Shown here: positions 1-64,000 of the stretch, piece by piece
How positions within the stretch are numbered: the first letter of the stretch is position 1
How the letters are laid out: each line of letters starts with the position of its first letter
Assembly (NCBI RefSeq): GCF_000516515.1
Contig: NZ_KI911784.1
Span: 372,001 to 436,000 of the forward strand
DNA: 64,000 nucleotides
Source of the DNA: Chloroflexus sp. Y-396-1
GTDB lineage: Bacteria > Chloroflexota > Chloroflexia > Chloroflexales > Chloroflexaceae
Reading direction: 5' to 3'
Program-made: the position numbers and the translations under genes
The notes under the pieces: generated by a model
Databases searched by the model: none
Told to the model about the DNA's origin: nothing
What the model saw: the letters and a program-made list of their open reading frames with translations, nothing else

Positions 1-1
1 C

Positions 2-805
2 AACATCGCCGATGTGTATGATGCGCAGCGAGCCCATCCACCAGATGTCGCAGCCGCTATTGGGAATGCGATTGTGAGCCGTATTGGGCAGGGTAGCCTC
101 TTGCTAGAGGTAGGTGTAGGAACCGGACGGATTGCTCTTCCGGTTGCCGAAGCTGGTGCAGCAGTGGTCGGGATCGATATTTCAGCCGGCATGCTTGCCA
201 CTGCACGCAAGCGGGCCACACAGGCCGGTACACATCTGCTGCTCGTACAGGCCGATGCACAGTCGCTTCCATTTGCTAACACGACGTTCGATGCAGTGCT
301 GGCAGTGCATGTCCTGCACCTGCTGCCTGACTGGCGTGGTGGGCTGGCCGAGATCGTGCGGGTTACAAAACCGGGCGGTCTGATTATCCAGGGGGTTGAT
401 TGGCGCGATCCCAGTTCGTGCGCCGGGATGCTGCGCGCCCAACTGCGCCAGGTCGTGATGGAACTGCTTCCTGGAGCACGACCGCCGGGTGCTGGCGCGG
501 CGGTGAGTCAACATTTAGCGAAACTCGGTGCGCCGGTATTCGGAGAGGCTATCGAAGCAGCGCGATGGGAACGCACCCTCAGCCCTGCCGACGTGATCGA
601 TGGCATGGCAGCACGGATCGATGCCGAAACCTGGGCCTTGAGCGACGATATTTTAGCCGAGGCAATAGCACGGGTGAAGAGCTGGGCTCAACAGCGCTGG
701 CCCGATCTAAACGAACCGCAAATTGTTGAACACCGCTTTCTCCTCACAATCCATCGCGTTGGTGAGCGCATACCGGCGCAGGTTGAACAGAGCGGAGGCA
801 GATAA
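2..805 (+). CDS. Class I SAM-dependent methyltransferase (5' end cut by window)
   Basis: The frame is open to the left edge (codons N-I-A-D before the GTG at 14), so the true start probably lies outside. The visible part, about 267 residues, has a Rossmann methyltransferase motif I (EVGVGTGRIALPVA, near residue 35), an acidic strand end (GIDIS) and a motif-IV-like stretch ending in VLHLLPDW, then VTKPGGLII as the post-IV loop. This supports transfer of a methyl group from S-adenosylmethionine to an unknown small substrate. It is translationally coupled to bchF (TAATG overlap at 803-807), so a role linked to bacteriochlorophyll synthesis is possible, but it does not look specifically like BchM. 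The substrate is not assigned. Confidence 0.8.
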   Translation, partial: NIADVYDAQRAHPPDVAAAIGNAIVSRIGQGSLLLEVGVGTGRIALPVAEAGAAVVGIDISAGMLATARKRATQAGTHLLLVQADAQSLPFANTTFDAVLAVHVLHLLPDWRGGLAEIVRVTKPGGLIIQGVDWRDPSSCAGMLRAQLRQVVMELLPGARPPGAGAAVSQHLAKLGAPVFGEAIEAARWERTLSPADVIDGMAARIDAETWALSDDILAEAIARVKSWAQQRWPDLNEPQIVEHRFLLTIHRVGERIPAQVEQSGGR

Positions 806-1293
806 TGTATACGCCCGAACAACTCGAACGGCGCAATCGATCACCCTGGACAAAAGCGCAATTCATTCTTGCACCCATCCAATTTGTTGTCTTCCTCATT
901 AGCTTTGCACTGGTGATCCGTTATCTTGCTACCGGTGAGGGCTACTGGATCGCGACCATTAGTGTGTGGCTCAAAATTGCGCTAATTTGGGCGCTTACCA
1001 TTACCGGTATGCTGTGGGAACACGATATTTACGGCAAATATTTTATGGCGCCCGAATTCTTCTGGGAGGATCTCGGCAATCTCATCGCGATCATTACTCA
1101 CAATGCCTATTTCGTTGCCGTTTGGCTCAATCTCGATGAACGCACCGTGATGTGGGTGATGGTCTTCGCCTATGTCACCTATTTGTTCAATGCCGGACAA
1201 TTTATCGTGAAAGGAATTCAATCGGCCAAGCAACGACGCTTGTTGCAAGCCCAGTTACAGGCTCAGTCGGCAGGGACGGCAAAAATGCAATAG
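805..1293 (+). CDS. bchF: 2-vinyl bacteriochlorophyllide hydratase BchF
   Basis: A 162-residue membrane protein recognised as BchF: the start YTPEQLERRNRSPWT, the ILAPIQFVVFLISFALV helix, LATGEGY, the WEHDIYGKYFMAPEFFWED segment and the NAGQFIVKG end are all typical of the family, as is the length. BchF hydrates the C3-vinyl group of chlorophyllide-type intermediates to 3-hydroxyethyl in bacteriochlorophyll synthesis. About four hydrophobic segments (near residues 18-42, 48-70, 88-105, 112-135) imply an integral membrane location. The start ATG overlaps the upstream stop. bchC follows after 76 bp, giving the bchF-bchC-bchX order seen in other phototrophs. Confidence 0.9.
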   Translation: MYTPEQLERRNRSPWTKAQFILAPIQFVVFLISFALVIRYLATGEGYWIATISVWLKIALIWALTITGMLWEHDIYGKYFMAPEFFWEDLGNLIAIITHNAYFVAVWLNLDERTVMWVMVFAYVTYLFNAGQFIVKGIQSAKQRRLLQAQLQAQSAGTAKMQ

Positions 1294-1369
1294 CAGGCAG
1301 AGACGTGGCACAGCCACCAGTTGAGGTCTTGAGACTACGCTACGGCGTACTAGAAAGTAGATCAAGCGT

Positions 1370-2359
1370 ATGCCGATCAAGTCGCGGGCAGTAGTTATTC
1401 CCAAGCGGAACACGATTGAGATTCGCACGGTGCAGGTGAATGATCCAAAAGCCGGGGATGTCTTGATTAAGACGGCCTTTACCTCGATCAGCGCCGGCAC
1501 CGAACGGATGCTACTTGATGGACGCTTGCCACAACCCCAGCTCCTCTTTCCGGTAGTACCTGGTTATGAAACGGTTGGGCAGGTTGTGCAGGTCGGTAGC
1601 AAGGCACCGAAAGAGTTGCTCGGGCAATGGGTATACATCGGTGGCGCACGCTGTTTCCGCGGTGTCAATGCCGCCTGGGGTGGGCAAAGCGAGTATATTA
1701 CTGCCGAACACGAACGGGTGGTACCGCTCGGATCAATCGAACCGGCAACGGGTGTGTTGCTGGCACTGGCAGCCACTGCACTCCACGGCATCAAAATTGC
1801 CCAGATTCGGCGCAACGATCGAGTGTTGGTTTTAGGGCAGGGCATTGTTGGGCAACTGGCAGCCCGTCTGGCCAAGTATGCCGGCGCCCAGCACGTGGCA
1901 GTCGCCGACCGGGTAGCAGTGCGGTTGCAAGCCAGCCAAGCTGATCAGGTGATTGACGTGACGCGTGAGTCGCTCGATGAAGCGATTGGTGAAGCCAAGG
2001 TTAATGTCCTGATTGAAGCAACCGGCTCGATGGGTGCGTTATCCGGTGCGTTGCCACTCTTGGCCGACCATGGTCGGGTTGTGCTGTTGGGATACTACGA
2101 TCACATCAATATTCCCTATGCACCGGTCTTTATGCGTGAGGCGCAAATTCTGGTGGCCCGTGAGTGGGAATTTGGTCCCGACGGCGATTTACCACGCGCT
2201 CGCGATCTACTGGCTAACGGTGATTTAAAGGTGGATGGTCTACTTACCCACTATGTACCGCTCGAACGCATTCAGGCGGCTTATCGACTGGCTCTCGAAG
2301 ATCCGGCGTGTCTGAAGGTTGTAGTGACCTGGCCGCACAATAACCAGGACGCTGAGTAA
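1370..2359 (+). CDS. bchC: Bacteriochlorophyllide a dehydrogenase BchC
   Basis: A 329-residue protein of the medium-chain dehydrogenase fold. The N-terminal half contains SISAGTERMLLDG and the VVPGYETVGQVVQVG segment characteristic of BchC; the nucleotide-binding loop is GQGIVGQLAARLAK near residue 160. BchC oxidises the 3-hydroxyethyl group made by BchF to 3-acetyl, a late step towards bacteriochlorophyllide a. The gene sits between bchF and bchX, which matches its place in the pathway. No strong Shine-Dalgarno sequence is visible in front of the ATG, so the start rests on homology (MPIKSRAVV). Length is usual for the family. Confidence 0.92.
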   Translation: MPIKSRAVVIPKRNTIEIRTVQVNDPKAGDVLIKTAFTSISAGTERMLLDGRLPQPQLLFPVVPGYETVGQVVQVGSKAPKELLGQWVYIGGARCFRGVNAAWGGQSEYITAEHERVVPLGSIEPATGVLLALAATALHGIKIAQIRRNDRVLVLGQGIVGQLAARLAKYAGAQHVAVADRVAVRLQASQADQVIDVTRESLDEAIGEAKVNVLIEATGSMGALSGALPLLADHGRVVLLGYYDHINIPYAPVFMREAQILVAREWEFGPDGDLPRARDLLANGDLKVDGLLTHYVPLERIQAAYRLALEDPACLKVVVTWPHNNQDAE

Positions 2360-2432
2360 CCAGCTATTGCATGCACGTTCAAAGAGAGATCTGTTACTGA
2401 CAAGCGAATACGCCTGGAAAGAGACATCACGT

Positions 2433-3668
2433 ATGCCAGCCCATCCAAAACAGAAGCAAACCGGTTCAACCGCACGGATGTTGGCCGTCTACGGTAAAGG
2501 CGGCATGGGAAAGTCGTTCTTCACTACCAATCTGGTCGGCAAACTGGCGTTGCTCGGCAATCGGGTTCTTCAGCTTGGCTGCGATCCAAAACACGATAGC
2601 TGCAATGCCCTCTTCGGCGGGGTCAGCCTGCCAACGCTCGGTGATGTCTGGCGTGAGTTTAAAGAAGCCGGACGCGAAGACGAACTAGCCCCCCACCACG
2701 TTATCTTTAAGACGACGATTATGAACGGGGCAGCCACAGTGTATGGTTGCGAAATTGGCGGGCCAGAGGTAGGACGCGGTTGCGGCGGGCGTGGGATCAC
2801 CTTTGGTTTCGATATGCTGGAAAAATTCGGCCTCAGCCAGTGGGCACTCGATTATATAGTCATGGACTTTCTGGGTGATGTGGTGTGCGGCGGTTTCGCA
2901 ACCCCGCTTTCCCGATCCCTGGCCGAAGAGGTGATTATTCTCTGTGGTAACGACCGCCAAAGCCTCTATGCGGCGAATAATATTGCCAGCGCAGCCAAGT
3001 ATTTCGCCAGTATGGGCGGGCGAACGAAACTGTTGGGCCTGGTGGTCAATCGCGATGACGGCAGCGGTGTCGCCGCGCGCTTTGCCGAAAAGATTAATCT
3101 CCCCGTCTTGGCGAGTATTCCGCTTGATCGGAAAGTGCGCGAACTGGCCGACGCCTGCCAGTTAGCGTTGCAGGACCCGCGCTTCGATGCGCTCTTTGAC
3201 CGGCTGGCCCGCCAGATTATCGAACGCACGCTACCCACAGTGAAGATGGAAGATGTCCGACCGCTCGAATACAAAGAGTTTCTGAGTGTATTCGGCGCTG
3301 AAGAGCCGGATATTGTCCCTGCTGGCGCGACTGCCGAGGAGTTATTCGGCGAGCACCAGGTCCGGCAACCGAAGCCGGTTATTTCGCTTGACCTGATGGA
3401 ACGAGCGGTTGGCGACAAACCAGAGATGGATGCGCCTACCCGTCTGGTCGTGAAACGATTGCTGAAAGAATTGGGCATGTACGTCACTGAAGCGAATTAC
3501 GATCCGAAGAAAGGAATGACGCTTACCGTTGATGGTCATACCACCATTTGTATGGGCAATACTGACGATCTCGACAGTAAGCTAGCGATCTTGGCGGCAT
3601 TACAGCGTTCGGGCGAACCGTTCCGCTACGTTGATCTGCGTCGACCGGCCAGCCCATTCTACCGGTAA
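2433..3668 (+). CDS. bchX: Chlorophyllide reductase iron protein BchX with C-terminal extension
   Basis: The ATP-binding iron protein of chlorophyllide a reductase, which passes electrons to the BchY/BchZ complex. The start at 2433 is preferred because GGAAAGAG lies 9 bases before it; an in-frame ATG at 2367 would add 22 unlikely residues. Visible motifs are the deviant Walker A GKGGMGKS (residue ~25), the GCDPKHDS loop and the two cluster cysteines in GRGCGGRG and VVCGGFATP. The NifH-like part ends near residue 330 with TAEELFGEHQ. A further 75-80 residues follow, ending in a DLDSKLAIL...YVDLRRP segment that resembles the C-terminal end of FtsQ/DivIB. At 411 residues it is longer than the usual 330-360. 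bchY and bchZ are not in the window. Confidence 0.93.
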   Translation: MPAHPKQKQTGSTARMLAVYGKGGMGKSFFTTNLVGKLALLGNRVLQLGCDPKHDSCNALFGGVSLPTLGDVWREFKEAGREDELAPHHVIFKTTIMNGAATVYGCEIGGPEVGRGCGGRGITFGFDMLEKFGLSQWALDYIVMDFLGDVVCGGFATPLSRSLAEEVIILCGNDRQSLYAANNIASAAKYFASMGGRTKLLGLVVNRDDGSGVAARFAEKINLPVLASIPLDRKVRELADACQLALQDPRFDALFDRLARQIIERTLPTVKMEDVRPLEYKEFLSVFGAEEPDIVPAGATAEELFGEHQVRQPKPVISLDLMERAVGDKPEMDAPTRLVVKRLLKELGMYVTEANYDPKKGMTLTVDGHTTICMGNTDDLDSKLAILAALQRSGEPFRYVDLRRPASPFYR

Positions 3669-3708
3669 TCGAGCATTGTAACCGCAGGTTGGATGATGGA
3701 GGTGGGCG

Positions 3709-3870
3709 ATGTGGCTACGCCTAACCAAAACGACAACTGAATATCGAGTAGCACCATTAGGATTGCGCATTCGTTGGTGGATCGAGGGATGGATCTGGCG
3801 CTGGGGCCAGACGGCGGCCGCGCTGCATGCAGAAAGCCCTGACCTGCAACATCCGTTCTGGAGGCGATAA
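3709..3870 (+). CDS. Trp-rich 53-residue protein of the bch operon
   Basis: A short gene starting MWLRLTKTTT and ending QHPFWRR. A clear GGAGGTGG sequence precedes the ATG, and its stop overlaps the next start (TAATG at 3868-3872), a strong sign that it is translated. It has seven tryptophans in 53 residues, several in the central segment RWWIEGWIWRWG, and a basic character; it could be an amphipathic or membrane-associated helix. I do not recognise a family. Position between bchX and the DUF169 gene suggests a role in pigment synthesis or in handling the hydrophobic intermediates, which is inference only. Confidence 0.7.
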   Translation: MWLRLTKTTTEYRVAPLGLRIRWWIEGWIWRWGQTAAALHAESPDLQHPFWRR

Positions 3871-4622
3871 TGAGTGAACAAGACGGTGTTCCCGATCTCA
3901 AAATGCTTCATCGCCTTTTGACTGAACGGATGCGGGTCAAACGCCGACCAGTGGCAATCACCTACTGTTATGATGGGCCACCACCAGGCTACGAACCGGT
4001 TAATATCGTCGCATGCGCGATTGTTCGTGAAGCAGAACAGGGGCGACGGGTGTACGTTGATGCCGATCACCACGACTGCTGGGTAGGGCAGTATCATCTC
4101 GGCTTCAACCCAGAGCCAGGGCCATACATTACTCAGGGCATCTACTTGACCGATGCACAAGGGTTCTATACTCCCGAAGCAGCAGCATGTAACAAGCAAC
4201 AGAGCTACGCGCTACCAGCAGGGACAATTAAGGCATTGGCTGCTGCACCACTCGATGATGTACCAGATGGAGTACCGATTGACTTGATGGTTTGCGTCGT
4301 TGATCCGCAACGAGCGATGCAAATTGCCGGCGCAGCCAGTGTTCGGATTGGAACATTTCCCGTGGGTGAGCTGGGCGCCAGTGCATGCGCCTCGATTTTC
4401 GCTACCCCATGGCACACAAAAAATTCTGTCTTTGCGATTGGCGATGGCGGTGGACGAATGCATAACCGGCTTGATCCGAGTGAAATGTTTGTTTCCATCC
4501 CGCGATCACATTTGCGCTACGTGGTAGAATTAATAGAGAACTTCCGTATTGATCCACAAAAAATGCGTGAAGTGATCATGCCTTCGTATTCCGCAAAAGC
4601 GAAACTATCGCGAGAGGAGTGA
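3870..4622 (+). CDS. DUF169 family protein
   Basis: A 250-residue soluble protein recognised as DUF169 from the overall pattern: the N-terminal KRRPVAITYCYDGPPPGYE, the ADHHDCWVGQYHLGF cysteine segment, the PLDDVPDGVPIDLMVCVVDPQRAMQ core, and the late GELGASACASIFATPWHTKN stretch, followed by IPRSHLRYVVE. Several conserved-looking cysteines (near residues 47, 70, 109, 169) suggest a cofactor or metal site, but no biochemical role is established from sequence. It overlaps the small gene upstream by one base and is followed 4 bp later by the small membrane-protein gene, so it belongs to the bch transcript. DUF169 members occur in many anaerobes. Confidence 0.8.
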   Translation: MSEQDGVPDLKMLHRLLTERMRVKRRPVAITYCYDGPPPGYEPVNIVACAIVREAEQGRRVYVDADHHDCWVGQYHLGFNPEPGPYITQGIYLTDAQGFYTPEAAACNKQQSYALPAGTIKALAAAPLDDVPDGVPIDLMVCVVDPQRAMQIAGAASVRIGTFPVGELGASACASIFATPWHTKNSVFAIGDGGGRMHNRLDPSEMFVSIPRSHLRYVVELIENFRIDPQKMREVIMPSYSAKAKLSREE

Positions 4623-4626
4623 ACCT

Positions 4627-4821
4627 ATGCCAAGCGGACTCGGTGAAGCCACTCAGATGATTGGTCCATTGACGCCAGCGATCCTGTGCTGGGCCTGTTT
4701 GATTCTGACCGTACTCGGTCTCGGTCTAACGTTCTTGTGGACGAACATCACTGCCTATGCCCGTCGGACCCGCACCGGTCGGAAACCAACGGCAGGGTCG
4801 GTGGTGAAGTCGCAGCGTTAA
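4627..4821 (+). CDS. Small single-pass membrane protein
   Basis: A 64-residue protein with one long hydrophobic segment (about residues 15-42, ILCWACLILTVLGLGLTFLW) and a strongly basic tail (ARRTRTGRKPTAG), so the C-terminus is probably cytoplasmic. AGGAG lies 7 bases before the ATG and the gene begins 4 bp after the DUF169 stop, which supports expression in the bch operon. No family is recognised. The topology would fit a membrane anchor or assembly factor for the enzymes around it; this is conjecture. A terminator-like hairpin lies between this gene and bchI. Confidence 0.65.
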   Translation: MPSGLGEATQMIGPLTPAILCWACLILTVLGLGLTFLWTNITAYARRTRTGRKPTAGSVVKSQR

Positions 4822-4913
4822 TCCGGCCCGTAGCGGGATTGCGGCACCCATCGCACAAGACGTTCAATGGGTTGTTATCGTCTGTCCCGCCTGATTCGGG
4901 TCTATCGGTTCGG

Positions 4914-4938
4914 GCGGGCAGATGCCCGCTTTTTATTT
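4914..4938 (+). terminator. Intrinsic terminator / attenuator before bchI
   Basis: A six-base-pair GC stem, GCGGGC (4914-4919) and GCCCGC (4924-4929), with loop AGAT is followed at once by TTTTTATTT. This is a textbook intrinsic terminator. It lies 18 bases before the bchI start, so it either ends the bchF-X transcript or reduces read-through into bchI-bchD. Confidence 0.7.
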
Positions 4939-4955
4939 GACAAAGGTGCTGCACG

Positions 4956-6068
4956 ATGACCAAAGAACAAGAGCAAGAAATCACAGTAACCGAACCTTCA
5001 ACCAATGGTCAGGCGCCCATTCCCAATGCGCCGGTTCCGCCCTATCCATTCGTAGCGATTGTTGGTCAAGCTGAACTAAAGTTAGCCCTGTTACTCTGTG
5101 TCGTTAATCCGACCATTGGGGGCGTGATGGTGATGGGCCATCGCGGTACGGCGAAATCAACTGCGGTGCGGGCCCTTGCGGCTATGTTGCCTCCAATTAA
5201 AGCCGTGGCCGGATGTCCCTATTCTTGCGCACCTGATCGCATGGCCGGCCTATGTGATCAGTGTCGGGCACTAGAGCACCAGACCGGTAGGCACAAAAAG
5301 CCTCCCGTGATCAGCATTCCGGTGCCGGTGGTTGATTTGCCACTCGGCGCGACTGAAGATCGCGTCTGTGGTACGCTCGATATTGAACGGGCATTGACCC
5401 AGGGCGTGCAGGCTTTTGCGCCCGGATTGCTGGCACGCGCCAATCGTGGGTTCCTCTACATTGATGAGGTCAACCTGCTTGAAGATCACTTGGTTGATGT
5501 ACTGCTCGACGTGGCAGCGTCGGGTGTCAATGTGGTAGAACGCGAAGGGATAAGTGTACGCCACCCGGCCCGGTTTGTTCTCGTTGGGTCGGGCAATCCT
5601 GAAGAGGGTGATCTCCGTCCACAGCTCCTGGATCGGTTCGGCCTGCACGCACGTATCACCACCATTACCGACGTCAATGAGCGCGTCGAGATTGTGAAAC
5701 GCCGACGCGAGTACGATGCCGACCCGTTTGCGTTCGTCGAGAAGTGGTCGAAAGAGACTCAGAAGCTCCAAAGAAAGATTAAGCAGGCGCAACGCCGTCT
5801 GCCAGAGGTCGTGTTACCCGATCCAGTACTCTACAAGATTGCCGAATTGTGTGTCAAACTCGAGGTTGACGGACATCGCGGTGAATTGACGCTAGCCCGC
5901 GCCGCCACTGCCCTGGCAGCACTCGAAGGCCGGAATGAGGTCACTCTCCAGGATGTGCGCCGTATTGCGGTGCTGGCGCTGCGCCATCGCCTGCGCAAAG
6001 ACCCGCTCGAAACGCAGGATGATGCGGTACGGATCGAGCGTGCCGTCGAAGAGGTTTTAACCCCATAA
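4956..6068 (+). CDS. bchI: Magnesium chelatase subunit I (BchI)
   Basis: A 370-residue AAA+ ATPase that drives insertion of Mg2+ into protoporphyrin IX with BchD and BchH. The Walker A motif is GHRGTAKST (near residue 62), Walker B is GFLYIDEVNLL (near 165), and sensor/arginine-finger segments follow in GSGNPEEGDLRPQLLDRFG. The chelatase-specific insertion holds CPYSCAPDRMAGLCDQC with four cysteines, which may bind metal. The C-terminal part (ALRHRLRKDPLE) is the usual BchI lid. Length is normal. bchD follows 108 bp downstream; bchH is not in the window. Confidence 0.95.
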   Translation: MTKEQEQEITVTEPSTNGQAPIPNAPVPPYPFVAIVGQAELKLALLLCVVNPTIGGVMVMGHRGTAKSTAVRALAAMLPPIKAVAGCPYSCAPDRMAGLCDQCRALEHQTGRHKKPPVISIPVPVVDLPLGATEDRVCGTLDIERALTQGVQAFAPGLLARANRGFLYIDEVNLLEDHLVDVLLDVAASGVNVVEREGISVRHPARFVLVGSGNPEEGDLRPQLLDRFGLHARITTITDVNERVEIVKRRREYDADPFAFVEKWSKETQKLQRKIKQAQRRLPEVVLPDPVLYKIAELCVKLEVDGHRGELTLARAATALAALEGRNEVTLQDVRRIAVLALRHRLRKDPLETQDDAVRIERAVEEVLTP

Positions 6069-6176
6069 CGTGATGCGAGCATGGCATTGCCGGGGGTACG
6101 GCGCTGCCCAGGGTGCAGCGATGCTGCGCCCTTACACAAAAGGGGGCGATATCGTCGCGTTGAGAGGAATACTGAT

Positions 6177-8078
6177 ATGGTGCAGAAAGCCAGAGAACTA
6201 CCAGCAGCGCCACTGCCGTTTACTGCCATTGTCGGATTAGAAGCGGCCCGGCAGGCACTCTTGTTACTGGCAGTTGATCCGAAATTGGCAGGCGTTGCCA
6301 TCGGTGCCGGTGCGGGCACCGGCAAGAGTGCCCTGGTGCGTGCCTTCGCCCGTATGCTGGCCGGTGGGCACGAGTTCGACCCAACCTTACCCTGTCAGTT
6401 AGTAGAGATGCCGGTTGGTGTCAGTGAAGATCGGTTATTGGGCGGAATCGACATCGAAGCGACCCTAGCAACGGGTGAGCGCGTCCATCGCAGTGGTCTG
6501 TTGGCACGTGCCAATGGGGGAATGCTCTACGTTGATAGTGTCAATCTGCTCGACGATAGTACCATTAACCACATTTTGAGTGCGCTCGACAGTGGAGTGG
6601 TACGGGTTGAACGCGAGGGCATTTCAGTCGTTGAACCGGCGCGCTTTGTCTTGCTGGTCACTTATGATCCAGCAGAAGGGCCACCACGGCGCCATCTTCT
6701 TGATCGGCTGGGATTGATCGTCGCACCGATCGGGAAAGCACCGGTAACAACTCGAGCAGAAGTCGTGCGCCGCAATTTGCGGCCCACTGCCGACTACGAA
6801 GATGATGAAGCGCTGGTATTGGCCGGGATTCTGGCCGCCCGCGAACTGCTGCCCTCAGTTACGATCAGCGATGAGCAAATCCAGCAATTGAGTCTAACGG
6901 CACTAGCACTCGGGATTGAAGGCCACCGTGCCGATATGTTCGCGGTACGTGCAGCTCGCGCCGCAGCAGCGCTGGCCGGTCGCGAAACGGTAAGCAATGA
7001 AGACCTCGAATTGGCGGTACGACTGGTGATGTTGCCACGCGCCACCCGCTTACCCGACATGCAACCACAAGAGGCGCCGCCTCCACCGACACCTGAACCA
7101 GCCCCACCGCCACCGAGTCAGCAGCAAGACGAAGACCGCTCAGACGACGAGGAAGATCAACCACCACGATCTCCCGATGATGAACTGACGGTCGAAGATC
7201 TGATTTTAGCGGCTATGGAAACGGAGGTACCACCGGATATTCTCGAAACCCCCTTTACCGTGCGTCGCCGCGGACGTAGCGGTTCGCGGGGAACCATTTC
7301 GGGTCAACGCGGACGCCACATCCGTTCGGTGCCAGGGAAACCGGCGCAAGGGCGGCTCGACATCATTGCAACCCTCCGAGCGGCAGCGCCCTGGCAACGG
7401 CTACGCGCTGCGGAACACCATCCGCATCGGCGTGGTCGCATTCACCTCCGGGCCGACGATCTGCACATCAAGAAGTACCGTTCAAAAGCGGGAACACTCT
7501 TCTGTTTCCTGGTTGATGCCAGCGGCTCGATGGCGCTACACCGGATGCGACAGGCAAAAGGTGCCGTAAATGCCCTCTTGCAACAAGCCTACGTTCATCG
7601 CGATCAGGTTGCTCTCCTGGCCTTCCGTGGTGACCGCGCCGATCTGTTGCTTCCCCCATCACAAAGCGTTGAGCTGGCAAAACGAGCGCTCGATGTGTTA
7701 CCGACCGGCGGTGGCACACCTCTAGCAGCAGCCCTACTGGCCGCGTATCAGATCAGCGAACAGGCGCGTGCGCGCGGTATCTATCGCACGACAATTGTGT
7801 TGATCACCGACGGACGACCGAATGTGCCGCTCAAGGCCGATCCGACAATGGATAAGACGCGCCGGCTTGAACAGGCGCGCCAGGAGGTACAGCAATTGGC
7901 TGGCCGCCTCCGGGCTGCTGGTGTTGGCGCAGTGGTTATTGATACCCAACGCAGCTTTGTATCACGGGGTGAAGCCCAACAACTGGCAGCCTGGCTCGGC
8001 GGACGATACGTCTATCTGCCCAACGGACGAGGTGATCAGATCGCGAATGCAGTGATCGCTGCGAGTGAGGATGGGTAG
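6177..8078 (+). CDS. bchD: Magnesium chelatase subunit D (BchD)
   Basis: A 633-residue AAA+/VWA protein. The ATG at 6177 with GAGAGG upstream is preferred to an in-frame ATG at 6081, whose product would begin with a non-conserved 32-residue lead. The N-terminal AAA+ domain has Walker A GAGAGTGKSA but a changed Walker B (MLYVDSVNLL, Ser instead of Glu), as expected for the non-hydrolysing subunit. A Pro-rich then acidic linker lies near residues 295-345. The C-terminal VWA domain shows the MIDAS residues DASGSMAL (near 445), GGGTPLAA and ITDGRPN. It forms the chelatase motor with BchI. Confidence 0.94.
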   Translation: MVQKARELPAAPLPFTAIVGLEAARQALLLLAVDPKLAGVAIGAGAGTGKSALVRAFARMLAGGHEFDPTLPCQLVEMPVGVSEDRLLGGIDIEATLATGERVHRSGLLARANGGMLYVDSVNLLDDSTINHILSALDSGVVRVEREGISVVEPARFVLLVTYDPAEGPPRRHLLDRLGLIVAPIGKAPVTTRAEVVRRNLRPTADYEDDEALVLAGILAARELLPSVTISDEQIQQLSLTALALGIEGHRADMFAVRAARAAAALAGRETVSNEDLELAVRLVMLPRATRLPDMQPQEAPPPPTPEPAPPPPSQQQDEDRSDDEEDQPPRSPDDELTVEDLILAAMETEVPPDILETPFTVRRRGRSGSRGTISGQRGRHIRSVPGKPAQGRLDIIATLRAAAPWQRLRAAEHHPHRRGRIHLRADDLHIKKYRSKAGTLFCFLVDASGSMALHRMRQAKGAVNALLQQAYVHRDQVALLAFRGDRADLLLPPSQSVELAKRALDVLPTGGGTPLAAALLAAYQISEQARARGIYRTTIVLITDGRPNVPLKADPTMDKTRRLEQARQEVQQLAGRLRAAGVGAVVIDTQRSFVSRGEAQQLAAWLGGRYVYLPNGRGDQIANAVIAASEDG

Positions 8079-8094
8079 GGGTGTTTTGGAAGGC

Positions 8095-8238
8095 GGCCCT
8101 CACCCCCAACCCCTCTCCCGCGCTGCGGACGGCCCTCACCCCCAACCCCGCTCCCGCGCTGCGGGCGGCCCTCACCCCCAACCCCTCTCCCGCGCTGCGG
8201 ACGGCCCTCACCCCCAGCCCCTCTCCCGCGCTGCGGGA
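8095..8238. repeat. Four 36-bp tandem repeats
   Basis: Four units begin with GGCCCTCACCCCCA at 8095, 8131, 8167 and 8203, exactly 36 bases apart. Each ends in CTCCCGCGCTGCGG. Differences are few (AAC/AGC, CTC/GCTC). They start 17 bases after the bchD stop. The repeats have no spacers, so this is not a CRISPR array. Confidence 0.85.
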
Positions 8239-8990
8239 GAGGGGGGATCTAGTTCGTGAACTCGGTATCGTTAAAGACGCAGGATCGCCACCGCTACGCT
8301 CAACTCCCCCCTTTCTCTCCTCGTATGAGAGCGGAAAGGGGCTGGGGGAAGGTGAGGGCGGCCCTCACCCCCAGCCCCGCTCCCGCGCTGCGGGAGAGGG
8401 GGGATCTGATGGACGCGCCATCGTTGTAAGATGCAGGCGCAGGATCGCCACTGCGACGCTCAACTCCCCCCTTTCTCTCCCCGTATGAGAGCGGAAAGGG
8501 GCTGGGGGGAAGGTGAGGGCGGCCCTCACCCCCAGCCCCGCTCCCGCGCTGCGGGAGAGGGGGGATCTAGTTCGTGAACTCGGTATCGTTAAAGACGCAG
8601 GATCGCCACTGCGACGCGAACCTCCTCTTCCTGTTCCATCTATTCAAGTTATATAAACTCGCTGGGCGCAGGATCGCTACTGCGACGCGAACCTCCTCTT
8701 CCGCTTCCCGTGGAGGAGCGGAAGGGGGGGCTGGGGGGAAGGTGAGGGAGCACCCTCCCCCCTTCCTCTCCCGCAGCGTGGAAGAGGAAGGGGGGGCCGG
8801 GGGGAAGGTGAGGGCGGCCCTCACCCCCAGCCCCGCTCCCGCGCTGCGGGAGAGGGGTGATCTAGTTCGTGAACTCGGTATCGTTAAAGACGCAGAATCG
8901 CCACTGCGACGCTCAACTCCCCCTTTCTCTCCCCGTATGGGAGCGGAAGGAGGAAGGGGAAAGGTGAGGGCGGCCCTCACCTTTCAGGAT
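8203..8990. repeat. Larger GC-rich composite repeats (about 157-bp units)
   Basis: The GGCCCTCACC block recurs at 8203, 8360, 8521, 8816 and 8972. Between copies lie shared segments: GATCTAGTTCGTGAACTCGG, GTTAAAGACGCAGGATCGCC and GTATGAGAGCGGAAAGGGGC. Spacings are 157, 161, 295 and 156, so one interval holds a diverged or inserted segment. Related C/G-rich blocks occur near 9961, 13239, 16990-17160, 24850 and 48280. Confidence 0.75.
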
Positions 8991-9645
8991 GCACCATGAA
9001 ACATTCCTCTACGAGATTCGGTAACAACCAGCTTATGATGACGGCCCACCCTGGCGCCAAGGACAGTTGAGACAGTAGCGAACGCAAATATTCCTCCATA
9101 TAGAAAATCTGGCATCTTTACTTGTGTATTATCTCCTGATGACCAAACTACGCCCTTACTAATCACTTTATACCCGAAGTTTTTCAACGTTCTTACCCTA
9201 CTCAACAATAAGATGGAGATAAACGTGGAGAAAAGATAGAAGCGTGAGAGATCGACGGGTGCCTAAACCCCCTGCCGTGCGCACGGAAGCGCATAGCTTC
9301 ACCGTTTCATCCTCCCCACCCCCCGCAAGCGGGGGAGGCTTAAAAGAGGGATGGTATGATCATGCGCCAACCGACGCTCAACGCACTGCTGCACAATAAT
9401 AACACCGGTAGTCATCGCTGGCTACCGGTGTGTTCGGCAACCCGCCGCCGAGGGCAAGAGGAAGAAGGAAGGGGCGCAGCGGGGGAACAACAGAGGTGAT
9501 GTACAGTTTCAACTGAGGTTCACTACAGTTGATCCCTCGCCGACGGGTAAAGCCGTCTCTCACACTTCTAGCATACACTAGCGAGTTACGGTCAGCAATA
9601 GTTCTTTGATCCCCCTTTGCGTGACCCATGTGGTAAGGGTGTATT

Positions 9646-9675
9646 AGAGCGTGATCAAAAACTAGGTTTCTGATC
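9646..9675 (+). repeat. Near-palindromic TGATCAAAAAC dispersed repeat, copy 1
   Basis: The sequence begins AGAGCGTGATCAAAAAC and ends GGTTTCTGATC. The two halves are imperfect inverted copies. Other copies are at 9749-9781 (reverse), 10092-10123 (reverse) and 24946-24976 (reverse), with a partial one at 9820-9846. Confidence 0.6.
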
Positions 9676-9748
9676 CGGCTCATATTGTGCGTATGTTCCT
9701 AGGTACAGTGCACAAACTGCTCCTACGCTATTGTCGTGTAAGTAATGA

Positions 9749-9781
9749 GATCAGAAACTCGTGGTTTTGATCAGGTGCTCA
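9749..9781 (-). repeat. Near-palindromic TGATCAAAAAC dispersed repeat, copy 2
   Basis: On the plus strand it starts GATCAGAAACTCG and ends TTTTGATCAGGTGCTCA; its reverse complement aligns to copy 1. Confidence 0.55.
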
Positions 9782-10091
9782 GCAGGGGTGTCGGCTGAAG
9801 TGGCGAGCAACGAGGCGCCTCATCAAAAACCTGGGCTTGTGATGAGGATCATGGATATCCAGAATGGTTCGGGGAACGTTGGCGGGCACCGCAGGCGTCT
9901 CCTTGCCGCGATGGAAACAGGTGGCACCGGTTTCAGCGCTGGTGCTGCGGAGCACGCCTGGCGCCCCCTCACCTTCCCCCTCTTCCTCTCCCTCTCCCAC
10001 ATGGGGAGAGGAAGAGGGAACGGAGCGTGACTGGAGCGAAAGAAGATTGGCACCCCCTCACGCAATGGTTGCACGGGTACGGTCCGTGCCC

Positions 10092-10123
10092 GATGAGAAA
10101 TCCAGGTTTTTTGATCACGCTCT
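10092..10123 (-). repeat. Near-palindromic TGATCAAAAAC dispersed repeat, copy 3
   Basis: On the plus strand it starts GATGAGAAATCCAGG and ends TTTTTGATCACGCTCT. It shares the preceding GGTACGGTCCGTGCCC-like sequence with the copy near 24946. Confidence 0.6.
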
Positions 10124-10217
10124 CAGCGTAAACATCATCCGAACCTGACAAAACGTCTGCCGCCGGATGTGCTACAATCAAGGATAGTACAATCAGTACC
10201 ATAGCGAAGCGTTGTCT

Positions 10218-11714
10218 ATGCCACCTAAACAACGAGGGACAACTCTGTTTGATGCGCAACGTCAACAGGCATTGCAACAGCAAGCGCCACTGGCCGCCCG
10301 TATGCGACCACGCACGCTCGATGAGTTTGTCGGGCAGGTGCATATTGTTGGCGAAGGCAAACTGCTTCGGCGAGCTATTGCAAATGATCAGCTCTTCTCA
10401 CTGATCCTGTGGGGGCCACCGGGAAGTGGAAAGACAACGCTGGCTCAAATCATTGCCAGCAGTACGCAGGCCCATTTTGAGCCGCTCAGTGCCGTCAGTG
10501 CGGGTGTAAACGATCTGCGCCGGGTTGTGCAAGAAGCGCAAGACCGGCTGGGGATGTTTCAGCAGCGCACAATTGTCTTCATCGACGAGATTCACCGCTT
10601 TAACAAGAGTCAGCAAGACGCGATTTTACCCTACGTTGAAGATGGAACGATCATTCTCATTGGTGCTACTACCGAGAATCCATCCTTCGAGGTCAATTCA
10701 GCGCTGCTCTCGCGGGCCAGGGTCTTCAAACTGGAAGCGCTCACCGACGAGGAGATCGGTATCCTGATCGACCGTGCACTAAGCGACCAGGAGCGTGGCC
10801 TGGGGAATATGAAGATTATGCTGGCACGTGACGCCCGTGACTATCTGATCAATATGTCAAACGGCGATGCCCGCATGGCCCTGAATGCGCTTGAAGCAGC
10901 GGCACGCTCGAAGCCGCCAGCGATTGGCGAGACCCGCTTGATTACGATTGATGATATTCGCGATGCGTTGCAGAGTCGCGCCGCCCGCTACGATAAGCGT
11001 GGTGAGCTGCACTTTGATGCGATTTCGGCATTGCACAAAAGTGTGCGTGATAGCGACCCCGATGGCGCACTCTACTGGCTAGCCCGAATGCTCGATGGCG
11101 GCGAGGATCCACTGTATATTGCACGCCGTCTGGTGCGAATCGCGGTCGAGGATGTTGGTCTGGCCGATCCCCAGGCTCTCCCGCAAACCATTGCCGCACA
11201 ACAGGCAGTACATTTTCTCGGTCAACCTGAAGGGGAACTGGCGCTGGCGCAAGCGGTTGTCTACCTCTGTCTAGCTCCCAAGAGCAATGCCCTCTATCGG
11301 GCGTATGGCGCCGCTCAACGTGACGTGGCGGAGACGCGCAACGAACCGGTGCCACTCCATTTGCGCAACGCACCAACCCAACTGATGAAGCGGCTTGGTT
11401 ATGGGAAGGGCTACGAGTATGCCCATGACCTGCCTGAGGGGCGTTCTGATCAAGCGCATTTACCGCCTAATCTGATCGGGCGTATTTACTACGAACCAAG
11501 TGGGCGGGGATTCGAGGCCATTGCCCGCGAACGATTGGCGTGGCGTGAAGAACGACGCCGGCCCGAACCACCAGCGCCACCATCGGCACCGGAAGAATTA
11601 GCGCCGGGTGAAGAACCGCAGGTGCCACCAGAGGAACTTGCTCCGGGTGAAGAACCACAATTGCCGTCGCCATTAACACCGACACGACGGCGCGAAAGGC
11701 GAGGGAAAGCATAA
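10218..11714 (+). CDS. rarA: Replication-associated recombination protein A (RarA/MgsA AAA+ ATPase)
   Basis: A 498-residue AAA+ clamp-loader-like ATPase that acts at stalled replication forks. The N-terminal region RPRTLDEFVGQ is the family hallmark. Walker A is GPPGSGKTT (near 62), Walker B is FIDEIHRFNKSQQDA (near 117), and ATTENPSFEVN is sensor 1. The C-terminal RarA domain includes DPLYIARRLVRIAVEDVGLADP and the GRIYYEPSGRGFE end. The start at 10218 (ATG) is preferred to the TTG two codons upstream. After the conserved part there is a Pro/Glu tail of about 45 residues with a twice-repeated ELAPGEEPQ unit. An extended -10 (TGCTACAAT, 10170-10178) may be its promoter. Confidence 0.93.
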   Translation: MPPKQRGTTLFDAQRQQALQQQAPLAARMRPRTLDEFVGQVHIVGEGKLLRRAIANDQLFSLILWGPPGSGKTTLAQIIASSTQAHFEPLSAVSAGVNDLRRVVQEAQDRLGMFQQRTIVFIDEIHRFNKSQQDAILPYVEDGTIILIGATTENPSFEVNSALLSRARVFKLEALTDEEIGILIDRALSDQERGLGNMKIMLARDARDYLINMSNGDARMALNALEAAARSKPPAIGETRLITIDDIRDALQSRAARYDKRGELHFDAISALHKSVRDSDPDGALYWLARMLDGGEDPLYIARRLVRIAVEDVGLADPQALPQTIAAQQAVHFLGQPEGELALAQAVVYLCLAPKSNALYRAYGAAQRDVAETRNEPVPLHLRNAPTQLMKRLGYGKGYEYAHDLPEGRSDQAHLPPNLIGRIYYEPSGRGFEAIARERLAWREERRRPEPPAPPSAPEELAPGEEPQVPPEELAPGEEPQLPSPLTPTRRRERRGKA

Positions 11715-11745
11715 AAATTATCGACAGATAAAAAGGTGAGGAAAC

Positions 11746-12906
11746 ATGATGGTTGAGCGGGCTCAGGTCGTGATCATTGGCGCAGGCGTAATCGGAGCCA
11801 GCGTTGCATTTCATCTGGCTGAGCGTGGACTGCGCGATGTAGTCATCTTAGAACGCGAAGAAACGGAAATCAGTGGCAGTACGGCCCGCTCGGCAGCAGG
11901 GGTACGCCACCAATTCTCGTCGCGCACGAATGTACTCTTGTCGCGCTATAGTATCGAGCGCTTACGCTACTTCACCGAAGAGGTCGGAGGTCATGCCGAG
12001 TTGCGGCAGGTTGGCTATCTGTTTCTGATTAACGATGAAGCAACATGGGCACAGTATTTGCGTAATGTAGCGATGCAACGCGAGTTGGGTGTGCGGGTTG
12101 AGGTGCTGACTCCCGCTGAGGCAGCGCGCTTTATTCCACAGATGCGCACCGATGACCTGATTGGGGCAACGTTCGGCCCTGATGACGGTTACTGTGATCC
12201 TTACGGTATTGCGTTAGGCTATCTACGCGCCGCGCAACGCCACGGTGTGCGACTGTACCGTGGGACGCCGGTCATCGGGTTTCAGATTGTTGGTGGACGA
12301 GTAACAGCGGTTGAGACACCGGCTGGTATAATCGGGTGTGAATTCGTGGTGAACTGTGCAGGGCCATGGGCGGGCGAAGTAGCAGCGCTAGCCGGACTCG
12401 ATCTACCGGTTAAACCATATCGGCGTAATGTCTACATGACGACGCCATTCCCGGCAATCAGTGGCCCTATCCCGCTGACAGTTGACGTCGGGAGCGGTTT
12501 TTATATGCGGCGCGAAGGGCAGAGCATCTTGATGGGTCGCTCGAATCCCAATGAACCGAGCAGCACGAATACGAACGTAGATTGGGAATGGTTAGAGGCT
12601 GTAATCGAAGCCGGCATTTACCGTTTTCCAATCCTTGAGACGGCGGGGCTGGCCGAGCAACAGTGTTGGGCTGGCCTGTACGAAATTACGCCGGATCACA
12701 ATCCAATCCTCGGCCGGCATCCCGACCTGGAGGGCTATATCGATGCCAGCGGTTTTAGCGGTCACGGCATTATGCACGCACCGGCTACCGGCTTGTTGAT
12801 TGCCGAAGAACTGATCGACGGCAAAGCTCATACGATCAACATCGATGAGTTACGAATCAACCGTTTTCGCAATGGTTCTACCGTATCCGAATTCAATGTC
12901 ATTTAG
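11746..12906 (+). CDS. FAD-dependent amino-acid oxidoreductase (DadA / sarcosine-oxidase-like)
   Basis: A 386-residue DAO-family flavoprotein. The N-terminus VVIIGAGVIGASVAFHLAERG is the FAD Rossmann motif, followed by the acidic strand end VILERE and the STARSAAGVRHQF segment that contacts FAD. VVNCAGPWAGEVAALAG and the C-terminal YEITPDHNPILGRHP...GFSGHGIMHAPATG are the usual family signatures. It probably oxidises a secondary or D-amino acid such as sarcosine, glycine or proline; the substrate cannot be decided. GTGAGGA precedes the ATG. An 81-residue gene follows after 14 bp and may be its partner. Confidence 0.85.
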   Translation: MMVERAQVVIIGAGVIGASVAFHLAERGLRDVVILEREETEISGSTARSAAGVRHQFSSRTNVLLSRYSIERLRYFTEEVGGHAELRQVGYLFLINDEATWAQYLRNVAMQRELGVRVEVLTPAEAARFIPQMRTDDLIGATFGPDDGYCDPYGIALGYLRAAQRHGVRLYRGTPVIGFQIVGGRVTAVETPAGIIGCEFVVNCAGPWAGEVAALAGLDLPVKPYRRNVYMTTPFPAISGPIPLTVDVGSGFYMRREGQSILMGRSNPNEPSSTNTNVDWEWLEAVIEAGIYRFPILETAGLAEQQCWAGLYEITPDHNPILGRHPDLEGYIDASGFSGHGIMHAPATGLLIAEELIDGKAHTINIDELRINRFRNGSTVSEFNVI

Positions 12907-12920
12907 CGAGGTGATGACCA

Positions 12921-13166
12921 ATGACACTCGATGAAGCAATTGCTGAGATCAAACGTCGTATCGCTGAGGTTAGCCCGAGCGCTGTTACGCGCGTGACACG
13001 GATTTCGGCAGAAGAGGCCAGTATTCGGGCCTATGCTCCTGCTGCCGATGAACAAGCGATCAAGAATGCGACGAATGAATTTACCCTGTCGTTGCTGACA
13101 AATGAGGGGCTAGAAGTCCAGGTGTTGGTATACGATATTACCACCTCACTACCGCCGGAGGAGTAA
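12921..13166 (+). CDS. Small hypothetical protein next to FAD oxidoreductase
   Basis: An 81-residue soluble protein. GAGGTGATGACC lies before its ATG and it starts 14 bp after the oxidoreductase stop, so it is likely co-transcribed. It looks like an alpha-beta mini-domain: a first helix (LDEAIAEIKRRIAEV), strands (TRVTRISAEEASIRAYA), a second helix (DEQAIKNATNEFTLSLLTNE) and a final strand (LEVQVLVYDI). No cysteine is present, so it does not bind an iron-sulfur cluster. I do not recognise the family. Confidence 0.6.
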   Translation: MTLDEAIAEIKRRIAEVSPSAVTRVTRISAEEASIRAYAPAADEQAIKNATNEFTLSLLTNEGLEVQVLVYDITTSLPPEE

Positions 13167-13239
13167 GGGTTCTCTGAGATGGTGTTGTGACGTTCAGATT
13201 CTCCTCGCACCTACACCTTCCTCCCGGCCCCGCACCTTC

Positions 13240-13282
13240 CCCCTCCCCTTCCGCACCCGCAAAGGGAGCGGAAGGGGAGGGG
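13240..13282. repeat. Perfect 15-bp inverted repeat (hairpin)
   Basis: CCCCTCCCCTTCCGC (13240-13254) is repeated inverted at 13268-13282 with a 13-base loop. It lies between two convergent genes and may end transcription, although no T-run follows. Its sequence belongs to the GC-rich repeat family seen near 8700 and 24850. Confidence 0.65.
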
Positions 13283-13334
13283 TACCCGCACCGTCCCTTT
13301 AGCTCCCTGCCTTGGCCCTCCGCTTCACTTCTCC

Positions 13335-14108
13335 CTATTGGGTAGAGGAACGCTCATCACTCATCAAAACCGATTGCAATTGCCGCTTTAGGCGAGCAAA
13401 AACTGGATCGGTAACGAGCGAATACGAACGGGGACGTGGGAGTTCGACCCGCATTTCCAGCGCAATACGAGCCGGACGTGGGGTGAGAACGTAGACGCGG
13501 TCGGCCAGAATCAGGGCTTCATCGATGTCGTGCGTGACTAGCAGAACAGTCCGGTCAAGCCGATCCCACAATGTCAGTAACCATTGTTGCAGTTGAGCTC
13601 GGGTGAGTGCATCCAGGGCACCAAACGGTTCATCAAGGAGCATAATTGGGCGATGCCAGAGCACAGTACGAAGAAAGGCAGCTCGTTGCCGCATTCCGCC
13701 CGAAAGCAACGCTGGTCGTGCATCACCCCAACCTTGTAATCCAAAATCAGGCAGCAGAGAACGGGCTTCCTGACGGGCGGCAGCCACATCACCCCCTTGC
13801 ACGACTGTGGCTAGGACAGCATTTTCAACCACCGATAACCAGGGTAGGAGAGCGTCGCGCTGTGGCATGTAGGCTACCTGTCCTCGTTGACCGGTTACAT
13901 TCACGCCATCGATAATAACTGCGCCGGTATCAGGCAGTTCCAAGCCGGCAATGATGTTGAACAATGTTGTCTTGCCGCTCCCACTTGGGCCAATAACGGC
14001 AACGAACTCACCCGCGGCGACGTACATCCCGATGTCGTCGAGTACCGGCACTATACCGGTTGGGGTAGCGAATGTTTTACGGATCGAGTGTAATTCAAGG
14101 GTTGCCAT
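13335..14108 (-). CDS. ABC transporter ATP-binding protein, thiamine-precursor uptake (ThiZ-like)
   Basis: A 257-residue ABC ATPase of the nitrate/sulfonate/taurine/HMP class. Walker A is GPSGSGKTT (near 40), the Q-loop is AYMPQRDALLPW, the signature is LLSGGMRQRAAF (near 137), Walker B is IMLLDEPFGALDA, and the switch is VTHDIDEAL. It would power the permease at 15630. It follows the binding-protein gene in direction, but a 526-bp repeat-containing gap separates them, so it may depend on read-through or a separate promoter. Function in hydroxymethylpyrimidine or thiamine uptake is inferred from the riboswitch and neighbours. Confidence 0.85.
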   Translation of the reverse strand: MATLELHSIRKTFATPTGIVPVLDDIGMYVAAGEFVAVIGPSGSGKTTLFNIIAGLELPDTGAVIIDGVNVTGQRGQVAYMPQRDALLPWLSVVENAVLATVVQGGDVAAARQEARSLLPDFGLQGWGDARPALLSGGMRQRAAFLRTVLWHRPIMLLDEPFGALDALTRAQLQQWLLTLWDRLDRTVLLVTHDIDEALILADRVYVLTPRPARIALEMRVELPRPRSYSLVTDPVFARLKRQLQSVLMSDERSSTQ

Positions 14109-14634
14109 CGTTTGTCAATCTACATCGGCACAGCGCGGATAATCTACGTCGGTATCATTCTTGCAAGCGCCACGTTTCGCTCTTGCTGAACGTTTCCCTC
14201 ACTTCAGAGGGTTTCAGAGTTTTCTGCGTTGGTTTGCATTCGATAACCCGACGGTGCAACAACCACACAACACCGACGAACGTCAGCGCTTTCCGACGGG
14301 GATCCGCGATCCGTGCGGTTTTGCCGGGTGCGCGGGTCGCTGGCCCGCATTATCCAGAGCAGGGCAGGAAACCCTCTGTTAGCGCATCAGCGCACCATTG
14401 CTCCCTATACCTTTCTCCGCTTGCGTCACCTCCATTCCCCGCAAGCGGGTGAATGAGAGGTAGAACTCGACCCTACCATACAGTGACAGGAGTGACTGGC
14501 GAGACAACGAGGGTTGGGCAGACCACCGTAGGAAACCGTAGGAAGCTGCGTACCTGTGCACGCACGGCGGACGATTCGGGAACTTAGCCGTCCCTCTCTC
14601 CTCACTCCGTGCTCCTCTCACCTTCATCCCTGAA
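14109..14634. other. 526-bp gap inside the thiamine-precursor transport operon
   Basis: No gene is seen. It contains short palindromes, such as GCGGGTCGCTGGCCCGC near 14335-14351 and CCCGCAAGCGGG around 14438-14449. Similar blocks occur at 9318-9342 and 48489-48542. It may be an insertion of repeat sequence between thiY-like and thiZ-like genes. Confidence 0.55.
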
Positions 14635-15630
14635 TCAAGGTAGAAAGTCATTCGTAAAAGCTTTTTCCGGCTCAATCATTCGTGCAATGAGATTGCGTTC
14701 GGCCATCCACTGTGCGTAGGCCTGCCAGACCTCCAGTTTCTGCTCACCCCAGCGTGGAGCTTCCGCCTGATACTGACCGGCCAGATACTGCTGACTACGC
14801 CGCACCAGCTCTGCATCGAGTTCAGGTACTGCCTTCAATAGAATCTCTGCCGCTGCTGCCGGTTGCTCGATGGCGAAGCGATAGCCAGCACTGGTCGCCG
14901 CCAGGAAGCGCCGTACCAGATCGGGGTTTTCGGCGATGAGCTTCTCGCTGGTGATGATAACCGGTGTGTAATAGTCGGGAATGCACTGCACATCGCTCAT
15001 CATCACAATGTTCAATGGAATGCCACGTACCTCGGCCTCTATGCCGGTCCAACCCTTAAAAATCCAGACAAAATCAACCTCATCACGTTCGGTAGCGACA
15101 AAAAAGTCGGAACTCCCGATGTCAACGAACTGTACCTGATCGAACTGATCCTCGACGCCTGCACATTCGAGCAAACCACGAATAACCGCCTCCTCAATTG
15201 GCGAACCAAATGCACCATATTTTTTGCCAATGAAATCGCGTGGGCTGGTGATACCCTCTTCAACCCGACTGGCAAAACCGCTGGTATTGTGTTGAATGAT
15301 AGCAGCAATTGAGACAATCGGTACGCCTTCCACTCGGGCCTGGGTAACCCCTTCCTGATACGAGATGCCAAAATCGAGTCGCCCGCTGGCAACGAGCTGC
15401 TCGACAGTACCACCCTCTTGCGCACCGAGAATCTCAACCTGCAACCCTTGCGCTGCATAATAGCCTTGAGCCTGCGCCACGTAGAGACCGGTATGGTTCG
15501 TATTTGGTGTCCAGTCTAATCCAATTCGCACCGTGGTTAGCGGTCGCTCAGGGGTAGCCGGTATAGAGGTGCTGACGGCGCCACAGGCCGTTAAGAGGAA
15601 CATCAGCCCGAATATCAGCCATTTGCGCAT
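14635..15630 (-). CDS. ABC transporter substrate-binding lipoprotein, THI5/NMT1 type (ThiY-like)
   Basis: A 331-residue lipoprotein. The signal peptide MRKWLIFGLMFLLTAC has a lipobox (LTAC, Cys16). The mature part opens with VRIGLDWTPNTNHTGLYVAQAQGYY, the signature of THI5/NMT1 proteins that bind pyrimidine precursors of thiamine such as HMP or formylaminopyrimidine. LDFGISYQEGVTQARVEG and the pocket residues of the second lobe also fit. It overlaps the permease stop by one base (TAATG). The upstream TPP riboswitch supports a role in thiamine salvage. Exact ligand is not decided. Confidence 0.88.
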   Translation of the reverse strand: MRKWLIFGLMFLLTACGAVSTSIPATPERPLTTVRIGLDWTPNTNHTGLYVAQAQGYYAAQGLQVEILGAQEGGTVEQLVASGRLDFGISYQEGVTQARVEGVPIVSIAAIIQHNTSGFASRVEEGITSPRDFIGKKYGAFGSPIEEAVIRGLLECAGVEDQFDQVQFVDIGSSDFFVATERDEVDFVWIFKGWTGIEAEVRGIPLNIVMMSDVQCIPDYYTPVIITSEKLIAENPDLVRRFLAATSAGYRFAIEQPAAAAEILLKAVPELDAELVRRSQQYLAGQYQAEAPRWGEQKLEVWQAYAQWMAERNLIARMIEPEKAFTNDFLP

Positions 15631-16448
15631 TAGTGTTCTCCTTTCCAGAAGACGATCTTGCGTTCGAGCAAACTTACCAGGGTAAAGAGAACGATAGTTA
15701 ACAGCGAAGTGACCAGGGCAGCAACAAAGACCTGATCGGTACGGAAAGCACGTAACGAGCGGGCAATGTAGACGCCTAGCCCAGCGCTAGCGCCGATCCA
15801 TTCAGCCAGAACCGCACCAATCACACTGTAGGTAATGGCCACCTTAATTCCGGTGAATATAGCAGGCAACGCCGCTCGTAACCGCAATAGGCGCAGCAAT
15901 TGCCAGTAGTTTGCACCCATTGCCTCCAGCAAACGCCGCTGATCACGGTCGGCGTTCTGAAGGCCATCAATAGTGTTCACCACAATGGGAAAGAAGGTCA
16001 CGAGTGCTACGACGAGGACCTTTGGCAAGAGGCCAAAACCAAACCCTACGACCAGCAGCGGCGCAATCGCCACAATCGGAACCGTCTGCGAGGTAACCAA
16101 TAGCGGATAGATTGCCCGCCGCAATAGTGGCGATGCATCCAGAGCTATCCCCAAACTAAAACCGCCGATCAACGCTAATCCAAAGCCAGGAATGGTGACG
16201 GTGAGCGTAGCCAGTGTATGACCGAACAGGATCGGGAGAGTGGCAACCAGCGTCGTTGCAATCCGTGATGGTGGCGGTAGAAGCCAGTCAGGGATCGTCA
16301 GATACCAGACTGTTCCTTCCCAAAGGAGCAGCAACACCATTACGAGTAAGGTTGATGGGACGTAATCGATCAGACGGCGGCGCCATGACGAACGCGCAGT
16401 CGTCGGTGTCGGTGGCGCAAAAATAGGTACCGCAATCTTGTCACTCAT
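15630..16448 (-). CDS. ABC transporter permease, thiamine-precursor uptake (ThiX-like)
   Basis: A 272-residue inner-membrane permease of the SsuC/TauC/ThiX class with about six membrane segments. The EAA loop is visible as EAMGANYWQLLRLLRLRAALPAIFTGIK (around residue 180). The ATG at 16448 is chosen because it overlaps the upstream stop (ATGAGTGA), giving translational coupling. It works with the lipoprotein and the ATPase in the same transcript under the TPP riboswitch. Confidence 0.88.
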   Translation of the reverse strand: MSDKIAVPIFAPPTPTTARSSWRRRLIDYVPSTLLVMVLLLLWEGTVWYLTIPDWLLPPPSRIATTLVATLPILFGHTLATLTVTIPGFGLALIGGFSLGIALDASPLLRRAIYPLLVTSQTVPIVAIAPLLVVGFGFGLLPKVLVVALVTFFPIVVNTIDGLQNADRDQRRLLEAMGANYWQLLRLLRLRAALPAIFTGIKVAITYSVIGAVLAEWIGASAGLGVYIARSLRAFRTDQVFVAALVTSLLTIVLFTLVSLLERKIVFWKGEH

Positions 16449-16734
16449 ACTTAGCCAGCTTTTCGGCAATCGAAGAACCGTTCGGATCGTAATCCACCTT
16501 AATCAGGGTAAACACGCGACTAGCACCAGCCGCCAGGACGGCTTCTTGCGCTTGCTTGATGACAGCCATAATGGCATCGTAATCACCTTCAATCGTGGTC
16601 TCCATTGGCCCGACACGGTACGGCAGACCACTCGCAGCCACGACGGCAATAGCAGCATCAACTGCGGCATAGGTTGTTGCCTTATCGGGTAAGCCACCGG
16701 GCAAGACTTCAAAGCTGACGGTAATTGAAGGCAT
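16441..16734 (-). CDS. Thiamine-binding MTH1187/YkoF-like protein
   Basis: A 97-residue protein of the MTH1187/DUF77 family, related to one half of the thiamine-binding protein YkoF. The start MPSITVSFEVLPGG and the core VGPMETTIEGDYDAIMAVIKQA are typical. The start at 16734 has AAAGGAG 6 bases upstream; an earlier frame start at 16788 lies without a ribosome site. It is first in the operon behind the TPP riboswitch and probably binds thiamine or its pyrimidine part in the cytoplasm. Confidence 0.85.
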   Translation of the reverse strand: MPSITVSFEVLPGGLPDKATTYAAVDAAIAVVAASGLPYRVGPMETTIEGDYDAIMAVIKQAQEAVLAAGASRVFTLIKVDYDPNGSSIAEKLAKYE

Positions 16735-16814
16735 TGTTCGCTCCTTTCGGTTGATGAACTGACGAGAAACAAAATACCGCCATTTCAACGGTAGGGAATG
16801 GCGGTACTGAAACC

Positions 16815-16917
16815 GGTGAAACCTCCCTCCGCTGGCATAACCCAGATCAGGTTCAAAGGGTCAGCGGCATCTGTCGGGCCGCACTCTCAGCCGGACTCTT
16901 CCGGCTCCCCTGGTTGT
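16815..16917 (-). ncRNA. TPP riboswitch (THI element)
   Basis: The reverse complement contains GGCTGAGAGTGCGG and ACCCTTTGAACCTGATCTGG followed by GTTATGCCAGCGGAGGGA, which are the conserved pyrophosphate- and pyrimidine-sensing parts of the thiamine pyrophosphate aptamer. It lies in the leader of the thiamine-precursor transport operon, about 80 bases before the first start. The conserved arms can be followed by eye with no missing block. Confidence 0.96.
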
Positions 16918-16935
16918 ACTGATAGATTTTGTGAA

Positions 16936-16964
16936 ATGATAGAAGGAATTTGCATGACTGTCAA
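16936..16964 (-). promoter_or_regulatory. Sigma70-type promoter of the TPP-controlled operon
   Basis: On the minus strand TTGACA (16959-16964) and TATCAT (16936-16941) are separated by 17 bases. Transcription would start near 16929, just before the riboswitch. Confidence 0.8.
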
Positions 16965-17306
16965 GCAGCTTACGCGGGCAATACCTGGGGTGACCGTTTG
17001 GGAGTCAGTGTGTCCCCTCAGCTTCCCTCCGGCTCCTCCACTCCCACCGGGGGAGGAAGGGGGAGGATGAGCGGGTATTTCCCGTGTGAGGGGAAGGGGG
17101 AGATTGGCGTCCTCACCTTCCCCCCGCCCCCTGCTCCTATAGGGAGAGGAATGGAGGGGGATGAGGGGGTATGTTCCGTATGAGGGGAGAGGGGAGGTCC
17201 CACTCTTACCGCTCGTGGCCCATTTTCACTTTCCTATTTGCTATTCCACACGCTCATCTTCCGTGTTCGCACAAAGGCGAAAGGCCCCCCTATTCGGATC
17301 AAAATT
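16965..17306. other. GC-rich intergenic repeats between riboswitch promoter and tRNA
   Basis: Contains several imperfect copies of the CTCCxxCCGGGGGAGG and GGGGAGAGG block family (16990-17200). No gene is supported; overlapping frames on both strands are low-complexity. Confidence 0.55.
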
Positions 17307-17330
17307 GGCGACCGCTACGCAGCGGTCGCC
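17307..17330 (-). terminator. Hairpin after tRNA-Met
   Basis: A perfect ten-base-pair stem, GGCGACCGCT and AGCGGTCGCC with loop ACGC, begins two bases after the tRNA CCA end and is followed on the minus strand by AATTTTGATCC. Probably the terminator of the tRNA. Confidence 0.65.
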
Positions 17331-17332
17331 AC

Positions 17333-17407
17333 TGGTGGGCCGCCTCGGATTCGAACCGAGAACCTGTCGGTTATGAGCCGATTGCTCTGCCGTTGAGCTA
17401 GCGGCCC
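17333..17407 (-). tRNA. tRNA-Met (anticodon CAT)
   Basis: The minus strand folds into a tRNA: acceptor GGGCCGC pairs with GCGGCCC, the D arm is GCTC...GAGC, the anticodon stem-loop is TCGGCTCATAACCGA with anticodon CAT, and the T arm contains GGTTCGAATCC. The CCA end is encoded (17333-17335). The acceptor pairs fully at position 1, so it is not an initiator tRNA. A lysidine-modified tRNA-Ile2 cannot be excluded from the anticodon alone. Confidence 0.93.
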
Positions 17408-17416
17408 GTCAGCCTT

Positions 17417-17446
17417 ATTATAGCCGTAGATGCAGCTTGCCGTCAA
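17417..17446 (-). promoter_or_regulatory. Promoter of tRNA-Met
   Basis: Minus-strand TTGACG (17441-17446) and TATAAT (17417-17422) with an 18-base spacer, about 10 bases before the tRNA. Confidence 0.75.
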
Positions 17447-17790
17447 TGCGCCGCGTTACATAGTTAGAGCTTTTCAGCGTTGTCAAGTTTTAGTTATGTT
17501 CGCCAATGGATGTTTTTCGCACACGACTATCCCCGCCTCACACGGGTTTCCCGGGTGTGCAGGCCGGTGGCAATATCGGTGCTGCCCCCATCGGCGGCAG
17601 CAGATCGCCACAATGACGATCATCCGGTTCTAATGTCAGATCGTGGGCAAGGAATGCTAGCATGTGATGGCGAAGTGACAATGAAGTTTTTGATCAACCT
17701 TGAAATGACGATATATCCTCGTAAATAACAGGGACACGGCACTGCCGCATCCCTGTTGCTACTACCCATATCCGCATGTCAAGGGGCAGC
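17447..17790. other. Intergenic stretch with hairpin after HU gene
   Basis: No gene is seen. AACAGGGA (17727-17734) and TCCCTGTT (17750-17757) form a stem that could end HU transcription on the minus strand, though only a short AT stretch follows. Confidence 0.5.
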
Positions 17791-18066
17791 CTAACCTTTT
17801 ACCGCCTCTTTCAACGTGCTACTGGCACTAAAGCCAGGGGTCTTTGTGGCGGGGATGCGGATCTTCTCGCCGGTTTGCGGATTAACCCCATCGCGCTCCT
17901 GGCGGGTGCGCACCTCAAACGTGCCGAAACCGGTGAGTGTCACCTTCTCACCACGGGCCAGCGCCTCGGTAATCACATCAAGTGCCGCATCAATGATCTG
18001 CTTCGTCTCTTTCTGTGAAACCTTTGCCCGCTCAGCTACCGCCTTAATAAAATCCGTCTTCTGCAT
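17791..18066 (-). CDS. HU family DNA-binding protein
   Basis: A 91-residue histone-like protein that bends DNA and compacts the nucleoid. It begins MQKTDFIKAVAERAKVSQKE and shows the family signature GFGTFEVRTRQERDGVNPQTGEKI with the conserved beta-arm Pro in RIPATKTPGFSAS. The ATG at 18066 has AAGGAGG upstream with 9-base spacing; an earlier TTG frame start at 18087 has none. It stands alone. Confidence 0.94.
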   Translation of the reverse strand: MQKTDFIKAVAERAKVSQKETKQIIDAALDVITEALARGEKVTLTGFGTFEVRTRQERDGVNPQTGEKIRIPATKTPGFSASSTLKEAVKG

Positions 18067-18258
18067 CGGTGCAGTCCTCCTTAACATACATTCACAACTA
18101 CGATCTCTTCAGCAAGCAGTATACCGTATCTGTCAAGACCTCTATCTCTTGCTGATGCGCCAAACGGCTTTTGAAATTTACCAATCGACTTTTATGGCTT
18201 TGCAATGAGCAAAAATGATTTCTACTCATCACAAAGCCATGCCGAAAATGACACACCT

Positions 18259-18786
18259 TTAATCTTCGCTGCGCTCTTGGATTACGTACAGTAACTCAAG
18301 CAGCACATTCTTCACGCTCTCCCGATCAGTTGCGGTACAGGGTAACACTTTGATATGTGGTGGTTGACGCAACGCCAGACGCAACTCTTCTGGCGACCAC
18401 GCATTTGGGCGATCCTGCTTATTCGCCGCAATCACATACGGTGTATCGCGGTACGAGACGAAAAAATCGATGATTCGGTTCGTCTCTCGGAACGTTTCGG
18501 GGCGAGTGCTATCGACCAGGATCACCAGACCGAGCATACCTTCGGCCAGGATCTCCCACATAAAGTCGAAGCGTTTTTGTCCCGGTGTTCCAAAGAGATG
18601 GAGCACGAGATCATCAGAGATCGCGATGCGTCCAAAATCCATCGCGACAGTTGTTTCCTTCTTGATCAGTCGAGTATCGTCGGTCGCCCGGCGCTCCGTA
18701 GAGACAACCTCAATTTCCGAGATCGTCTTAATAAACTCGGTTTTGCCGGCGTTCACGGCGCCGCTGATCACCATCTTTACCGTCTG
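18259..18786 (-). CDS. MglA-like small GTPase
   Basis: A 175-residue Ras-like GTPase. The GTG at 18786 with GGAGG five bases upstream is preferred to a longer frame. P-loop GAVNAGKTEF (near residue 8), switch region TTVAMDFGRI, G3 as LFGTPGQKRFDFMWE, and G4 as AANKQDRP are visible. Such proteins occur as partners of roadblock or DUF4388 proteins in Chloroflexi and myxobacteria and can act in polarity or gliding. It lies 34 bp after the DUF4388 gene and is likely co-transcribed with it. Confidence 0.85.
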   Translation of the reverse strand, partial: QTVKMVISGAVNAGKTEFIKTISEIEVVSTERRATDDTRLIKKETTVAMDFGRIAISDDLVLHLFGTPGQKRFDFMWEILAEGMLGLVILVDSTRPETFRETNRIIDFFVSYRDTPYVIAANKQDRPNAWSPEELRLALRQPPHIKVLPCTATDRESVKNVLLELLYVIQERSED

Positions 18787-18820
18787 CACACAGCCCTCCG
18801 CTCCGATGCTCCGGCCCCAG

Positions 18821-19633
18821 CTACATGCTGCGGATCCGATTGATGATCCGGTTAACAAGGCTCTTCTTTAGACGCGGCTGTTCGACCGGCGGCATACCGG
18901 CGGCCAGCACACGCTGTCGCTTGACCAACTCTAGCATTCCGGCGGTCAAAAAACCGTAGACCGCACGGCACACATCAAAATCGCTCAACCCGGTCTTTTG
19001 GGCAATTTCAGCCAGGGTATCACGACCATTAATACGGGCAAAGACCTTCCACTCATCAGGGGCAAGGCGCATACCTTTGAGCTTTTCCCCTGGAGGCGCC
19101 AGAAAGCGTGGCACTAAATCGGTCGATGGAATACGATCGCGAATACGTTCCCATTCATCGATCCGTCGTACCCCCTCCATAATCAGGTGATCAATTGAGA
19201 TGGGCGTCGGCGCTAACGGGGCATCAGGCGCCGGACGCTGATTATGCTCGAAGAGAAAATCTCCTTCGGGCCAGGCAAATAACCCGTACACTGACTGCTC
19301 GGTATGGCTCATCAGAGCCTGTTGCAACCGATCAGCACTCACCAGACCACTATCGATCAGAACCTGACTGAGCGTGACGCCATTCCCACGTTCGGCTAAT
19401 ACCCGACAGGCCTGAGCCACTTGATCTGCGTTGAGCACACCGAGTCGTACCAGCAATTCAGGTTTTTCATCCTCTGGACGACGCGCTGCTAACAGTAATT
19501 TTCCCTTCTCAAAATACAGGCGAGCCATCTGATCATTGTACGACAGATGCAAAGCCCCCGTTTTATACCCGCGATCAACGAGCGAGAGAAAATCTGAGAG
19601 ACTGAAATCACGGATATTTCCCACCAATGCCAT
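18821..19633 (-). CDS. DUF4388 (PATAN) domain protein
   Basis: A 270-residue protein beginning MALVGNIRDFSLSDFLSLVDRGYKTGALHLS, the typical start of DUF4388 with the YFEKGKLLLA strand. The middle (residues ~55-120) has a two-step helical repeat resembling the end of such regulators (LLVRLGVLNADQVAQACR...LIDSGLVSADRLQQAL). A C-terminal winged-helix-like part contains RINGRDTLAEIAQKTGLSDFDVCRAVYGFL. GGAGG lies 5 bases before the ATG. Its partner is the GTPase downstream. The likely role is signal transduction for surface motility or polarity; no direct evidence. Confidence 0.8.
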   Translation of the reverse strand: MALVGNIRDFSLSDFLSLVDRGYKTGALHLSYNDQMARLYFEKGKLLLAARRPEDEKPELLVRLGVLNADQVAQACRVLAERGNGVTLSQVLIDSGLVSADRLQQALMSHTEQSVYGLFAWPEGDFLFEHNQRPAPDAPLAPTPISIDHLIMEGVRRIDEWERIRDRIPSTDLVPRFLAPPGEKLKGMRLAPDEWKVFARINGRDTLAEIAQKTGLSDFDVCRAVYGFLTAGMLELVKRQRVLAAGMPPVEQPRLKKSLVNRIINRIRSM

Positions 19634-19673
19634 ACATTCCTCCGCTATCGCGGGTCTTGCATCATTGTTCCTA

Positions 19674-20609
19674 TCAGGTCGTTGGTTGCGTATCGACTAT
19701 CCCAACCATTCGATCTGCAAGTGATGCTGGTTGAGGCTGGGCGCACTGGTCGGCAGCCAGTACCGGCTCGAACGCAGCAATCGCTGTAGCAATCATATCA
19801 TCATTTGGCTCACGTGTTGTCAGATATTGGGCGGCCAACGTTGGCGCCAACAACCAGCGCACCCATGGACGATTGTAGTGATTAGCAGCCAGTTGTTGCA
19901 CTTCATAGGCAACTGCGGCCACCAATGGAATTAAGATAATACGAGCGAGAATGCGCTGCCAGACCGGTAGCCCTGAAACTGATAGAAAGATAAGAAAACC
20001 AATGAGTGCTACCGCGAGGAGGAAACTGGTGCCACAGCGTGGATGGATCCGACTGCACTGGCGCACCGATTCTACCGTCAGCGGTAAGCCTGCCTCATAC
20101 GCATTGATCACTTTATGTTCAGCGCCATGGTAACCGAATACACGATGAATGTCGGGAATGCGGCCAATGGCCACAATGTAGGCAATAACCAGCACCAGAT
20201 TGATGCAGGCCTCAATGGCTTCGCGCAAGAGCACCGGCACCCCTAGCTGGCCGATGGCGTTCGCCACCAGCGACGGCAACACCACGAAGATGGCGATAGC
20301 AATAGCGATGGTCACACCGAAGATCAGGGTCTGCACCAAGGGCGACACCTGATCGTTCTCTTCGGCTGCCACGACCGAGGCCGAAAAATCAAGGGCCTGA
20401 CGACCAATAGTGAAAGCTTCAGCCAGAGCGGCAAACCCGCGCAGCAACGGCCAGCGTTGCCAGCGCGCATGACGGGCAGGGACAGGGAGATCAAGCCGGG
20501 CAAAACTACCATCAGGACGACGCACAACTACCGTCGCTTGCCGACGACCGCGCATCATAACACCTTCAAGGACGGCCTGCCCACCGTATTTGAACTGTTG
20601 TTCGCTCAT
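19674..20609 (-). CDS. DUF1385 family membrane protein (YqhQ-like)
   Basis: A 311-residue membrane protein. The start MSEQQFKYGGQAVLEGVMMRGRR is the DUF1385 signature; a frame start 13 codons upstream is less likely. Further hallmarks are RWPLLRGFAALAEAFTIGRQAL and FGYHGAEHKVINAYEAGLPLT, followed by CSRIHPRCGTSFLL. About five membrane helices are present between residues 90 and 250. Family function is unknown; some members sit near prfA or cell-division genes. It stands between the DUF4388 gene and a membrane protein gene, all on the minus strand. Confidence 0.85.
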   Translation of the reverse strand: MSEQQFKYGGQAVLEGVMMRGRRQATVVVRRPDGSFARLDLPVPARHARWQRWPLLRGFAALAEAFTIGRQALDFSASVVAAEENDQVSPLVQTLIFGVTIAIAIAIFVVLPSLVANAIGQLGVPVLLREAIEACINLVLVIAYIVAIGRIPDIHRVFGYHGAEHKVINAYEAGLPLTVESVRQCSRIHPRCGTSFLLAVALIGFLIFLSVSGLPVWQRILARIILIPLVAAVAYEVQQLAANHYNRPWVRWLLAPTLAAQYLTTREPNDDMIATAIAAFEPVLAADQCAQPQPASLADRMVGIVDTQPTT

Positions 20610-20731
20610 GCCAACTCTGCTTGTATCTGCCAGTTTGCCGGTAAACATCTACTATTCTCTATCTTACCATGCCATTAGGCACCACACTGTATCAAAATCA
20701 GATATTATTCCATCGTTTCGCCAGAACCGTC

Positions 20732-21184
20732 CTAACCCTTTGGTTTGTCAGGTGCGCCACGACGAGCGAGTGTTGTTGCGGCAACCCGGATACCGGTCAC
20801 GAGACTCGATATGCGAATAATCGGCGAAACAACCCGTTCGGCAACGTAGGTTGTCGTTGTGGTTGCTGTCTGAGCTGAGTCACGGACATTATGGGCAATA
20901 CTACGGGTAGCTTCCAACGCTTCGTTTGCCTTTGTCAGGGCCTCATCGAGTTTAGGTATGACATTCGTGCGCGCCAGACGATTGATCTGATCAATAACGT
21001 AGAGTATTGCAATCAGGATCACGATTGATAGTACCGAACCGATCAACTGCAACGCGGCCAGAATAACAATAAATACATCGCGCCAGGCTGCACGGAAACC
21101 TTCACCGAGGAAGATAGCAGCGATAACAAAGCCGAACAGAACAGTGGTTAACAGGCCAATCCCAATACCAATCCAACGTAACAC
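20732..21184 (-). CDS. Membrane protein with coiled-coil-like C-terminus
   Basis: A 150-residue protein with two membrane segments (about 5-27 and 38-64), followed by a helical region rich in Ala, Glu and Lys (KLDEALTKANEALEATRSIAHNVRDSA) that may form a coiled coil. The GTG start has GGAGG seven bases upstream. No family is recognised, but the layout resembles small envelope-associated proteins with a DUF948-like shape. It may be in the same transcript as mnmA upstream. Confidence 0.6.
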   Translation of the reverse strand: MLRWIGIGIGLLTTVLFGFVIAAIFLGEGFRAAWRDVFIVILAALQLIGSVLSIVILIAILYVIDQINRLARTNVIPKLDEALTKANEALEATRSIAHNVRDSAQTATTTTTYVAERVVSPIIRISSLVTGIRVAATTLARRGAPDKPKG

Positions 21185-21250
21185 GGGGTAACCTCCGTAC
21201 CTGGTTGCACAGTATGCGACTGCGAGGGCACGCTAATGCGCTGAATTATA

Positions 21251-21508
21251 TCATAGCCGCAAGCGCGAAACAACTATCAGTAAAACCCAGGCAAGCAGTG
21301 ACGCTTCCAGCATCGGGATACCGGCTGGCGTCGGTAGATGAAGCGGAAAACGCCAGCCAAGCAGGGTTGCGATCAGGCAACCTGCTGCTGCCGTTACCCA
21401 AAAGATTGGGAGCTGCCGCCACGTTCGCCCAAGTAAGACATGAGCAAGCATGGCGTGCGTTGTTGTCAGTAACAGTAAGAGCAACGCGGCTGGCGAAAGA
21501 GCACTCAT
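21251..21508 (-). CDS. Small membrane protein coupled to mnmA
   Basis: An 85-residue hydrophobic protein with about three membrane helices (residues 4-24, 33-50 and 64-82). Its ATG overlaps the mnmA stop (ATGA at 21505-21508), showing translational coupling. Family unknown. The coupling supports that it is real. Confidence 0.6.
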   Translation of the reverse strand: MSALSPAALLLLLLTTTHAMLAHVLLGRTWRQLPIFWVTAAAGCLIATLLGWRFPLHLPTPAGIPMLEASLLAWVLLIVVSRLRL

Positions 21509-22584
21509 CCGACCTCCGGGCGCGCAATCCAGCCACCACCCAACACCTGTATCCCAGAGTAGAAGACGGCAGCCTGGCCTGGACTGACGGCACGCTGTGG
21601 ACGTTCCAGCTCAACCAGCCAGCGCCCATCAGTTTGTTGCGAAACTCGGGCCGGCAATGGCTCGGCATGAGCGCGCACCTGTACTTCACAGTGGAACACC
21701 TCTGCCGGTGGGGCATCATCAACCCAATGTACGTCGATCACAGTAAAGCGCTCGCGGTTGAGTGCTGCCGCCGGGCCGACGATCAGTGCATTGCGGGCCG
21801 GATCGATGGCCACTACGTAACGCGGCTCTCCACCACCCAACCCTAGTCCGCGGCGCTGCCCAACGGTATAGAGTGGTAACCCACGGTGACGACCGATCTC
21901 TCGCCCTTCAAGATCGAAAATTGGGCCGGGAACGAGGCTTTCCGGCGCTTCGATTTGCAGGAGGTTCCGATAATCACCATCGGGGACGAAGCAGATGTCC
22001 TGACTCTCTTCACGGTCGGCGCTGGGCAGACCGCGTGCGGCTGCCATGTCGCGTACTTCGCGCTTGGTGTACGAACCGATGGGAAAGAGGAGACGGGACA
22101 GTTCAGCCTGACCGAGCATATGGAGCATATACGACTGATCTTTCTCGGCGTCAACAGCCCGCCAGAGCTGATAACGCCCGCTATCAGTCTGCACCACTCG
22201 CGCATAGTGACCAGTAGCGACGGCATCGAAGCCTAACGTCCGTGCCCGGTCGAGTAAAGCGCGAAACTTTATCATCCGGTTACACTCAACGCATGGATTC
22301 GGAGTCAGGCCATGCGTGTACGCACGGATAAAATAGTCGATCACGTGACGGCGAAATTCACGTTGATAGTTGAAGACGTAGAATGGGATACCGAGCAATG
22401 CACAGACCCGCCGGGCACTGGCCGCAGCCTCTGCCGCACAACAGAGACTCTCGCGTAGCCCGTGATCATCGTCATCCCACAGATGCATGGTAACACCGGT
22501 CACCTGATGACCGGCCTCAAGGAGAAGGGCGGCGGCCAATGAACTATCGACGCCACCACTCATTGCAACGAGAATGTTTGCCAT
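21505..22584 (-). CDS. mnmA: tRNA-specific 2-thiouridylase MnmA
   Basis: A 359-residue enzyme that thiolates U34 in tRNA-Lys, -Glu and -Gln. The PP-loop is AMSGGVDSSLAAALL (residue 7), the first catalytic Cys is in NPCVECNRMIKF (near 100), and the second is in SQDICFVPDGDY (near 197). The C-terminal region VGQRRGLGLGGGEPRYV is typical. Length is normal. It starts 106 bp from a divergent hydrolase gene; TATAAT at 22636-22641 lies in the space. Confidence 0.95.
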   Translation of the reverse strand: MANILVAMSGGVDSSLAAALLLEAGHQVTGVTMHLWDDDDHGLRESLCCAAEAAASARRVCALLGIPFYVFNYQREFRRHVIDYFIRAYTHGLTPNPCVECNRMIKFRALLDRARTLGFDAVATGHYARVVQTDSGRYQLWRAVDAEKDQSYMLHMLGQAELSRLLFPIGSYTKREVRDMAAARGLPSADREESQDICFVPDGDYRNLLQIEAPESLVPGPIFDLEGREIGRHRGLPLYTVGQRRGLGLGGGEPRYVVAIDPARNALIVGPAAALNRERFTVIDVHWVDDAPPAEVFHCEVQVRAHAEPLPARVSQQTDGRWLVELERPQRAVSPGQAAVFYSGIQVLGGGWIARPEVG

Positions 22585-22690
22585 ACGTTATGATACCTGT
22601 CATCGAGAGAATCTGCCGGTCAATTGATTTTAAAACGGTATAATTGTCTGTCAGTTGTTTGCGAATACTGTGACATCCGCCTACTTTATT

Positions 22691-23533
22691 ATGGTAACTC
22701 ATATTGAACAATGCTACCATCATCGGCTCGGCCTAAGCTACCTGACCGCCGGTGAAAAAGGGCCAGCTATCGTTTTTCTGCACGGTTGGGGTGCCTTCAA
22801 AGAATTGTGGTGGAGCACCCTACGCGATCTGGGCCGTGATTACCGCTGTTTTGCAATTGATATGCCGGGTCACGGCGAGAGTCGGATTGGCCGAGCCGAT
22901 CAGATTGAACGGATCGCGACACTTGTCGCTGATTTTTGCGCCGATCTCGGTTTGACCTCTATCATTCTTGTTGGTCATTCGATGGGTGGCAGTGTCGCGG
23001 TTGAGCTAACCCTGCATTACCCTCACCTGGTTCAGCGCTTAGCACTGATCGATGCTGCCGTTGACGCCTATCGGATGCCGGCTTACACCCGTCTCTACCT
23101 TTTGCCCGCTATCGGCTGGCCTGTTTTCCGCATTACCCAGGCTATCGGGCGTGCGTTCCGCCCTATTGGTCAGCGCATCCCTCACGATCACGGCGGTGGT
23201 TGGATTCGGCCATGGGTACGGCGGGCTTCGTACCTTGCCACCTTCGACCCAGAAGGATTGTACCGCATTTTGCGCTCTCTTTTTGCGACTCGCGCCGATG
23301 AGCGCCTGCAACAGATTAGGGTGCCAACGTTAGTGCTAACCGGGCAGTTTGATAGTCTTGTACCTCCCTCGCATGCTCGTCGGTTGGCACAAGTTATCCC
23401 CGGCGCCCGGTACGTTGTACTCCCGGCCAGTATTCATAACCCGATGGACGAGCAGCCAGGTGCATTTACCCGCGCTCTGCGGGCATTTCTCAGCGATGAT
23501 GGCGAAGATGGCAGATCGGCAGAGAGAATGTAG
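22691..23533 (+). CDS. Alpha/beta hydrolase
   Basis: A 280-residue hydrolase if started at ATG 22691; an earlier GTG-type frame start at 22655 is less likely. The oxyanion motif is FLHGWGAFKELW, the nucleophile elbow is GHSMGGSVAVE (Ser near residue 98), the acid is in LTGQFDSLVPP, and the His is in PASIHNPMDEQP. The substrate is unknown. Another hydrolase of similar shape follows 47 bp downstream, probably in the same transcript, but the two differ clearly in sequence. Confidence 0.85.
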   Translation: MVTHIEQCYHHRLGLSYLTAGEKGPAIVFLHGWGAFKELWWSTLRDLGRDYRCFAIDMPGHGESRIGRADQIERIATLVADFCADLGLTSIILVGHSMGGSVAVELTLHYPHLVQRLALIDAAVDAYRMPAYTRLYLLPAIGWPVFRITQAIGRAFRPIGQRIPHDHGGGWIRPWVRRASYLATFDPEGLYRILRSLFATRADERLQQIRVPTLVLTGQFDSLVPPSHARRLAQVIPGARYVVLPASIHNPMDEQPGAFTRALRAFLSDDGEDGRSAERM

Positions 23534-23580
23534 AAAATGTGTCTCTGCCCTATCAATTATAAACTCGGAAAGCTACCTAT

Positions 23581-24369
23581 ATGAACCTGGAACCCTATCG
23601 CAAAGAGATTCAGCTCGCCGGAACTGCTCCAGTACGTCTGAGCGTCGTTGATGTCGGGCCACTAGACGGTGAACGTCAGGGCACCGTTGTCTGTATCCAT
23701 GGCTGTGCTGGCAATCTTGAGCAATGGGTGCACCAGATCGAACATTTAGCCGGTCGCTATCGCGTTATCGCTCCAGATTTACGTGGTCATGGTCGTTCAG
23801 AAGTGGTCAATTCGGCCTACTCGCTCGAAGAGTTTTTGTGGGACATAACGCAGTTGTTGACACGATTACAGGTGGAGGAGCCATTCATTCTGATGGCTCA
23901 CTCGTTTGGCGGGCCGATTGCGATCACGTTTGCCGCCAGCCAACCGCAGCGCGTCAGTCGCCTTATTTTAATTGCCACCGGACCGGATATGCACCTGCAT
24001 CCACTGCACGAGCGCATCGTTAAACTACCGGTCTCGCTGGCAATGCTCGAAAGACTACGGCCGATCCTGATGCCCAAAACGTATGCACCGGTTAAAGTCA
24101 TTCAGCGCGTGCTGGCCGGTACGCTGTTTCGCTGGAATGGACGTGCAGTATTGCCCCAGGTTCAAACTCCGACCTTGATCATTGCCGGTCAGTGGGATTT
24201 TATCGCCCCCATTGCTCAGGCCCGCGAAAGCCAGCGCCTGATGCCCAACGCCCGACTTGAGATAGTGCGTTATACCCGTCATCTTCCGCATCTCGAACGA
24301 CCCGACGCGGTGAACCGTTTGATCGACCGTTTTCTGGCCGGGCCACGGAGCTGGCGGGAGGAGGTATGA
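23581..24369 (+). CDS. Alpha/beta hydrolase
   Basis: A 262-residue hydrolase. It shows CIHGCAGNLEQW, DLRGHGRSEVV, the elbow AHSFGGPIAITFA (Ser near 109), the acid in AGQWDFIAP and the His in YTRHLPHLERP. It may hydrolyse an ester or a cyclic substrate; not assigned. It follows the other hydrolase gene and is followed by a 700-bp repeat-rich gap. Confidence 0.84.
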   Translation: MNLEPYRKEIQLAGTAPVRLSVVDVGPLDGERQGTVVCIHGCAGNLEQWVHQIEHLAGRYRVIAPDLRGHGRSEVVNSAYSLEEFLWDITQLLTRLQVEEPFILMAHSFGGPIAITFAASQPQRVSRLILIATGPDMHLHPLHERIVKLPVSLAMLERLRPILMPKTYAPVKVIQRVLAGTLFRWNGRAVLPQVQTPTLIIAGQWDFIAPIAQARESQRLMPNARLEIVRYTRHLPHLERPDAVNRLIDRFLAGPRSWREEV

Positions 24370-24990
24370 TGGGATATACGATGACATAATATCAGCGTCC
24401 GCCTAGGCGCGCGGACCTCAGACCAGCGTTGTGCGACGCAGAGCAACTCATCTTTGGGCGCATTCGCACACCATCACCTCACCCCTGATTGCGTAGGCCT
24501 AGGGGTAGCGCTTGCAGGGGATGGAACACGATGTACGACCGGTCTGATGTCGATGGCAATATGATGGGGTGAGACGGCGCCTCACCCCTACAATCGGGTC
24601 GGGGTATGACACGACCGAGGGCGCAGCACCGCCGGGGGTACAGCATCACTGTGTCCCTACGATCTCCGAATCATTCCTCACTGAGTACTCCAACGATTAG
24701 CGAACGGCCTACGATACGCATTGGCGCCCAAACGTGGTCGCGGATTTCGGAATATGATGCTTCTGGATGTCCACTAATCTGACAAGACGGCGACATTAGA
24801 TGTATGTCATTTCCTTAGAGCATGATCAAGTTGCAACGGTGTCAGCATCTGTACTCCGTGGGGGAGCGGAAGGGGGAAGGTGGGGTGCGGGAGCGAACGA
24901 ATAGTGGCAACCTGCCAAATGGTCGCACAGGTACGGTACGGCCCCGATGAGAAAGCCGCGTTTTTGATCAGGCTCTTAGATAGGTGCTTA
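24370..24990. other. Intergenic repeat-rich stretch
   Basis: No gene is seen. It contains CTCACCCCT blocks in both directions (24478-24595), a GC-rich block (24857-24892) of the family also found near 8700 and 13240, and the near-palindromic repeat at 24946-24976. Confidence 0.55.
24946..24976 (-). repeat. Near-palindromic TGATCAAAAAC dispersed repeat, copy 4
   Basis: Plus strand GATGAGAAAGCC...TTTTTGATCAGGCTCT. The preceding bases (GGTACGGTACGGCCCC) resemble those before the copy at 10092. Confidence 0.6.
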
Positions 24991-25019
24991 TTGACATTGG
25001 TCATATCACCATTGATAAT
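24991..25019 (+). promoter_or_regulatory. Sigma70-type promoter of the acyl-CoA ligase gene
   Basis: TTGACA (24991-24996) and GATAAT (25014-25019) with a 17-base spacer, 53 bases before the start codon. Confidence 0.78.
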
Positions 25020-25072
25020 CGAATCGAAGCCGATGTATGCCTTTGATGTTCAGTTCTGTTCAGGGATAGTAC

Positions 25073-26773
25073 ATGAGTAGCGATCTGTTTGCCTCACGGC
25101 CATGGGTACGTCACTACGATCCAGGTGTACCAGCGACCCTCAACCTTACACCGGAACCGCTACCGGTCTTGTTGCAACGCGCCGCCGAGCGCTACGCCGA
25201 CGTTCCAGCGATTGCATTTTACGGTCGGAAGGTCAGCTATGCGCGCCTATGGGCAGAAGTTACCCAATTCGCACGCGGTCTGCTAAACGCCGGTTTTCAA
25301 CCTGGCGAACGGGCAGTTATTTTGTTGCCGAACATTCCCCAGGCCGTCATTGCCTGTTATGGTGTTCTCCTGGCCGGCGGGATTGTCGTGTTGGCAAACC
25401 CCATCTTTGATGCTGAGGGCTTTGCTCATGAGGTAAGCGACTCTGGGGCAACGACTGTTATTGCCCTGAGTATGTTTTACCAGTTGATCGAACAGGTACG
25501 GGCGACCATGCCCATTCCTCGCCTGATCTACACAAATCTTAAGGAGTACCTACCCTCAAGCCAGCGTGTTCTGTTCACACTGCTGCGTCAGGAACGAGAA
25601 GGTCATCGGGTACCCGATGCGCAGGCGAGTCAAGCGCTCTGGTTTCAACATCTTCTGGCGGCCGGTCAGGATGGTGATCTTCCCCATCTCAATGCCAGCG
25701 ATCCTGCCGTTATTCTTTACACCAGTGGAACGACCGGCACTGCCAAAGGGGTCTTGCATCGTCATGCAAGCCTGTACGCCAATGCAATCCAAACCCGTAT
25801 GTGGTACGCTGATGCCGAAGAGGGTAATGAGCGGGTGTTATGCGTCATTCCTTTTTCTCATGCCTATGGTATGACGGCCTGCATGAATGTCGGTATTACG
25901 TTAGGAGCAACGCTGATCTTGTTACCGACCTTCGAGACGCGCAATGTGCTGCACGCGATTCGGCGGGAGCAACCAACGATCTTCCCTGGTGTGCCACCAA
26001 TGTACGCCGCCCTCAATGAAGTTCGTGATGTCCGTAAGTACGGATTATCATCGTTGAAGAGTTGTTTGAGTGGTGCCGCACCGCTACCGATAGAGGTACA
26101 AGAAGGTTTCGAGCGCATTACACGCTGTCGATTAGTCGAGGGCTATGGATTGACCGAAGCCGGCCCGGTAACGCACGCTAATCCGCTGCGCGGCACGCGG
26201 CGCGCAGGCTCAATTGGGATTCCACTCCCTGATACAGAAGCACGGATCGTTGATCTGGAGAGCGGCGATGATCTGCCACCCGGAGCGATCGGCGAGCTGT
26301 TGGTGCGTGGTCCACAACTGATGGCAGGTTACTGGCAAAACCCCCAGGCCACTGCCGAAGCATTCACCGCGGATGGCTGGTTACGAACGGGCGACATTGC
26401 TCGTATGTTACCCGACGGTTATTTTCAGATTATCGAACGTAAAAAAGAGATGATCATCGCCGGCAACTACAACATCTACCCTCGTGACCTTGAAGAGGCC
26501 TTATACGAACACCCAACGGTCATCGATGCCGCAGTTGTTGGCGTACCTCAACCCGACGGTAACACCGAAGTGCGCGTGTTTGTTGTGACTCGTCCTGGCG
26601 AACAGGTAAGTGAAGCTGAGGTTCTGGCTTTTCTGCGTGATCGGATCAACTTACCGATTGTCCCTGACAAAATAGAGTTTCGTGAAGCACTCCCGCGCAG
26701 CTTCATCGGCAAACTCCTGCGCCGACGGTTAGTAGAAGAGTTGTTACAACGTGAACAACGACCCAGCGCTTGA
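25073..26773 (+). CDS. Acyl-CoA synthetase / long-chain fatty-acid CoA ligase
   Basis: A 566-residue AMP-forming ligase. The P-loop-like motif is ILYTSGTTGTAKGVLHRH (A3, near residue 217), followed by PFSHAYGM, the EGYGLTEAGPVTHANP A5 motif, WLRTGDIARMLPDGYFQIIERKKEMIIAGNYNIYP (A7-A8) and the late Lys in PRSFIGKLLRR (A10). It activates a carboxylic acid with ATP and CoA; FadD-type fatty acid activation is most likely, but other acids are possible. A good promoter lies upstream and no linked beta-oxidation gene is present. Confidence 0.9.
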   Translation: MSSDLFASRPWVRHYDPGVPATLNLTPEPLPVLLQRAAERYADVPAIAFYGRKVSYARLWAEVTQFARGLLNAGFQPGERAVILLPNIPQAVIACYGVLLAGGIVVLANPIFDAEGFAHEVSDSGATTVIALSMFYQLIEQVRATMPIPRLIYTNLKEYLPSSQRVLFTLLRQEREGHRVPDAQASQALWFQHLLAAGQDGDLPHLNASDPAVILYTSGTTGTAKGVLHRHASLYANAIQTRMWYADAEEGNERVLCVIPFSHAYGMTACMNVGITLGATLILLPTFETRNVLHAIRREQPTIFPGVPPMYAALNEVRDVRKYGLSSLKSCLSGAAPLPIEVQEGFERITRCRLVEGYGLTEAGPVTHANPLRGTRRAGSIGIPLPDTEARIVDLESGDDLPPGAIGELLVRGPQLMAGYWQNPQATAEAFTADGWLRTGDIARMLPDGYFQIIERKKEMIIAGNYNIYPRDLEEALYEHPTVIDAAVVGVPQPDGNTEVRVFVVTRPGEQVSEAEVLAFLRDRINLPIVPDKIEFREALPRSFIGKLLRRRLVEELLQREQRPSA

Positions 26774-27318
26774 GTGCCGTTGAATGACCCGCGAGAGTAT
26801 GCTGGCCGATCAACGCAACATCAGGTTCACAGAAGGATCATCTTGCAACGTCCAGACGATAAGTCTCGTATATACATAGCAGGCTTCACACAATAATGAC
26901 TTCACTGCAAAAAGGCAATCGTCTCACCACAGAGACCACAGAGATCACAGAGGCTACAGATAGATTTATCTTCTGTCCAAAATAGAGCATAAAAATTTTT
27001 CTTATATGCCTTAAAAGTTGAAAAAACACCCTTTTACTCATAAATCTTGCACGCTCTGCACGCCCTATGTACTCCATGATAAGTTTTTGTAGTAGACTCA
27101 ATAATCTTTCAGCGAAAAACTGAAAACGTTCCCAAATACCGAGGATGCCGGTCTCTGTACAGCACGATGTCGTGATATAGAATCCGCTCCAAACTAACGA
27201 CCATATCTCAAGAGTGCCGATAGATACCCGGTATACCTGTGTATCCTACAGACATGGTGGATTGCAAGATCCTTATGTCATCTTGCTGAACGACAGCTCA
27301 AGCGAAGGAGGAGAGGTT
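26774..27318. other. AT-rich intergenic stretch with a 9-bp repeat
   Basis: No gene is seen. Four near-copies of ACCACAGAG stand in tandem at 26926-26961. The rest is AT-rich and should contain the promoter of the SPFH pair, but no clear -35/-10 is seen. Confidence 0.55.
26926..26961. repeat. Tandem 9-bp CACAGAG repeat
   Basis: ACCACAGAG, ACCACAGAG, ATCACAGAG and GCTACAGAT follow each other at 9-base steps. Confidence 0.7.
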
Positions 27319-28833
27319 ATGAACCGCTTGCAACGAGGCCTTGCTACTGCCAGGCAAATCCTGGAAAGCGGTGAACTCGAACAACTACAAATTAAAGCCA
27401 GCGACTTCATTTCCCAACGCGCAGGTAACGAAAGTGGGGCTACCCGGATCGAGCAAATGAGTGTCCTGCTCGATGAAGCCGCCGAATTGCTCAACCGTAA
27501 CTTCCAGCAACGAGAGTCAAGCGGGCAAATTGCCAATGTCATTTCACCGGTTGTCATCCCGCGTGATCCACGATCTTCGTTCTGGATCGTTATCACGATT
27601 GTGCTGGTAGTGATTGGCCTGATCGGCTGGCTCTTTAGCCTGCTCATCGACACCGTTTCGTTTGGCTTCACCAACCTGAGTCTTGTTCTGTTCGGCCCCC
27701 ATTACTGGCTTCTCGTTGTTGGGTATGTTGTTTACAGCCTTTGGCGCAATACCTTCATTATGGTGCCAGATGGTTGTCAGGCGCTGATCACCCGTTTTGG
27801 CAAACTCGAAGAGATTGCACCGGCGGGGCGGAAAATCTTACTCGATCCCTGGAAACGGGTGAGCTACATTGTCAATGTCACTCGCGAGTATCCGTACAAC
27901 GCACCAATTCGTGAAGCGCCGACAGCCTCGCGGGTGAATGCCTCAGTAGACCTCTTCCTGCAATTTAAAATTGAAGACCCGGCCGCATTCATCTTTACCC
28001 TGGGTGGCGCCAAGGGTTTTCAAGAGAAATTACAGAACGCGGTGAGTGAAGTCACCCGCGCTCTCATTTACGAACAACGGGCAGAGGCCATCTATGACCT
28101 AGTTGGCGAGAGCACGCAAAACCTGCTCAGCACCCTGAACCAGCAATTTCTCCCTGCAGTACGCTTTGTCAACGCCAACATCACCCACGCCGAGCCTTCC
28201 AGTCAGGAATACCGGATCGATCTCGCCAAACCAGAAATGATTCGGGTTGCGAAAGAGGCATACACCTATGAATACCAACTGGCCCTACGAAAAGAACAGG
28301 ACGAGGGTGATCTCAACCGTGAATTGACCAGCCTGCGCGAGCAGTTATCGGCCATCCAAGCCGAAATTGCAACCTACCAGGCCCAGATCGATACGGCTCG
28401 TGAACGAGAGATTCATCGAGCGAACGCTTACGCCAGCCAGTTGCTCAGCGAAGCCGAAAGTGCGGCGCGAGCTAATGCAGCATTGCTCGAAGCTCAGGCG
28501 CTCGATATTCGTGCGGTAGGCGCCGCACGGTATCCTGAAATCTTGCAGTACCGCTATCAACAAGATATTCTCGACCGACTCGAAGCAGTAGCCGACCATC
28601 TGCCGCAAATTGTCCAGGTCAGCGGCAGTGACGATACGGTCATCGACTATCTGGCCTTGGCGCAACGAATGCTGGGTATTACCGATACCCAACTCTACTC
28701 ACCGGAAGATGTTACTGCGATTCGCAGCCGCATGCAAGAGATTCGCCAGCGGATTTTGGCCCGCACCGAACAGATCAAGCAAGTAATTGCAGGCGGAAGC
28801 GATCAGACCGATACGAAAGGAGATAACCAGTGA
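27319..28833 (+). CDS. SPFH/band-7-like membrane protein (large)
   Basis: A 504-residue protein. The ATG at 27319 is preferred because GGAGGAGAGG lies just before it; the long open frame to 27214 lacks one. Two membrane segments (about residues 82-108 and 112-138) are followed by a band-7-like domain (VPDGCQALITRFGKLEEIAPAGRK, near 150) and a long helical, coiled-coil part (residues 310-400) rich in Glu, Gln and Arg. It probably assembles into membrane-associated oligomers like flotillin or HflK/C. It is coupled to a related gene by a GTGA overlap. Confidence 0.8.
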   Translation: MNRLQRGLATARQILESGELEQLQIKASDFISQRAGNESGATRIEQMSVLLDEAAELLNRNFQQRESSGQIANVISPVVIPRDPRSSFWIVITIVLVVIGLIGWLFSLLIDTVSFGFTNLSLVLFGPHYWLLVVGYVVYSLWRNTFIMVPDGCQALITRFGKLEEIAPAGRKILLDPWKRVSYIVNVTREYPYNAPIREAPTASRVNASVDLFLQFKIEDPAAFIFTLGGAKGFQEKLQNAVSEVTRALIYEQRAEAIYDLVGESTQNLLSTLNQQFLPAVRFVNANITHAEPSSQEYRIDLAKPEMIRVAKEAYTYEYQLALRKEQDEGDLNRELTSLREQLSAIQAEIATYQAQIDTAREREIHRANAYASQLLSEAESAARANAALLEAQALDIRAVGAARYPEILQYRYQQDILDRLEAVADHLPQIVQVSGSDDTVIDYLALAQRMLGITDTQLYSPEDVTAIRSRMQEIRQRILARTEQIKQVIAGGSDQTDTKGDNQ

Positions 28834-30065
28834 GCGATACCCGACGCGAATTTTCCCGCATTCGTGAGGCGGTAGCAACCTGGAACCGTATCCGGCAACT
28901 TCTCCGTTCAGGTGAAGAGGGCCAACTGGTGCCGGTGGTGATCCCCAAAGATCGACGACGAGCACGTTGGCTTTTCCCACTAGCCATCAGCTTATACCTC
29001 CTCGGCATGGCTGTTTTCAGTGGAGGTATTTTCGGCGCCCTGATGCTGTTGCTGGCATTTTTGATGTTCATTGCCGCGGGCATTTCATTCTTCCTCAACG
29101 CAATTGTGGAGATAGAGCAAGGAACCACCGGTATTCTCTCGCACTGGGGACAGATCGTCGGTACGCTGCCACCGGGCCGTCATTATCTATGGTGGCCATG
29201 GGAGAAGGTAGAAGCGGTGGTTGATACCAGTACTGAAATTCCCTACACTGCCCCGGTGATGGCGGCGCCAACCCGTGAAAATGTACCGCTGAAGTCGATA
29301 GAGTTTTTTCTGAAATTCCGCATTGAAGACCCGATTGCCTTCTTCCGCCGATTAGGGGCGAGCAACTTTGATCTAGTGCTGAGCAGTGCTGTTCAGGATG
29401 CCATTCGCCAACGGGCACGACGGGTCGAAACCGAACGTGCATACGACCTGCGCGGTAGTGATGTTGGTGATATGCAAGAGTTGCTCAATCGCCAACTCGC
29501 TCGTTATGGTGTCCGCATCACCGGCGCTAATATACCCGACGTGCAATTACCCGATCAGTATCAGCAACATCTGGCCACTCGTGAGCGGGTTGCAAAAGAG
29601 TTGCAGGCTTACGAACGGGAGTGGGAGCTGATCAAAAAGCAGCGGATCGATAGCTTGCTGCTGGAAATCGAACGGGCGAAAAAGGTGCGCGATGCCAAGC
29701 TAGTTGAAGTACGGGAAGCCATCAACAAGGCGCGCGAGAATGTAGCACGCATGCTACAAGAGAAAGAGACCGAAGCTCAGCGAATACGCTGGGAGATTGA
29801 GGCGCGTGGTCGAGCAACGCTCCGTCAGGCTGAAAACGAGGCCCGTGGTCTGGAATATCTGGGCCGGGCTTATCAAGATAACCGGGCCGTATTACAGTAT
29901 GAACTTGCCCGTCGCCGTTTACAGGTCGCTGAAACGCTGATGAAACGCGCCCCGCGGCCAATCGTTATTAAGAGCGATGGTGGCGATACTTCTGCTTTAA
30001 CCACGCTGCTGACAGCTCGGTTATTACCGACATTAACCGGTAACTCTCACGAAGCGACACAGTAG
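28830..30065 (+). CDS. SPFH/band-7-like membrane protein (partner)
   Basis: A 411-residue protein with the same plan as its neighbour: an N-terminal helix, two membrane segments (about 48-68 and 70-92), a band-7-like domain beginning IEQGTTGILSHWGQIVGTLPPGRH, and a charged helical tail (250-360) with KARENVARMLQEKETEAQRI. It starts with GTG overlapping the upstream stop. The two sequences are alike in the IEDPxAF region, which suggests an old duplication and a heteromeric complex as in HflK-HflC. No protease gene is adjacent. Confidence 0.82.
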   Translation: MSDTRREFSRIREAVATWNRIRQLLRSGEEGQLVPVVIPKDRRRARWLFPLAISLYLLGMAVFSGGIFGALMLLLAFLMFIAAGISFFLNAIVEIEQGTTGILSHWGQIVGTLPPGRHYLWWPWEKVEAVVDTSTEIPYTAPVMAAPTRENVPLKSIEFFLKFRIEDPIAFFRRLGASNFDLVLSSAVQDAIRQRARRVETERAYDLRGSDVGDMQELLNRQLARYGVRITGANIPDVQLPDQYQQHLATRERVAKELQAYEREWELIKKQRIDSLLLEIERAKKVRDAKLVEVREAINKARENVARMLQEKETEAQRIRWEIEARGRATLRQAENEARGLEYLGRAYQDNRAVLQYELARRRLQVAETLMKRAPRPIVIKSDGGDTSALTTLLTARLLPTLTGNSHEATQ

Positions 30066-30389
30066 GAGGAAGAATGTGTAGCGAATGGTTAGAGCGCGTC
30101 CGCCACACTCACCCCAAATAGGGTGCTAACGCTGCTCGATGTCATAACGGATCGCTGAATAGCACCCTGTTTTAAATATGTATGTAGGTCTGAGAAAATG
30201 TATTCGGATTAAGAGCCTATCCGAAGTCTCACGGTACGGCGGATGAAACCTGATGATGTACGGGCGCAGCGGCGCTGCGCCCCAACCGCTCTTCTTCTGC
30301 GACAGGGTATTCTGGATAGGTTCTAACTAGAACAAGTGGAGTGCAGACCTTTCTAAACACCAACCCTACACCGGTCGGGAGATAAGATT
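30066..30389. other. Intergenic space holding a MITE-like element
   Basis: Between convergent genes. It contains the element listed at 30215-30325 and no gene. Confidence 0.6.
30215..30325 (+). repeat. MITE-like element, copy A
   Basis: Ends carry inverted CCTATCCGAA (30216-30225) and ATTCTGGATAGG (30309-30320). The middle has TACGGCGGATGAAACCTG and the palindrome GGGCGCAGCGGCGCTGCGCCC. A closely matching reverse copy lies at 49480-49560. Confidence 0.7.
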
Positions 30390-31361
30390 TCACGTACCCT
30401 GCTGAAAACGATCAAGCACCTGTAAGGCGGTATCGGTATCAGTTATCAACGTATGACAAAGCCGACCACGTATTGCGGCTGTAATCGCTTCGACTTTATG
30501 ATCGCCTGCGGCAATAACCACCACATGCGGAATTTGGCGAATGCTCGGCCACTCCAGTGAAATAATACGTGATTCCCAGGGACACGGGACGTGTTGCCCA
30601 TCTTTATCGTAATACCGCATCAACATCTCGCCGACCACTCCCCGCTCTTGCAATTGCTGGATATCGTGTGGTGATAGCAGACCGACCCTGACGAGGGTCG
30701 TGTCAGGACCAACATGACCAAGACCGACATAGGCAATATCGACTCGTCGCACCTCTTCGAGCGCCTGTCGCAAACTTGGCTCTTGGAGCAAGGCCTGGCG
30801 CGTTTCCTCACTTGCGACTAACACCGGCGCCGACAACGTTTTCAACGTTGCGTTCAGACGCTGTGCTACCAGCCAACTAATCGAGTATGGGTTGGATTGA
30901 CCGACCATCGTACCGGCCAGGTCGCACACTGTCACCGTATAGCGCTTCTTCGGGGTATGAATGTATGGTGCCATACGTGAAACTGTTGTACTCCATCCCA
31001 TCCCGATCCGCAGGTCATTGCGCAAGTGTTGATGGAGATGGTCAGCAGCAGCTTTCCCAACCGCTTCTAAGGTTTCCTCAAAATTACGGCGGCTTTGAAC
31101 AATGAATGCCTCTTTCAGCGATGTAACTGCTAACAAACGTTGCTGTAACTCAAACTCTTGGGGTAGTGGGCGCGTAATCCGAAACTCTACAATCCCCTCA
31201 CGACGCGCTTTTTGCAGGAGTCTGGTCACCTTGATCCGGGGAATGCCCAAACGCATAGCAATCTGGTCATGCGTCAAATCCTCGTGGTAGTACAACCAGG
31301 CGACTACGACCATCAGACCATCGCTGTTCGTCTCAGTAGTACGTGTTGGTGTACGTTTCAT
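30390..31361 (-). CDS. SorC/DeoR-type sugar-binding transcriptional regulator
   Basis: A 323-residue regulator. An N-terminal helix-turn-helix (EDLTHDQIAMRLGIPRIKVTRLLQKARREGIVEFRI, residues ~27-62) is followed by a SorC sugar-phosphate-binding domain with GMGWSTTVSRMAPY, CDLAGTMVGQSNPYS and VGLGHVGPDTTLVRVG. Its ATG overlaps the upstream stop by four bases, so it is made with the operon. The likely effector is a phosphorylated intermediate of the pathway encoded upstream. Its operator is probably the palindrome at 42861-42874; both points are inference. Confidence 0.88.
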   Translation of the reverse strand: MKRTPTRTTETNSDGLMVVVAWLYYHEDLTHDQIAMRLGIPRIKVTRLLQKARREGIVEFRITRPLPQEFELQQRLLAVTSLKEAFIVQSRRNFEETLEAVGKAAADHLHQHLRNDLRIGMGWSTTVSRMAPYIHTPKKRYTVTVCDLAGTMVGQSNPYSISWLVAQRLNATLKTLSAPVLVASEETRQALLQEPSLRQALEEVRRVDIAYVGLGHVGPDTTLVRVGLLSPHDIQQLQERGVVGEMLMRYYDKDGQHVPCPWESRIISLEWPSIRQIPHVVVIAAGDHKVEAITAAIRGRLCHTLITDTDTALQVLDRFQQGT

Positions 31362-32515
31362 TTATTCCTCAAGAGCTGTAGCACGTGCGCCTCGGCATCA
31401 GTCAGAGCCTTTCTTGCTGACTTTTCGCCTGTGAACGCCGCATAGATGGACGGATACATTACGCTTAATATATCACTCAATCTATGCGTGAATGGTAGAG
31501 TCCGGCAACGCTGGAGCAGCTCCCACTGTGCAGGCAACCAAAAGTAGCGCTGAAGATTTTGTGGTGAATATGTGCTCTTCCGAACCGGACTACCGGCAAC
31601 CCGTAGCAGGTATTCATCCATCTGCCGATCTGCGACACGCAACAACCATTCAGCCACCCTGCACCGTATCGAATGGGACTGGTGTGCAGGTAGACCTATC
31701 CCCCATGTTCCATTCCAGGGCTGCGCATATACGCCGGCACGGTATGGTACAACATTTCCGGCTTCGATTGCAGCGCCAAATATTGCCCCGGCCTGTCCAC
31801 CCCACGTGGTCGCTACGCTCACCTTATGCTCCGCAAGCACACGACCAATTTCGAGATTACCATACGTATGCACGTCAGGAGGACAATACGCCTTTAGCGC
31901 AATATATTCTGCCAACGACTCCACTGCCTGTGGCGTTGTGAAAGTCGGGTTCAAATCTGCATCAAATAGCTCTCCTCCGAAGTCCCACAGAAAAGGAAGC
32001 CAATCGAGAAATATTTCACTAGCAGCCGCTTTCAGCGCAATACCGTAACGTTCAGGAGGACGATGCGCATTTCGCACAACCGCGCTCAATTGTGCAGGGT
32101 GTATCACGAGCGTTCCCGGCTCATCAGAGAAACCGCTTACATCTGAGTGGTAAAAGCAGATATGACCATCTGAGAACCAGGGCACAAGATACCACTCGCC
32201 TGCTCGGCTACATTCTGCATATATCGAGGGGAGAATATCATCCAGACCATAACCGGCAACAACTGCTGCATCTACCTCATCTACCGGTAAAGGTGCTACC
32301 AGGCCAGCATAAATAAGAGAGTCGAGCCAAACATGGCCAGGGATGAAAACAGCCTGAAATGGACAGAGGTCAGCATTCAGGCTTGCAAGTAACGTTGGAT
32401 AGTAGTCTTCCCAACGAACAATCTCGATCTGCGCATCTAAATCAGGGCGCTGTGCGAGGAGAGGTTGCAATGCCTCTACTGCCGGATCGTTGGGGCCAAG
32501 TAATCGGATTGCCAT
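31358..32515 (-). CDS. Solute-binding-protein-like protein without signal peptide
   Basis: A 385-residue protein with the shape of an extracellular solute-binding protein family 1 member (ALQPLLAQRPDLDAQIEIVRWEDYYPTLLASLNA, then YAGLVAPLPVDE, WYLVPWFSDGHICFYHSDV, and ATTWGGQAG). The N-terminus MAIRLLGPNDPAVEAL has no signal peptide or lipobox, so it is probably cytoplasmic. The ATG has GGAGGG upstream and lies 40 bases inside the end of the RuBisCO-like gene. It may sense a ligand in the cytoplasm or have lost its signal; it is coupled to the regulator by ATGA. Confidence 0.75.
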   Translation of the reverse strand: MAIRLLGPNDPAVEALQPLLAQRPDLDAQIEIVRWEDYYPTLLASLNADLCPFQAVFIPGHVWLDSLIYAGLVAPLPVDEVDAAVVAGYGLDDILPSIYAECSRAGEWYLVPWFSDGHICFYHSDVSGFSDEPGTLVIHPAQLSAVVRNAHRPPERYGIALKAAASEIFLDWLPFLWDFGGELFDADLNPTFTTPQAVESLAEYIALKAYCPPDVHTYGNLEIGRVLAEHKVSVATTWGGQAGAIFGAAIEAGNVVPYRAGVYAQPWNGTWGIGLPAHQSHSIRCRVAEWLLRVADRQMDEYLLRVAGSPVRKSTYSPQNLQRYFWLPAQWELLQRCRTLPFTHRLSDILSVMYPSIYAAFTGEKSARKALTDAEAHVLQLLRNK

Positions 32516-33666
32516 AAAACTTGCCCTCCTTGCAAGACCGACTCGCGAAAGAGTTGACTCGCTCTTTGCAGGCCCTGTGGATGACGATGCAAATCGCCGC
32601 CGATCAGCAAGATCACGTCTTTGCCATAAGTTTCCATCATTTCAGCAATTCGTTCGATCTTCATCCCACCTGCTGGCGCAGGAAAGATTGGTTTCACATG
32701 CCCCAAAGGTTCACGCGCCGCCTGCGCGATAGAAAGACATTCTTCGCGCGAGAAGGAAAACCGACCGCCAAAATTGGGAAAGATAACAATATCCGCTCCG
32801 GCCAAGCGACCGATCAACCCAAAGAGGACGCGATGAGAAATCCCATTGAACGGAGAAGTAACGAAACTCCCCAAAAAAGTAGGATGATATAATATGGGAA
32901 GAGCAATCTGATCATCGTCTGCCAACGCCTGCATCCGGTCAAAACCAACAATACCGGGGGAAACCAACAATGCACCAGCACCGGCTTGTTTAGCGAAGTA
33001 CGCTCGTTCAAACAATTGCTCGCCAGGAGCAGTCACGTTTGGCGCATAGATGCTTACCCGGCCCGATTGCTGATTTGCTTGTTGTACCGACGCCGTACAG
33101 CGGCTGACCCGTTCACGGTAAGATGAGAATGACTGATTCGTCAGACCATGATCGTCTTTGATAATATCCACCCCACCCAATGCACATTCGTATACTTGTC
33201 GCGATAACTCCACTACTGGCAGACCCATCGGTTTGATCGCTGTGCAGAGTAGTGGACGATCAAAGGCACCTACCAGCGAGCGAACACCTGAAATACCAAA
33301 ACGAGGGCCGCAATAATCGCGCAATAGTGCTTCTGGCAAATGCAAATCCTGCACTCGGATACCGGGTTTAAGACTGATATTCCCAAAAATAACATTCAGA
33401 AACTGGGTAAGCTCACCTTGCACAATTTCAACAGCATAACTGATGCGAACACGAAATGTATTATTATCACAAGCATCTACCTCTTCTATCCGACCAATAA
33501 TTGAGCTACGAATATCATCATCTGGAACTAAGTCGGCTGGAAATTCTATTGTCTGTTCGACACAAATATCTTCAGCCTTTCGCATCACCTCTTCGTAATT
33601 ACCGACAATGTGATACACAACAGAAAAACGTTCACCACTGAGATTTAACGTAGTTGGCGCTAACAT
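32476..33666 (-). CDS. RuBisCO-like protein (form IV)
   Basis: A 396-residue homologue of the RuBisCO large subunit that probably does not fix CO2. The N-terminal domain and the barrel are present: KPMGLPVVELSRQVYECALGGVDIIKDDHGLTNQSF corresponds to the Lys-containing activation motif, but with His where RuBisCO has Glu in KDDE. YAPNVTAPGEQLFERA, HPTFLGSF and GGRFSFSREECLSIA follow, and FPAPAGGMKIERI...LLIGGDLHRHP is the phosphate-binding end. The loop-6 Lys motif of true RuBisCO is not seen. With MtnK- and MtnA-like genes in the operon, an isomerase acting on a 5-substituted ribulose 1-phosphate is plausible (inference). It overlaps the transketolase stop by one base. Confidence 0.88.
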   Translation of the reverse strand: MLAPTTLNLSGERFSVVYHIVGNYEEVMRKAEDICVEQTIEFPADLVPDDDIRSSIIGRIEEVDACDNNTFRVRISYAVEIVQGELTQFLNVIFGNISLKPGIRVQDLHLPEALLRDYCGPRFGISGVRSLVGAFDRPLLCTAIKPMGLPVVELSRQVYECALGGVDIIKDDHGLTNQSFSSYRERVSRCTASVQQANQQSGRVSIYAPNVTAPGEQLFERAYFAKQAGAGALLVSPGIVGFDRMQALADDDQIALPILYHPTFLGSFVTSPFNGISHRVLFGLIGRLAGADIVIFPNFGGRFSFSREECLSIAQAAREPLGHVKPIFPAPAGGMKIERIAEMMETYGKDVILLIGGDLHRHPQGLQRASQLFRESVLQGGQVLWQSDYLAPTIRQ

Positions 33667-34673
33667 TACAGATCCTCCGCTTTACTGGTAGAACGAATCG
33701 GTTGCTGAACGGTTATCTGTACATCATCTTCATCAATGCCAAGAGTTTCGCCCAATAATTGTTCAATACTACGAACCAACGTCAAAGCATCGAGACCATA
33801 ATATTTCATCAAATATGTCTTGCTCCCTCCATGAGCAAAAGTGTCTCGAAGGCCAATGCGAATCAAACGCTTACCTAATCCGGTTTCAGCGAGCGCTTCT
33901 GCGACAGCCGAACCCAAACCACCGATAATGGTGTGATTCTCGAACGTTATTACTCCGTAGGCCACTTGCGAGGCAATCTCTACTACCTCTTGCGTGTGAA
34001 ATGGTTTAAGGGTATTCACATGCACGTGGTACATTGACACGCCAACTCGCTGCAAGGCAGCGGACACCTTTAGCGCTTCCTCAGTACAAATCCCGCTGCT
34101 AAACAGGGCAATATCGCTTCCTATTGAGAGAATACGCGCTTTACCGACCTGCAACGGCTCGGTCGGATCGAACAGGCGTGGAATATCGCCGCGTAATTGA
34201 CGAACATACACCGGCCCGCGAATTGGCTGAATAGCGTCGAACACACTTTCCACCTCAGTAGCATCCCCGGTTTCGATGACAGTCATGTTGGGGATAGCAC
34301 GCATAATCGCTATATCATCAATTGCCTGATGGGTAGCTCCGCCAGGGGTAGTTATGCCGGGTAAAAATCCGAAGATACGTACCGGTAAGTTTGGGTAGGC
34401 AATAGACATCGCAATTTGGTCGAGTGCACGTCGGTAAAGAAAGACGGCAAACGTATGCACGAAGGGCGTGAATCCCTCACGAGCCATTCCGCCAGCAAAG
34501 CTCATCATATTCTGTTCGGTCATACCGAACGAATAAAAACGATCTGGATATGTATCACGAAACAGATCAACTTCAGTCGAGCTTGTTAGATCGGCAGAGA
34601 ACACCACGACTTCAGGTTTATCCTTTGCCCACTCGACTAGCTTACGAGCATGTACTCGCGACTCAAGCACCAT
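33666..34673 (-). CDS. Transketolase, C-terminal section
   Basis: A 335-residue protein corresponding to the pyrimidine-binding and C-terminal domains of transketolase. It contains the catalytic glutamate motif FGMTEQNMMSFAGGMAREGFTPF (near 50), PGGATHQAIDDIAIMRAIPNM and GLGSAVAEALAETG. It overlaps the N-terminal half gene by 11 bases. Split transketolases are common beside sugar operons. The pair needs thiamine diphosphate and would move or release a two-carbon unit. Confidence 0.9.
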   Translation of the reverse strand: MVLESRVHARKLVEWAKDKPEVVVFSADLTSSTEVDLFRDTYPDRFYSFGMTEQNMMSFAGGMAREGFTPFVHTFAVFLYRRALDQIAMSIAYPNLPVRIFGFLPGITTPGGATHQAIDDIAIMRAIPNMTVIETGDATEVESVFDAIQPIRGPVYVRQLRGDIPRLFDPTEPLQVGKARILSIGSDIALFSSGICTEEALKVSAALQRVGVSMYHVHVNTLKPFHTQEVVEIASQVAYGVITFENHTIIGGLGSAVAEALAETGLGKRLIRIGLRDTFAHGGSKTYLMKYYGLDALTLVRSIEQLLGETLGIDEDDVQITVQQPIRSTSKAEDL

Positions 34674-35610
34674 GAATACCTCCGTTCATCGTCATCAAGA
34701 ATTCGCGGTAACGTTGTTTTTCTGCTTCGTCTTTAAAGCGCACATAATGCAGACGAGGGCGCCGCTCCTCTAGCAATGGTATACCCTGACATGGATTGGT
34801 ACGAGCAATGATGAATAACGGTCTACCATCAGGTGGCAATTCAGCAGGAGCTGCTAATGCTTCAACGTCATGACCATCCACCTCAAACACCCGTACACCA
34901 AACGCAGCCAAACGATCCCTAATCGAACCTATCTCCATAACTGTCTCAATCTTGCCATCCGCCGATTGACCGTTGGCATCGATGTAGACGCCAACGGTAT
35001 CTAGTTTGTAGAAGACAAGGGTTTCCACGGCCTCCCAAGTTTGCCCAATCCAAAACTCACCATCAGACATAAACACCCAGTTACGACCGGTATGTCCCTT
35101 CAGCCGACGCGCAAGCGCAATACCGGCTGCCTGACTGAGGGCCTGACCTAACGATCCAGCCATCAGTTCGTGACCAGGTGAATGCTCGGCGCCGATCATC
35201 TCTACAGTACTCCCATCTTTATTGAACATCTCTAACCCCTGCGCGTCCATCCGCCCTACTTCAACAAGCAGGGCGTATAAGGCTAACGCGCAGTGCACCG
35301 GAGAAATGAAAAAACGGTCTAACTCAGGTTTATACGGGCCGTTATATGCAGCACCACTAAAGTAATGTGGATTGGTCTTACTTGGTACACCAGGGAAAGG
35401 TGGTGGAATACGCGGTGCACAACTCTCGCCAATACGCATAACACGAGTGTAGAGGGTAGCCAGAATCTCGGCTGCTGAACATGCCTGACTCAGGTACCCG
35501 CCGTTATTACGGATGGTAAAATCCAGTACCCGACGGCGGATCCCATTGGCAACCCGTTGCGTATATTCAGACCAGGTCGTAGACATTGCTTGCATCCCTA
35601 CTATCCTCAT
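34663..35610 (-). CDS. Transketolase, N-terminal section
   Basis: A protein of about 307-315 residues with the thiamine-diphosphate-binding half of transketolase: IRNNGGYLSQACSAAEILATLY, EHSPGHELMAGSLGQALSQAAGIALA, and the cofactor motif VFMSDGEFWIGQTWEA...DANGQ. The first ATG (35610) abuts the mtnA-like stop; ATGs at 35595 and 35586 both have usable ribosome sites, so the exact start is open. It forms one enzyme with the next gene. Confidence 0.9.
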   Translation of the reverse strand: MRIVGMQAMSTTWSEYTQRVANGIRRRVLDFTIRNNGGYLSQACSAAEILATLYTRVMRIGESCAPRIPPPFPGVPSKTNPHYFSGAAYNGPYKPELDRFFISPVHCALALYALLVEVGRMDAQGLEMFNKDGSTVEMIGAEHSPGHELMAGSLGQALSQAAGIALARRLKGHTGRNWVFMSDGEFWIGQTWEAVETLVFYKLDTVGVYIDANGQSADGKIETVMEIGSIRDRLAAFGVRVFEVDGHDVEALAAPAELPPDGRPLFIIARTNPCQGIPLLEERRPRLHYVRFKDEAEKQRYREFLMTMNGGIHGA

Positions 35611-36663
35611 CTATCTGTTATCTGTCCCCATCAAGCGAGGAAGGCTCTCGGTAAAGGGTGGGTAGGCAACACCTTTTTCCGTAATAATTGCAGTGATAAG
35701 GTCGGCTGGGGTGACATCAAAAGCATAATTCAACACTGGCGATCCTTCTGGTACCACTCGTTCCGCTCCCACATGCGTAATTTCCTCTGCATCCCGTTCC
35801 TCAATAGGAATGTCATCGCCGCAACGAATGCTCATATCAATCGTACTGGTTGGAGCAGCTACATAGAACGGGACACCGTGTGCTTTGGCAACTAGCGCCA
35901 GGTTATAGGTACCAATTTTGTTCGCCGTATCACCATTGGCCGCAATACGGTCAGCGCCGACGACACACAGATCGATACCGATCTTCCTCATTACGAAACC
36001 TGAAGCTCCATCAACTATAACCGTATGCGGAATCCCTAACTGATTCAATTCCCACGCCGACAGTTTAGCACCCTGTAATCGTGGACGGGTCTCATCCAGG
36101 TAAGCGTGAACTTGTTTGCCACTTTCGTGAGCAATCCGAATAATACCGAGAGCAGTACCGTAATCTACTGTCGCTAGGCTCCCTGTGTTGCAATGATGTA
36201 GAATCTTGGCGGGGTTGGGAATAAGTGGCTGAGCATTCAGACCAATCTGTTTATTAGCCTGAATATCCTCTGCTGCAATTGCATGGGCTTCGCGGAGAAT
36301 AATGTCACGAAGCGCGTCAGGGGTTAAATCGCGACTAGCACGAACCTTGTCCATTACTCGCTGGATAGCCCAGAAGAGATTGACCGCAGTTGGACGCGAG
36401 GCACGTAGCAGTTCAGCAGCCCGCTCAACTTCCCGAACAATATCCGTTGTCCGTTGAGCAGTAGAATGTAAAGCAGCTAATGCCAGACCATAAGCTGCTG
36501 CCGCACCAATTGCCGGCGCACCGCGCACAACCATAGTACGAATCGCCTCCGCGACCATTTGTGGATCGCGTAGTTCGAGATAGACCGTTTCCGCCGGTAG
36601 CTTGCGCTGATCGAGTAGCCGCAAAGCATTATCTTGCCACTCAATACTACGAAATGTTGTCAT
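35611..36663 (-). CDS. mtnA: S-methyl-5-thioribose-1-phosphate isomerase-like protein (MtnA)
   Basis: A 350-residue aldose-1-phosphate/ketose isomerase of the MtnA family. MTTFRSIEWQDNALRLLDQRKLP is the typical start (36663, AAGG upstream); a longer frame to 36726 overlaps mtnK. The catalytic Cys is in HHCNTGSLATVDYGTALG (near 158) and the Asp in VGADRIAANGDTANKIGTY (near 238). It converts 5-methylthioribose 1-phosphate or a related 5-deoxy sugar phosphate into the ribulose 1-phosphate. Length is normal. Confidence 0.9.
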   Translation of the reverse strand: MTTFRSIEWQDNALRLLDQRKLPAETVYLELRDPQMVAEAIRTMVVRGAPAIGAAAAYGLALAALHSTAQRTTDIVREVERAAELLRASRPTAVNLFWAIQRVMDKVRASRDLTPDALRDIILREAHAIAAEDIQANKQIGLNAQPLIPNPAKILHHCNTGSLATVDYGTALGIIRIAHESGKQVHAYLDETRPRLQGAKLSAWELNQLGIPHTVIVDGASGFVMRKIGIDLCVVGADRIAANGDTANKIGTYNLALVAKAHGVPFYVAAPTSTIDMSIRCGDDIPIEERDAEEITHVGAERVVPEGSPVLNYAFDVTPADLITAIITEKGVAYPPFTESLPRLMGTDNR

Positions 36664-36691
36664 AGCGCTACCCTTGTTCTTGCATAATCGT

Positions 36692-37912
36692 CTAAAGCGA
36701 GGGACGTGCTGATACGAGCATATCAACAGCCTGACGAATATCTGTTACACGATGCCGCTGCTTCAACCAGGAAATAGCGATATTTAACCCCAAACTTTCG
36801 GCAGTAGCCCGAACATGAGGATCATCGATAGTCCAAAAATCATGAACATGGGCCATTCCTATCAAACGGCGCATCATCTCGGCTGCACCAAAACCGAGCG
36901 TATCTTGCAGCAGATGACGCATATACTTGGCTCGGAAAGCTGCCGAAGGCCAATCACCGTTACCCTGGTTTTCCCAGAGGGTCAGGAATTCCTCTTCAAA
37001 GATGTTCCAGGTTCGCACAATCAGATCGGCCAACCATTGGCGATAAGCAGCTCGTTTGGTGTCGTCTTTTGCATGGTATTCCTGAGCAGCATAAGAAAGT
37101 GCCAGATTACCGAGATAAGAACCGATATCGTGACCTATTGGCCCAAAGAATGCGAATTCAGGATCGACAACTTTGGTTTCTTGCACGTTCAGCATAATTG
37201 ATCCAGTATGCAAATCGTTATGGATCAGCGCCTGAGCGTGGGTCATGTAGCGCTCTTTAAGCATGAAAACTTCTGAGCGCAGATCGTCATCGGCATAGAT
37301 TGAGCGCACCTGAGTTTCTAACAAGCTGGTGTAACGGTTATTGGGATGCTCGATATATGGCTGGGTAAAGACCAAATCTTCTTGAACCTTACAAAGCACC
37401 GGATTGATAAATCGTGGTACCAACGCTTTCTTTTCAGTCGAACTTAGATATAAATCCGATGTATAAAAGAGCGTTCTCGCCATAAATACTCCCATGTGAC
37501 GATCCACATAGGGGTACTCAATTTGTTGCATCAATCCTTCACGCATTACCAGATGGTGATTGAGATCTTCCATGATGGTAATGTGACGGGATTCATCATA
37601 GTAGTAAATGACTGGGGTTTGCTCTGGACAATACCGTGCCTGATTTTGTAAGAAATCGTACTCGATACGAGAACGATCTACAGGCATCTTGAAATCGGGA
37701 TAGCGCCACGCATACGGCAGTGCTTGCTTCACAATAACGCTTTTTTGTCCATCGTGCAGTGCCGAAACCCGAAAAATTAAATTGACATTCCCTTCAGATA
37801 TTTGACAAGCCTGAAACTCGGTGACTCCCGCAAATATATTTTGGTAGACCGGTGTCGTCTTGAGATAGTCAACCACTGTCTGAGCGGTCAAAGCGACAAC
37901 TTGCGGTTCCAT
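36692..37912 (-). CDS. mtnK: 5-methylthioribose kinase-like protein (MtnK)
   Basis: A 406-residue kinase of the MtnK family (aminoglycoside-phosphotransferase fold). AAGGAG lies 10 bases before the ATG at 37912. It contains SEGNVNLIFRV (nucleotide loop), VIVKQALPYAW, IMEDL, the catalytic loop ALIHNDLHTGSIM and the metal motif VVDPEFAFFGPIGHDIGSYLGNL, where His stands in place of the common Phe. It would phosphorylate an imported 5-substituted ribose at C1. The following mtnA-like gene agrees with this. Confidence 0.9.
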   Translation of the reverse strand: MEPQVVALTAQTVVDYLKTTPVYQNIFAGVTEFQACQISEGNVNLIFRVSALHDGQKSVIVKQALPYAWRYPDFKMPVDRSRIEYDFLQNQARYCPEQTPVIYYYDESRHITIMEDLNHHLVMREGLMQQIEYPYVDRHMGVFMARTLFYTSDLYLSSTEKKALVPRFINPVLCKVQEDLVFTQPYIEHPNNRYTSLLETQVRSIYADDDLRSEVFMLKERYMTHAQALIHNDLHTGSIMLNVQETKVVDPEFAFFGPIGHDIGSYLGNLALSYAAQEYHAKDDTKRAAYRQWLADLIVRTWNIFEEEFLTLWENQGNGDWPSAAFRAKYMRHLLQDTLGFGAAEMMRRLIGMAHVHDFWTIDDPHVRATAESLGLNIAISWLKQRHRVTDIRQAVDMLVSARPSL

Positions 37913-37934
37913 AGACGTTATACTCCTTCTCACA

Positions 37935-39011
37935 TTAGCGGCGAGTAGTGTAATAGCTCAAACCGAGTGACACAATCAACACCAACCCCTTGATAACGTC
38001 CTGGATATACCAGGGAATATTCATCATTGTTAAACCGTTCAACATAACTCCTACGAAGATTGCACCCAATACCGTGCCAAATACATTAGCACGCCGCGCA
38101 TTTAGCACTGCAAAACCGAAATAGGTTGCAGCGACTGCATCAAGCAAATACGGATCACCCGCCTTTACTGCCCCTGACCCAATCCGTGCTGCCAGAACTA
38201 ACCCACCAATTGTTGCGAGTACGCTACTAATCACGTAGGCCATCGTGCGTACTTTGTTGACATCGATACCTGCTAGGCGAGCAGCTTCAATGTTGCCACC
38301 AACGGCATAGAAGATACGTCCGAATCGTGAAAATTCTAGGAAGATAAAGGCCACGAGGGCGATTACAAACATTATCACAACGGGTACAGGAACCCCACGA
38401 AATACCTCACTCGACAAGATAAAACCCTGTCCAAGGAACAGAAAGTCTGGATGAATAGCACCTTCGGCAATTTCACGAGTGGGGCTCCAGGGATTGGTCA
38501 TACCTTTATATACAGCATCTCCCTTAGTAATACTCATCTGCAAACCTTGCACCAAATAAAGCACGCCTAATGTTGCCAAAAGATCAGGTATACGTAGTCG
38601 AATGATCAAGAACGAATTCAACAAACCGATTATCACACCAACGGCAAGGCAAATCAGGATCGCGAAGTACCATGGCACACCCCAGATGACCATAAGAGCA
38701 CTGGAAAGAATTACTGCCAAACCGGTCACTGCCCCCACTGACACATCGAAGCCATTGACCACCACCGAAAATGTGACACCTAGCGCCACAATGGTCAGAA
38801 TAGAGACTGCACGCAGAATATCGAGCAGATTGTCAACCGAAGCAAAGGCCTGGGTACGAATTGAGAAGAACAGCGAAACTAGAATCAAGGTAAGAATGAG
38901 CCCATAACGTAGGAAAAAGCGGGAAAGAATCGATCCTATATGAATATTGAGTGGTTTTGCTTCCGCAATACCTACTTGTTTTGAAGCTGTAGGAGTTTTA
39001 TCCGATGTCAT
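37935..39011 (-). CDS. Ribose-type ABC transporter permease
   Basis: A 358-residue RbsC-like permease with about 8-10 membrane helices. The family signature VNGFDVSVGAVTGLAVILSS (near 87) and the late GGNIEAARLAGIDVNKVRTMAYVISSVLA (EAA-like, near 237) are clear. The gene lies between the ATPase and the kinase genes on the same transcript. It would import a pentose or pentose derivative. Confidence 0.9.
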   Translation of the reverse strand: MTSDKTPTASKQVGIAEAKPLNIHIGSILSRFFLRYGLILTLILVSLFFSIRTQAFASVDNLLDILRAVSILTIVALGVTFSVVVNGFDVSVGAVTGLAVILSSALMVIWGVPWYFAILICLAVGVIIGLLNSFLIIRLRIPDLLATLGVLYLVQGLQMSITKGDAVYKGMTNPWSPTREIAEGAIHPDFLFLGQGFILSSEVFRGVPVPVVIMFVIALVAFIFLEFSRFGRIFYAVGGNIEAARLAGIDVNKVRTMAYVISSVLATIGGLVLAARIGSGAVKAGDPYLLDAVAATYFGFAVLNARRANVFGTVLGAIFVGVMLNGLTMMNIPWYIQDVIKGLVLIVSLGLSYYTTRR

Positions 39012-39027
39012 AATTTTCTACTCCTCA

Positions 39028-40548
39028 CTAAGCCATGCTATGAGCTGTCTTCGTATGGACGGCACCAATTGCTAACTCCATGACTTGTTGACGAGCAACA
39101 AGCCGAGAATCAAACTCACCAACAATTTGACCATCACGCATTACGAGCACACGATCTGCCAAACTAAGAACTTCATCAACATCAGAAGAAGCAAAGATTA
39201 CGGCAGATGTGCGTGAAAGTTCACGAGCGAGTGCATATACTTCTTGCTTTGCACCAATATCAATCCCTTGAGTGGCTTCATCGAAGAGCATCACACGCGC
39301 CCTCTGCAAAAGCCACTTACCAATAACCACTTTTTGCTGATTACCGCCACTAAGATTCTTTACAGCCATTCCAGGATCAGGAGGTACGAGCTTGAGGCGG
39401 TTAATTATGTGCAGAACATGCGGTATTTCTTTGAAAGGTAGAACAAAACTTAGATAGCTGAAATCACGGATAAAGGGTAATGTGATATTAGTACGAACAG
39501 AATATTCAATCCACAATCCACGATGACGACGGTCTTCAGGGATCAGAAAAATACCGTGTCGAATAGCATCCTTTGGTTGTCGAAAGTGTACAACTTTTCC
39601 ATCGAGAATGATGTCACCATGATCGGCCTTTTCACTACCGGCGAGAATGTTTAACAACTCAGTTTTCCCTGCCCCTGTCAATCCAGTTATCCCAAGAATC
39701 TCGCCGCGAAACGCCTGAATGCTGATATTGTTCAGCCGCTTTCCCCATCGTATATTCCGTACTTCTAGTACTAACTCACGCTCTTGGGTTGGAATACGTG
39801 TCGGAAAGAGATTGCCAGGTCGGGTACCTAACATGGCTTCTACTGCTTTAGACATCTCAAAGGTTTCTCGATTGAAGTGAGCCACTTTCTTTCCGCCACG
39901 AAGAATAGTGATGTCGTCAGCAATTTCTTGAATTTCTGCTAATCGGTGGGAGACATATAGAAATGATACTCCTCTCTGTTTCAGCTTACGTATAATGTTG
40001 AATAAATGCTCTACATCACTTACGCTCAGGGCAGCAGTGGGTTCATCTAGAATTAAAAATGAAGCATTGCGTGACATAGCCCGTGCGATAACCAACAGTT
40101 GTTTTTGCGGTAATGAGAGATCCGCGACCGGTTTGTCTACATCGATATCAAGTTGTAGCTTTTGTAAAATCTGCCTGGCCTCATCATGCAATCTTTTTTT
40201 ACGTACAAAGAAACCTTCTTCAGGGGTAGCAAGTTTCTCAATCAGCAGGTTCTCGGCAACACTTAAATACGGAATAAGAGTTGTATCAACTTCCTGGTGA
40301 ACAACCTCAATACCATATCGAAACGCATCTGCTGGTTTATGTATCGAGATTACCTGTCCATTTAGTTCAATTTTTCCCTCATAGGAGGAATAGTAACCGG
40401 TCAGAATTTTTATCAATGTACTTTTACCAGCACCATTTGCACCTATCAAAGCGTGGACGCATCCACCACGAAGCTCTAAATCGACACCATCCAACGCTAC
40501 AACCCCAGGAAAAACCTTGCCTAAGCCAGACGCTTTTAGAACAGCCAT
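39028..40548 (-). CDS. Ribose-type ABC transporter ATP-binding protein
   Basis: A 506-residue double ABC ATPase (RbsA-like). GAGGAG lies seven bases before the ATG at 40548. Domain 1 has Walker A GANGAGKST, LSLPQKQLLVIARA and LILDEPTAALS; domain 2 has GLTGAGKTELL, IPEDRRHRGLW and the signature NLSGGNQQKVVIGKWL with MLFDEATQGID. The typical pattern of a strong first and altered second domain is present. Confidence 0.92.
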   Translation of the reverse strand: MAVLKASGLGKVFPGVVALDGVDLELRGGCVHALIGANGAGKSTLIKILTGYYSSYEGKIELNGQVISIHKPADAFRYGIEVVHQEVDTTLIPYLSVAENLLIEKLATPEEGFFVRKKRLHDEARQILQKLQLDIDVDKPVADLSLPQKQLLVIARAMSRNASFLILDEPTAALSVSDVEHLFNIIRKLKQRGVSFLYVSHRLAEIQEIADDITILRGGKKVAHFNRETFEMSKAVEAMLGTRPGNLFPTRIPTQERELVLEVRNIRWGKRLNNISIQAFRGEILGITGLTGAGKTELLNILAGSEKADHGDIILDGKVVHFRQPKDAIRHGIFLIPEDRRHRGLWIEYSVRTNITLPFIRDFSYLSFVLPFKEIPHVLHIINRLKLVPPDPGMAVKNLSGGNQQKVVIGKWLLQRARVMLFDEATQGIDIGAKQEVYALARELSRTSAVIFASSDVDEVLSLADRVLVMRDGQIVGEFDSRLVARQQVMELAIGAVHTKTAHSMA

Positions 40549-40633
40549 CACTATGCTCCTCAAGTGCTCCTTACCGGATCATCTACGTGGTGTGGGGATA
40601 CGCCCCACACCACACCAACTATAGCCTAACTAC

Positions 40634-42802
40634 TTACCTACCTGCCAGCGTACACATCCACGGGAACCAGTTAAGCGGCGACTCACCCATAGCCGGCATA
40701 GCCTGGATCAGCTCGTCCATATTGGTGATCTTGTTCGCCAGCAAGAAATCACGTGTGATCAACTGCGGCTGCACCAACAGGTACTTGTCGACCTTTTCCC
40801 CCGCCACCAGGGCCGCCGCCGTCCGTACCGCCAACCGACCCACACTGTACGAATCGGTAGCGACTGTTGCCACCCACGGACTGTCCGGGGCGATCATCAG
40901 TTGGATATCCTCATTAGTGATGTCAACTGAATAGACCCGATAATCTTTCCCTCGTCCTGCTTGCGTGATCGCCCGCACGGCCCCTTTGGCAAACTCGTCC
41001 CACATCGCGACAACGACGTTCGCATTCGGGTATTCCTTCATCGTCGCTTCCATCCGCGTCTGCGTGTCGGCGGCAGTGTTGTCGGTCACGGCGCCAATCC
41101 GCGTCACTTCCTTCAACCCCGGATAGCGCCATTTGAAGTCCTGCCAGATGCGGTCACGCTTGTCGAGGGGCGCAAAGCCACCGACGTTCACATACACCAC
41201 ATCCGCCTGCCCGGCGTGGTCGGTGACAACCTTCTTCGCCAGCAGGAAGCCGATCAGCATATCGTCCTGCTCGATTTCCGGCACTTGCGGGTTATCGACC
41301 ACTAAGTCAAAGGACACCACCTTGATCCCTTTCGCCAAAGCCTCTTCAATCTTGGGCAGCAACGGATCGGGTCGTCCGTGGTCGACGATGATGGCATCCA
41401 CCCCTTGCTGGATAAAGTTCTCCATCGCCGTCACCATCTTCGCCATATCACCACGCGCCGTTGCTTCGAGCAGTTCAACACCCAGCTCATTCGCCATCGA
41501 TTGCGCCCCAGCTAGATACCGCTCAAAGAACGACCCCTCTCCAACCTCGCGTACCAGCGCGATGCGTACCTTTTTGTTTGTAAAGACACTCGGAATTTGA
41601 TCACTCTTGACCTGGCAAATCGGTTGAGAACTCATCTCTCCGCCGGCACCAATAGTAATTTGCGGCATAGAATAGCCATTCCGGGCCAGCACCTTTTCCA
41701 TCCACGGGAACCAGTTGAGAGAGGACTCACCCATAGCCGGCATAGCCTGGATCAGCTCGTCCATATTGGTGATCTTGTTCGCCAGCAAGAAATCACGTGT
41801 GATCAACTGCGGCTGCACCAGCAGGTACTTGTCGACCTTTTCCCCCGCCACCAAGGCCGCCGCCGTCCGTACCGCCAACCGACCCACACTGTACGAATCG
41901 GTAGCGACTGTTGCCACCCACGGACTGTCCGGGGCGATCATCAGTTGGATATCCTCATTAGTGATGTCAACTGAATAGACCCGATAATCTTTCCCTCGTC
42001 CTGCTTGCGTGATCGCCCGCACGGCCCCTTTGGCAAACTCGTCCCACATCGCGACAACGACGTTCGCATTCGGGTATTCCTTCATCGTCGCTTCCATCCG
42101 CGTCTGCGTGTCGGCGGCAGTGTTGTCGGTCACGGCGCCAATCCGCGTCACTTCCTTCAACCCCGGATAGCGCCATTTGAAGTCCTGCCAGATGCGGTCA
42201 CGCTTGTCGAGGGGCGCAAAGCCACCGACGTTCACATACACCACATCCGCCTGCCCGGCGTGGTCGGTGACAACCTTCTTCGCCAGCAGGAAGCCGATCA
42301 GCATATCGTCCTGCTCGATTTCCGGCACTTGCGGGTTATCGACCACTAAGTCAAAGGACACCACCTTGATCCCTTTCGCCAAAGCCTCTTCAATCTTGGG
42401 CAGCAACGGATCGGGTCGTCCGTGGTCGACGATGATGGCATCCACCCCTTGCTGGATAAAGTTCTCCATCGCCGTCACCATCTTCGCCATATCACCACGT
42501 GCCGTTGCTTCGAGCAGTTCAACACCCAGCTCATTCGCCATCGATTGCGCCCCAGCTAGATACCGCTCAAAGAACGACCCCTCTCCAACCTCGCGTACCA
42601 GCGCGATGCGTACCTTTTTGTTTGGATCGGCAAAAGCCAGTGGAATACCATCTTGTGTTGTCGGAGCAGCAGTGGCTGAAGCCGGTTGAGTCTGTTGGGT
42701 TGGGACGGTTGAGGTTTCGGGCGGTGCGGCACAACCAACGAGCGTCAACGCTACCAACACGAAGAGGTTGATGAAAAGCGACAAAGAACGCCCCGTCTTC
42801 AT
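40634..42802 (-). CDS. Sugar-binding lipoprotein with tandemly duplicated binding domain
   Basis: A 722-residue periplasmic-binding protein of the RbsB class. A lipobox (LTLVGC, Cys24) follows the signal peptide. Two binding domains, residues ~60-367 and ~408-715, are almost identical in protein and DNA; a usual binding protein has one. A ~40-residue linker (EKVLARNGYS...SDQIPSVFTN) is probably the original C-terminal tail. The second copy ends early, with WFPWM followed by CTLAGR. The frame is kept because the repeat offset (1044 bp) is a multiple of 3. It would deliver substrate to the ABC importer downstream. Confidence 0.85.
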   Translation of the reverse strand: MKTGRSLSLFINLFVLVALTLVGCAAPPETSTVPTQQTQPASATAAPTTQDGIPLAFADPNKKVRIALVREVGEGSFFERYLAGAQSMANELGVELLEATARGDMAKMVTAMENFIQQGVDAIIVDHGRPDPLLPKIEEALAKGIKVVSFDLVVDNPQVPEIEQDDMLIGFLLAKKVVTDHAGQADVVYVNVGGFAPLDKRDRIWQDFKWRYPGLKEVTRIGAVTDNTAADTQTRMEATMKEYPNANVVVAMWDEFAKGAVRAITQAGRGKDYRVYSVDITNEDIQLMIAPDSPWVATVATDSYSVGRLAVRTAAALVAGEKVDKYLLVQPQLITRDFLLANKITNMDELIQAMPAMGESSLNWFPWMEKVLARNGYSMPQITIGAGGEMSSQPICQVKSDQIPSVFTNKKVRIALVREVGEGSFFERYLAGAQSMANELGVELLEATARGDMAKMVTAMENFIQQGVDAIIVDHGRPDPLLPKIEEALAKGIKVVSFDLVVDNPQVPEIEQDDMLIGFLLAKKVVTDHAGQADVVYVNVGGFAPLDKRDRIWQDFKWRYPGLKEVTRIGAVTDNTAADTQTRMEATMKEYPNANVVVAMWDEFAKGAVRAITQAGRGKDYRVYSVDITNEDIQLMIAPDSPWVATVATDSYSVGRLAVRTAAALVAGEKVDKYLLVQPQLITRDFLLANKITNMDELIQAMPAMGESPLNWFPWMCTLAGR
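40656..41580. repeat. Direct repeat copy 2 inside the binding-protein gene
   Basis: 925 bases that match 41700-42624 at an offset of 1044, with only a handful of differences seen by eye, for example near 40671-40678, 40778 and 40809. Confidence 0.9.
41700..42624. repeat. Direct repeat copy 1 inside the binding-protein gene
   Basis: First copy in gene direction; 119 bases separate it from the other copy. Confidence 0.9.
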
Positions 42803-42860
42803 TGACTCCTCCTTGGATGGACTACAGGGAACCTAGTGAAGTGATAAATTTGTTCATTAC

Positions 42861-42874
42861 TGTACTTTTGTACA
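42861..42874. promoter_or_regulatory. Palindromic operator candidate for the SorC-type regulator
   Basis: TGTACTTTTGTACA is a five-base-arm inverted repeat (TGTAC/GTACA) with four central bases. It touches the -10 element and covers the expected start of transcription, a good place for repression by the operon's own regulator. Confidence 0.55.
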
Positions 42875-42902
42875 ATATACTGGAAGAAAAGTGGTTTGTC
42901 AA
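42874..42902 (-). promoter_or_regulatory. Sigma70-type promoter of the pentose/RLP operon
   Basis: Minus-strand TTGACA (42897-42902) and TATATT (42874-42879) with a 17-base spacer. Transcription would start near 42867. Confidence 0.82.
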
Positions 42903-42972
42903 TAGAGTTTCGTGAAATGCCAGGGTTTTCAAAGTGCTCAGCTTTGGATACATCTGAGACCGGTGCAAGACC

Positions 42973-43013
42973 CAGTTGACAAACCAACTACGATCAACGA
43001 TAATTGTCAACTG
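42973..43013 (+). promoter_or_regulatory. Promoter with flanking inverted repeat, XRE/MazF operon
   Basis: TTGACA (42976-42981) and GATAAT (42999-43004) are separated by 17 bases. The perfect ten-base arms CAGTTGACAA (42973-42982) and TTGTCAACTG (43004-43013) cover the -35 and the start site. This is the expected layout of an autoregulated operator. Confidence 0.82.
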
Positions 43014-43025
43014 AAAGGGGGAATT

Positions 43026-44201
43026 ATGAATCACCAACGGCTCCGCCAGTTGCGACTGGCGCGTGGTATGACCCTCAGCGACCTGGCTCAAGCCACCAAC
43101 AACATTGTTACCCGTCAGGCGATCTCGAAATACGAACATGGGCAGGCAAAGCCATCGCCAACGGTGTTACAGCACCTCGCACAGGCGCTCGGTGTGCGTC
43201 CGACCGATCTGCTCAACGGTCAAGAGGTACAGATTGAGCTGATCGCCTATCGGAAACGTGCATCGCTACGAAAGCGCCAGCATGACCAGATCGCAGCTCT
43301 GGTTGATGAGGTACTGCGTGAGCGATTGCGGCTTCAACGCCTCATTGGTGATGTATCTTATCTGAATGTGTCACTTCATCACTATCCAGTGGCCGATCTA
43401 GCTGATGCGGAAACGGCAGCGAATGAGCTGCGCGTCCGTTGGGATTTAGGGAGCGCGCCTATCGCCAATCTGACTGATGTGTTGGAAGATCACGGTTTGC
43501 ACGTGATCGCACTTGATACCGTTGACGGCTTTGATGGTGTCGCTGCGGTTGTACGCGACGAACACGATACACCGGTCGTAGCAGCGGTGATTGCCCGCCG
43601 TACCGCAGATGGCGCCCGTTGGCGCATGAATCTGGCTCACGAGTTGGGGCATCTGGTGTTGCAACCACAAGGCGATCTTGATGAAGAAAAAGCTGCCTTC
43701 CGCTTCGCAGCGGCGCTGCTCGCACCGGCGAGCGACTTACGCACCTTCATCGGTGCTCGCCGGTATCATATACACTTGGATGAATTGATATTGCTGAAAC
43801 AGCATTTCGGGATGAGTATCCAGGCATTGCTTTACCGGATGCTGACCCTGGAGATTATCAGTCAACGTCTGTACCGCTCGTTGATGATTGAATTGAGTGA
43901 ACGTGGCTGGCGAACGCAAGAGCCGGAACCTCTTCCTCTGGAAGAACCGATCTGGTTACGCCGCGCAGTCCTTCGTGCACTGGCCGAAGAGCTAATCGAT
44001 CCGGCTGAAGCACAGCGACTGCTGAGTGGTACGACCACTATTCCGGTTGACCAACCAGAGATGGGTCGGTGTCAGCAGTTGCTGCACCAGCCACTACCCG
44101 AACGCCACGCCATCCTTGCTGCTCAGGCCGAAACGGCCCGTGATCTCTATCAGGTGACCGCTACTCCAGCCCGCGAGGTTATCACGAGTGAGTACAGCTA
44201 A
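43026..44201 (+). CDS. XRE-family regulator fused to ImmA/IrrE-type metallopeptidase
   Basis: A 391-residue protein. The N-terminal helix-turn-helix (RQLRLARGMTLSDLAQATNN...ISKYEHGQAKPSPTVLQHLAQALGV, residues 5-60) is of the Xre type. The C-terminal part contains the zinc-protease motif NLAHELGHLV (near 205) of DUF955/ImmA proteins, followed by DEEKAAFRFAAALLAP. AAAGGGGG precedes the ATG at 43026; the frame runs back to 42912 but across the promoter. Its end overlaps the toxin gene. It is probably the antitoxin or autorepressor of this pair and may be inactivated by proteolysis. Confidence 0.87.
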   Translation: MNHQRLRQLRLARGMTLSDLAQATNNIVTRQAISKYEHGQAKPSPTVLQHLAQALGVRPTDLLNGQEVQIELIAYRKRASLRKRQHDQIAALVDEVLRERLRLQRLIGDVSYLNVSLHHYPVADLADAETAANELRVRWDLGSAPIANLTDVLEDHGLHVIALDTVDGFDGVAAVVRDEHDTPVVAAVIARRTADGARWRMNLAHELGHLVLQPQGDLDEEKAAFRFAAALLAPASDLRTFIGARRYHIHLDELILLKQHFGMSIQALLYRMLTLEIISQRLYRSLMIELSERGWRTQEPEPLPLEEPIWLRRAVLRALAEELIDPAEAQRLLSGTTTIPVDQPEMGRCQQLLHQPLPERHAILAAQAETARDLYQVTATPAREVITSEYS

Positions 44202-44538
44202 TGTCCCTCGTCGTGGTGAGATCTGGTATGTCGATCTCGGCGACCGCACCCAGACCCTGGTACTCGTCGTTAGTGCGAATGCCTTTGAACAATTGCCGGT
44301 TCGCCTGGTAGCTCGCTTGCGTCCATGGGAGGACCGCTTTAACGATCTGGTGTGGATGCAACGCCTCGACAGTGCCTGGCCCACTCGATTGAGTGCTCCC
44401 CATGCCGTGGATGTGCTCCAATTGCATAGTATCGATGTACACTGTTTTCAAAAGCTTGTTGGCCGAGCACCGGCAACGAAAATGGATGAGATCGCAGCGG
44501 CGATTGCATTGGTGGTCGATTATGTGCCGCCAGCTTAG
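44188..44538 (+). CDS. MazF/PemK-like toxin
   Basis: A 116-residue protein. It starts with GTG inside the end of the regulator gene (14-base overlap). VPRRGEIWYVDLGDRTQTLVLVVSANAF is like the N-terminal strand pair of MazF/PemK endoribonucleases; the later part (RLSAPHAVDVLQLHSIDVHCFQKLVG) is more diverged. Coupling to an XRE/ImmA gene with an operator supports a toxin-antitoxin unit. The activity itself is not shown. Confidence 0.7.
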   Translation: MSTANVPRRGEIWYVDLGDRTQTLVLVVSANAFEQLPVRLVARLRPWEDRFNDLVWMQRLDSAWPTRLSAPHAVDVLQLHSIDVHCFQKLVGRAPATKMDEIAAAIALVVDYVPPA

Positions 44539-44567
44539 AATGAGTTAAGGGCTTCATCACAAAAGGT

Positions 44568-46853
44568 ATGACAACCACTTCATCAATGTTTACAGTCAAT
44601 GCTGGTGCATTGCTGGCCAGTGCTCCGGCAACTGCCACGGTAACTGCCTTCAACGACGTTCTGTCTACCTACGGTCTCTGTCTGCCGATTATCCCGTTGC
44701 GGGCAGAGGTTACGTTAGCTGAATTGGTCGCTTGCAATAGCGGTGGTCGTTATCGCCTACAGAGTGGCCCAATCGGTCGGTATATACGGGCAGCTACGTT
44801 GAACACGGCTGATGGGCCGCTGGCTATCGGGGGACCGACTCTCAAGCGATCCACCGGGTACAATCTCCACCGGGCGTTGGCCGGGCAGGGAGTTCGACTA
44901 GGTGAACCCCACGAGTTGACCTTTAATCTGCGTCCATTACCAAGGGCCAATGCACTACGGCTGGTCGAAGGGCCGATGACCTCGTTATTGATGCTGGCCA
45001 ATGATTTGATGGCTGCCAATATGGCACTTCACGCCCTGGCATTTGATGCGCGGGGATTGCTCCTTGTTGAAATAGCCGGCTTTCCAGCAGTGGTTGAGCG
45101 GCAGGCCCAGCAGGTAGAAACGATGGCCGCCCATTATCGTCTGACCGTGACATCCGATCCTGTTGATGGCTGGCGTCACTGGGAGCAGCTCGCGCAGCAA
45201 CACTGTGCGCTCGCACCAGAGCAACGGCTCGATGTGACCCTACCACGACGAGCATTAACCGATTTTCTGACGTTCTGCCAACGTCTCATCAGCTCTGATG
45301 TGGTGATCTGGGGCGATGTCGGTGTGGGGAGTCTGCATCTCGCTCCTCTACCCGATCCCAAGAGCTATGCCAGGCTTAAGGCTCAGGCTGCCGCAGCCGG
45401 AGGGCAGCCATGCTCAGAGTTTGGGCCACCACCCCAGCCAGCATACCCTGCTCTTACCACTCCTGGCAGAACGACAGCAAGCAATCTGATTGCAGACCTC
45501 AGACAAGTGGTCGGTACTCGTTATCTACTTACCCATCCTGATCACTTGGCCGTGTACTGCCAGGATGCCTCAAATGCCCAAGCCGAGGCCCTCCCCTATG
45601 CTGTGGCCTTACCGGCTACTACCGCAGAAGTTGCTGCCCTGATGCAGATTGCTGCCGCTCATCGGTTGCCAGTCGTCGGTCGCGGTGCCGGAAGTGGTCT
45701 GGCCGGTGGTGCAGTACCTTCACCGGGCAGCCTGGTGATCGGTCTTAATCGGTTGGAACAGCTCACGATTGACCGCGAACAACGGATTGCTCAGGTGGGA
45801 GCAGGGGTGATTACCGCCGAATTGCAGCGTGCTGCCGAACGGGTCGGTCTCTTTTACCCGCCAGACCCCAGCAGTCAGACGGCTTCAACCATTGGTGGTA
45901 ACATTGCCTGTAACGCAGGTGGTCCTCGCTGCCTCAAGTATGGGGTTACCGCTGACTATGTGTTGGGGCTAACAGCCGTCCTGGTGGATGGTACCGTTGT
46001 CCGCTATGGCGATGGTTTAGTTGGACAAGGTGAGCACAACGGGTTAGCGCAACTATTAGTTGGCTCTGAAGGCACGCTGGCCATCATTACCGAAGCCACA
46101 TTACGGCTCATTCCGCTTCCCCGCGCTCGCCGCACGACGATGGCGATCTTTACCGATCTTGTCGCTGCCTGTGCAACCGTTGAACGAATCATGGCTTCAG
46201 GTATTATTCCTGCCGGTCTCGAGCTGATGGATGACACCACAATTGCCGCAGTTGAAGCCTTTTTACACATTGGACTACCGCGTGATGCTGGTGCGATGCT
46301 GCTGATGCTGGCCGATGGCGAACCAGAGATGGTTGAGTATGAAGCAGCAGCATTAGCCGATTTAGCCAGAGCCGGCGGCGCCCAACGGGTGGTTGTAGCC
46401 CAAAATGCAACCGACGAGGCGAACCTCTGGCAGGCGCGGCGGGTCATTTCACCGGCCCTTGGTCGTATCCGCCCGAACCGGTTAGGCGAAGATATTAGCG
46501 TACCGGTTAGCCGGATAGCCGAATGCGTCAGCCGTATCAAGCGTGTAAGTGCCGAGTACCATTTGCCAATAGTCGTATTTGGTCACGCCGGCGATGGAAA
46601 TCTACATCCGAATATTCTCTTCGATGCCCGGAATCCGGCTGAGGTCGCACGGGTATGGCCTTGTGCAGAAGCCGTTTTCACTGCGGCGCTGGAAGTTGGT
46701 GGTACATTGTCGGGTGAACACGGAATCGGCACGCTCAAACGACCGTTCATGCTGAAAGCACTAGGTGAGAGGCAGATTGCCGTACAACGTGCGATCAAAC
46801 GAAGCTTCGATCCAGAAGAGCGTTTGAATCCTGGTAAGGTATTACCGGTATGA
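44568..46853 (+). CDS. Glycolate oxidase-like GlcE-GlcD fusion
   Basis: A 761-residue flavoprotein. Residues ~330-761 are a full GlcD-type FAD oxidase: PATTAEVAALMQIAAAHRLPVVGRGAGSGLAGGAV, PPDPSSQTASTIGGNIACNAGGPRCLKYGVT, VGSEGTLAIITEATLRLIP and the end GHAGDGNLHPNIL...SGEHGIGTLKRPFM. Residues 1-300 look like the later part of GlcE (LAELVACNSGGRYRLQSGPIGRYI, then IGGPTLKRSTGYNLHRALAGQ), lacking the first FAD lobe. It would oxidise glycolate or D-lactate. No GlcF (iron-sulfur) gene is adjacent. Confidence 0.85.
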   Translation: MTTTSSMFTVNAGALLASAPATATVTAFNDVLSTYGLCLPIIPLRAEVTLAELVACNSGGRYRLQSGPIGRYIRAATLNTADGPLAIGGPTLKRSTGYNLHRALAGQGVRLGEPHELTFNLRPLPRANALRLVEGPMTSLLMLANDLMAANMALHALAFDARGLLLVEIAGFPAVVERQAQQVETMAAHYRLTVTSDPVDGWRHWEQLAQQHCALAPEQRLDVTLPRRALTDFLTFCQRLISSDVVIWGDVGVGSLHLAPLPDPKSYARLKAQAAAAGGQPCSEFGPPPQPAYPALTTPGRTTASNLIADLRQVVGTRYLLTHPDHLAVYCQDASNAQAEALPYAVALPATTAEVAALMQIAAAHRLPVVGRGAGSGLAGGAVPSPGSLVIGLNRLEQLTIDREQRIAQVGAGVITAELQRAAERVGLFYPPDPSSQTASTIGGNIACNAGGPRCLKYGVTADYVLGLTAVLVDGTVVRYGDGLVGQGEHNGLAQLLVGSEGTLAIITEATLRLIPLPRARRTTMAIFTDLVAACATVERIMASGIIPAGLELMDDTTIAAVEAFLHIGLPRDAGAMLLMLADGEPEMVEYEAAALADLARAGGAQRVVVAQNATDEANLWQARRVISPALGRIRPNRLGEDISVPVSRIAECVSRIKRVSAEYHLPIVVFGHAGDGNLHPNILFDARNPAEVARVWPCAEAVFTAALEVGGTLSGEHGIGTLKRPFMLKALGERQIAVQRAIKRSFDPEERLNPGKVLPV

Positions 46854-47629
46854 TCATCACCAGTCTCGCCAACCCGACGATCAAAGCACTACGAGCCCTA
46901 AAGCAACGTAAAGCGCGTGACGAACAGGGACGGTACCTGATCGAGGGCATTCGACCGGTGGCTGAAGCGATTCAGTGTGGCGCACCGCTAGAAATGTTGA
47001 TCGTGGCCCCTGATCTGCTCAGCAGTGCTTTCGCCCACGATGTGATCACCACTTACGCCGCTGAAGGTGGTAAAATCCTGACCGTCAGCGCCGCTGTTTT
47101 TACCAGTCTGACCGAAAAAGAGCATCCCCAGGGTCTGGCGGCGGTAGGATATATTCGATACACGACCTTGAGTGAACTACCACCAGCGGCTGTGGGTTGG
47201 GTCGCCCTGGTTGAGGTTGCCGATCCGGGCAATCTGGGCACTATCCTCCGTACTGCTGATGGTGCAGGGTTCAGTGGGGTCATCCTGGTTGGAACAACAA
47301 CTGACCCGTTCGATCCAGCAGCCGTGCGCGCCAGTATGGGCGCTCTGTTCAGCCAGCATATAGTACGTACCACCTGGAATGATCTACTGGCCTGGTGTCG
47401 GCAACAGCAGATCGCCCTGGTTGGCAGCTCTGATCGTGGTGCCTGTGATTACCGTACAGCACACTATTCACGACCACTGGTGCTCGTGTTGGGCAGCGAG
47501 CGCCACGGACTGAGCGATGAACAACTGGCAGACTGCGATTTAGTCGTGCGTATCCCTATGCGTGGACGGAGCGATTCGCTCAATCTGGCCGTTGCAGCAG
47601 GTATTTTGATGTACGAAATCACCCGCTAG
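46850..47629 (+). CDS. SpoU/TrmH-family RNA 2'-O-methyltransferase
   Basis: A 259-residue RNA methyltransferase. The N-terminal substrate-binding part has the start ITSLANPTIKALRALKQRKARDEQGRYLIEGIR. The SPOUT knot shows ALVEVADPGNLGTILRTADGAG, LVLGSERHGLS and IPMRGRSDSLNLAVAAGILMYE. It modifies ribose 2'-OH in rRNA or tRNA; the site is unknown. Its ATG overlaps the upstream stop by four bases. Confidence 0.92.
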   Translation: MIITSLANPTIKALRALKQRKARDEQGRYLIEGIRPVAEAIQCGAPLEMLIVAPDLLSSAFAHDVITTYAAEGGKILTVSAAVFTSLTEKEHPQGLAAVGYIRYTTLSELPPAAVGWVALVEVADPGNLGTILRTADGAGFSGVILVGTTTDPFDPAAVRASMGALFSQHIVRTTWNDLLAWCRQQQIALVGSSDRGACDYRTAHYSRPLVLVLGSERHGLSDEQLADCDLVVRIPMRGRSDSLNLAVAAGILMYEITR

Positions 47630-47635
47630 TAGCAT

Positions 47636-48253
47636 TTATCCCTCTACCGCTAGCCGAATACCCAACACGGTCAGCACTGTACCGGTCACATAGTTCAGTC
47701 GGCGACGTACTTCATTGCGGCGCAGCCAGGAACTGACACTACTTACCAAAATGGTAAGGATCGAGAACCAGATGACGCTGAAGGCGAAATGAATGGTCGT
47801 GAGCGCAAGTGCGGTCAGCAATACCGGATCGTCGGGAGAGATAAATTGAGGCAGAAACGCCAGATAAAAGACTGCTACTTTGGGATTCAGCACATTACTC
47901 AGTAATCCTTCAGCAAACGCATGACGTTCCTGCCCCACCACACGATCGTGTTTGATAGGCGAATATTGACGCCATGTTGTGAGTATCGTCCAGATACCCA
48001 AACCGGCCAGATAGCAAGCGCCGGCTAGTGTAATGGTGTGATATAGCTGTGCAGATCTGACAACAATTGCAGCCAGTCCCAATCCAGAGAGCGTCGCCTG
48101 AACAAACAGGCCACTCCCGATCCCAAAAGCAGTGGCAATCCCCGCCAGACGACCACGAGCCAACGCATTGCGCAGGGTCAACATTGTGTCAGCGCCGGGA
48201 ATGAGAGTTAACACTGCAACCGAAAGAGTGTATGTGAGTAAGCGTTCCGTCAT
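47636..48253 (-). CDS. LysE-family amino-acid/metabolite exporter
   Basis: A 205-residue inner-membrane protein of the LysE/RhtB family with about six helices. LTLIPGADTMLTLRNALARGRLAGIATAFGIGSGLFV is the family signature; GLLSNVLNPKVAVFYLAFLPQF follows. The start at 48253 (ATG) is preferred to a TTG four codons before. It stands alone, convergent with the methyltransferase gene. Substrate unknown. Confidence 0.88.
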   Translation of the reverse strand: MTERLLTYTLSVAVLTLIPGADTMLTLRNALARGRLAGIATAFGIGSGLFVQATLSGLGLAAIVVRSAQLYHTITLAGACYLAGLGIWTILTTWRQYSPIKHDRVVGQERHAFAEGLLSNVLNPKVAVFYLAFLPQFISPDDPVLLTALALTTIHFAFSVIWFSILTILVSSVSSWLRRNEVRRRLNYVTGTVLTVLGIRLAVEG

Positions 48254-48783
48254 CAAAGCCGCCAAGGAGGTATCAACTCCCTCACTTTTCCCGCAGAGGG
48301 AGAGGAGGGAAAGATCGCGAGATGGGTTCTGTGGTTGGCTTCCTCACCTTTCTCTAATGTTCTCTCAGGGTTCTTCACTTTCGGTCACATTCTCTTCACG
48401 ATGATCTCTACCCATAAAGTCTCTCTGGGAGCGCCGGTCTCCGGCTCACTAAGAGTCCTTCCCCTAGGATTGCGGGCCTCCGGCCCGCATCGTAAAGCGT
48501 GTAACAGAAATCCATCGGCCGACGCATCCTCCCGCAAGCGAGGGTAAAACCTACCACTACCAACGCGGCGATGGGCAGATTGGCGCCCAAAAATGGCATG
48601 GAACGTACATCATCCTGAGACGGGATGCTACGCTCTTCTGCACGCACGACCTTACTGCGAAGCAATATGTCGAAGGTCATCCGTCAATCTATGACCAATA
48701 CCTGACCTTCGGCACTAACTATCAGCTTCTAACCATTTTATACTGGTGGCAGAATAAAAGCACACGAGAAAGTGAGGCTAATA
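48254..48783. other. Intergenic space with GC-rich repeats
   Basis: No gene is seen. It contains CCTCACTTTTCCCGCAGAGG near 48280 and GCGGGCCTCCGGCCCGC near 48471-48487, which belong to the dispersed families seen near 8200 and 14335. Confidence 0.5.
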
Positions 48784-49293
48784 ATGGAAACCGAAACCAC
48801 CGTTCTCCCAAGAAACAACCGCGCCATCGCAGGAATGATCTTGATCGCCATCGGTATTGTTCTCCTCCTGAGCTACATCGTGAACAGCGGTCTACTGGTT
48901 CTGCCAATTCTGGCCATCATCTTCGCCGGTGTCGGTATTCGCATGCACGAAAGTGGTTGGTTCATTCCAGCGGGCATTCTCGGCGGTATCGGCCTGGGCG
49001 CAGCTCTAGTAGAGACGCTACCTCTTGCTGAAGAGATCGAAGGTGGTGTATTTCTGATCTCGTTTGCAATCGGATGGGTTTCGATCCCGATCCTGAGTGC
49101 ACTCTTTGCCAATCAACGCATCTGGTGGCCCTTCATCCCCGGCGGTGTGATGGCCGTCATCGGCTCGCTGGTGCTGGTCGGTGAGAGTGGTTTCACCCTT
49201 CTGGAGCTGATCTTCAATCGGGCAGCCTGGGCATGGCCACTGGTACTTATCCTGATCGGAGCTATCCTGCTCTGGCGAAATAACCGCGATTGA
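48784..49293 (+). CDS. Polytopic membrane protein, function unknown
   Basis: A 169-residue hydrophobic protein. GTGAGG lies six bases before the ATG at 48784. Five or six membrane segments (near residues 16-34, 38-55, 60-78, 85-105, 110-130, 145-163) form nearly the whole chain. A short charged N-terminus (METETTVLPRNNR) and a charged end (LLWRNNRD) suggest both ends are cytoplasmic. No family is recognised. Neighbours give no clue. Confidence 0.65.
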   Translation: METETTVLPRNNRAIAGMILIAIGIVLLLSYIVNSGLLVLPILAIIFAGVGIRMHESGWFIPAGILGGIGLGAALVETLPLAEEIEGGVFLISFAIGWVSIPILSALFANQRIWWPFIPGGVMAVIGSLVLVGESGFTLLELIFNRAAWAWPLVLILIGAILLWRNNRD

Positions 49294-49479
49294 GTACGCT
49301 TTCAGAAAGAGCACGCAGATACGGCCAGGCGAATGGGTGGGGCAACCCACCCAACGATCATACAAGTCATGATACCAGGACACGGTGGCGAGGAGGGGAT
49401 CGGCGGTGCCTTGCCCCACAGGTATCCATGACGATGGTTACGGAGCACCTATCTGACATCTCCTGTTGCGGCGGCAGAT

Positions 49480-49560
49480 CGGTTGGGGCGCAGCGCCGCT
49501 GCGCCCGTACATCTAGCAGGTTTCATCCGCCGTACTATGAGACGATTATTCGGATAGGCC
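49480..49560 (-). repeat. MITE-like element, copy B
   Basis: Reverse complement closely matches 30216-30291, including GGCGCAGCGGCGCTGCGCCC and TACGGCGGATGAAACCTG. The outer end carries GGCCTATCCGAA, matching the inverted terminus of copy A. Confidence 0.7.
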
Positions 49561-49580
49561 CACCAGCACGATGACGGTCA

Positions 49581-50999
49581 TTAGAAGATAATTTGATCGG
49601 CATTCACCTGCTCTAAGCTACTCCACGGTGAACGCACCTGCTCAGCACGGAGCTGACCGCGTAGACGGAGGATCAATAGCAGGACACCAGCGATTGCGAT
49701 CAACAGCAATGCACTTAGATAGACGGCGATATAACCACTAGCCACCTCACCGCTGAGGCGTCCGATCACATCACGCGCAAGACCAGCAGCAATCGTTCCG
49801 ATCCCTTGCGACAGCGCCTGAGTAATTCCCCAGAGCGCCAGGAAGAGACCAGCATGGGTTCGGTCGCACAATCCCATCACCAGCGCCAGACCACCCACAA
49901 TCAGCATGCCGCGCCCCATCCCGATCAGGGCAACACCTGCTAGAAACTGACCAACAAGATCAGGCGAATTGGCAAGGCTGATAGTAGAAAATCCGGCCAC
50001 ACCTAACAACGAGGCGCCACCAAGCATACGCAACGCCGGATGCCCACGCCAGAGCAACCAACCGGTTAACACAATCGCCGTCAACATACCGGCGCCCCAG
50101 ACTGCGGTCAGGCGGGTCGTTTCGGCTACACTCATCCCCAGTACCTGCCCACCGTAAGGTTCGAGTAACACATCGTGCACCGCAAAACCGGTCGTTGCCA
50201 GCGCTAGCACGATGAAGAGATTCCGCAGCGGTCGCTGTGCGGCCAGCATGCGGAGCGACTCGCCCAACGTTTCGCGTACACGTACTGGCGTAAAATCAAC
50301 TAGCTCGCCGTTGGGTTTCAACCGCTCCTGATCAAGCATTGACAGGAACGTCAGGAACACGAAGGCCAATGCTGAGCCTTGCATCACCTGGATCAAACGG
50401 GTGTGACTGTAGTCGATCAGCAGCTCGCCGATCAACAGCGAGCCAACAATCGTACCCAAAACCAGAGCGACCCACAGGATGCTTAGCACGCGCCCTCGCT
50501 CTTCCGGTGGTGTCACATCACTCACAATAGCGAGATAGATGGTCTCGGCGATATTCACCCCCAGCCCATAGGCAAAAAAGATACCGAAACAGACGATAAC
50601 AGCCAGTGGGAAGGGTAAATAACCTTCACCACTAAGAAGAATGAGCGAGAAGGGCGCAGTAGCCAACCCTCCGTAGGTTAGCATAGCACCAAGTACCAGA
50701 TACGGTGTCCGCCAGCGACCGGCCGCCCGATGAACATCCGACTTAAAGCCAACAATTGCCCGAGCAGGTGAGATAAAATAGTGAAGCGCGAGCAACGACC
50801 CGACGAGAAATGCAGCGATGCCCAACTCGTTGATCAGCACCCGATTGAGCGTACCGGTCAACGGCGCCAGCGAGAGACCCATGCCAAACTGGAAGAGACT
50901 GAGACGAAACACACGTAGCCACATCCGTAAGCGAGGACGGGCCTCTAACCAGTGTTGCACCTGACGAACCGGACGTAGCAACGTATCTGCCATTGCCAT
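49581..50999 (-). CDS. PucC-family (BCD) MFS transporter, light-harvesting assembly
   Basis: A 472-residue membrane protein with about 12 helices. AAGGAG lies before the ATG at 50999, and an extended frame beyond it crosses the promoter region. The segments RLSLFQFGMGLSLAPLTGTLNRVLINELGI and RWRTPYLVLGAMLTYGGL are typical of BCD/PucC transporters, as is LWGITQALSQGIGTIAAGLARD at the end. Such proteins assist assembly of light-harvesting or reaction-centre proteins or move bacteriochlorophyll. Pigment genes are ~41 kb away. Confidence 0.88.
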   Translation of the reverse strand: MAMADTLLRPVRQVQHWLEARPRLRMWLRVFRLSLFQFGMGLSLAPLTGTLNRVLINELGIAAFLVGSLLALHYFISPARAIVGFKSDVHRAAGRWRTPYLVLGAMLTYGGLATAPFSLILLSGEGYLPFPLAVIVCFGIFFAYGLGVNIAETIYLAIVSDVTPPEERGRVLSILWVALVLGTIVGSLLIGELLIDYSHTRLIQVMQGSALAFVFLTFLSMLDQERLKPNGELVDFTPVRVRETLGESLRMLAAQRPLRNLFIVLALATTGFAVHDVLLEPYGGQVLGMSVAETTRLTAVWGAGMLTAIVLTGWLLWRGHPALRMLGGASLLGVAGFSTISLANSPDLVGQFLAGVALIGMGRGMLIVGGLALVMGLCDRTHAGLFLALWGITQALSQGIGTIAAGLARDVIGRLSGEVASGYIAVYLSALLLIAIAGVLLLILRLRGQLRAEQVRSPWSSLEQVNADQIIF

Positions 51000-51038
51000 C
51001 TTGCAGCTCCTTGTGCTAGAGTGGCGATATTGTGTCAT

Positions 51039-51047
51039 ATTATAACA
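51039..51047 (-). promoter_or_regulatory. Extended -10 of the pucC-like gene
   Basis: Minus-strand TGTTATAAT with a TG one base before the hexamer, 40 bases before the start. No clear -35 at the usual distance. Confidence 0.5.
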
Positions 51048-51140
51048 CGCTCTGTCGCAATATAAATGATTAGAAAGTTTCAAAACCTGTGGTATGATGT
51101 CAGATACAACGATCATCCTCACTGACCGGTAGAACATTCT

Positions 51141-51941
51141 ATGAGCCGCATAGCCGAAACCTTTGCCAGACTCCGTACAGCAGGGCGAATTGCCCTTATG
51201 CCATACCTGACCGTTGGCTTTCCCGAACGCACCAGCACGCTTGAACTGGTACCGGCGCTAGAAGCGGCCGGAGCCAATCTGTTTGAGTTAGGCGTTCCCT
51301 TCTCCGATCCTCTGGCCGATGGTACAACTATTCAGCGGGCAACGCAACGCGCCCTGGAGAATGGGATCACAATTGCCGACTGTATTGCAACCGTGGCCGA
51401 ACTACGTGCCCGCCAGGTCAAGGCGCCACTGCTTTTGATGGGATATTACAACCCCCTGTTGCGATACGGCCTCGAACGGGCCTGCGCCGATCTGGCAGCA
51501 GCCGGCGGCGATGGCTGGATCATCCCCGATCTACCGCTTGAAGAAGCCTCAGACCTTCGTCAGACCGCGGCAGCGCATCAGCTCGATTTGATCATGTTTG
51601 TTGCCCCAACCACCCCACCGGATCGTATTGCCCAAATTGCTGCACAAGCCAGTGGTTTTCTCTACATTGTTTCCCTCACCGGTGTTACCGGTGCACGACA
51701 GATGCTAGCGCAGAACCTGGCCGATCTTATTCGCAGTGTGCGCGAGCATACCGAACTACCGTTAGTGGTTGGCTTTGGTATCAGTCAGCCGGCACACGTT
51801 GCCGAAGTGGCCCGAATTGCCGATGGTGCCATCGTTGGGAGTGCACTTATTGATCGGCTAGAACGATTGGCGCCAGACGAACGAGTGAGTGGTGCAGCAG
51901 CGTACATTCGTGAGCTGCTGAGTGCAAGTGAACGACCGTGA
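51141..51941 (+). CDS. trpA: Tryptophan synthase alpha subunit
   Basis: A 266-residue TIM-barrel enzyme that cleaves indole-3-glycerol phosphate to indole. The catalytic Glu and Asp are in [20 protein letters not shown] (near residues 49 and 60). [38 protein letters not shown] and [12 protein letters not shown] are the usual signatures. Length is normal. The trpB gene is not beside it. It overlaps the next frame by four bases. Confidence 0.96.
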
Positions 51942-51958
51942 TGAGAGAGGAGCAGACG

Positions 51959-52192
51959 ATGGAAGCACGAGCGTATGTGTTAATTGAGGCCGAGTCGGGT
52001 AAAATCGGCGAGGTATTGGCCGCCCTCCGCGCAATCGATGGTCTTATTGCCGTTGATGCGGTTACCGGTCCTTACGACATCGTGGCCACACTGCAAACCC
52101 CCGATCCACGCCAGATCGGTCGTCTGGTCATGAGCGAGATTCACGCGATTAGCGGGATCAAGCGAACTATTACGTGTATGGTTATTGGGTGA
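51959..52192 (+). CDS. Stand-alone Lrp/AsnC ligand-binding (RAM) domain
   Basis: A 77-residue protein. The start at 51959 has GAGAGGAG six bases upstream. It has the small-molecule-binding fold of Lrp/AsnC regulators: MEARAYVLIEAESGKIGEVLAALRAIDGL, VTGPYDIVATLQTPD and the end SGIKRTITCMVIG. The DNA-binding part is absent. It may bind an amino acid, perhaps tryptophan since it follows trpA by 17 bases. Confidence 0.85.
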   Translation: MEARAYVLIEAESGKIGEVLAALRAIDGLIAVDAVTGPYDIVATLQTPDPRQIGRLVMSEIHAISGIKRTITCMVIG

Positions 52193-52227
52193 GGCTGTCC
52201 GTTATGAAACGGTGAGGAGACCTAAAT

Positions 52228-53163
52228 ATGGAACACGTGCTGGAAAAAGGCAAAGTGCATCACAAGTGGGATAATAGCCTACCTCCTGCCATCGAGATCG
52301 CTGCTGGCGACATTGTTCACTGCGAGACGGCCGAAGTAACGAATAATCAGGTCACGCCGGGCTGTGACGCCAGTGTTTTGCTGAATCTCGACTTCGGACA
52401 GCTTTACCCATTAGCCGGCCCCATCTTCGTGAAAGACGCTATGCCGGGCGATATTCTGGAGGTTGAGATTCTTCGGTTACAACCGCTTGATTGGGGTTGG
52501 ACGGGAATTATTCCCGGTTTAGGGTTACTCGCTCAGGATTTCACCACCCCATACATTCGCCATTTCGACCTGAGCAATGGGCAAACAGCGCCACTCCGTG
52601 ATGACATTCACATTCCCCTCCAACCATTTTGCGGCACGATGGGAGTAGCGCTTGACGAACCTGGTGCATTTGATGTCTTACCAACCGGCAAAGGTGGTGG
52701 CAATATTGACACTCGCCATCTTAATGTCGGTGCTAAGCTCTATCTGCCGGTCTTTGTTCCAGGTGCACTCTTTTCAGCCGGTGACTGCCACGCCGCACAA
52801 GGCGATGGTGAAGTGTGTGTAACCGGCATCGAATGTCCGATGCAATTTTCACTACGTTTCAATGTCATTAAGGGTCGCTCATTAAAGCCGTGGCGCTATC
52901 ACTTTTACACACCTCCTGGACCGATTCAGCCGGCATACGATGCACGAGGGTATTATGTCACCACGGCAATTGGTCCTGATCTGATGGAGAACGCTCGAAA
53001 CGCTGTGCGCGATATGATTGAATGGTTAACCGATAATTATCGCCTCAGCCGTGAAGATGCTTACGTGTTATGTAGTCTCGCAGGTGACTTACGGATCAGC
53101 CAGATCGTTGATGCACCTAACTGGTGTGTATCATTTTATATGGCGCTGAGTGTCTTCCGCTGA
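52228..53163 (+). CDS. Acetamidase/formamidase family protein
   Basis: A 311-residue hydrolase of the FmdA/AmdA family. The N-terminal part VHHKWDNSLPPAIEIAAGDIVHCET is typical, as are PLAGPIFVKDAMPGDILEVEIL, GGNIDTRHLNVGAKLYLPVFVPGALFSAGDCHAAQGDGEV and the late LSREDAYVLCSLAGDLRISQIVD. It releases ammonia from a short amide such as formamide. GTGAGGAG lies in front of the ATG. It ends before a strong hairpin shared with the sulfite reductase gene. Confidence 0.9.
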   Translation: MEHVLEKGKVHHKWDNSLPPAIEIAAGDIVHCETAEVTNNQVTPGCDASVLLNLDFGQLYPLAGPIFVKDAMPGDILEVEILRLQPLDWGWTGIIPGLGLLAQDFTTPYIRHFDLSNGQTAPLRDDIHIPLQPFCGTMGVALDEPGAFDVLPTGKGGGNIDTRHLNVGAKLYLPVFVPGALFSAGDCHAAQGDGEVCVTGIECPMQFSLRFNVIKGRSLKPWRYHFYTPPGPIQPAYDARGYYVTTAIGPDLMENARNAVRDMIEWLTDNYRLSREDAYVLCSLAGDLRISQIVDAPNWCVSFYMALSVFR

Positions 53164-53236
53164 AATGCTGGCTCGATCACGTACAATACTTGTGCGATAG
53201 ACACAGAACGGACAAAGATATTACCCGTTCGTGTCA

Positions 53237-53275
53237 AAAAGGGAAGAACGACAGCCGTCGTTTCTTCCCTTTATC
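53237..53275. terminator. Bidirectional terminator
   Basis: AAGGGAAGAACGAC (53239-53252) pairs with GTCGTTTCTTCCCTT (53257-53272). A-rich and T-rich flanks suit both convergent genes. Confidence 0.8.
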
Positions 53276-53341
53276 ATCGTTTGGCGGCATAGACCACATT
53301 GTTTTGCCGGTCGGTACCTTCAGGCACTGTCGGTATCTTCA

Positions 53342-55033
53342 TCACCCTGCACTATCATCTTCTTTGTAGTTCGGAACAAGTTGCTGTAAAGCCACGATGC
53401 CCATCCGATGGCAGAAATCCCCGAACGACTCACCCGGTTGCCGTTCACGCTGATATGCCGCAAACACCGGTTCAAGACTTGATACAATCGCCTCACGTTT
53501 GACGTTGTCAAGGTAAAGTTCACCGAGCCGATTGCCTAACGAACTACCACCCAGGTAAATGGTGTAGGAATTCAAACTCCGCCCTACCAGACCAATTTCG
53601 GCAGTATAGGGACGCGCACAACCGTTCGGACAACCGGTCATGCGCACATGCGGGACAGGGCCATCGTGTAGTCTTAATCGGCTTAACAACGCCTGGATTT
53701 CACGAATCATCTGTGGCATAACCCGCTCACTTTCAGTAATTGCCAATCCACAAGTAGGAAGCGCCGGACAGGCCATCGCTTGTTGGACGACAAGTGGTAC
53801 ACTACCGGGTAACGCCACATCGTGATCAAAGAATATCTTCTCAATTGCCGCTCTATCTGCCGGGTCGATGTTGACAAAAAGGATATTCTGCTGGGGGGTC
53901 AAGCGCACTTCGAGAGCAAAATGTTGGACGACGGTGCGAATGGCTGCCCGAAGATTATCTCTGATCCGTCCGTTCTCTACGAAAAGACCGAAGAAGAGTC
54001 GTCCATCCCCTTGTTCGTGCCAACCAAGATGATCGTCAGCACTTAACCAGATCAGTGGTCTGGGATCTGCCAGCGTATAGCCTAGATAGCGCTCTACCTC
54101 AACCTTAAAGCGTTCAATACCCCACTGTTCAACCAGGTACTTCATCCGCGCAAACTTACGATCGTCACGCCGACCATGATCACGTTGTACCTTGACGATA
54201 GCCTCTACAACTTCAAAAAGTTGCTCGGCTGCGACTGTAGTCAAAGGTTTGGCCAGGAGAGGATGCGTATCCTTCACGCCATGGCTCTGCCCCATACCAC
54301 CACCAACCAGTATCGTAAAACCTCGTAGCTGCCCCTCAACCCACGGTACGATACCGATGTCCTGGGTGTAAACATCGACACAATTGTCACCGGGAAAAGC
54401 GAAGGCGATTTTAAACTTACGTGGCAAGTAGGTATCACCGTAAAGGGGTTCTTCCTCCTCCAACGTTGCCGCCTTTTCGCCATCTAGCCAAATCTCGTAG
54501 TAAGCGTGGGTTCCGGGCTTCAGACGATCAGAGAGTTCTCGGGCATAGCGCATCAATTCTGTGCGTTGGCGATCAACAAAAGGCGCCGGGCAGGCAACAA
54601 TATTTCGCACGACATCGCCACATGCCGAGAGAGTCGTTAACAGGTTTCGATGAAGGATCTGGATGAGCGGTTTCAGGCCACCCTTGCGCACACCGTGATA
54701 CTGAATAGCCTGGCGCGTAGTAATACGCAGCGTAGCATTTCCTAGTTCATCGGCGAGTCGGTCAAGGACAAGATACTGCTCTGGACTGAGCCGACCACCG
54801 GGGATGGCTACCCGGATCATAAAAGCGTACTCAGGCCCTAACCCACGAGCTTTCCGAGCTTTACGTACATCCCGATTCTCTTGTTGGTAAATCCCGTGGA
54901 ACTTAAGAATCTGGTACCCCTCATCACTGAAATGATCGCTACCGTTGTGTAATTCCTGGTCTATTGGCCCGCGCAGATGTCGGCTGGTCAGTTTAATCTG
55001 CTCGACTTTTGAAAGCTTTGGTGTATCTGACAT
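53342..55033 (-). CDS. sir: Sulfite reductase hemoprotein
   Basis: A 563-residue siroheme/[4Fe-4S] reductase of the nitrite/sulfite family. It has two ferredoxin-like parts and the cluster motifs MACPALPTCGLA (C-x5-C, near residue 425) and MTGCPNGCARPY (C-x3-C, near 470). The siroheme-binding N-terminal arginine region (RVAIPGGRLSPEQYLVLDRLA...RITTRQAIQYHGV) is typical. In the operon it follows genes that make siroheme, so assimilatory sulfite reduction to sulfide is most likely; the electron donor (ferredoxin or NADPH) is not decided. GGGAGAAA precedes the ATG. Confidence 0.9.
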   Translation of the reverse strand: MSDTPKLSKVEQIKLTSRHLRGPIDQELHNGSDHFSDEGYQILKFHGIYQQENRDVRKARKARGLGPEYAFMIRVAIPGGRLSPEQYLVLDRLADELGNATLRITTRQAIQYHGVRKGGLKPLIQILHRNLLTTLSACGDVVRNIVACPAPFVDRQRTELMRYARELSDRLKPGTHAYYEIWLDGEKAATLEEEEPLYGDTYLPRKFKIAFAFPGDNCVDVYTQDIGIVPWVEGQLRGFTILVGGGMGQSHGVKDTHPLLAKPLTTVAAEQLFEVVEAIVKVQRDHGRRDDRKFARMKYLVEQWGIERFKVEVERYLGYTLADPRPLIWLSADDHLGWHEQGDGRLFFGLFVENGRIRDNLRAAIRTVVQHFALEVRLTPQQNILFVNIDPADRAAIEKIFFDHDVALPGSVPLVVQQAMACPALPTCGLAITESERVMPQMIREIQALLSRLRLHDGPVPHVRMTGCPNGCARPYTAEIGLVGRSLNSYTIYLGGSSLGNRLGELYLDNVKREAIVSSLEPVFAAYQRERQPGESFGDFCHRMGIVALQQLVPNYKEDDSAG

Positions 55034-55071
55034 AGCATTTCTCCCGACTAGCGGAATATGCGGATACCTGA

Positions 55072-55890
55072 CTATCCGTGTTCAACAGCGACTGTCTGTT
55101 TACGGGAAGTTACACTGAAATTGACCGGCAGCTCCATTGTGGTCACGATTGAACTGGAGGCCGCGAGAGATGCAATCGCCTGCAATTGCTCTCTCACCAT
55201 AACAACTGCACCAATCACCCAAACTGCTGGTGCTTTAACGGCAACATCCCTCTGCGCTACCGAAGCCAAAGAAGTGAGGATGACCCGTTCTTCTGGCATC
55301 GAGCCGTTTTCGATAAAGGCGCAAGGTTCCCATGGGTCACGCCCAACCCGAATAAGGTTCGCAGCCAGTTCAGCCCGTTGCTCTACTCCCATCAAGATCA
55401 CCAACGTATCAATTTGAGCATACGGCGCAATATCAGGTAAGCTTCCGCCTTGAGTTTGTCCGCACATCACAGCGAATCCTCGCCCGACACCACGCAACGT
55501 AAGAGGAATGCCGACCATCCCTGGTAGAGCTAACGCAGAGCTAATTCCGGGTACCAGTTCGACAGAAATCCCTTGCTGAGCCAGGAACAGCCATTCTTCA
55601 CCTCCTCGGCCATAAATCATAGGGTCGCCCCCTTTGAGGCGCACTACCTTCCGCCCAGAGCGAGCATAAGCGAGAAGCAGATGAAGAATCTCGCGCTGAA
55701 CGTGCGCTTGTTCACCCCTGACTTTACCAACGTAGATGCGCTCAGCTAAGGGGTTAACCAGTTCGAGAATGGCTGCTGAAACCAGCCGATCATAGAGCAC
55801 GACCTCAGCTTCGGCGAGCACACGCAACGCCTTGAGGGTCAGTAGCTCTGGGTCTCCGGGACCAGCTCCGACCAGATAAACTTTGCTCAT
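55072..55890 (-). CDS. cobA: Uroporphyrinogen-III C-methyltransferase
   Basis: A 272-residue SUMT that adds two methyl groups to uroporphyrinogen III to make precorrin-2. GAGPGDPELLTLKALRVLAEAEVVLYDRLVS, VRLKGGDPMIYGRGGEE, VPGISSALALPGMVGIPLTLRG and the late VKAPAVWVIGAVV are family signatures. The product feeds siroheme synthesis for the reductase gene next to it. Its ATG overlaps the upstream stop by four bases. Confidence 0.94.
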   Translation of the reverse strand: MSKVYLVGAGPGDPELLTLKALRVLAEAEVVLYDRLVSAAILELVNPLAERIYVGKVRGEQAHVQREILHLLLAYARSGRKVVRLKGGDPMIYGRGGEEWLFLAQQGISVELVPGISSALALPGMVGIPLTLRGVGRGFAVMCGQTQGGSLPDIAPYAQIDTLVILMGVEQRAELAANLIRVGRDPWEPCAFIENGSMPEERVILTSLASVAQRDVAVKAPAVWVIGAVVMVREQLQAIASLAASSSIVTTMELPVNFSVTSRKQTVAVEHG

Positions 55891-56567
55891 ACGGTCTCCT
55901 GTTGACGAGTTCTAAGTTCAACCACTGGCGCCGAGGCAGAGGTATACAGTGTCTGCAAAAGCAGCGCCTGAGCCTGAGCATACGCGCCTGCACGTAGCAG
56001 ATCCAGTGCAGAACTATCTACCATGCGGTACCAGGCTGCTTTGCGTTCAGCAAAACTATGCGGATAAGCCTGCCGAACCAGTGTACGAAACGCACGCAGC
56101 ATTTGGAGATACACAGCGTACTCAGGGCCATACTCTTGTGCCAGGCGCTCTCTGATCCGCACAGCAAGAGCCGGCGCCACACCACTGGTCGAAACAGCAA
56201 TGACAAGATCGCCCTGGTTATGCACCGAAGGCAGAATGAAATCGCAGTACTGTGGATCGTCTACAGCATTGAGCCAGATCCCTCGTTCACGGGCTTCCTG
56301 AGCAATCCTAGCATTGAGACACGTATCAGGTAGGTGTACAAAACAGAGCATGAAACCTTCCAGATCGCCGTAACGATACTCACGTCGCTGCCAATCGAGC
56401 TGGGTCGTTTGAGCAATAGGTTCAAGTGCAGGGTGGGCGAAGGGAGAAATCAGTCTGACCCATGCCCCCGCTTCTATCAGGCGCTGTACTTTAACTTCGG
56501 TCTCGCCGCCACCACCAACAAAGAGCACCCGTTTGCCGCTTAAGTCCAGCATGACCGGATAGTACAT
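55887..56567 (-). CDS. Precorrin-2 dehydrogenase / siroheme synthase N-terminal type
   Basis: A 226-residue protein like the first half of CysG (Met8p). It has YYPVMLDLSGKRVLFVGGGGETEVKVQRLIEAGAWVRLISP, the NAD-binding loop, and DPQYCDFILPSVHNQGDLVIAVSTSGVAPALAVRIRERL. It oxidises precorrin-2 and may add iron to complete siroheme. GAGGTG precedes the ATG. It lies directly upstream of cobA. Confidence 0.9.
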   Translation of the reverse strand: MYYPVMLDLSGKRVLFVGGGGETEVKVQRLIEAGAWVRLISPFAHPALEPIAQTTQLDWQRREYRYGDLEGFMLCFVHLPDTCLNARIAQEARERGIWLNAVDDPQYCDFILPSVHNQGDLVIAVSTSGVAPALAVRIRERLAQEYGPEYAVYLQMLRAFRTLVRQAYPHSFAERKAAWYRMVDSSALDLLRAGAYAQAQALLLQTLYTSASAPVVELRTRQQETV

Positions 56568-56671
56568 ATGTCACCTCAATGATCGCGCCACATGATGCAG
56601 AGCCAGAAGGCAACTAATCCGAACCATCTACCCAAACGCTACCGATGCCGAGCCTGTTACCTCTCACCCGA

Positions 56672-57814
56672 CTACAACGCCTGATACGCGGCCCGTAGCA
56701 CCTCGGCTACTTCAGGTCGAGTAAACTCTGGTGGTAACGGCATTCCCGCACGTAGCAACTCACGTACCCGTGTGCCTGAGAGAGTCAGATGGTATTGGGC
56801 ATCGTGTGGGCATGTCCGTGGCGAGACTACTGTTGCGCAGGCACGGCAGTAGAACGTATGATCAAATTTAAGGATTTGGATGCCGATTTCCTCAGGGCTG
56901 AAATTCGCAAAGATCGACTGTGCCTCGTAGGGGCCATAGTAGTTACCAACCCCTGCGTGATCACGCCCCACAATAAAATGAGTGCAGCCATAGTTCTTAC
57001 GGCTAATTGCATGCAAAATAGCCTCGCGTGGCCCTGCATAACGCATCGCCGCAGGATAAACACCTAACAGCACTCGATCCGACGGATAGTATCGTTCGAG
57101 TAGCACCTTATAAGCTGCCATTCGCACGGTAGCAGGCACATCATCAGACTTAGTGGTACCCACAAGCGGATGGAGAAACAAGCCATCGAGATATTCAAGG
57201 GCAATTTTGTGCAGATACTCATGTGCCCGGTGGATCGGATTGCGAGTCTGAAATGCAACAACCGTCTTCCATCCTCGCTCCTGGAACAGTTGCCGAGTCT
57301 CACTGGGCGTGTAGTGGTGTTCGGGAAACGGCCCGCGATCCAATACAAACAATTGCACTTTACCAGCCAGGTACACCTCACCCTGGGCAAACAGTGCCGC
57401 AACACCAGGATGGGCCAGATCTGTTGTACGATAGACTGCTGATGCCTCGTGCTCTTTATCTGGTTGATACTGTTCTTCCACTTCGAGCAGTCCTACCGTC
57501 TGTCCACTCCTGGTCAATCGAACGGTCTTCCGGTACTGCGCAGCTTCACGTTTAGATACACCCAACGTAATTGGAATACTCCACGGCAGACCATTTGCCA
57601 ATCGCATTGCTTCCAACACACTCAGATAATCGGCCTGCCCCATGAAACCCTCTAGCGGGGAATAAACGCCAGTAGCGATCAGTTCAAGATCAGCATACGC
57701 CCGTTCATCAAGCTCAAGCGCCGGCAGATGATCGAATTCATGCAGGTGAGCAGGACGAATCCGCTCGACCAACACGCCACCATGAGGTTTTGGTAAATGA
57801 CTCACCGATGTCAT
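56672..57814 (-). CDS. sat: Sulfate adenylyltransferase (ATP sulfurylase)
   Basis: A 380-residue single-chain ATP sulfurylase that makes adenylyl sulfate. The start at ATG 57814 has AAGGTG nine bases before it; the GTG at 57826 is the alternative. Motifs: [21 protein letters not shown] (with HxxH-like), [20 protein letters not shown], and a C-terminal zinc-site pattern [20 protein letters not shown], which is typical of archaeal-type Sat. [28 protein letters not shown] ends it. Length is normal. Confidence 0.93.
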
Positions 57815-57839
57815 ATCTTGCTTCACCTTAATTCAGTGC

Positions 57840-58502
57840 TCAGAGTGATTGTCTACCAACCCACAACCCACACTCTGTTTTTCCCTGACCTGACCAACGA
57901 CCAGCCCGCACATCCTCACCGGGTTGCACTGCTCGCGTACAAGGCCAACAGCCAATACTCAAGAAACCTACCCAGTACAGCGGATTCACCGGTAGTTGAT
58001 ACGTTTGAGCAAACAGCTCTATCTGCTGACGGCTCCAGTAGGCCAGAGGGTTGATTCGCAACCGTTCACCGAATTCAAGAAACCCCAAATGCTGGCGTGT
58101 CAATGCCTGATCTCGGCTACGAGCGTTCAAGAGTGCTGAAGGCTTTTTACGAGCCAGATATTCACGTAAAGGAGCTATCTTGCGAATACGACAACAACCG
58201 TCTGGATCAGTGCGAAACTGTTCTTGCCCCCACGGATCGAGCGGTATGTTTGCACTGAGCGTTACAAACCGCATCTGTGGGTAACGTTCTATCAACCGAT
58301 CACGAGTAGCCAGGGTTTCGGGAAAGTGGTAACCTGTATCGACAAAGACCACCTCCCCGGTGTAGCCAGCCAAGGCTGCCAGCTCAAGTAGCACAATACC
58401 GTTGAGGTTGAAGGCGCTGGTTATGAGCAAATCCGGATAATTCGTCAGTGCCCAGCGAATCACTTCAAGGGGATCGGTATGCTCATCCCAATATTCAGTC
58501 AT
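57840..58502 (-). CDS. cysH: Adenylylsulfate reductase (CysH type, [4Fe-4S])
   Basis: A 220-residue enzyme that reduces APS or PAPS to sulfite. [15 protein letters not shown] and [17 protein letters not shown] are the PP-loop-like and substrate segments. Two cysteine pairs, DGCCRIRKI and GCWPCTRAV, imply an [4Fe-4S] cluster as in APS reductases. The catalytic cysteine is in KTECGLW; most relatives have ECGLH. The start overlaps the cysC stop (TAATG). The operon also has an APS kinase, so both substrates could exist. Confidence 0.9.
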
Positions 58503-59062
58503 TATCTCCTCCTCACCGTAATATCCAACCGTTCAAGGGCAACGAGCAACTGATCGAGGCATGCGCGCAAGGTCATCTGATCGGTGCGCAGATGCAGATC
58601 AGGATTGAGCGGAGGTTCGTAGGGATCGGAAATCCCAGTAAATTGAGCAATTTCACCACGCAATGCTTTGGCATACAATCCCTTCACATCGCGCTGGATC
58701 AAGACTTCTAGCGGAGCTTCGACAAACACCTCTAGTTTCCTGGGCGCAGCCGCTAGAACTTCGGTCCGAGTCGCACGGTAGGGGCTAATAGCACTGACCA
58801 GCACAATAACACCGTGTTTCGCCAGCAAGTTTGCGACAAAACCAATCCGCCGGATGTTGGTATCACGATCTTCGCGACTAAAGCCTAACCCCTTTGATAG
58901 ATGCTCGCGCACAATATCACCATCGAGCTGCTCGACGGGGTAACCAGCTTCCTGCAGAACTGTTGCCAGGGCACGAGCCAGTGTCGTTTTTCCTGCTCCA
59001 GAAAGTCCGGTAAACCAGATCACAAGCCCTGATCGAGAGGTTGTTGGAAAAGCAGTTCGCAC
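58502..59062 (-). CDS. cysC: Adenylylsulfate kinase
   Basis: A 186-residue APS kinase. [17 protein letters not shown] is the P-loop (near 20), [29 protein letters not shown] is the family signature, followed by [22 protein letters not shown]. It makes PAPS for sulfation or reduction. The GTG start has GAGGAG upstream. It is first in the cysC-cysH-sat-sirC-cobA-sir operon. Confidence 0.94.
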
Positions 59063-59531
59063 ACGCTATCTCCTCTGCTTAAGGCATCTTATGGACTTAG
59101 TAGCAATGTCTGTCCGATGCTCGTTCGGTACTGCGGTGACACTATGATGGAAAGGTCACGTGAGTTAACGATACTACGTGCAACGTACACGACAGAAGAA
59201 ATCTGAGTACCCTGATGACATTTATGTCGCCGGGAAAAAGACAACAATAGTAACCACCAAACCACCCGGAAAACACCATAGGCGTAAGGTCGGTCAGCTT
59301 ACGTTGCCCATTGCGAGGGACGCAGTTTATGCAAGGTTTTGATAACAGCTACAACAGAATGGACGACCGGTTAAGGAGATTATTAATTGAGAAGATACTG
59401 GAGAACACAAAAACCTATCAGCACACAGCGCACAGGATCCTTGTCGCTTGATGGCTGCGATACCTGGAAAACGATCACGAGATGAATTCCGCACGCTGGC
59501 CCTCACTTTCTCGTAAGTCGATGCAGCATTG
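59063..59531 (-). other. Long leader of the sulfate-reduction operon
   Basis: About 463 bases separate the promoter at 59532 from the first start codon. No known riboswitch pattern is recognised by eye. A short hairpin, CGTAAG/CTTACG around 59283-59304, is visible. The minus-strand frame 59327-59560 has no ribosome site. Confidence 0.5.
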
Positions 59532-59560
59532 AGTATAAGCGAACATCTCTCTTTTGTCAA
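59532..59560 (-). promoter_or_regulatory. Sigma70-type promoter of the sulfate-reduction operon
   Basis: Minus-strand TTGACA (59555-59560) and TATACT (59532-59537) with a 17-base spacer. It points to cysC. Confidence 0.78.
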
Positions 59561-59597
59561 TATACTTGATCAAGAACTCAAGAATAAGTTACTATCA

Positions 59598-59626
59598 TTG
59601 ACAACCCTGACTCTTCCGAGTACCAT
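59598..59626 (+). promoter_or_regulatory. Promoter candidate of small membrane-protein gene
   Basis: TTGACA (59598-59603), 17-base spacer, TACCAT (59621-59626). Downstream gene begins at 59678. Confidence 0.5.
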
Positions 59627-59677
59627 GCCGGTACGATACTCGGATCGCATGAACGAGAACTACTCAGTCATACAGGT

Positions 59678-59929
59678 ATGGATCCATCACCTTCACGACG
59701 TATCCGCTGGGCAATCAACGGCGCTCTCATCCTTGCCCTGCTGGCCGTTCTTCTGGGTGGGCTGTTCACAGTAATTATCAGCTTCTTCACCGGTCGGTTA
59801 TCACCTGAAGCCAATTGGCAGCAGTGGCTGAGCGTGCTCTTTCCCGCCGTTCTGATATGGGGTATTGCAGCGTTGCCTTTTGGCGCTGCCCTTGGTTTCT
59901 TTGCTTCGCTCATCTGGCGTGAAGTTTGA
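59678..59929 (+). CDS. Small membrane protein before tRNA-Pro
   Basis: An 83-residue protein with two membrane helices (residues ~13-36 and ~52-78) and a charged start (MDPSPSRRIRW). No good ribosome site precedes the ATG; a promoter-like sequence is at 59598. Family unknown. The tRNA-Pro promoter begins inside its last codons. Confidence 0.55.
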   Translation: MDPSPSRRIRWAINGALILALLAVLLGGLFTVIISFFTGRLSPEANWQQWLSVLFPAVLIWGIAALPFGAALGFFASLIWREV

Positions 59930-59954
59930 CTCTTCGCCGCAGCCGCGCTATAAT
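59926..59954 (+). promoter_or_regulatory. Promoter of tRNA-Pro
   Basis: TTGACT (59926-59931) and TATAAT (59949-59954) with a 17-base spacer; the tRNA starts 11 bases later. Confidence 0.85.
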
Positions 59955-59965
59955 CAGGGCATGTT

Positions 59966-60042
59966 CGGGGCGTAGCGCAGACCGGTAGCGCACCTGAATG
60001 GGGTTCAGGAGGTCGCTGGTTCAAATCCAGTCGCCCCGACCA
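59966..60042 (+). tRNA. tRNA-Pro (anticodon GGG)
   Basis: Acceptor CGGGGCG pairs with CGCCCCG; the D arm is GCGC...GCGC; the anticodon stem CCTGA/TCAGG encloses ATGGGGT, giving anticodon GGG; the T arm contains GGTTCAAATCC. CCA is encoded at 60040-60042. Confidence 0.95.
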
Positions 60043-60047
60043 CACGA

Positions 60048-60083
60048 AGACTGGTGAGTCACCCTCACCAGTCTTTGTTTTTG
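60048..60083 (+). terminator. Intrinsic terminator after tRNA-Pro
   Basis: AGACTGGTGAG (60048-60058) pairs with CTCACCAGTCT (60064-60074), followed by TTGTTTTTG. Confidence 0.88.
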
Positions 60084-60150
60084 TCCCAGAGCAGTAAACG
60101 ATTTTTTTGTATATAATGTTGGTAAAATGCCGATTTTGACTGTTACCATC

Positions 60151-60180
60151 TTGACACCTACCATGATCCGGCGCTATACT
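60151..60180 (+). promoter_or_regulatory. Sigma70-type promoter of the large TPR gene
   Basis: TTGACA (60151-60156) and TATACT (60175-60180) with an 18-base spacer, about 100 bases before the ATG at 60280. Confidence 0.75.
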
Positions 60181-60279
60181 GCTACCATGTGGCGAATTCT
60201 ACTCGCGCTGCTATAGCGTTTCCTCAACGCACGAGTTCATTTCTGGCGGCGCCAACATCACAATGTGGGAGGATCCGGG

Positions 60280-63200
60280 ATGGCGACCATCAGCCTGCAA
60301 GACGCCTATGCACAAGCCAGAACTTTCCTCGAGGCGAACCAGATCGAGCAGGCAATTGGCTTGATCCAGCATATTCTTGAATATCATCCAGATAACCTTG
60401 AAGCGCAACGACTCCTCGGCGAAGCGTATCTGGCGCAGCGTGATCTACCGGCAGCAGTAGCCACTTTTGAACAAGTCTTGCAAGCCGACCCAGAAAATAT
60501 TCCGGCCCATGTGGGGCTGGGCATGGCATACGAGTGGCAAGGTCGGCTTGATAAAGCCATCACCGAATTCGAGCAGGCGCTTGAGATCCGTCCCGATATG
60601 CCTGAATTGCGTGCGCAATTGGTACGCCTCTATACTGAAGCCTGGGGGAGTGAACACGCTGCGCTACGCCTCAGCCGTTCGGGATTGGCCCGACTGTATG
60701 CTCGCGGTCAAATGCTACCACAGGCCATCCTTGAGTTTCGTAACGTTGTGGCTGAACATCCTAGCCGCCTCGATGCATGGGTTGGCCTGATTGAAACTCT
60801 TTGGCGCGATGGTCAGCTTGATGAAGCAGCCGCTGTTTGTCAACAGGTGTTGAAGCAACATCCACAGCTTCTCAAAGCTAATCTGATCCTCAGCGCTATT
60901 CTGCTGAACGATGGTGATCAGCGCGGGATTGAGTACTGGCGAATCGCCCAGCGCCTCGATCCATATCAGACCGCTGCACGGATGTTGTTCGATCCGCTGC
61001 CATCCGGAATTCCAATTCCTGATGTTTCACTGCCAGAATGGAACGAGGCCGAATGGCAAGCACGACGTTCCGCAGCAGCAGCACCAGTACCGGCGACAAC
61101 ACCGGCTCCTGATGATTTCTTCGCCGAAGCTAGTTGGTTAACACCTACAGTACAATCTGCACCGGTAGCTGCCTCGGCTGTTTCGGATGATGATTTGCTG
61201 GCAATGTTGCTTTTCTCACCAACAGTAGCAACCAGTGTTGCCGAACCACCACCATCGGCGTCGGCTGACAGTGATACATTTCTGGATTCGCTTCTTTCAA
61301 CGCCTACGCCGACCGAATTGACACTTGATGAGATTGGGTTGGATGTATCTGGAACACCAGCTACACCGGCCGAACCCGCTTTGCAGCCCTTCTCGCTGGA
61401 AGACCTTGGGCTCTCGCCCGAAGAGATTGCCCAACTGGAAAGCCCGTCGCCCTCGCCATCTGGCGAACCAGAGCTAAAGCCCTTCTCGCTGGAAGACCTT
61501 GGGCTCTCGCCCGAAGAGATTGCCCAACTGGAAGGCCCGTCGCCCTCGCCATCTGGCGAACCAGAGCTAAAGCCCTTCTCACTGGAAGAACTCGGCCTCT
61601 CTACTGAAGAGATTGCCCAACTGAAAGGGGCTTCTACGCCATCGACGCCAACACCAGGGACGGAAACCTTTGATGACGAGCTGAGTGGTCTGCAACCCTT
61701 CTCGCTTGATGATCTTGATTTTAGCTCAGCGACGACAAGTGGGAGTTTGCCGTCAACGTTGCAGCCGTTTTCCCTCGATGATCTGGCCCTCGATGAGGAG
61801 ATACCGGCTCCGCCGGAGCCATCTACTGAGACAATCGAACCAGGGATCTATAGCTGGCAGGAACCATCATCGCGTAGTAGTGGGATTCACATCCCCCAAG
61901 AGCCAGAGCCGAGTGGGCCATCAATATTTAGCAAGCTGCTCGAACGAGCAGCAAACTTGCCACCGGTTGATGAGCCACCGCTGTCATCGGTTGAGCTAAC
62001 AGAAGCCGACGTTGCAGCATATTTCTCAAGTGATGATGTGTCGTTACGTGAAGAAGACGGTTCAGACGAACGTTTGACCGGTACATTCCGCATTCCCAAA
62101 GCAAGTCTTGACGAGAGTCTGGCACCAACTGGCGCTGTGAGTGCACTCAGTGAGAAGAAGGAAGATGTTCCCGCCGAGCCGGAACTAAAGCCCTTCTCGC
62201 TTGAAGAGTTGGGCCTCTCGCCCGAAGAGATTGCCCAGCTTGAGGCTGCCCAGCAGCAGGCGCAGCCCGCCGATGCTGAGCCAGAACTGAAGCCCTTCTC
62301 ACTCGAAGAGTTGGGTCTCTCGCCCGAAGAGATTGCCCAGCTTGAGGCTGCCCAGCAGCAGGCGCAGCCCGCCGATGCTGAGCCGGAGCTAAAGCCCTTC
62401 TCGCTTGAAGAGTTGGGTCTCTCGCCCGAAGAGATTGCCCGGCTTGAGGCCGCCCAGCAGCAGGCGCAGCCCGCCGATGCTGAGCCAGAACTGAAGCCCT
62501 TCTCGCTTGAAGAGTTGGGTCTCTCGCCCGAAGAGATTGCCCAGCTTGAGGCCGCCCAGCAGCAGGCGCAGCCCGCCGATGCTGAGCCAGAACTGAAGCC
62601 CTTCTCACTCGAAGAGTTGGGTCTCTCGCCCGAAGAGATTGCCCAGCTTGAGGCTGCCCAGCAGCAGGCGCAGCCCGCCGATGCTGAGCCGGAGCTAAAG
62701 CCCTTCTCGCTTGAAGAGTTGGGTCTCTCGCCCGAAGAGATTGCCCAGCTTGAGGCCGCCCAGCAGCAGGCGCAGCCCGCCGATGCTGAGCCAGAACTGA
62801 AGCCCTTCTCACTCGAAGAGTTGGGTCTCTCGCCCGAAGAGATTGCCCAGCTTGAGGCTGCCCAGCAGCCAGCGCAGCCCGCCGATGCTGAGCCAGAGCT
62901 GACCCCCTTCTCGCTTGAAGAGTTGGGTCTCTCGCCCGAAGAGATTGCCCAGCTTGAGGCTGCCCAGCAGCCAGCGCAGCCCGCCGATGCTGAGCCGGAG
63001 CTAAAGCCCTTCTCGCTTGAAGAGTTGGGTCTCTCGCCCGAAGAGATTGCCCAGCTTGAGGCTGCCCAGCAGCAGGCGCAGCCCGCCGATGCTGAGCCAG
63101 AGCTGACCCCCTTCTCGCTTGAAGAGTTGGGTCTCTCGCCCGAAGAGATTGCCCAGCTTGAGGCCGCCCAGCAGCAGGCGCAGCCCGCCGATGCTGAGCC

Positions 63201-64000
63201 AGAGCTAAAGCCCTTCTCGCTTGAAGAGCTGGGTCTCTCGCCCGAAGAGATTGCCCAGCTTGAGGCTGCCCAGCAGGCACCAGCCACTAGCGAAACAATC
63301 GCATTTACTGATGAGCCGATTGATAGCCTGCTGTCAGCAGTAAGTTCTGATGAAGGTGATATATTTGCCCACCTGGAACCTTCGGCAACGAGTGGTGAGA
63401 CATCGTTCGAGCTACCCGGCGTTGAACCCATTTCATTCGAGGAATTTGCCAGTCTTGAACCTTTCTCCTTCGATGATATTGAAGGGGGAACCACAACCAG
63501 TAGTGAGCTAGGCATCTCGCCTGAGGAAATCGAAGGCATTGAGTTAGGCAATTTTGAGACAGTTGTGCTCTCGGATAACGAAGAGCCAATGATCGACACC
63601 GGTGATCCCGATCTCAACCGACTGATTCAATTGGGATACCGGCAGGGATATGTCGATCTCACCGATATTATTGCTGTTGTGAAAGACCCCGAACGTGAGG
63701 CCGACCGGATTGAGCAGATCGGCTGGTCGCTCTATCGTGCGGGAATTCAGATTCGTGACGGTGATGAGATCATCGATATGGAGGCAGAGCTTGGCGAAGA
63801 AGAACCGGCAGGAGTATCATCCACGGTATCAGCCGACCTGACTCCATTCGATGAAGGTCCCGCCATCCCCGCCGAGCCGGAGCTGACCCCCTTCTCGCTT
63901 GAAGAGTTGGGCCTCTCGCCCGAAGAGATCGCCCAGCTTGAGGCCGCCCAGCAGCAGGCGCAGCCCGCTCCCGCCGAGCCAGAGCTGACCCCCTTCTCGC
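60280..64000 (+). CDS. Very large TPR protein with tandem acidic repeats (3' end outside window)
   Basis: The frame is open from ATG 60280 (GGGAGGA upstream) to the window edge, at least 1240 residues. Residues 5-225 hold about six TPRs (e.g. QRLLGEAYLAQRDLPAAVATFEQVLQADPENIPA-type units). Then follows a Pro/Ser-rich acidic part in which PFSLEELGLSPEEIAQLE recurs: three 31-residue copies (61387-61620), eleven 34-residue copies (62191-63290) and two more from 63889. Around residues 1108-1165 there is a separate globular-looking segment (LNRLIQLGYRQGYVDLTDII...AGIQIRDGDE) resembling sigma70 region 1.1. Likely cytoplasmic, with a scaffold role. No signal peptide. The antisense frames here are not genes. 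Confidence 0.9.
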   Translation, partial: MATISLQDAYAQARTFLEANQIEQAIGLIQHILEYHPDNLEAQRLLGEAYLAQRDLPAAVATFEQVLQADPENIPAHVGLGMAYEWQGRLDKAITEFEQALEIRPDMPELRAQLVRLYTEAWGSEHAALRLSRSGLARLYARGQMLPQAILEFRNVVAEHPSRLDAWVGLIETLWRDGQLDEAAAVCQQVLKQHPQLLKANLILSAILLNDGDQRGIEYWRIAQRLDPYQTAARMLFDPLPSGIPIPDVSLPEWNEAEWQARRSAAAAPVPATTPAPDDFFAEASWLTPTVQSAPVAASAVSDDDLLAMLLFSPTVATSVAEPPPSASADSDTFLDSLLSTPTPTELTLDEIGLDVSGTPATPAEPALQPFSLEDLGLSPEEIAQLESPSPSPSGEPELKPFSLEDLGLSPEEIAQLEGPSPSPSGEPELKPFSLEELGLSTEEIAQLKGASTPSTPTPGTETFDDELSGLQPFSLDDLDFSSATTSGSLPSTLQPFSLDDLALDEEIPAPPEPSTETIEPGIYSWQEPSSRSSGIHIPQEPEPSGPSIFSKLLERAANLPPVDEPPLSSVELTEADVAAYFSSDDVSLREEDGSDERLTGTFRIPKASLDESLAPTGAVSALSEKKEDVPAEPELKPFSLEELGLSPEEIAQLEAAQQQAQPADAEPELKPFSLEELGLSPEEIAQLEAAQQQAQPADAEPELKPFSLEELGLSPEEIARLEAAQQQAQPADAEPELKPFSLEELGLSPEEIAQLEAAQQQAQPADAEPELKPFSLEELGLSPEEIAQLEAAQQQAQPADAEPELKPFSLEELGLSPEEIAQLEAAQQQAQPADAEPELKPFSLEELGLSPEEIAQLEAAQQPAQPADAEPELTPFSLEELGLSPEEIAQLEAAQQPAQPADAEPELKPFSLEELGLSPEEIAQLEAAQQQAQPADAEPELTPFSLEELGLSPEEIAQLEAAQQQAQPADAEPELKPFSLEELGLSPEEIAQLEAAQQAPATSETIAFTDEPIDSLLSAVSSDEGDIFAHLEPSATSGETSFELPGVEPISFEEFASLEPFSFDDIEGGTTTSSELGISPEEIEGIELGNFETVVLSDNEEPMIDTGDPDLNRLIQLGYRQGYVDLTDIIAVVKDPEREADRIEQIGWSLYRAGIQIRDGDEIIDMEAELGEEEPAGVSSTVSADLTPFDEGPAIPAEPELTPFSLEELGLSPEEIAQLEAAQQQAQPAPAEPELTPFS
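61387..61620 (+). repeat. 93-bp tandem repeats in TPR gene
   Basis: Units start with CCCTTCTC at 61387, 61480 and 61573, 93 bases apart (31 codons). Confidence 0.85.
62191..63290 (+). repeat. 102-bp tandem repeats in TPR gene (eleven units)
   Basis: Units begin with CCCTTCTC at 62191 and every 102 bases to 63211. Each encodes 34 residues. The unit ends alternate between LKPF and LTPF and between QQQAQ and QQPAQ. Two more units begin at 63889 and 63991, so the array may extend past the window. Confidence 0.93.

Follow-up and report, generated by a model that had tools for sequence, protein, structure and literature searches.

Why does a single lipoprotein of Chloroflexus sp. Y-396-1 carry the same binding domain twice, and are its two domains nearly identical by virtue of a very recent duplication or because an old pair has been kept alike? 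The gene lies in a 64,000-nucleotide stretch of the genome, all of which was analyzed and is referred to here as the window. One open reading frame, at 40634–42802 on the minus strand, encodes a 722-residue lipoprotein with two near-identical solute-binding domains of 308 residues, separated by a linker of 40 residues. The homologous block within this frame spans 926 nt at an offset of 1044 and contains 7 mismatches (99.2% identity), which is far beyond chance. The strict comparison of the 924-nt domains also gives 7 mismatches, and a single codon alters a residue (Ser to Pro). Pfam Peripla_BP_4 (PF13407) matches the protein in two stretches, with 268.7 bits for both domains together against a cut-off of 35.1, and with 141.2 bits for each domain by itself. 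The sequence-only reading of this DNA had described an in-frame, near-identical domain duplication within one lipoprotein, its second copy cut at WFPWM and followed by six new residues. This description is borne out except for the word “new”: domain 2 ends in NWFPWM and runs into CTLAGR, and this tail is conserved instead, beginning with a cysteine in all five lineages in which it can be read. The parts of the gene, in protein order, are listed below the entry for the whole.

40634..42802, minus strand: putative twin 5-methylthioribose-binding protein, 722-residue lipoprotein (PF13407 twice; repeat alignment)
42623..42802, minus strand: signal peptide, lipobox Cys24 (assigned by eye) and leader (residues 1–60), unique sequence, GC3 50.0
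41699..42622, minus strand: binding domain 1 (residues 61–368; first in the protein), 924 nt, GC3 72.7
41579..41698, minus strand: linker (residues 369–408) with conserved PIC[QK]V motif and Cys396, GC3 47.5
40655..41578, minus strand: binding domain 2 (residues 409–716), 924 nt, 7 nt different from domain 1, GC3 73.1
40637..40654, minus strand: tail CTLAGR, six residues, Cys717

In the three complete tandem proteins of this kind, cysteines occur in the lipobox, the linker and the tail only, and Cys396 and Cys717 may form a disulfide that closes domain 2. The predicted structure of the linker, domain 2 and tail has a mean pLDDT of 92. The linker block around Cys396 is modeled with only moderate confidence in the full-length protein (mean pLDDT 62), and better when domain 2 is modeled together with its linker (85).

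Structure and sequence searches identified 4RY8 as the nearest solved relative (73% identity, Z 48.8, rmsd 0.9 over 319 residues), which is titled 5-methylthioribose transporter solute-binding protein TLET_1677 from Thermotoga lettingae. Because of this identity to a solved 5-methylthioribose (MTR)-binding protein, together with the operon context, MTR is probably the ligand of the twin protein. The twin gene heads a row made up of the genes below from the ATPase to the RuBisCO-like protein; the SorC/DeoR-type regulator is listed with them.

39028..40563, minus strand: sugar-type ABC transporter ATPase of the same operon, GC3 34.7 (profile matches)
37935..39011, minus strand: ABC transporter permease, BPD_transp_2 (profile match)
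36692..37933, minus strand: MtnK, S-methyl-5-thioribose kinase (above NCBIfam equivalog cut-off)
35611..36726, minus strand: MtnA, S-methyl-5-thioribose-1-phosphate isomerase (above NCBIfam equivalog cut-off)
34663..35610, minus strand: transketolase-like subunit, N-terminal part (profile matches)
33666..34673, minus strand: transketolase/DXS-like subunit, C-terminal part (profile matches)
32476..33666, minus strand: RuBisCO-like protein (best to MtnW models, under their cut-offs)
30390..31361, minus strand: SorC/DeoR-type sugar-responsive regulator with Sugar-bind domain (profile matches)

Homologues of MtnK and MtnA also occur at the related loci L003, L005–L008, L011, L022 and L023; the contig of L004 stops short of that position. 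Thermotogota MAGs have an equal operon order with a single-domain binding protein, and in Exiguobacterium the transporter lies amid methionine-salvage genes (named by eye), again with MtnK and MtnA homologues. Within 30390–40563, MtnK and MtnA are joined to transketolase-like subunits and a RuBisCO-like protein; there are hints here of an unusual route of MTR breakdown, perhaps via a deoxyxylulose-type intermediate. The partner genes differ at L003, where they comprise fused E1, E2 and a cupin (named by eye) along with a RuBisCO-like protein. Between the regulator and the RuBisCO-like gene of the window, 31358–32515 encodes an SBP_bac_1 solute-binding-type protein with no evident signal peptide.

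The age of the doubling can be approached through its relatives. A search over 84,980 species genomes yielded 21 related loci, among which L003 (725 residues) and L004 (740 residues), both from Chloroflexota MAGs, encode the complete tandem protein, its linker and tail included. Two more MAGs supplied L022 and L023, contigs that start inside the repeat and finish in the same kind of tail. In the genome of L023, one contig stops 87 nt into the domain on the leader side, while L023 itself starts 99 nt before the domain end; contigs would break inside the repeat in this way because identical repeats disrupt the assembly graph. The contig name of L023 is of the form k99_.... Single-domain relatives comprise L005–L008 and, by match length, 11 Exiguobacterium loci, of which L011 was read. 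The linker PIC[QK]V.S..IP..F and the tail CTLA.[RK] are common to the tandem lineages and were not found in the aligned single-domain relatives. Since the lineages have linker and tail in common, the doubling is old and precedes the split from two other Chloroflexota lineages. Relatives of the MTR-binding domain were also seen at L009 (3395–5184) and L010 (8044–9618), fused to GAF/PAS-like and STAS-like regions (by eye); these proteins are perhaps MTR sensors.

A very recent tandem duplication in the window strain alone would account for copies that are 99.2% identical, and would agree with the lack of a match at E <= 1e-40 in seven other genomes of the genus (one of them 82% complete). We nevertheless rejected this explanation as very improbable: the two-domain architecture recurs in L003 and L004 with a like linker and tail, and third positions differ between the window domains and those of L003 and L004 at 43–60%. 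That the other genomes of the genus lack it points rather to transfer of the operon. The MTR twin is rare, since the domain search matched 1 of 400 genomes of the phylum at E <= 1e-60, the window's own, and 2 of 82 genomes of the order, the extra one being a fusion protein. An assembly artefact is more improbable still; short reads do struggle with repeats of such size, but the host genome is a single contig of 4,890,986 bases with one such MTR twin locus, the copies are non-identical, linker and tail are unique, and the arrangement recurs in independent assemblies.

Within one genome the two copies differ at 7 (window), 1 (L003) or 0 (L004) of 924 nt, in a comparison limited to three complete tandem MTR genes; those of L003 and L004 come from MAGs, whose assembly may smooth near-identical repeats. 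Between lineages, 174–252 of 924 nt differ, including 131–198 of the 308 third positions (43–64%). By both DNA comparison and tree, each copy is closer to its partner in the same genome than to its positional counterpart in another. In the DNA tree they pair genome by genome with support of 100/98 or better, and a constraint grouping the first domains by position was rejected (p-AU 1e-31, with the identical L004 copies left free). Protein constraint cannot account for identity that extends to synonymous sites. As judged from these alignments, concerted evolution of the MTR domain pair is secure. Four of the seven mismatches of the window pair lie inside the last 25 nt of the domain, and the single mismatch between the L003 copies is at codon 1; such clustering at domain ends would be expected if conversion fades where homology stops.

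We further identified twin binding proteins of other families. Samples of the host genome covered 994,003 bases (sample 1, window included) and 800,000 bases (sample 2), 1.79 of 4.89 Mb, and contained three more twins, of PstS, Bmp and Liv type. The idea that the tandem habit is limited to Peripla_BP_4 was rejected, as the host genome showed no second such twin and does hold these twins of other families. The Liv twin is a mosaic. Its mismatches per 60 nt run 24, 19, 19, 2, 0, 0, 1, 1, 0, 0, 0, 6, 9, 13, 18, 24, 16, 17 and 6, delimiting a near-identical core of 480 nt (4 mismatches over eight 60-nt windows) within homologous edges where each window carries 6–24 mismatches. None of 5000 shuffles gave a perfect run as long as the longest in this twin. 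The Bmp twin shows an island of difference amid near-identity. Gene conversion is the simplest reading of a bounded homogenized tract in an old pair, and a fresh duplication is hard to fit to it.

Twins also occur in other genomes of the phylum. A ribose-type twin in G442 (the genome of L003) and G326 differs at 7–8 of 813 positions within and 154–159 between genomes, with a common linker. Two complete sister genomes from the window's own genus, G001 and G002, share a rhamnose-type twin, likewise with a common linker, whose copies differ at 5 and 70 of 918 positions within and 149–152 between genomes. We term the G002 protein rhamnose-type only, because its NCBIfam RhaS score of 561 (cut-off 342) is summed over two domains. 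In four draft sister genomes the rhamnose-type protein has one domain, which may be a true loss, the ancestral state or an assembly collapse; the linker was found in none of these four drafts and in neither of two genomes without the gene, in assemblies of a kind that usually drop small contigs. G109 holds a further twin with 3 mismatches in 963 nt. A Peripla_BP_4 survey of 151 Chloroflexota genomes gave matches at E <= 1e-30 in 83, and two-domain frames among the matches listed were two (G109 and G002).

These twins bear on two further explanations. Separate recent duplications in each lineage, with identical breakpoints, would also leave copies identical within genomes; we regard them as highly unlikely, given that linker and tail are common across lineages and missing in the aligned single-domain relatives, and that the Liv and Bmp twins of the host genome contain homogenized tracts inside old, diverged pairs. 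A less easily dismissed, though still unlikely, explanation is that repeated unequal exchange, from one to three domains and back, homogenizes the copies in place of conversion. Direct repeats of about 1 kb in spacing and size recombine readily and are readily lost. For the MTR pair, unequal exchange would lead to an identical outcome, and this pair alone cannot separate it from conversion. There is, however, no three-domain protein among the Peripla_BP_4 matches listed, and the Liv core between diverged edges is simplest as gene conversion.

Taken together, we consider it highly probable that the gene encodes the twin binding protein of an MTR importer, duplicated once in an ancestor and homogenized since by recombination, mainly gene conversion. 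The sequence-only reading had offered a very recent event or gene conversion as the cause of the near identity; the latter part stands and the former does not, the doubling preceding the lineage split and the copies having been homogenized afterwards. In the proposed mechanism, the product would be the lipid-anchored solute-binding protein of an MTR ABC importer, with two MTR-binding domains in a row. The twin would go back to a single doubling, in an ancestor common to its present Chloroflexota carriers. Recombination between the direct repeats, mainly gene conversion, would overwrite one copy by the other, and such ongoing overwriting would keep copies alike in one genome while they diverge across genomes. 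Other twin binding proteins of the phylum would be homogenized in the same way. The protein would offer the importer two equal MTR sites on one lipid anchor. The scarce substrate named in the sequence-only reading is thus probably MTR, and its better capture by two domains is plausible. The twin persists over deep divergence even though direct repeats are readily lost, which suggests that the two-domain state is under selection.

The homogenized stretches are also unusual in base composition. GC3 in the two MTR domains stands at about 73, whereas leader, linker and ATPase gene have 50.0, 47.5 and 34.7, and the mean over 25 other genes of the window is 54.2 (sd 3.3). At fourfold sites the domain exceeds the ATPase by 44 points in the window, 40 in L004, 26 in L022 (a value resting on 86 codons) and 11 in L003 (near saturation), while 11 one-domain relatives (L005–L008, L010 and six of the 11 Exiguobacterium loci) range from −3 to +12. 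The G109 domains lie 13–22 points above the four neighboring genes compared.

An excess is also seen in internal repeats within the two samples of the host genome. In sample 1, 12 of 602 reading frames contain in-frame internal repeats under the stricter rule, and 11 can be paired; GC3 is higher in the repeat in 10 of these 11 (mean +15.7, Wilcoxon p 0.019), and random segments of other frames differ by 0.3 (sd 5.2). Sample 2, drawn later, gave 5 of 5 (mean +15.4, p 0.06). When frames that look non-coding by eye are set aside (2 of 11 and 4 of 5), the counts become 8 of 9 and 1 of 1. The frame that runs opposite to this rule is L125, a Uma2-like gene (by eye) with low-complexity repeats (−22.6). 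Among the 15 frames of sample 1 with the highest GC3, 11 have repeats under the looser rule; the others are EF-Tu and three repeat-free frames. Repeats shared between different frames show an excess of only +3.3 in six pairs, many of which are overlapping frame ends. In six twin genes from three genomes, GC is higher where the windows are near-identical than where they have diverged (Liv 73.4 versus 60.2; Bmp 78.5 versus 66.2; G002 rhamnose-type 81.2 versus 73.0); the diverged part of the MTR, PstS and G001 genes is 40 codons at the edge only. In TPR and LTD repeat proteins the GC3 excess is confined to the repeat.

The two EF-Tu genes of the host genome (L103:17202–18407 and L152:762–1967) have GC3 of 83–84, far above EF-G. 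Over 1191 sites, 13 differences separate the two genes, against 121–124 between them and one EF-Tu copy of a sister species, in a comparison that covered three genes, these two and one from G001.

Several repeat arrays were observed as well. A TPR protein at 60265–63999 contains 102-bp in-frame repeats, with about 11 copies at 62176–63276 (GC3 70.0 versus 46.6 in the rest), and a CHAT-TPR protein elsewhere in the host genome (L105:13536–17975) has a 120-bp repeat array (85.7 versus 67.0). Tandem arrays of GC-rich 36-bp and 160-bp units at 8094–8617 adjoin magnesium-chelatase-subunit-like genes (named by eye).

Binding proteins and EF-Tu are abundant proteins, and the high GC3 of the domains could stem from codon usage tied to high expression, or from an origin in GC-rich foreign DNA, instead of from biased conversion. 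We hold this to be a real but minority possibility. Consistent with it, high GC is also seen in the one-domain rhamnose-type genes of the draft sister genomes, GC4 in the ribose-type twins (L042, L068) does not exceed that of their permease, and the three repeat-free frames among the top 15 of sample 1 have no known second copy. Against it, ribosomal genes of the host genome have a GC3 of 58.3 and EF-G 60.9, and GGG, CGG and GCG, which are favored in the domain, are not favored in ribosomal genes (a codon comparison with one genome's ribosomal cluster). Three single-domain binding proteins of the host genome have GC3 of 46.1, 55.7 (named by eye) and 58.6. Codon bias or foreign origin also sits poorly with an excess restricted to the repeat in the TPR and LTD proteins, and with homogenized windows that are GC-richer inside the Liv, Bmp and G002 rhamnose-type twins. 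Expression appears to explain the raised GC3 of the domains poorly. GC-rich sequence might also promote recombination rather than be its product.

For biased conversion itself we see about even odds in the twins. The broader proposal, that many binding proteins of Chloroflexota ABC importers are twins kept alike by continual conversion favoring G and C, so that each twin has a GC island with the same bounds as its repeat, could equally prove right or wrong. If true, twin genes would offer natural, ready-made tests for GC bias in bacterial gene conversion, and part of them would be concealed by short-read assemblies. Each would be its own internal control, with recombining and non-recombining stretches under one promoter in one gene and one protein, which gene-by-gene correlations lack. 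GC-biased conversion in bacteria is disputed: PMC4450053, in the parts available, argues for it, reporting higher GC where recombination is more frequent regardless of codon preference, while PMC8153448 states, in the part seen, that it has not been observed. The former correlates GC with recombination across genes, one gene at a time, whereas the contrast reported here sets homogenized against unique stretches of the same gene. Literature searches on twin binding proteins and on biased repeat conversion in bacteria returned nothing matching among the matches listed, which came mostly from outside subscription journals.

Long-lasting concerted evolution in prokaryotes has been described, in the portion consulted of PMC6053082, for 26 genes, with tuf in Chloroflexi named. 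The likeness to the present case is that copies are closer within than between species, and the difference is that those are paralogous genes, whereas both window copies share one reading frame; neither of the terms “binding protein” and “transporter” occurs in the main text of that article. Compared with 4RY8, the MTR domain has the same fold at the identity given above, but 4RY8 is a single domain where the window protein has two, and its single-domain relatives L005–L008 have no linker or tail cysteines and little or no raised GC. A parallel in architecture is GlnPQ, in which, according to the sections seen of PMC8025302, one ABC importer also has two tandem binding domains, which bind largely independently. 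In GlnPQ, however, both domains are joined to the membrane domain and are unlike each other in ligand specificity and affinity, whereas the window twin is a separate lipoprotein with virtually identical domains and its permease is a reading frame of its own (37935–39011). The twins point to an unusual importer design, two near-identical sites per lipid anchor, which recurs within a single phylum across several families of binding proteins unrelated to one another.
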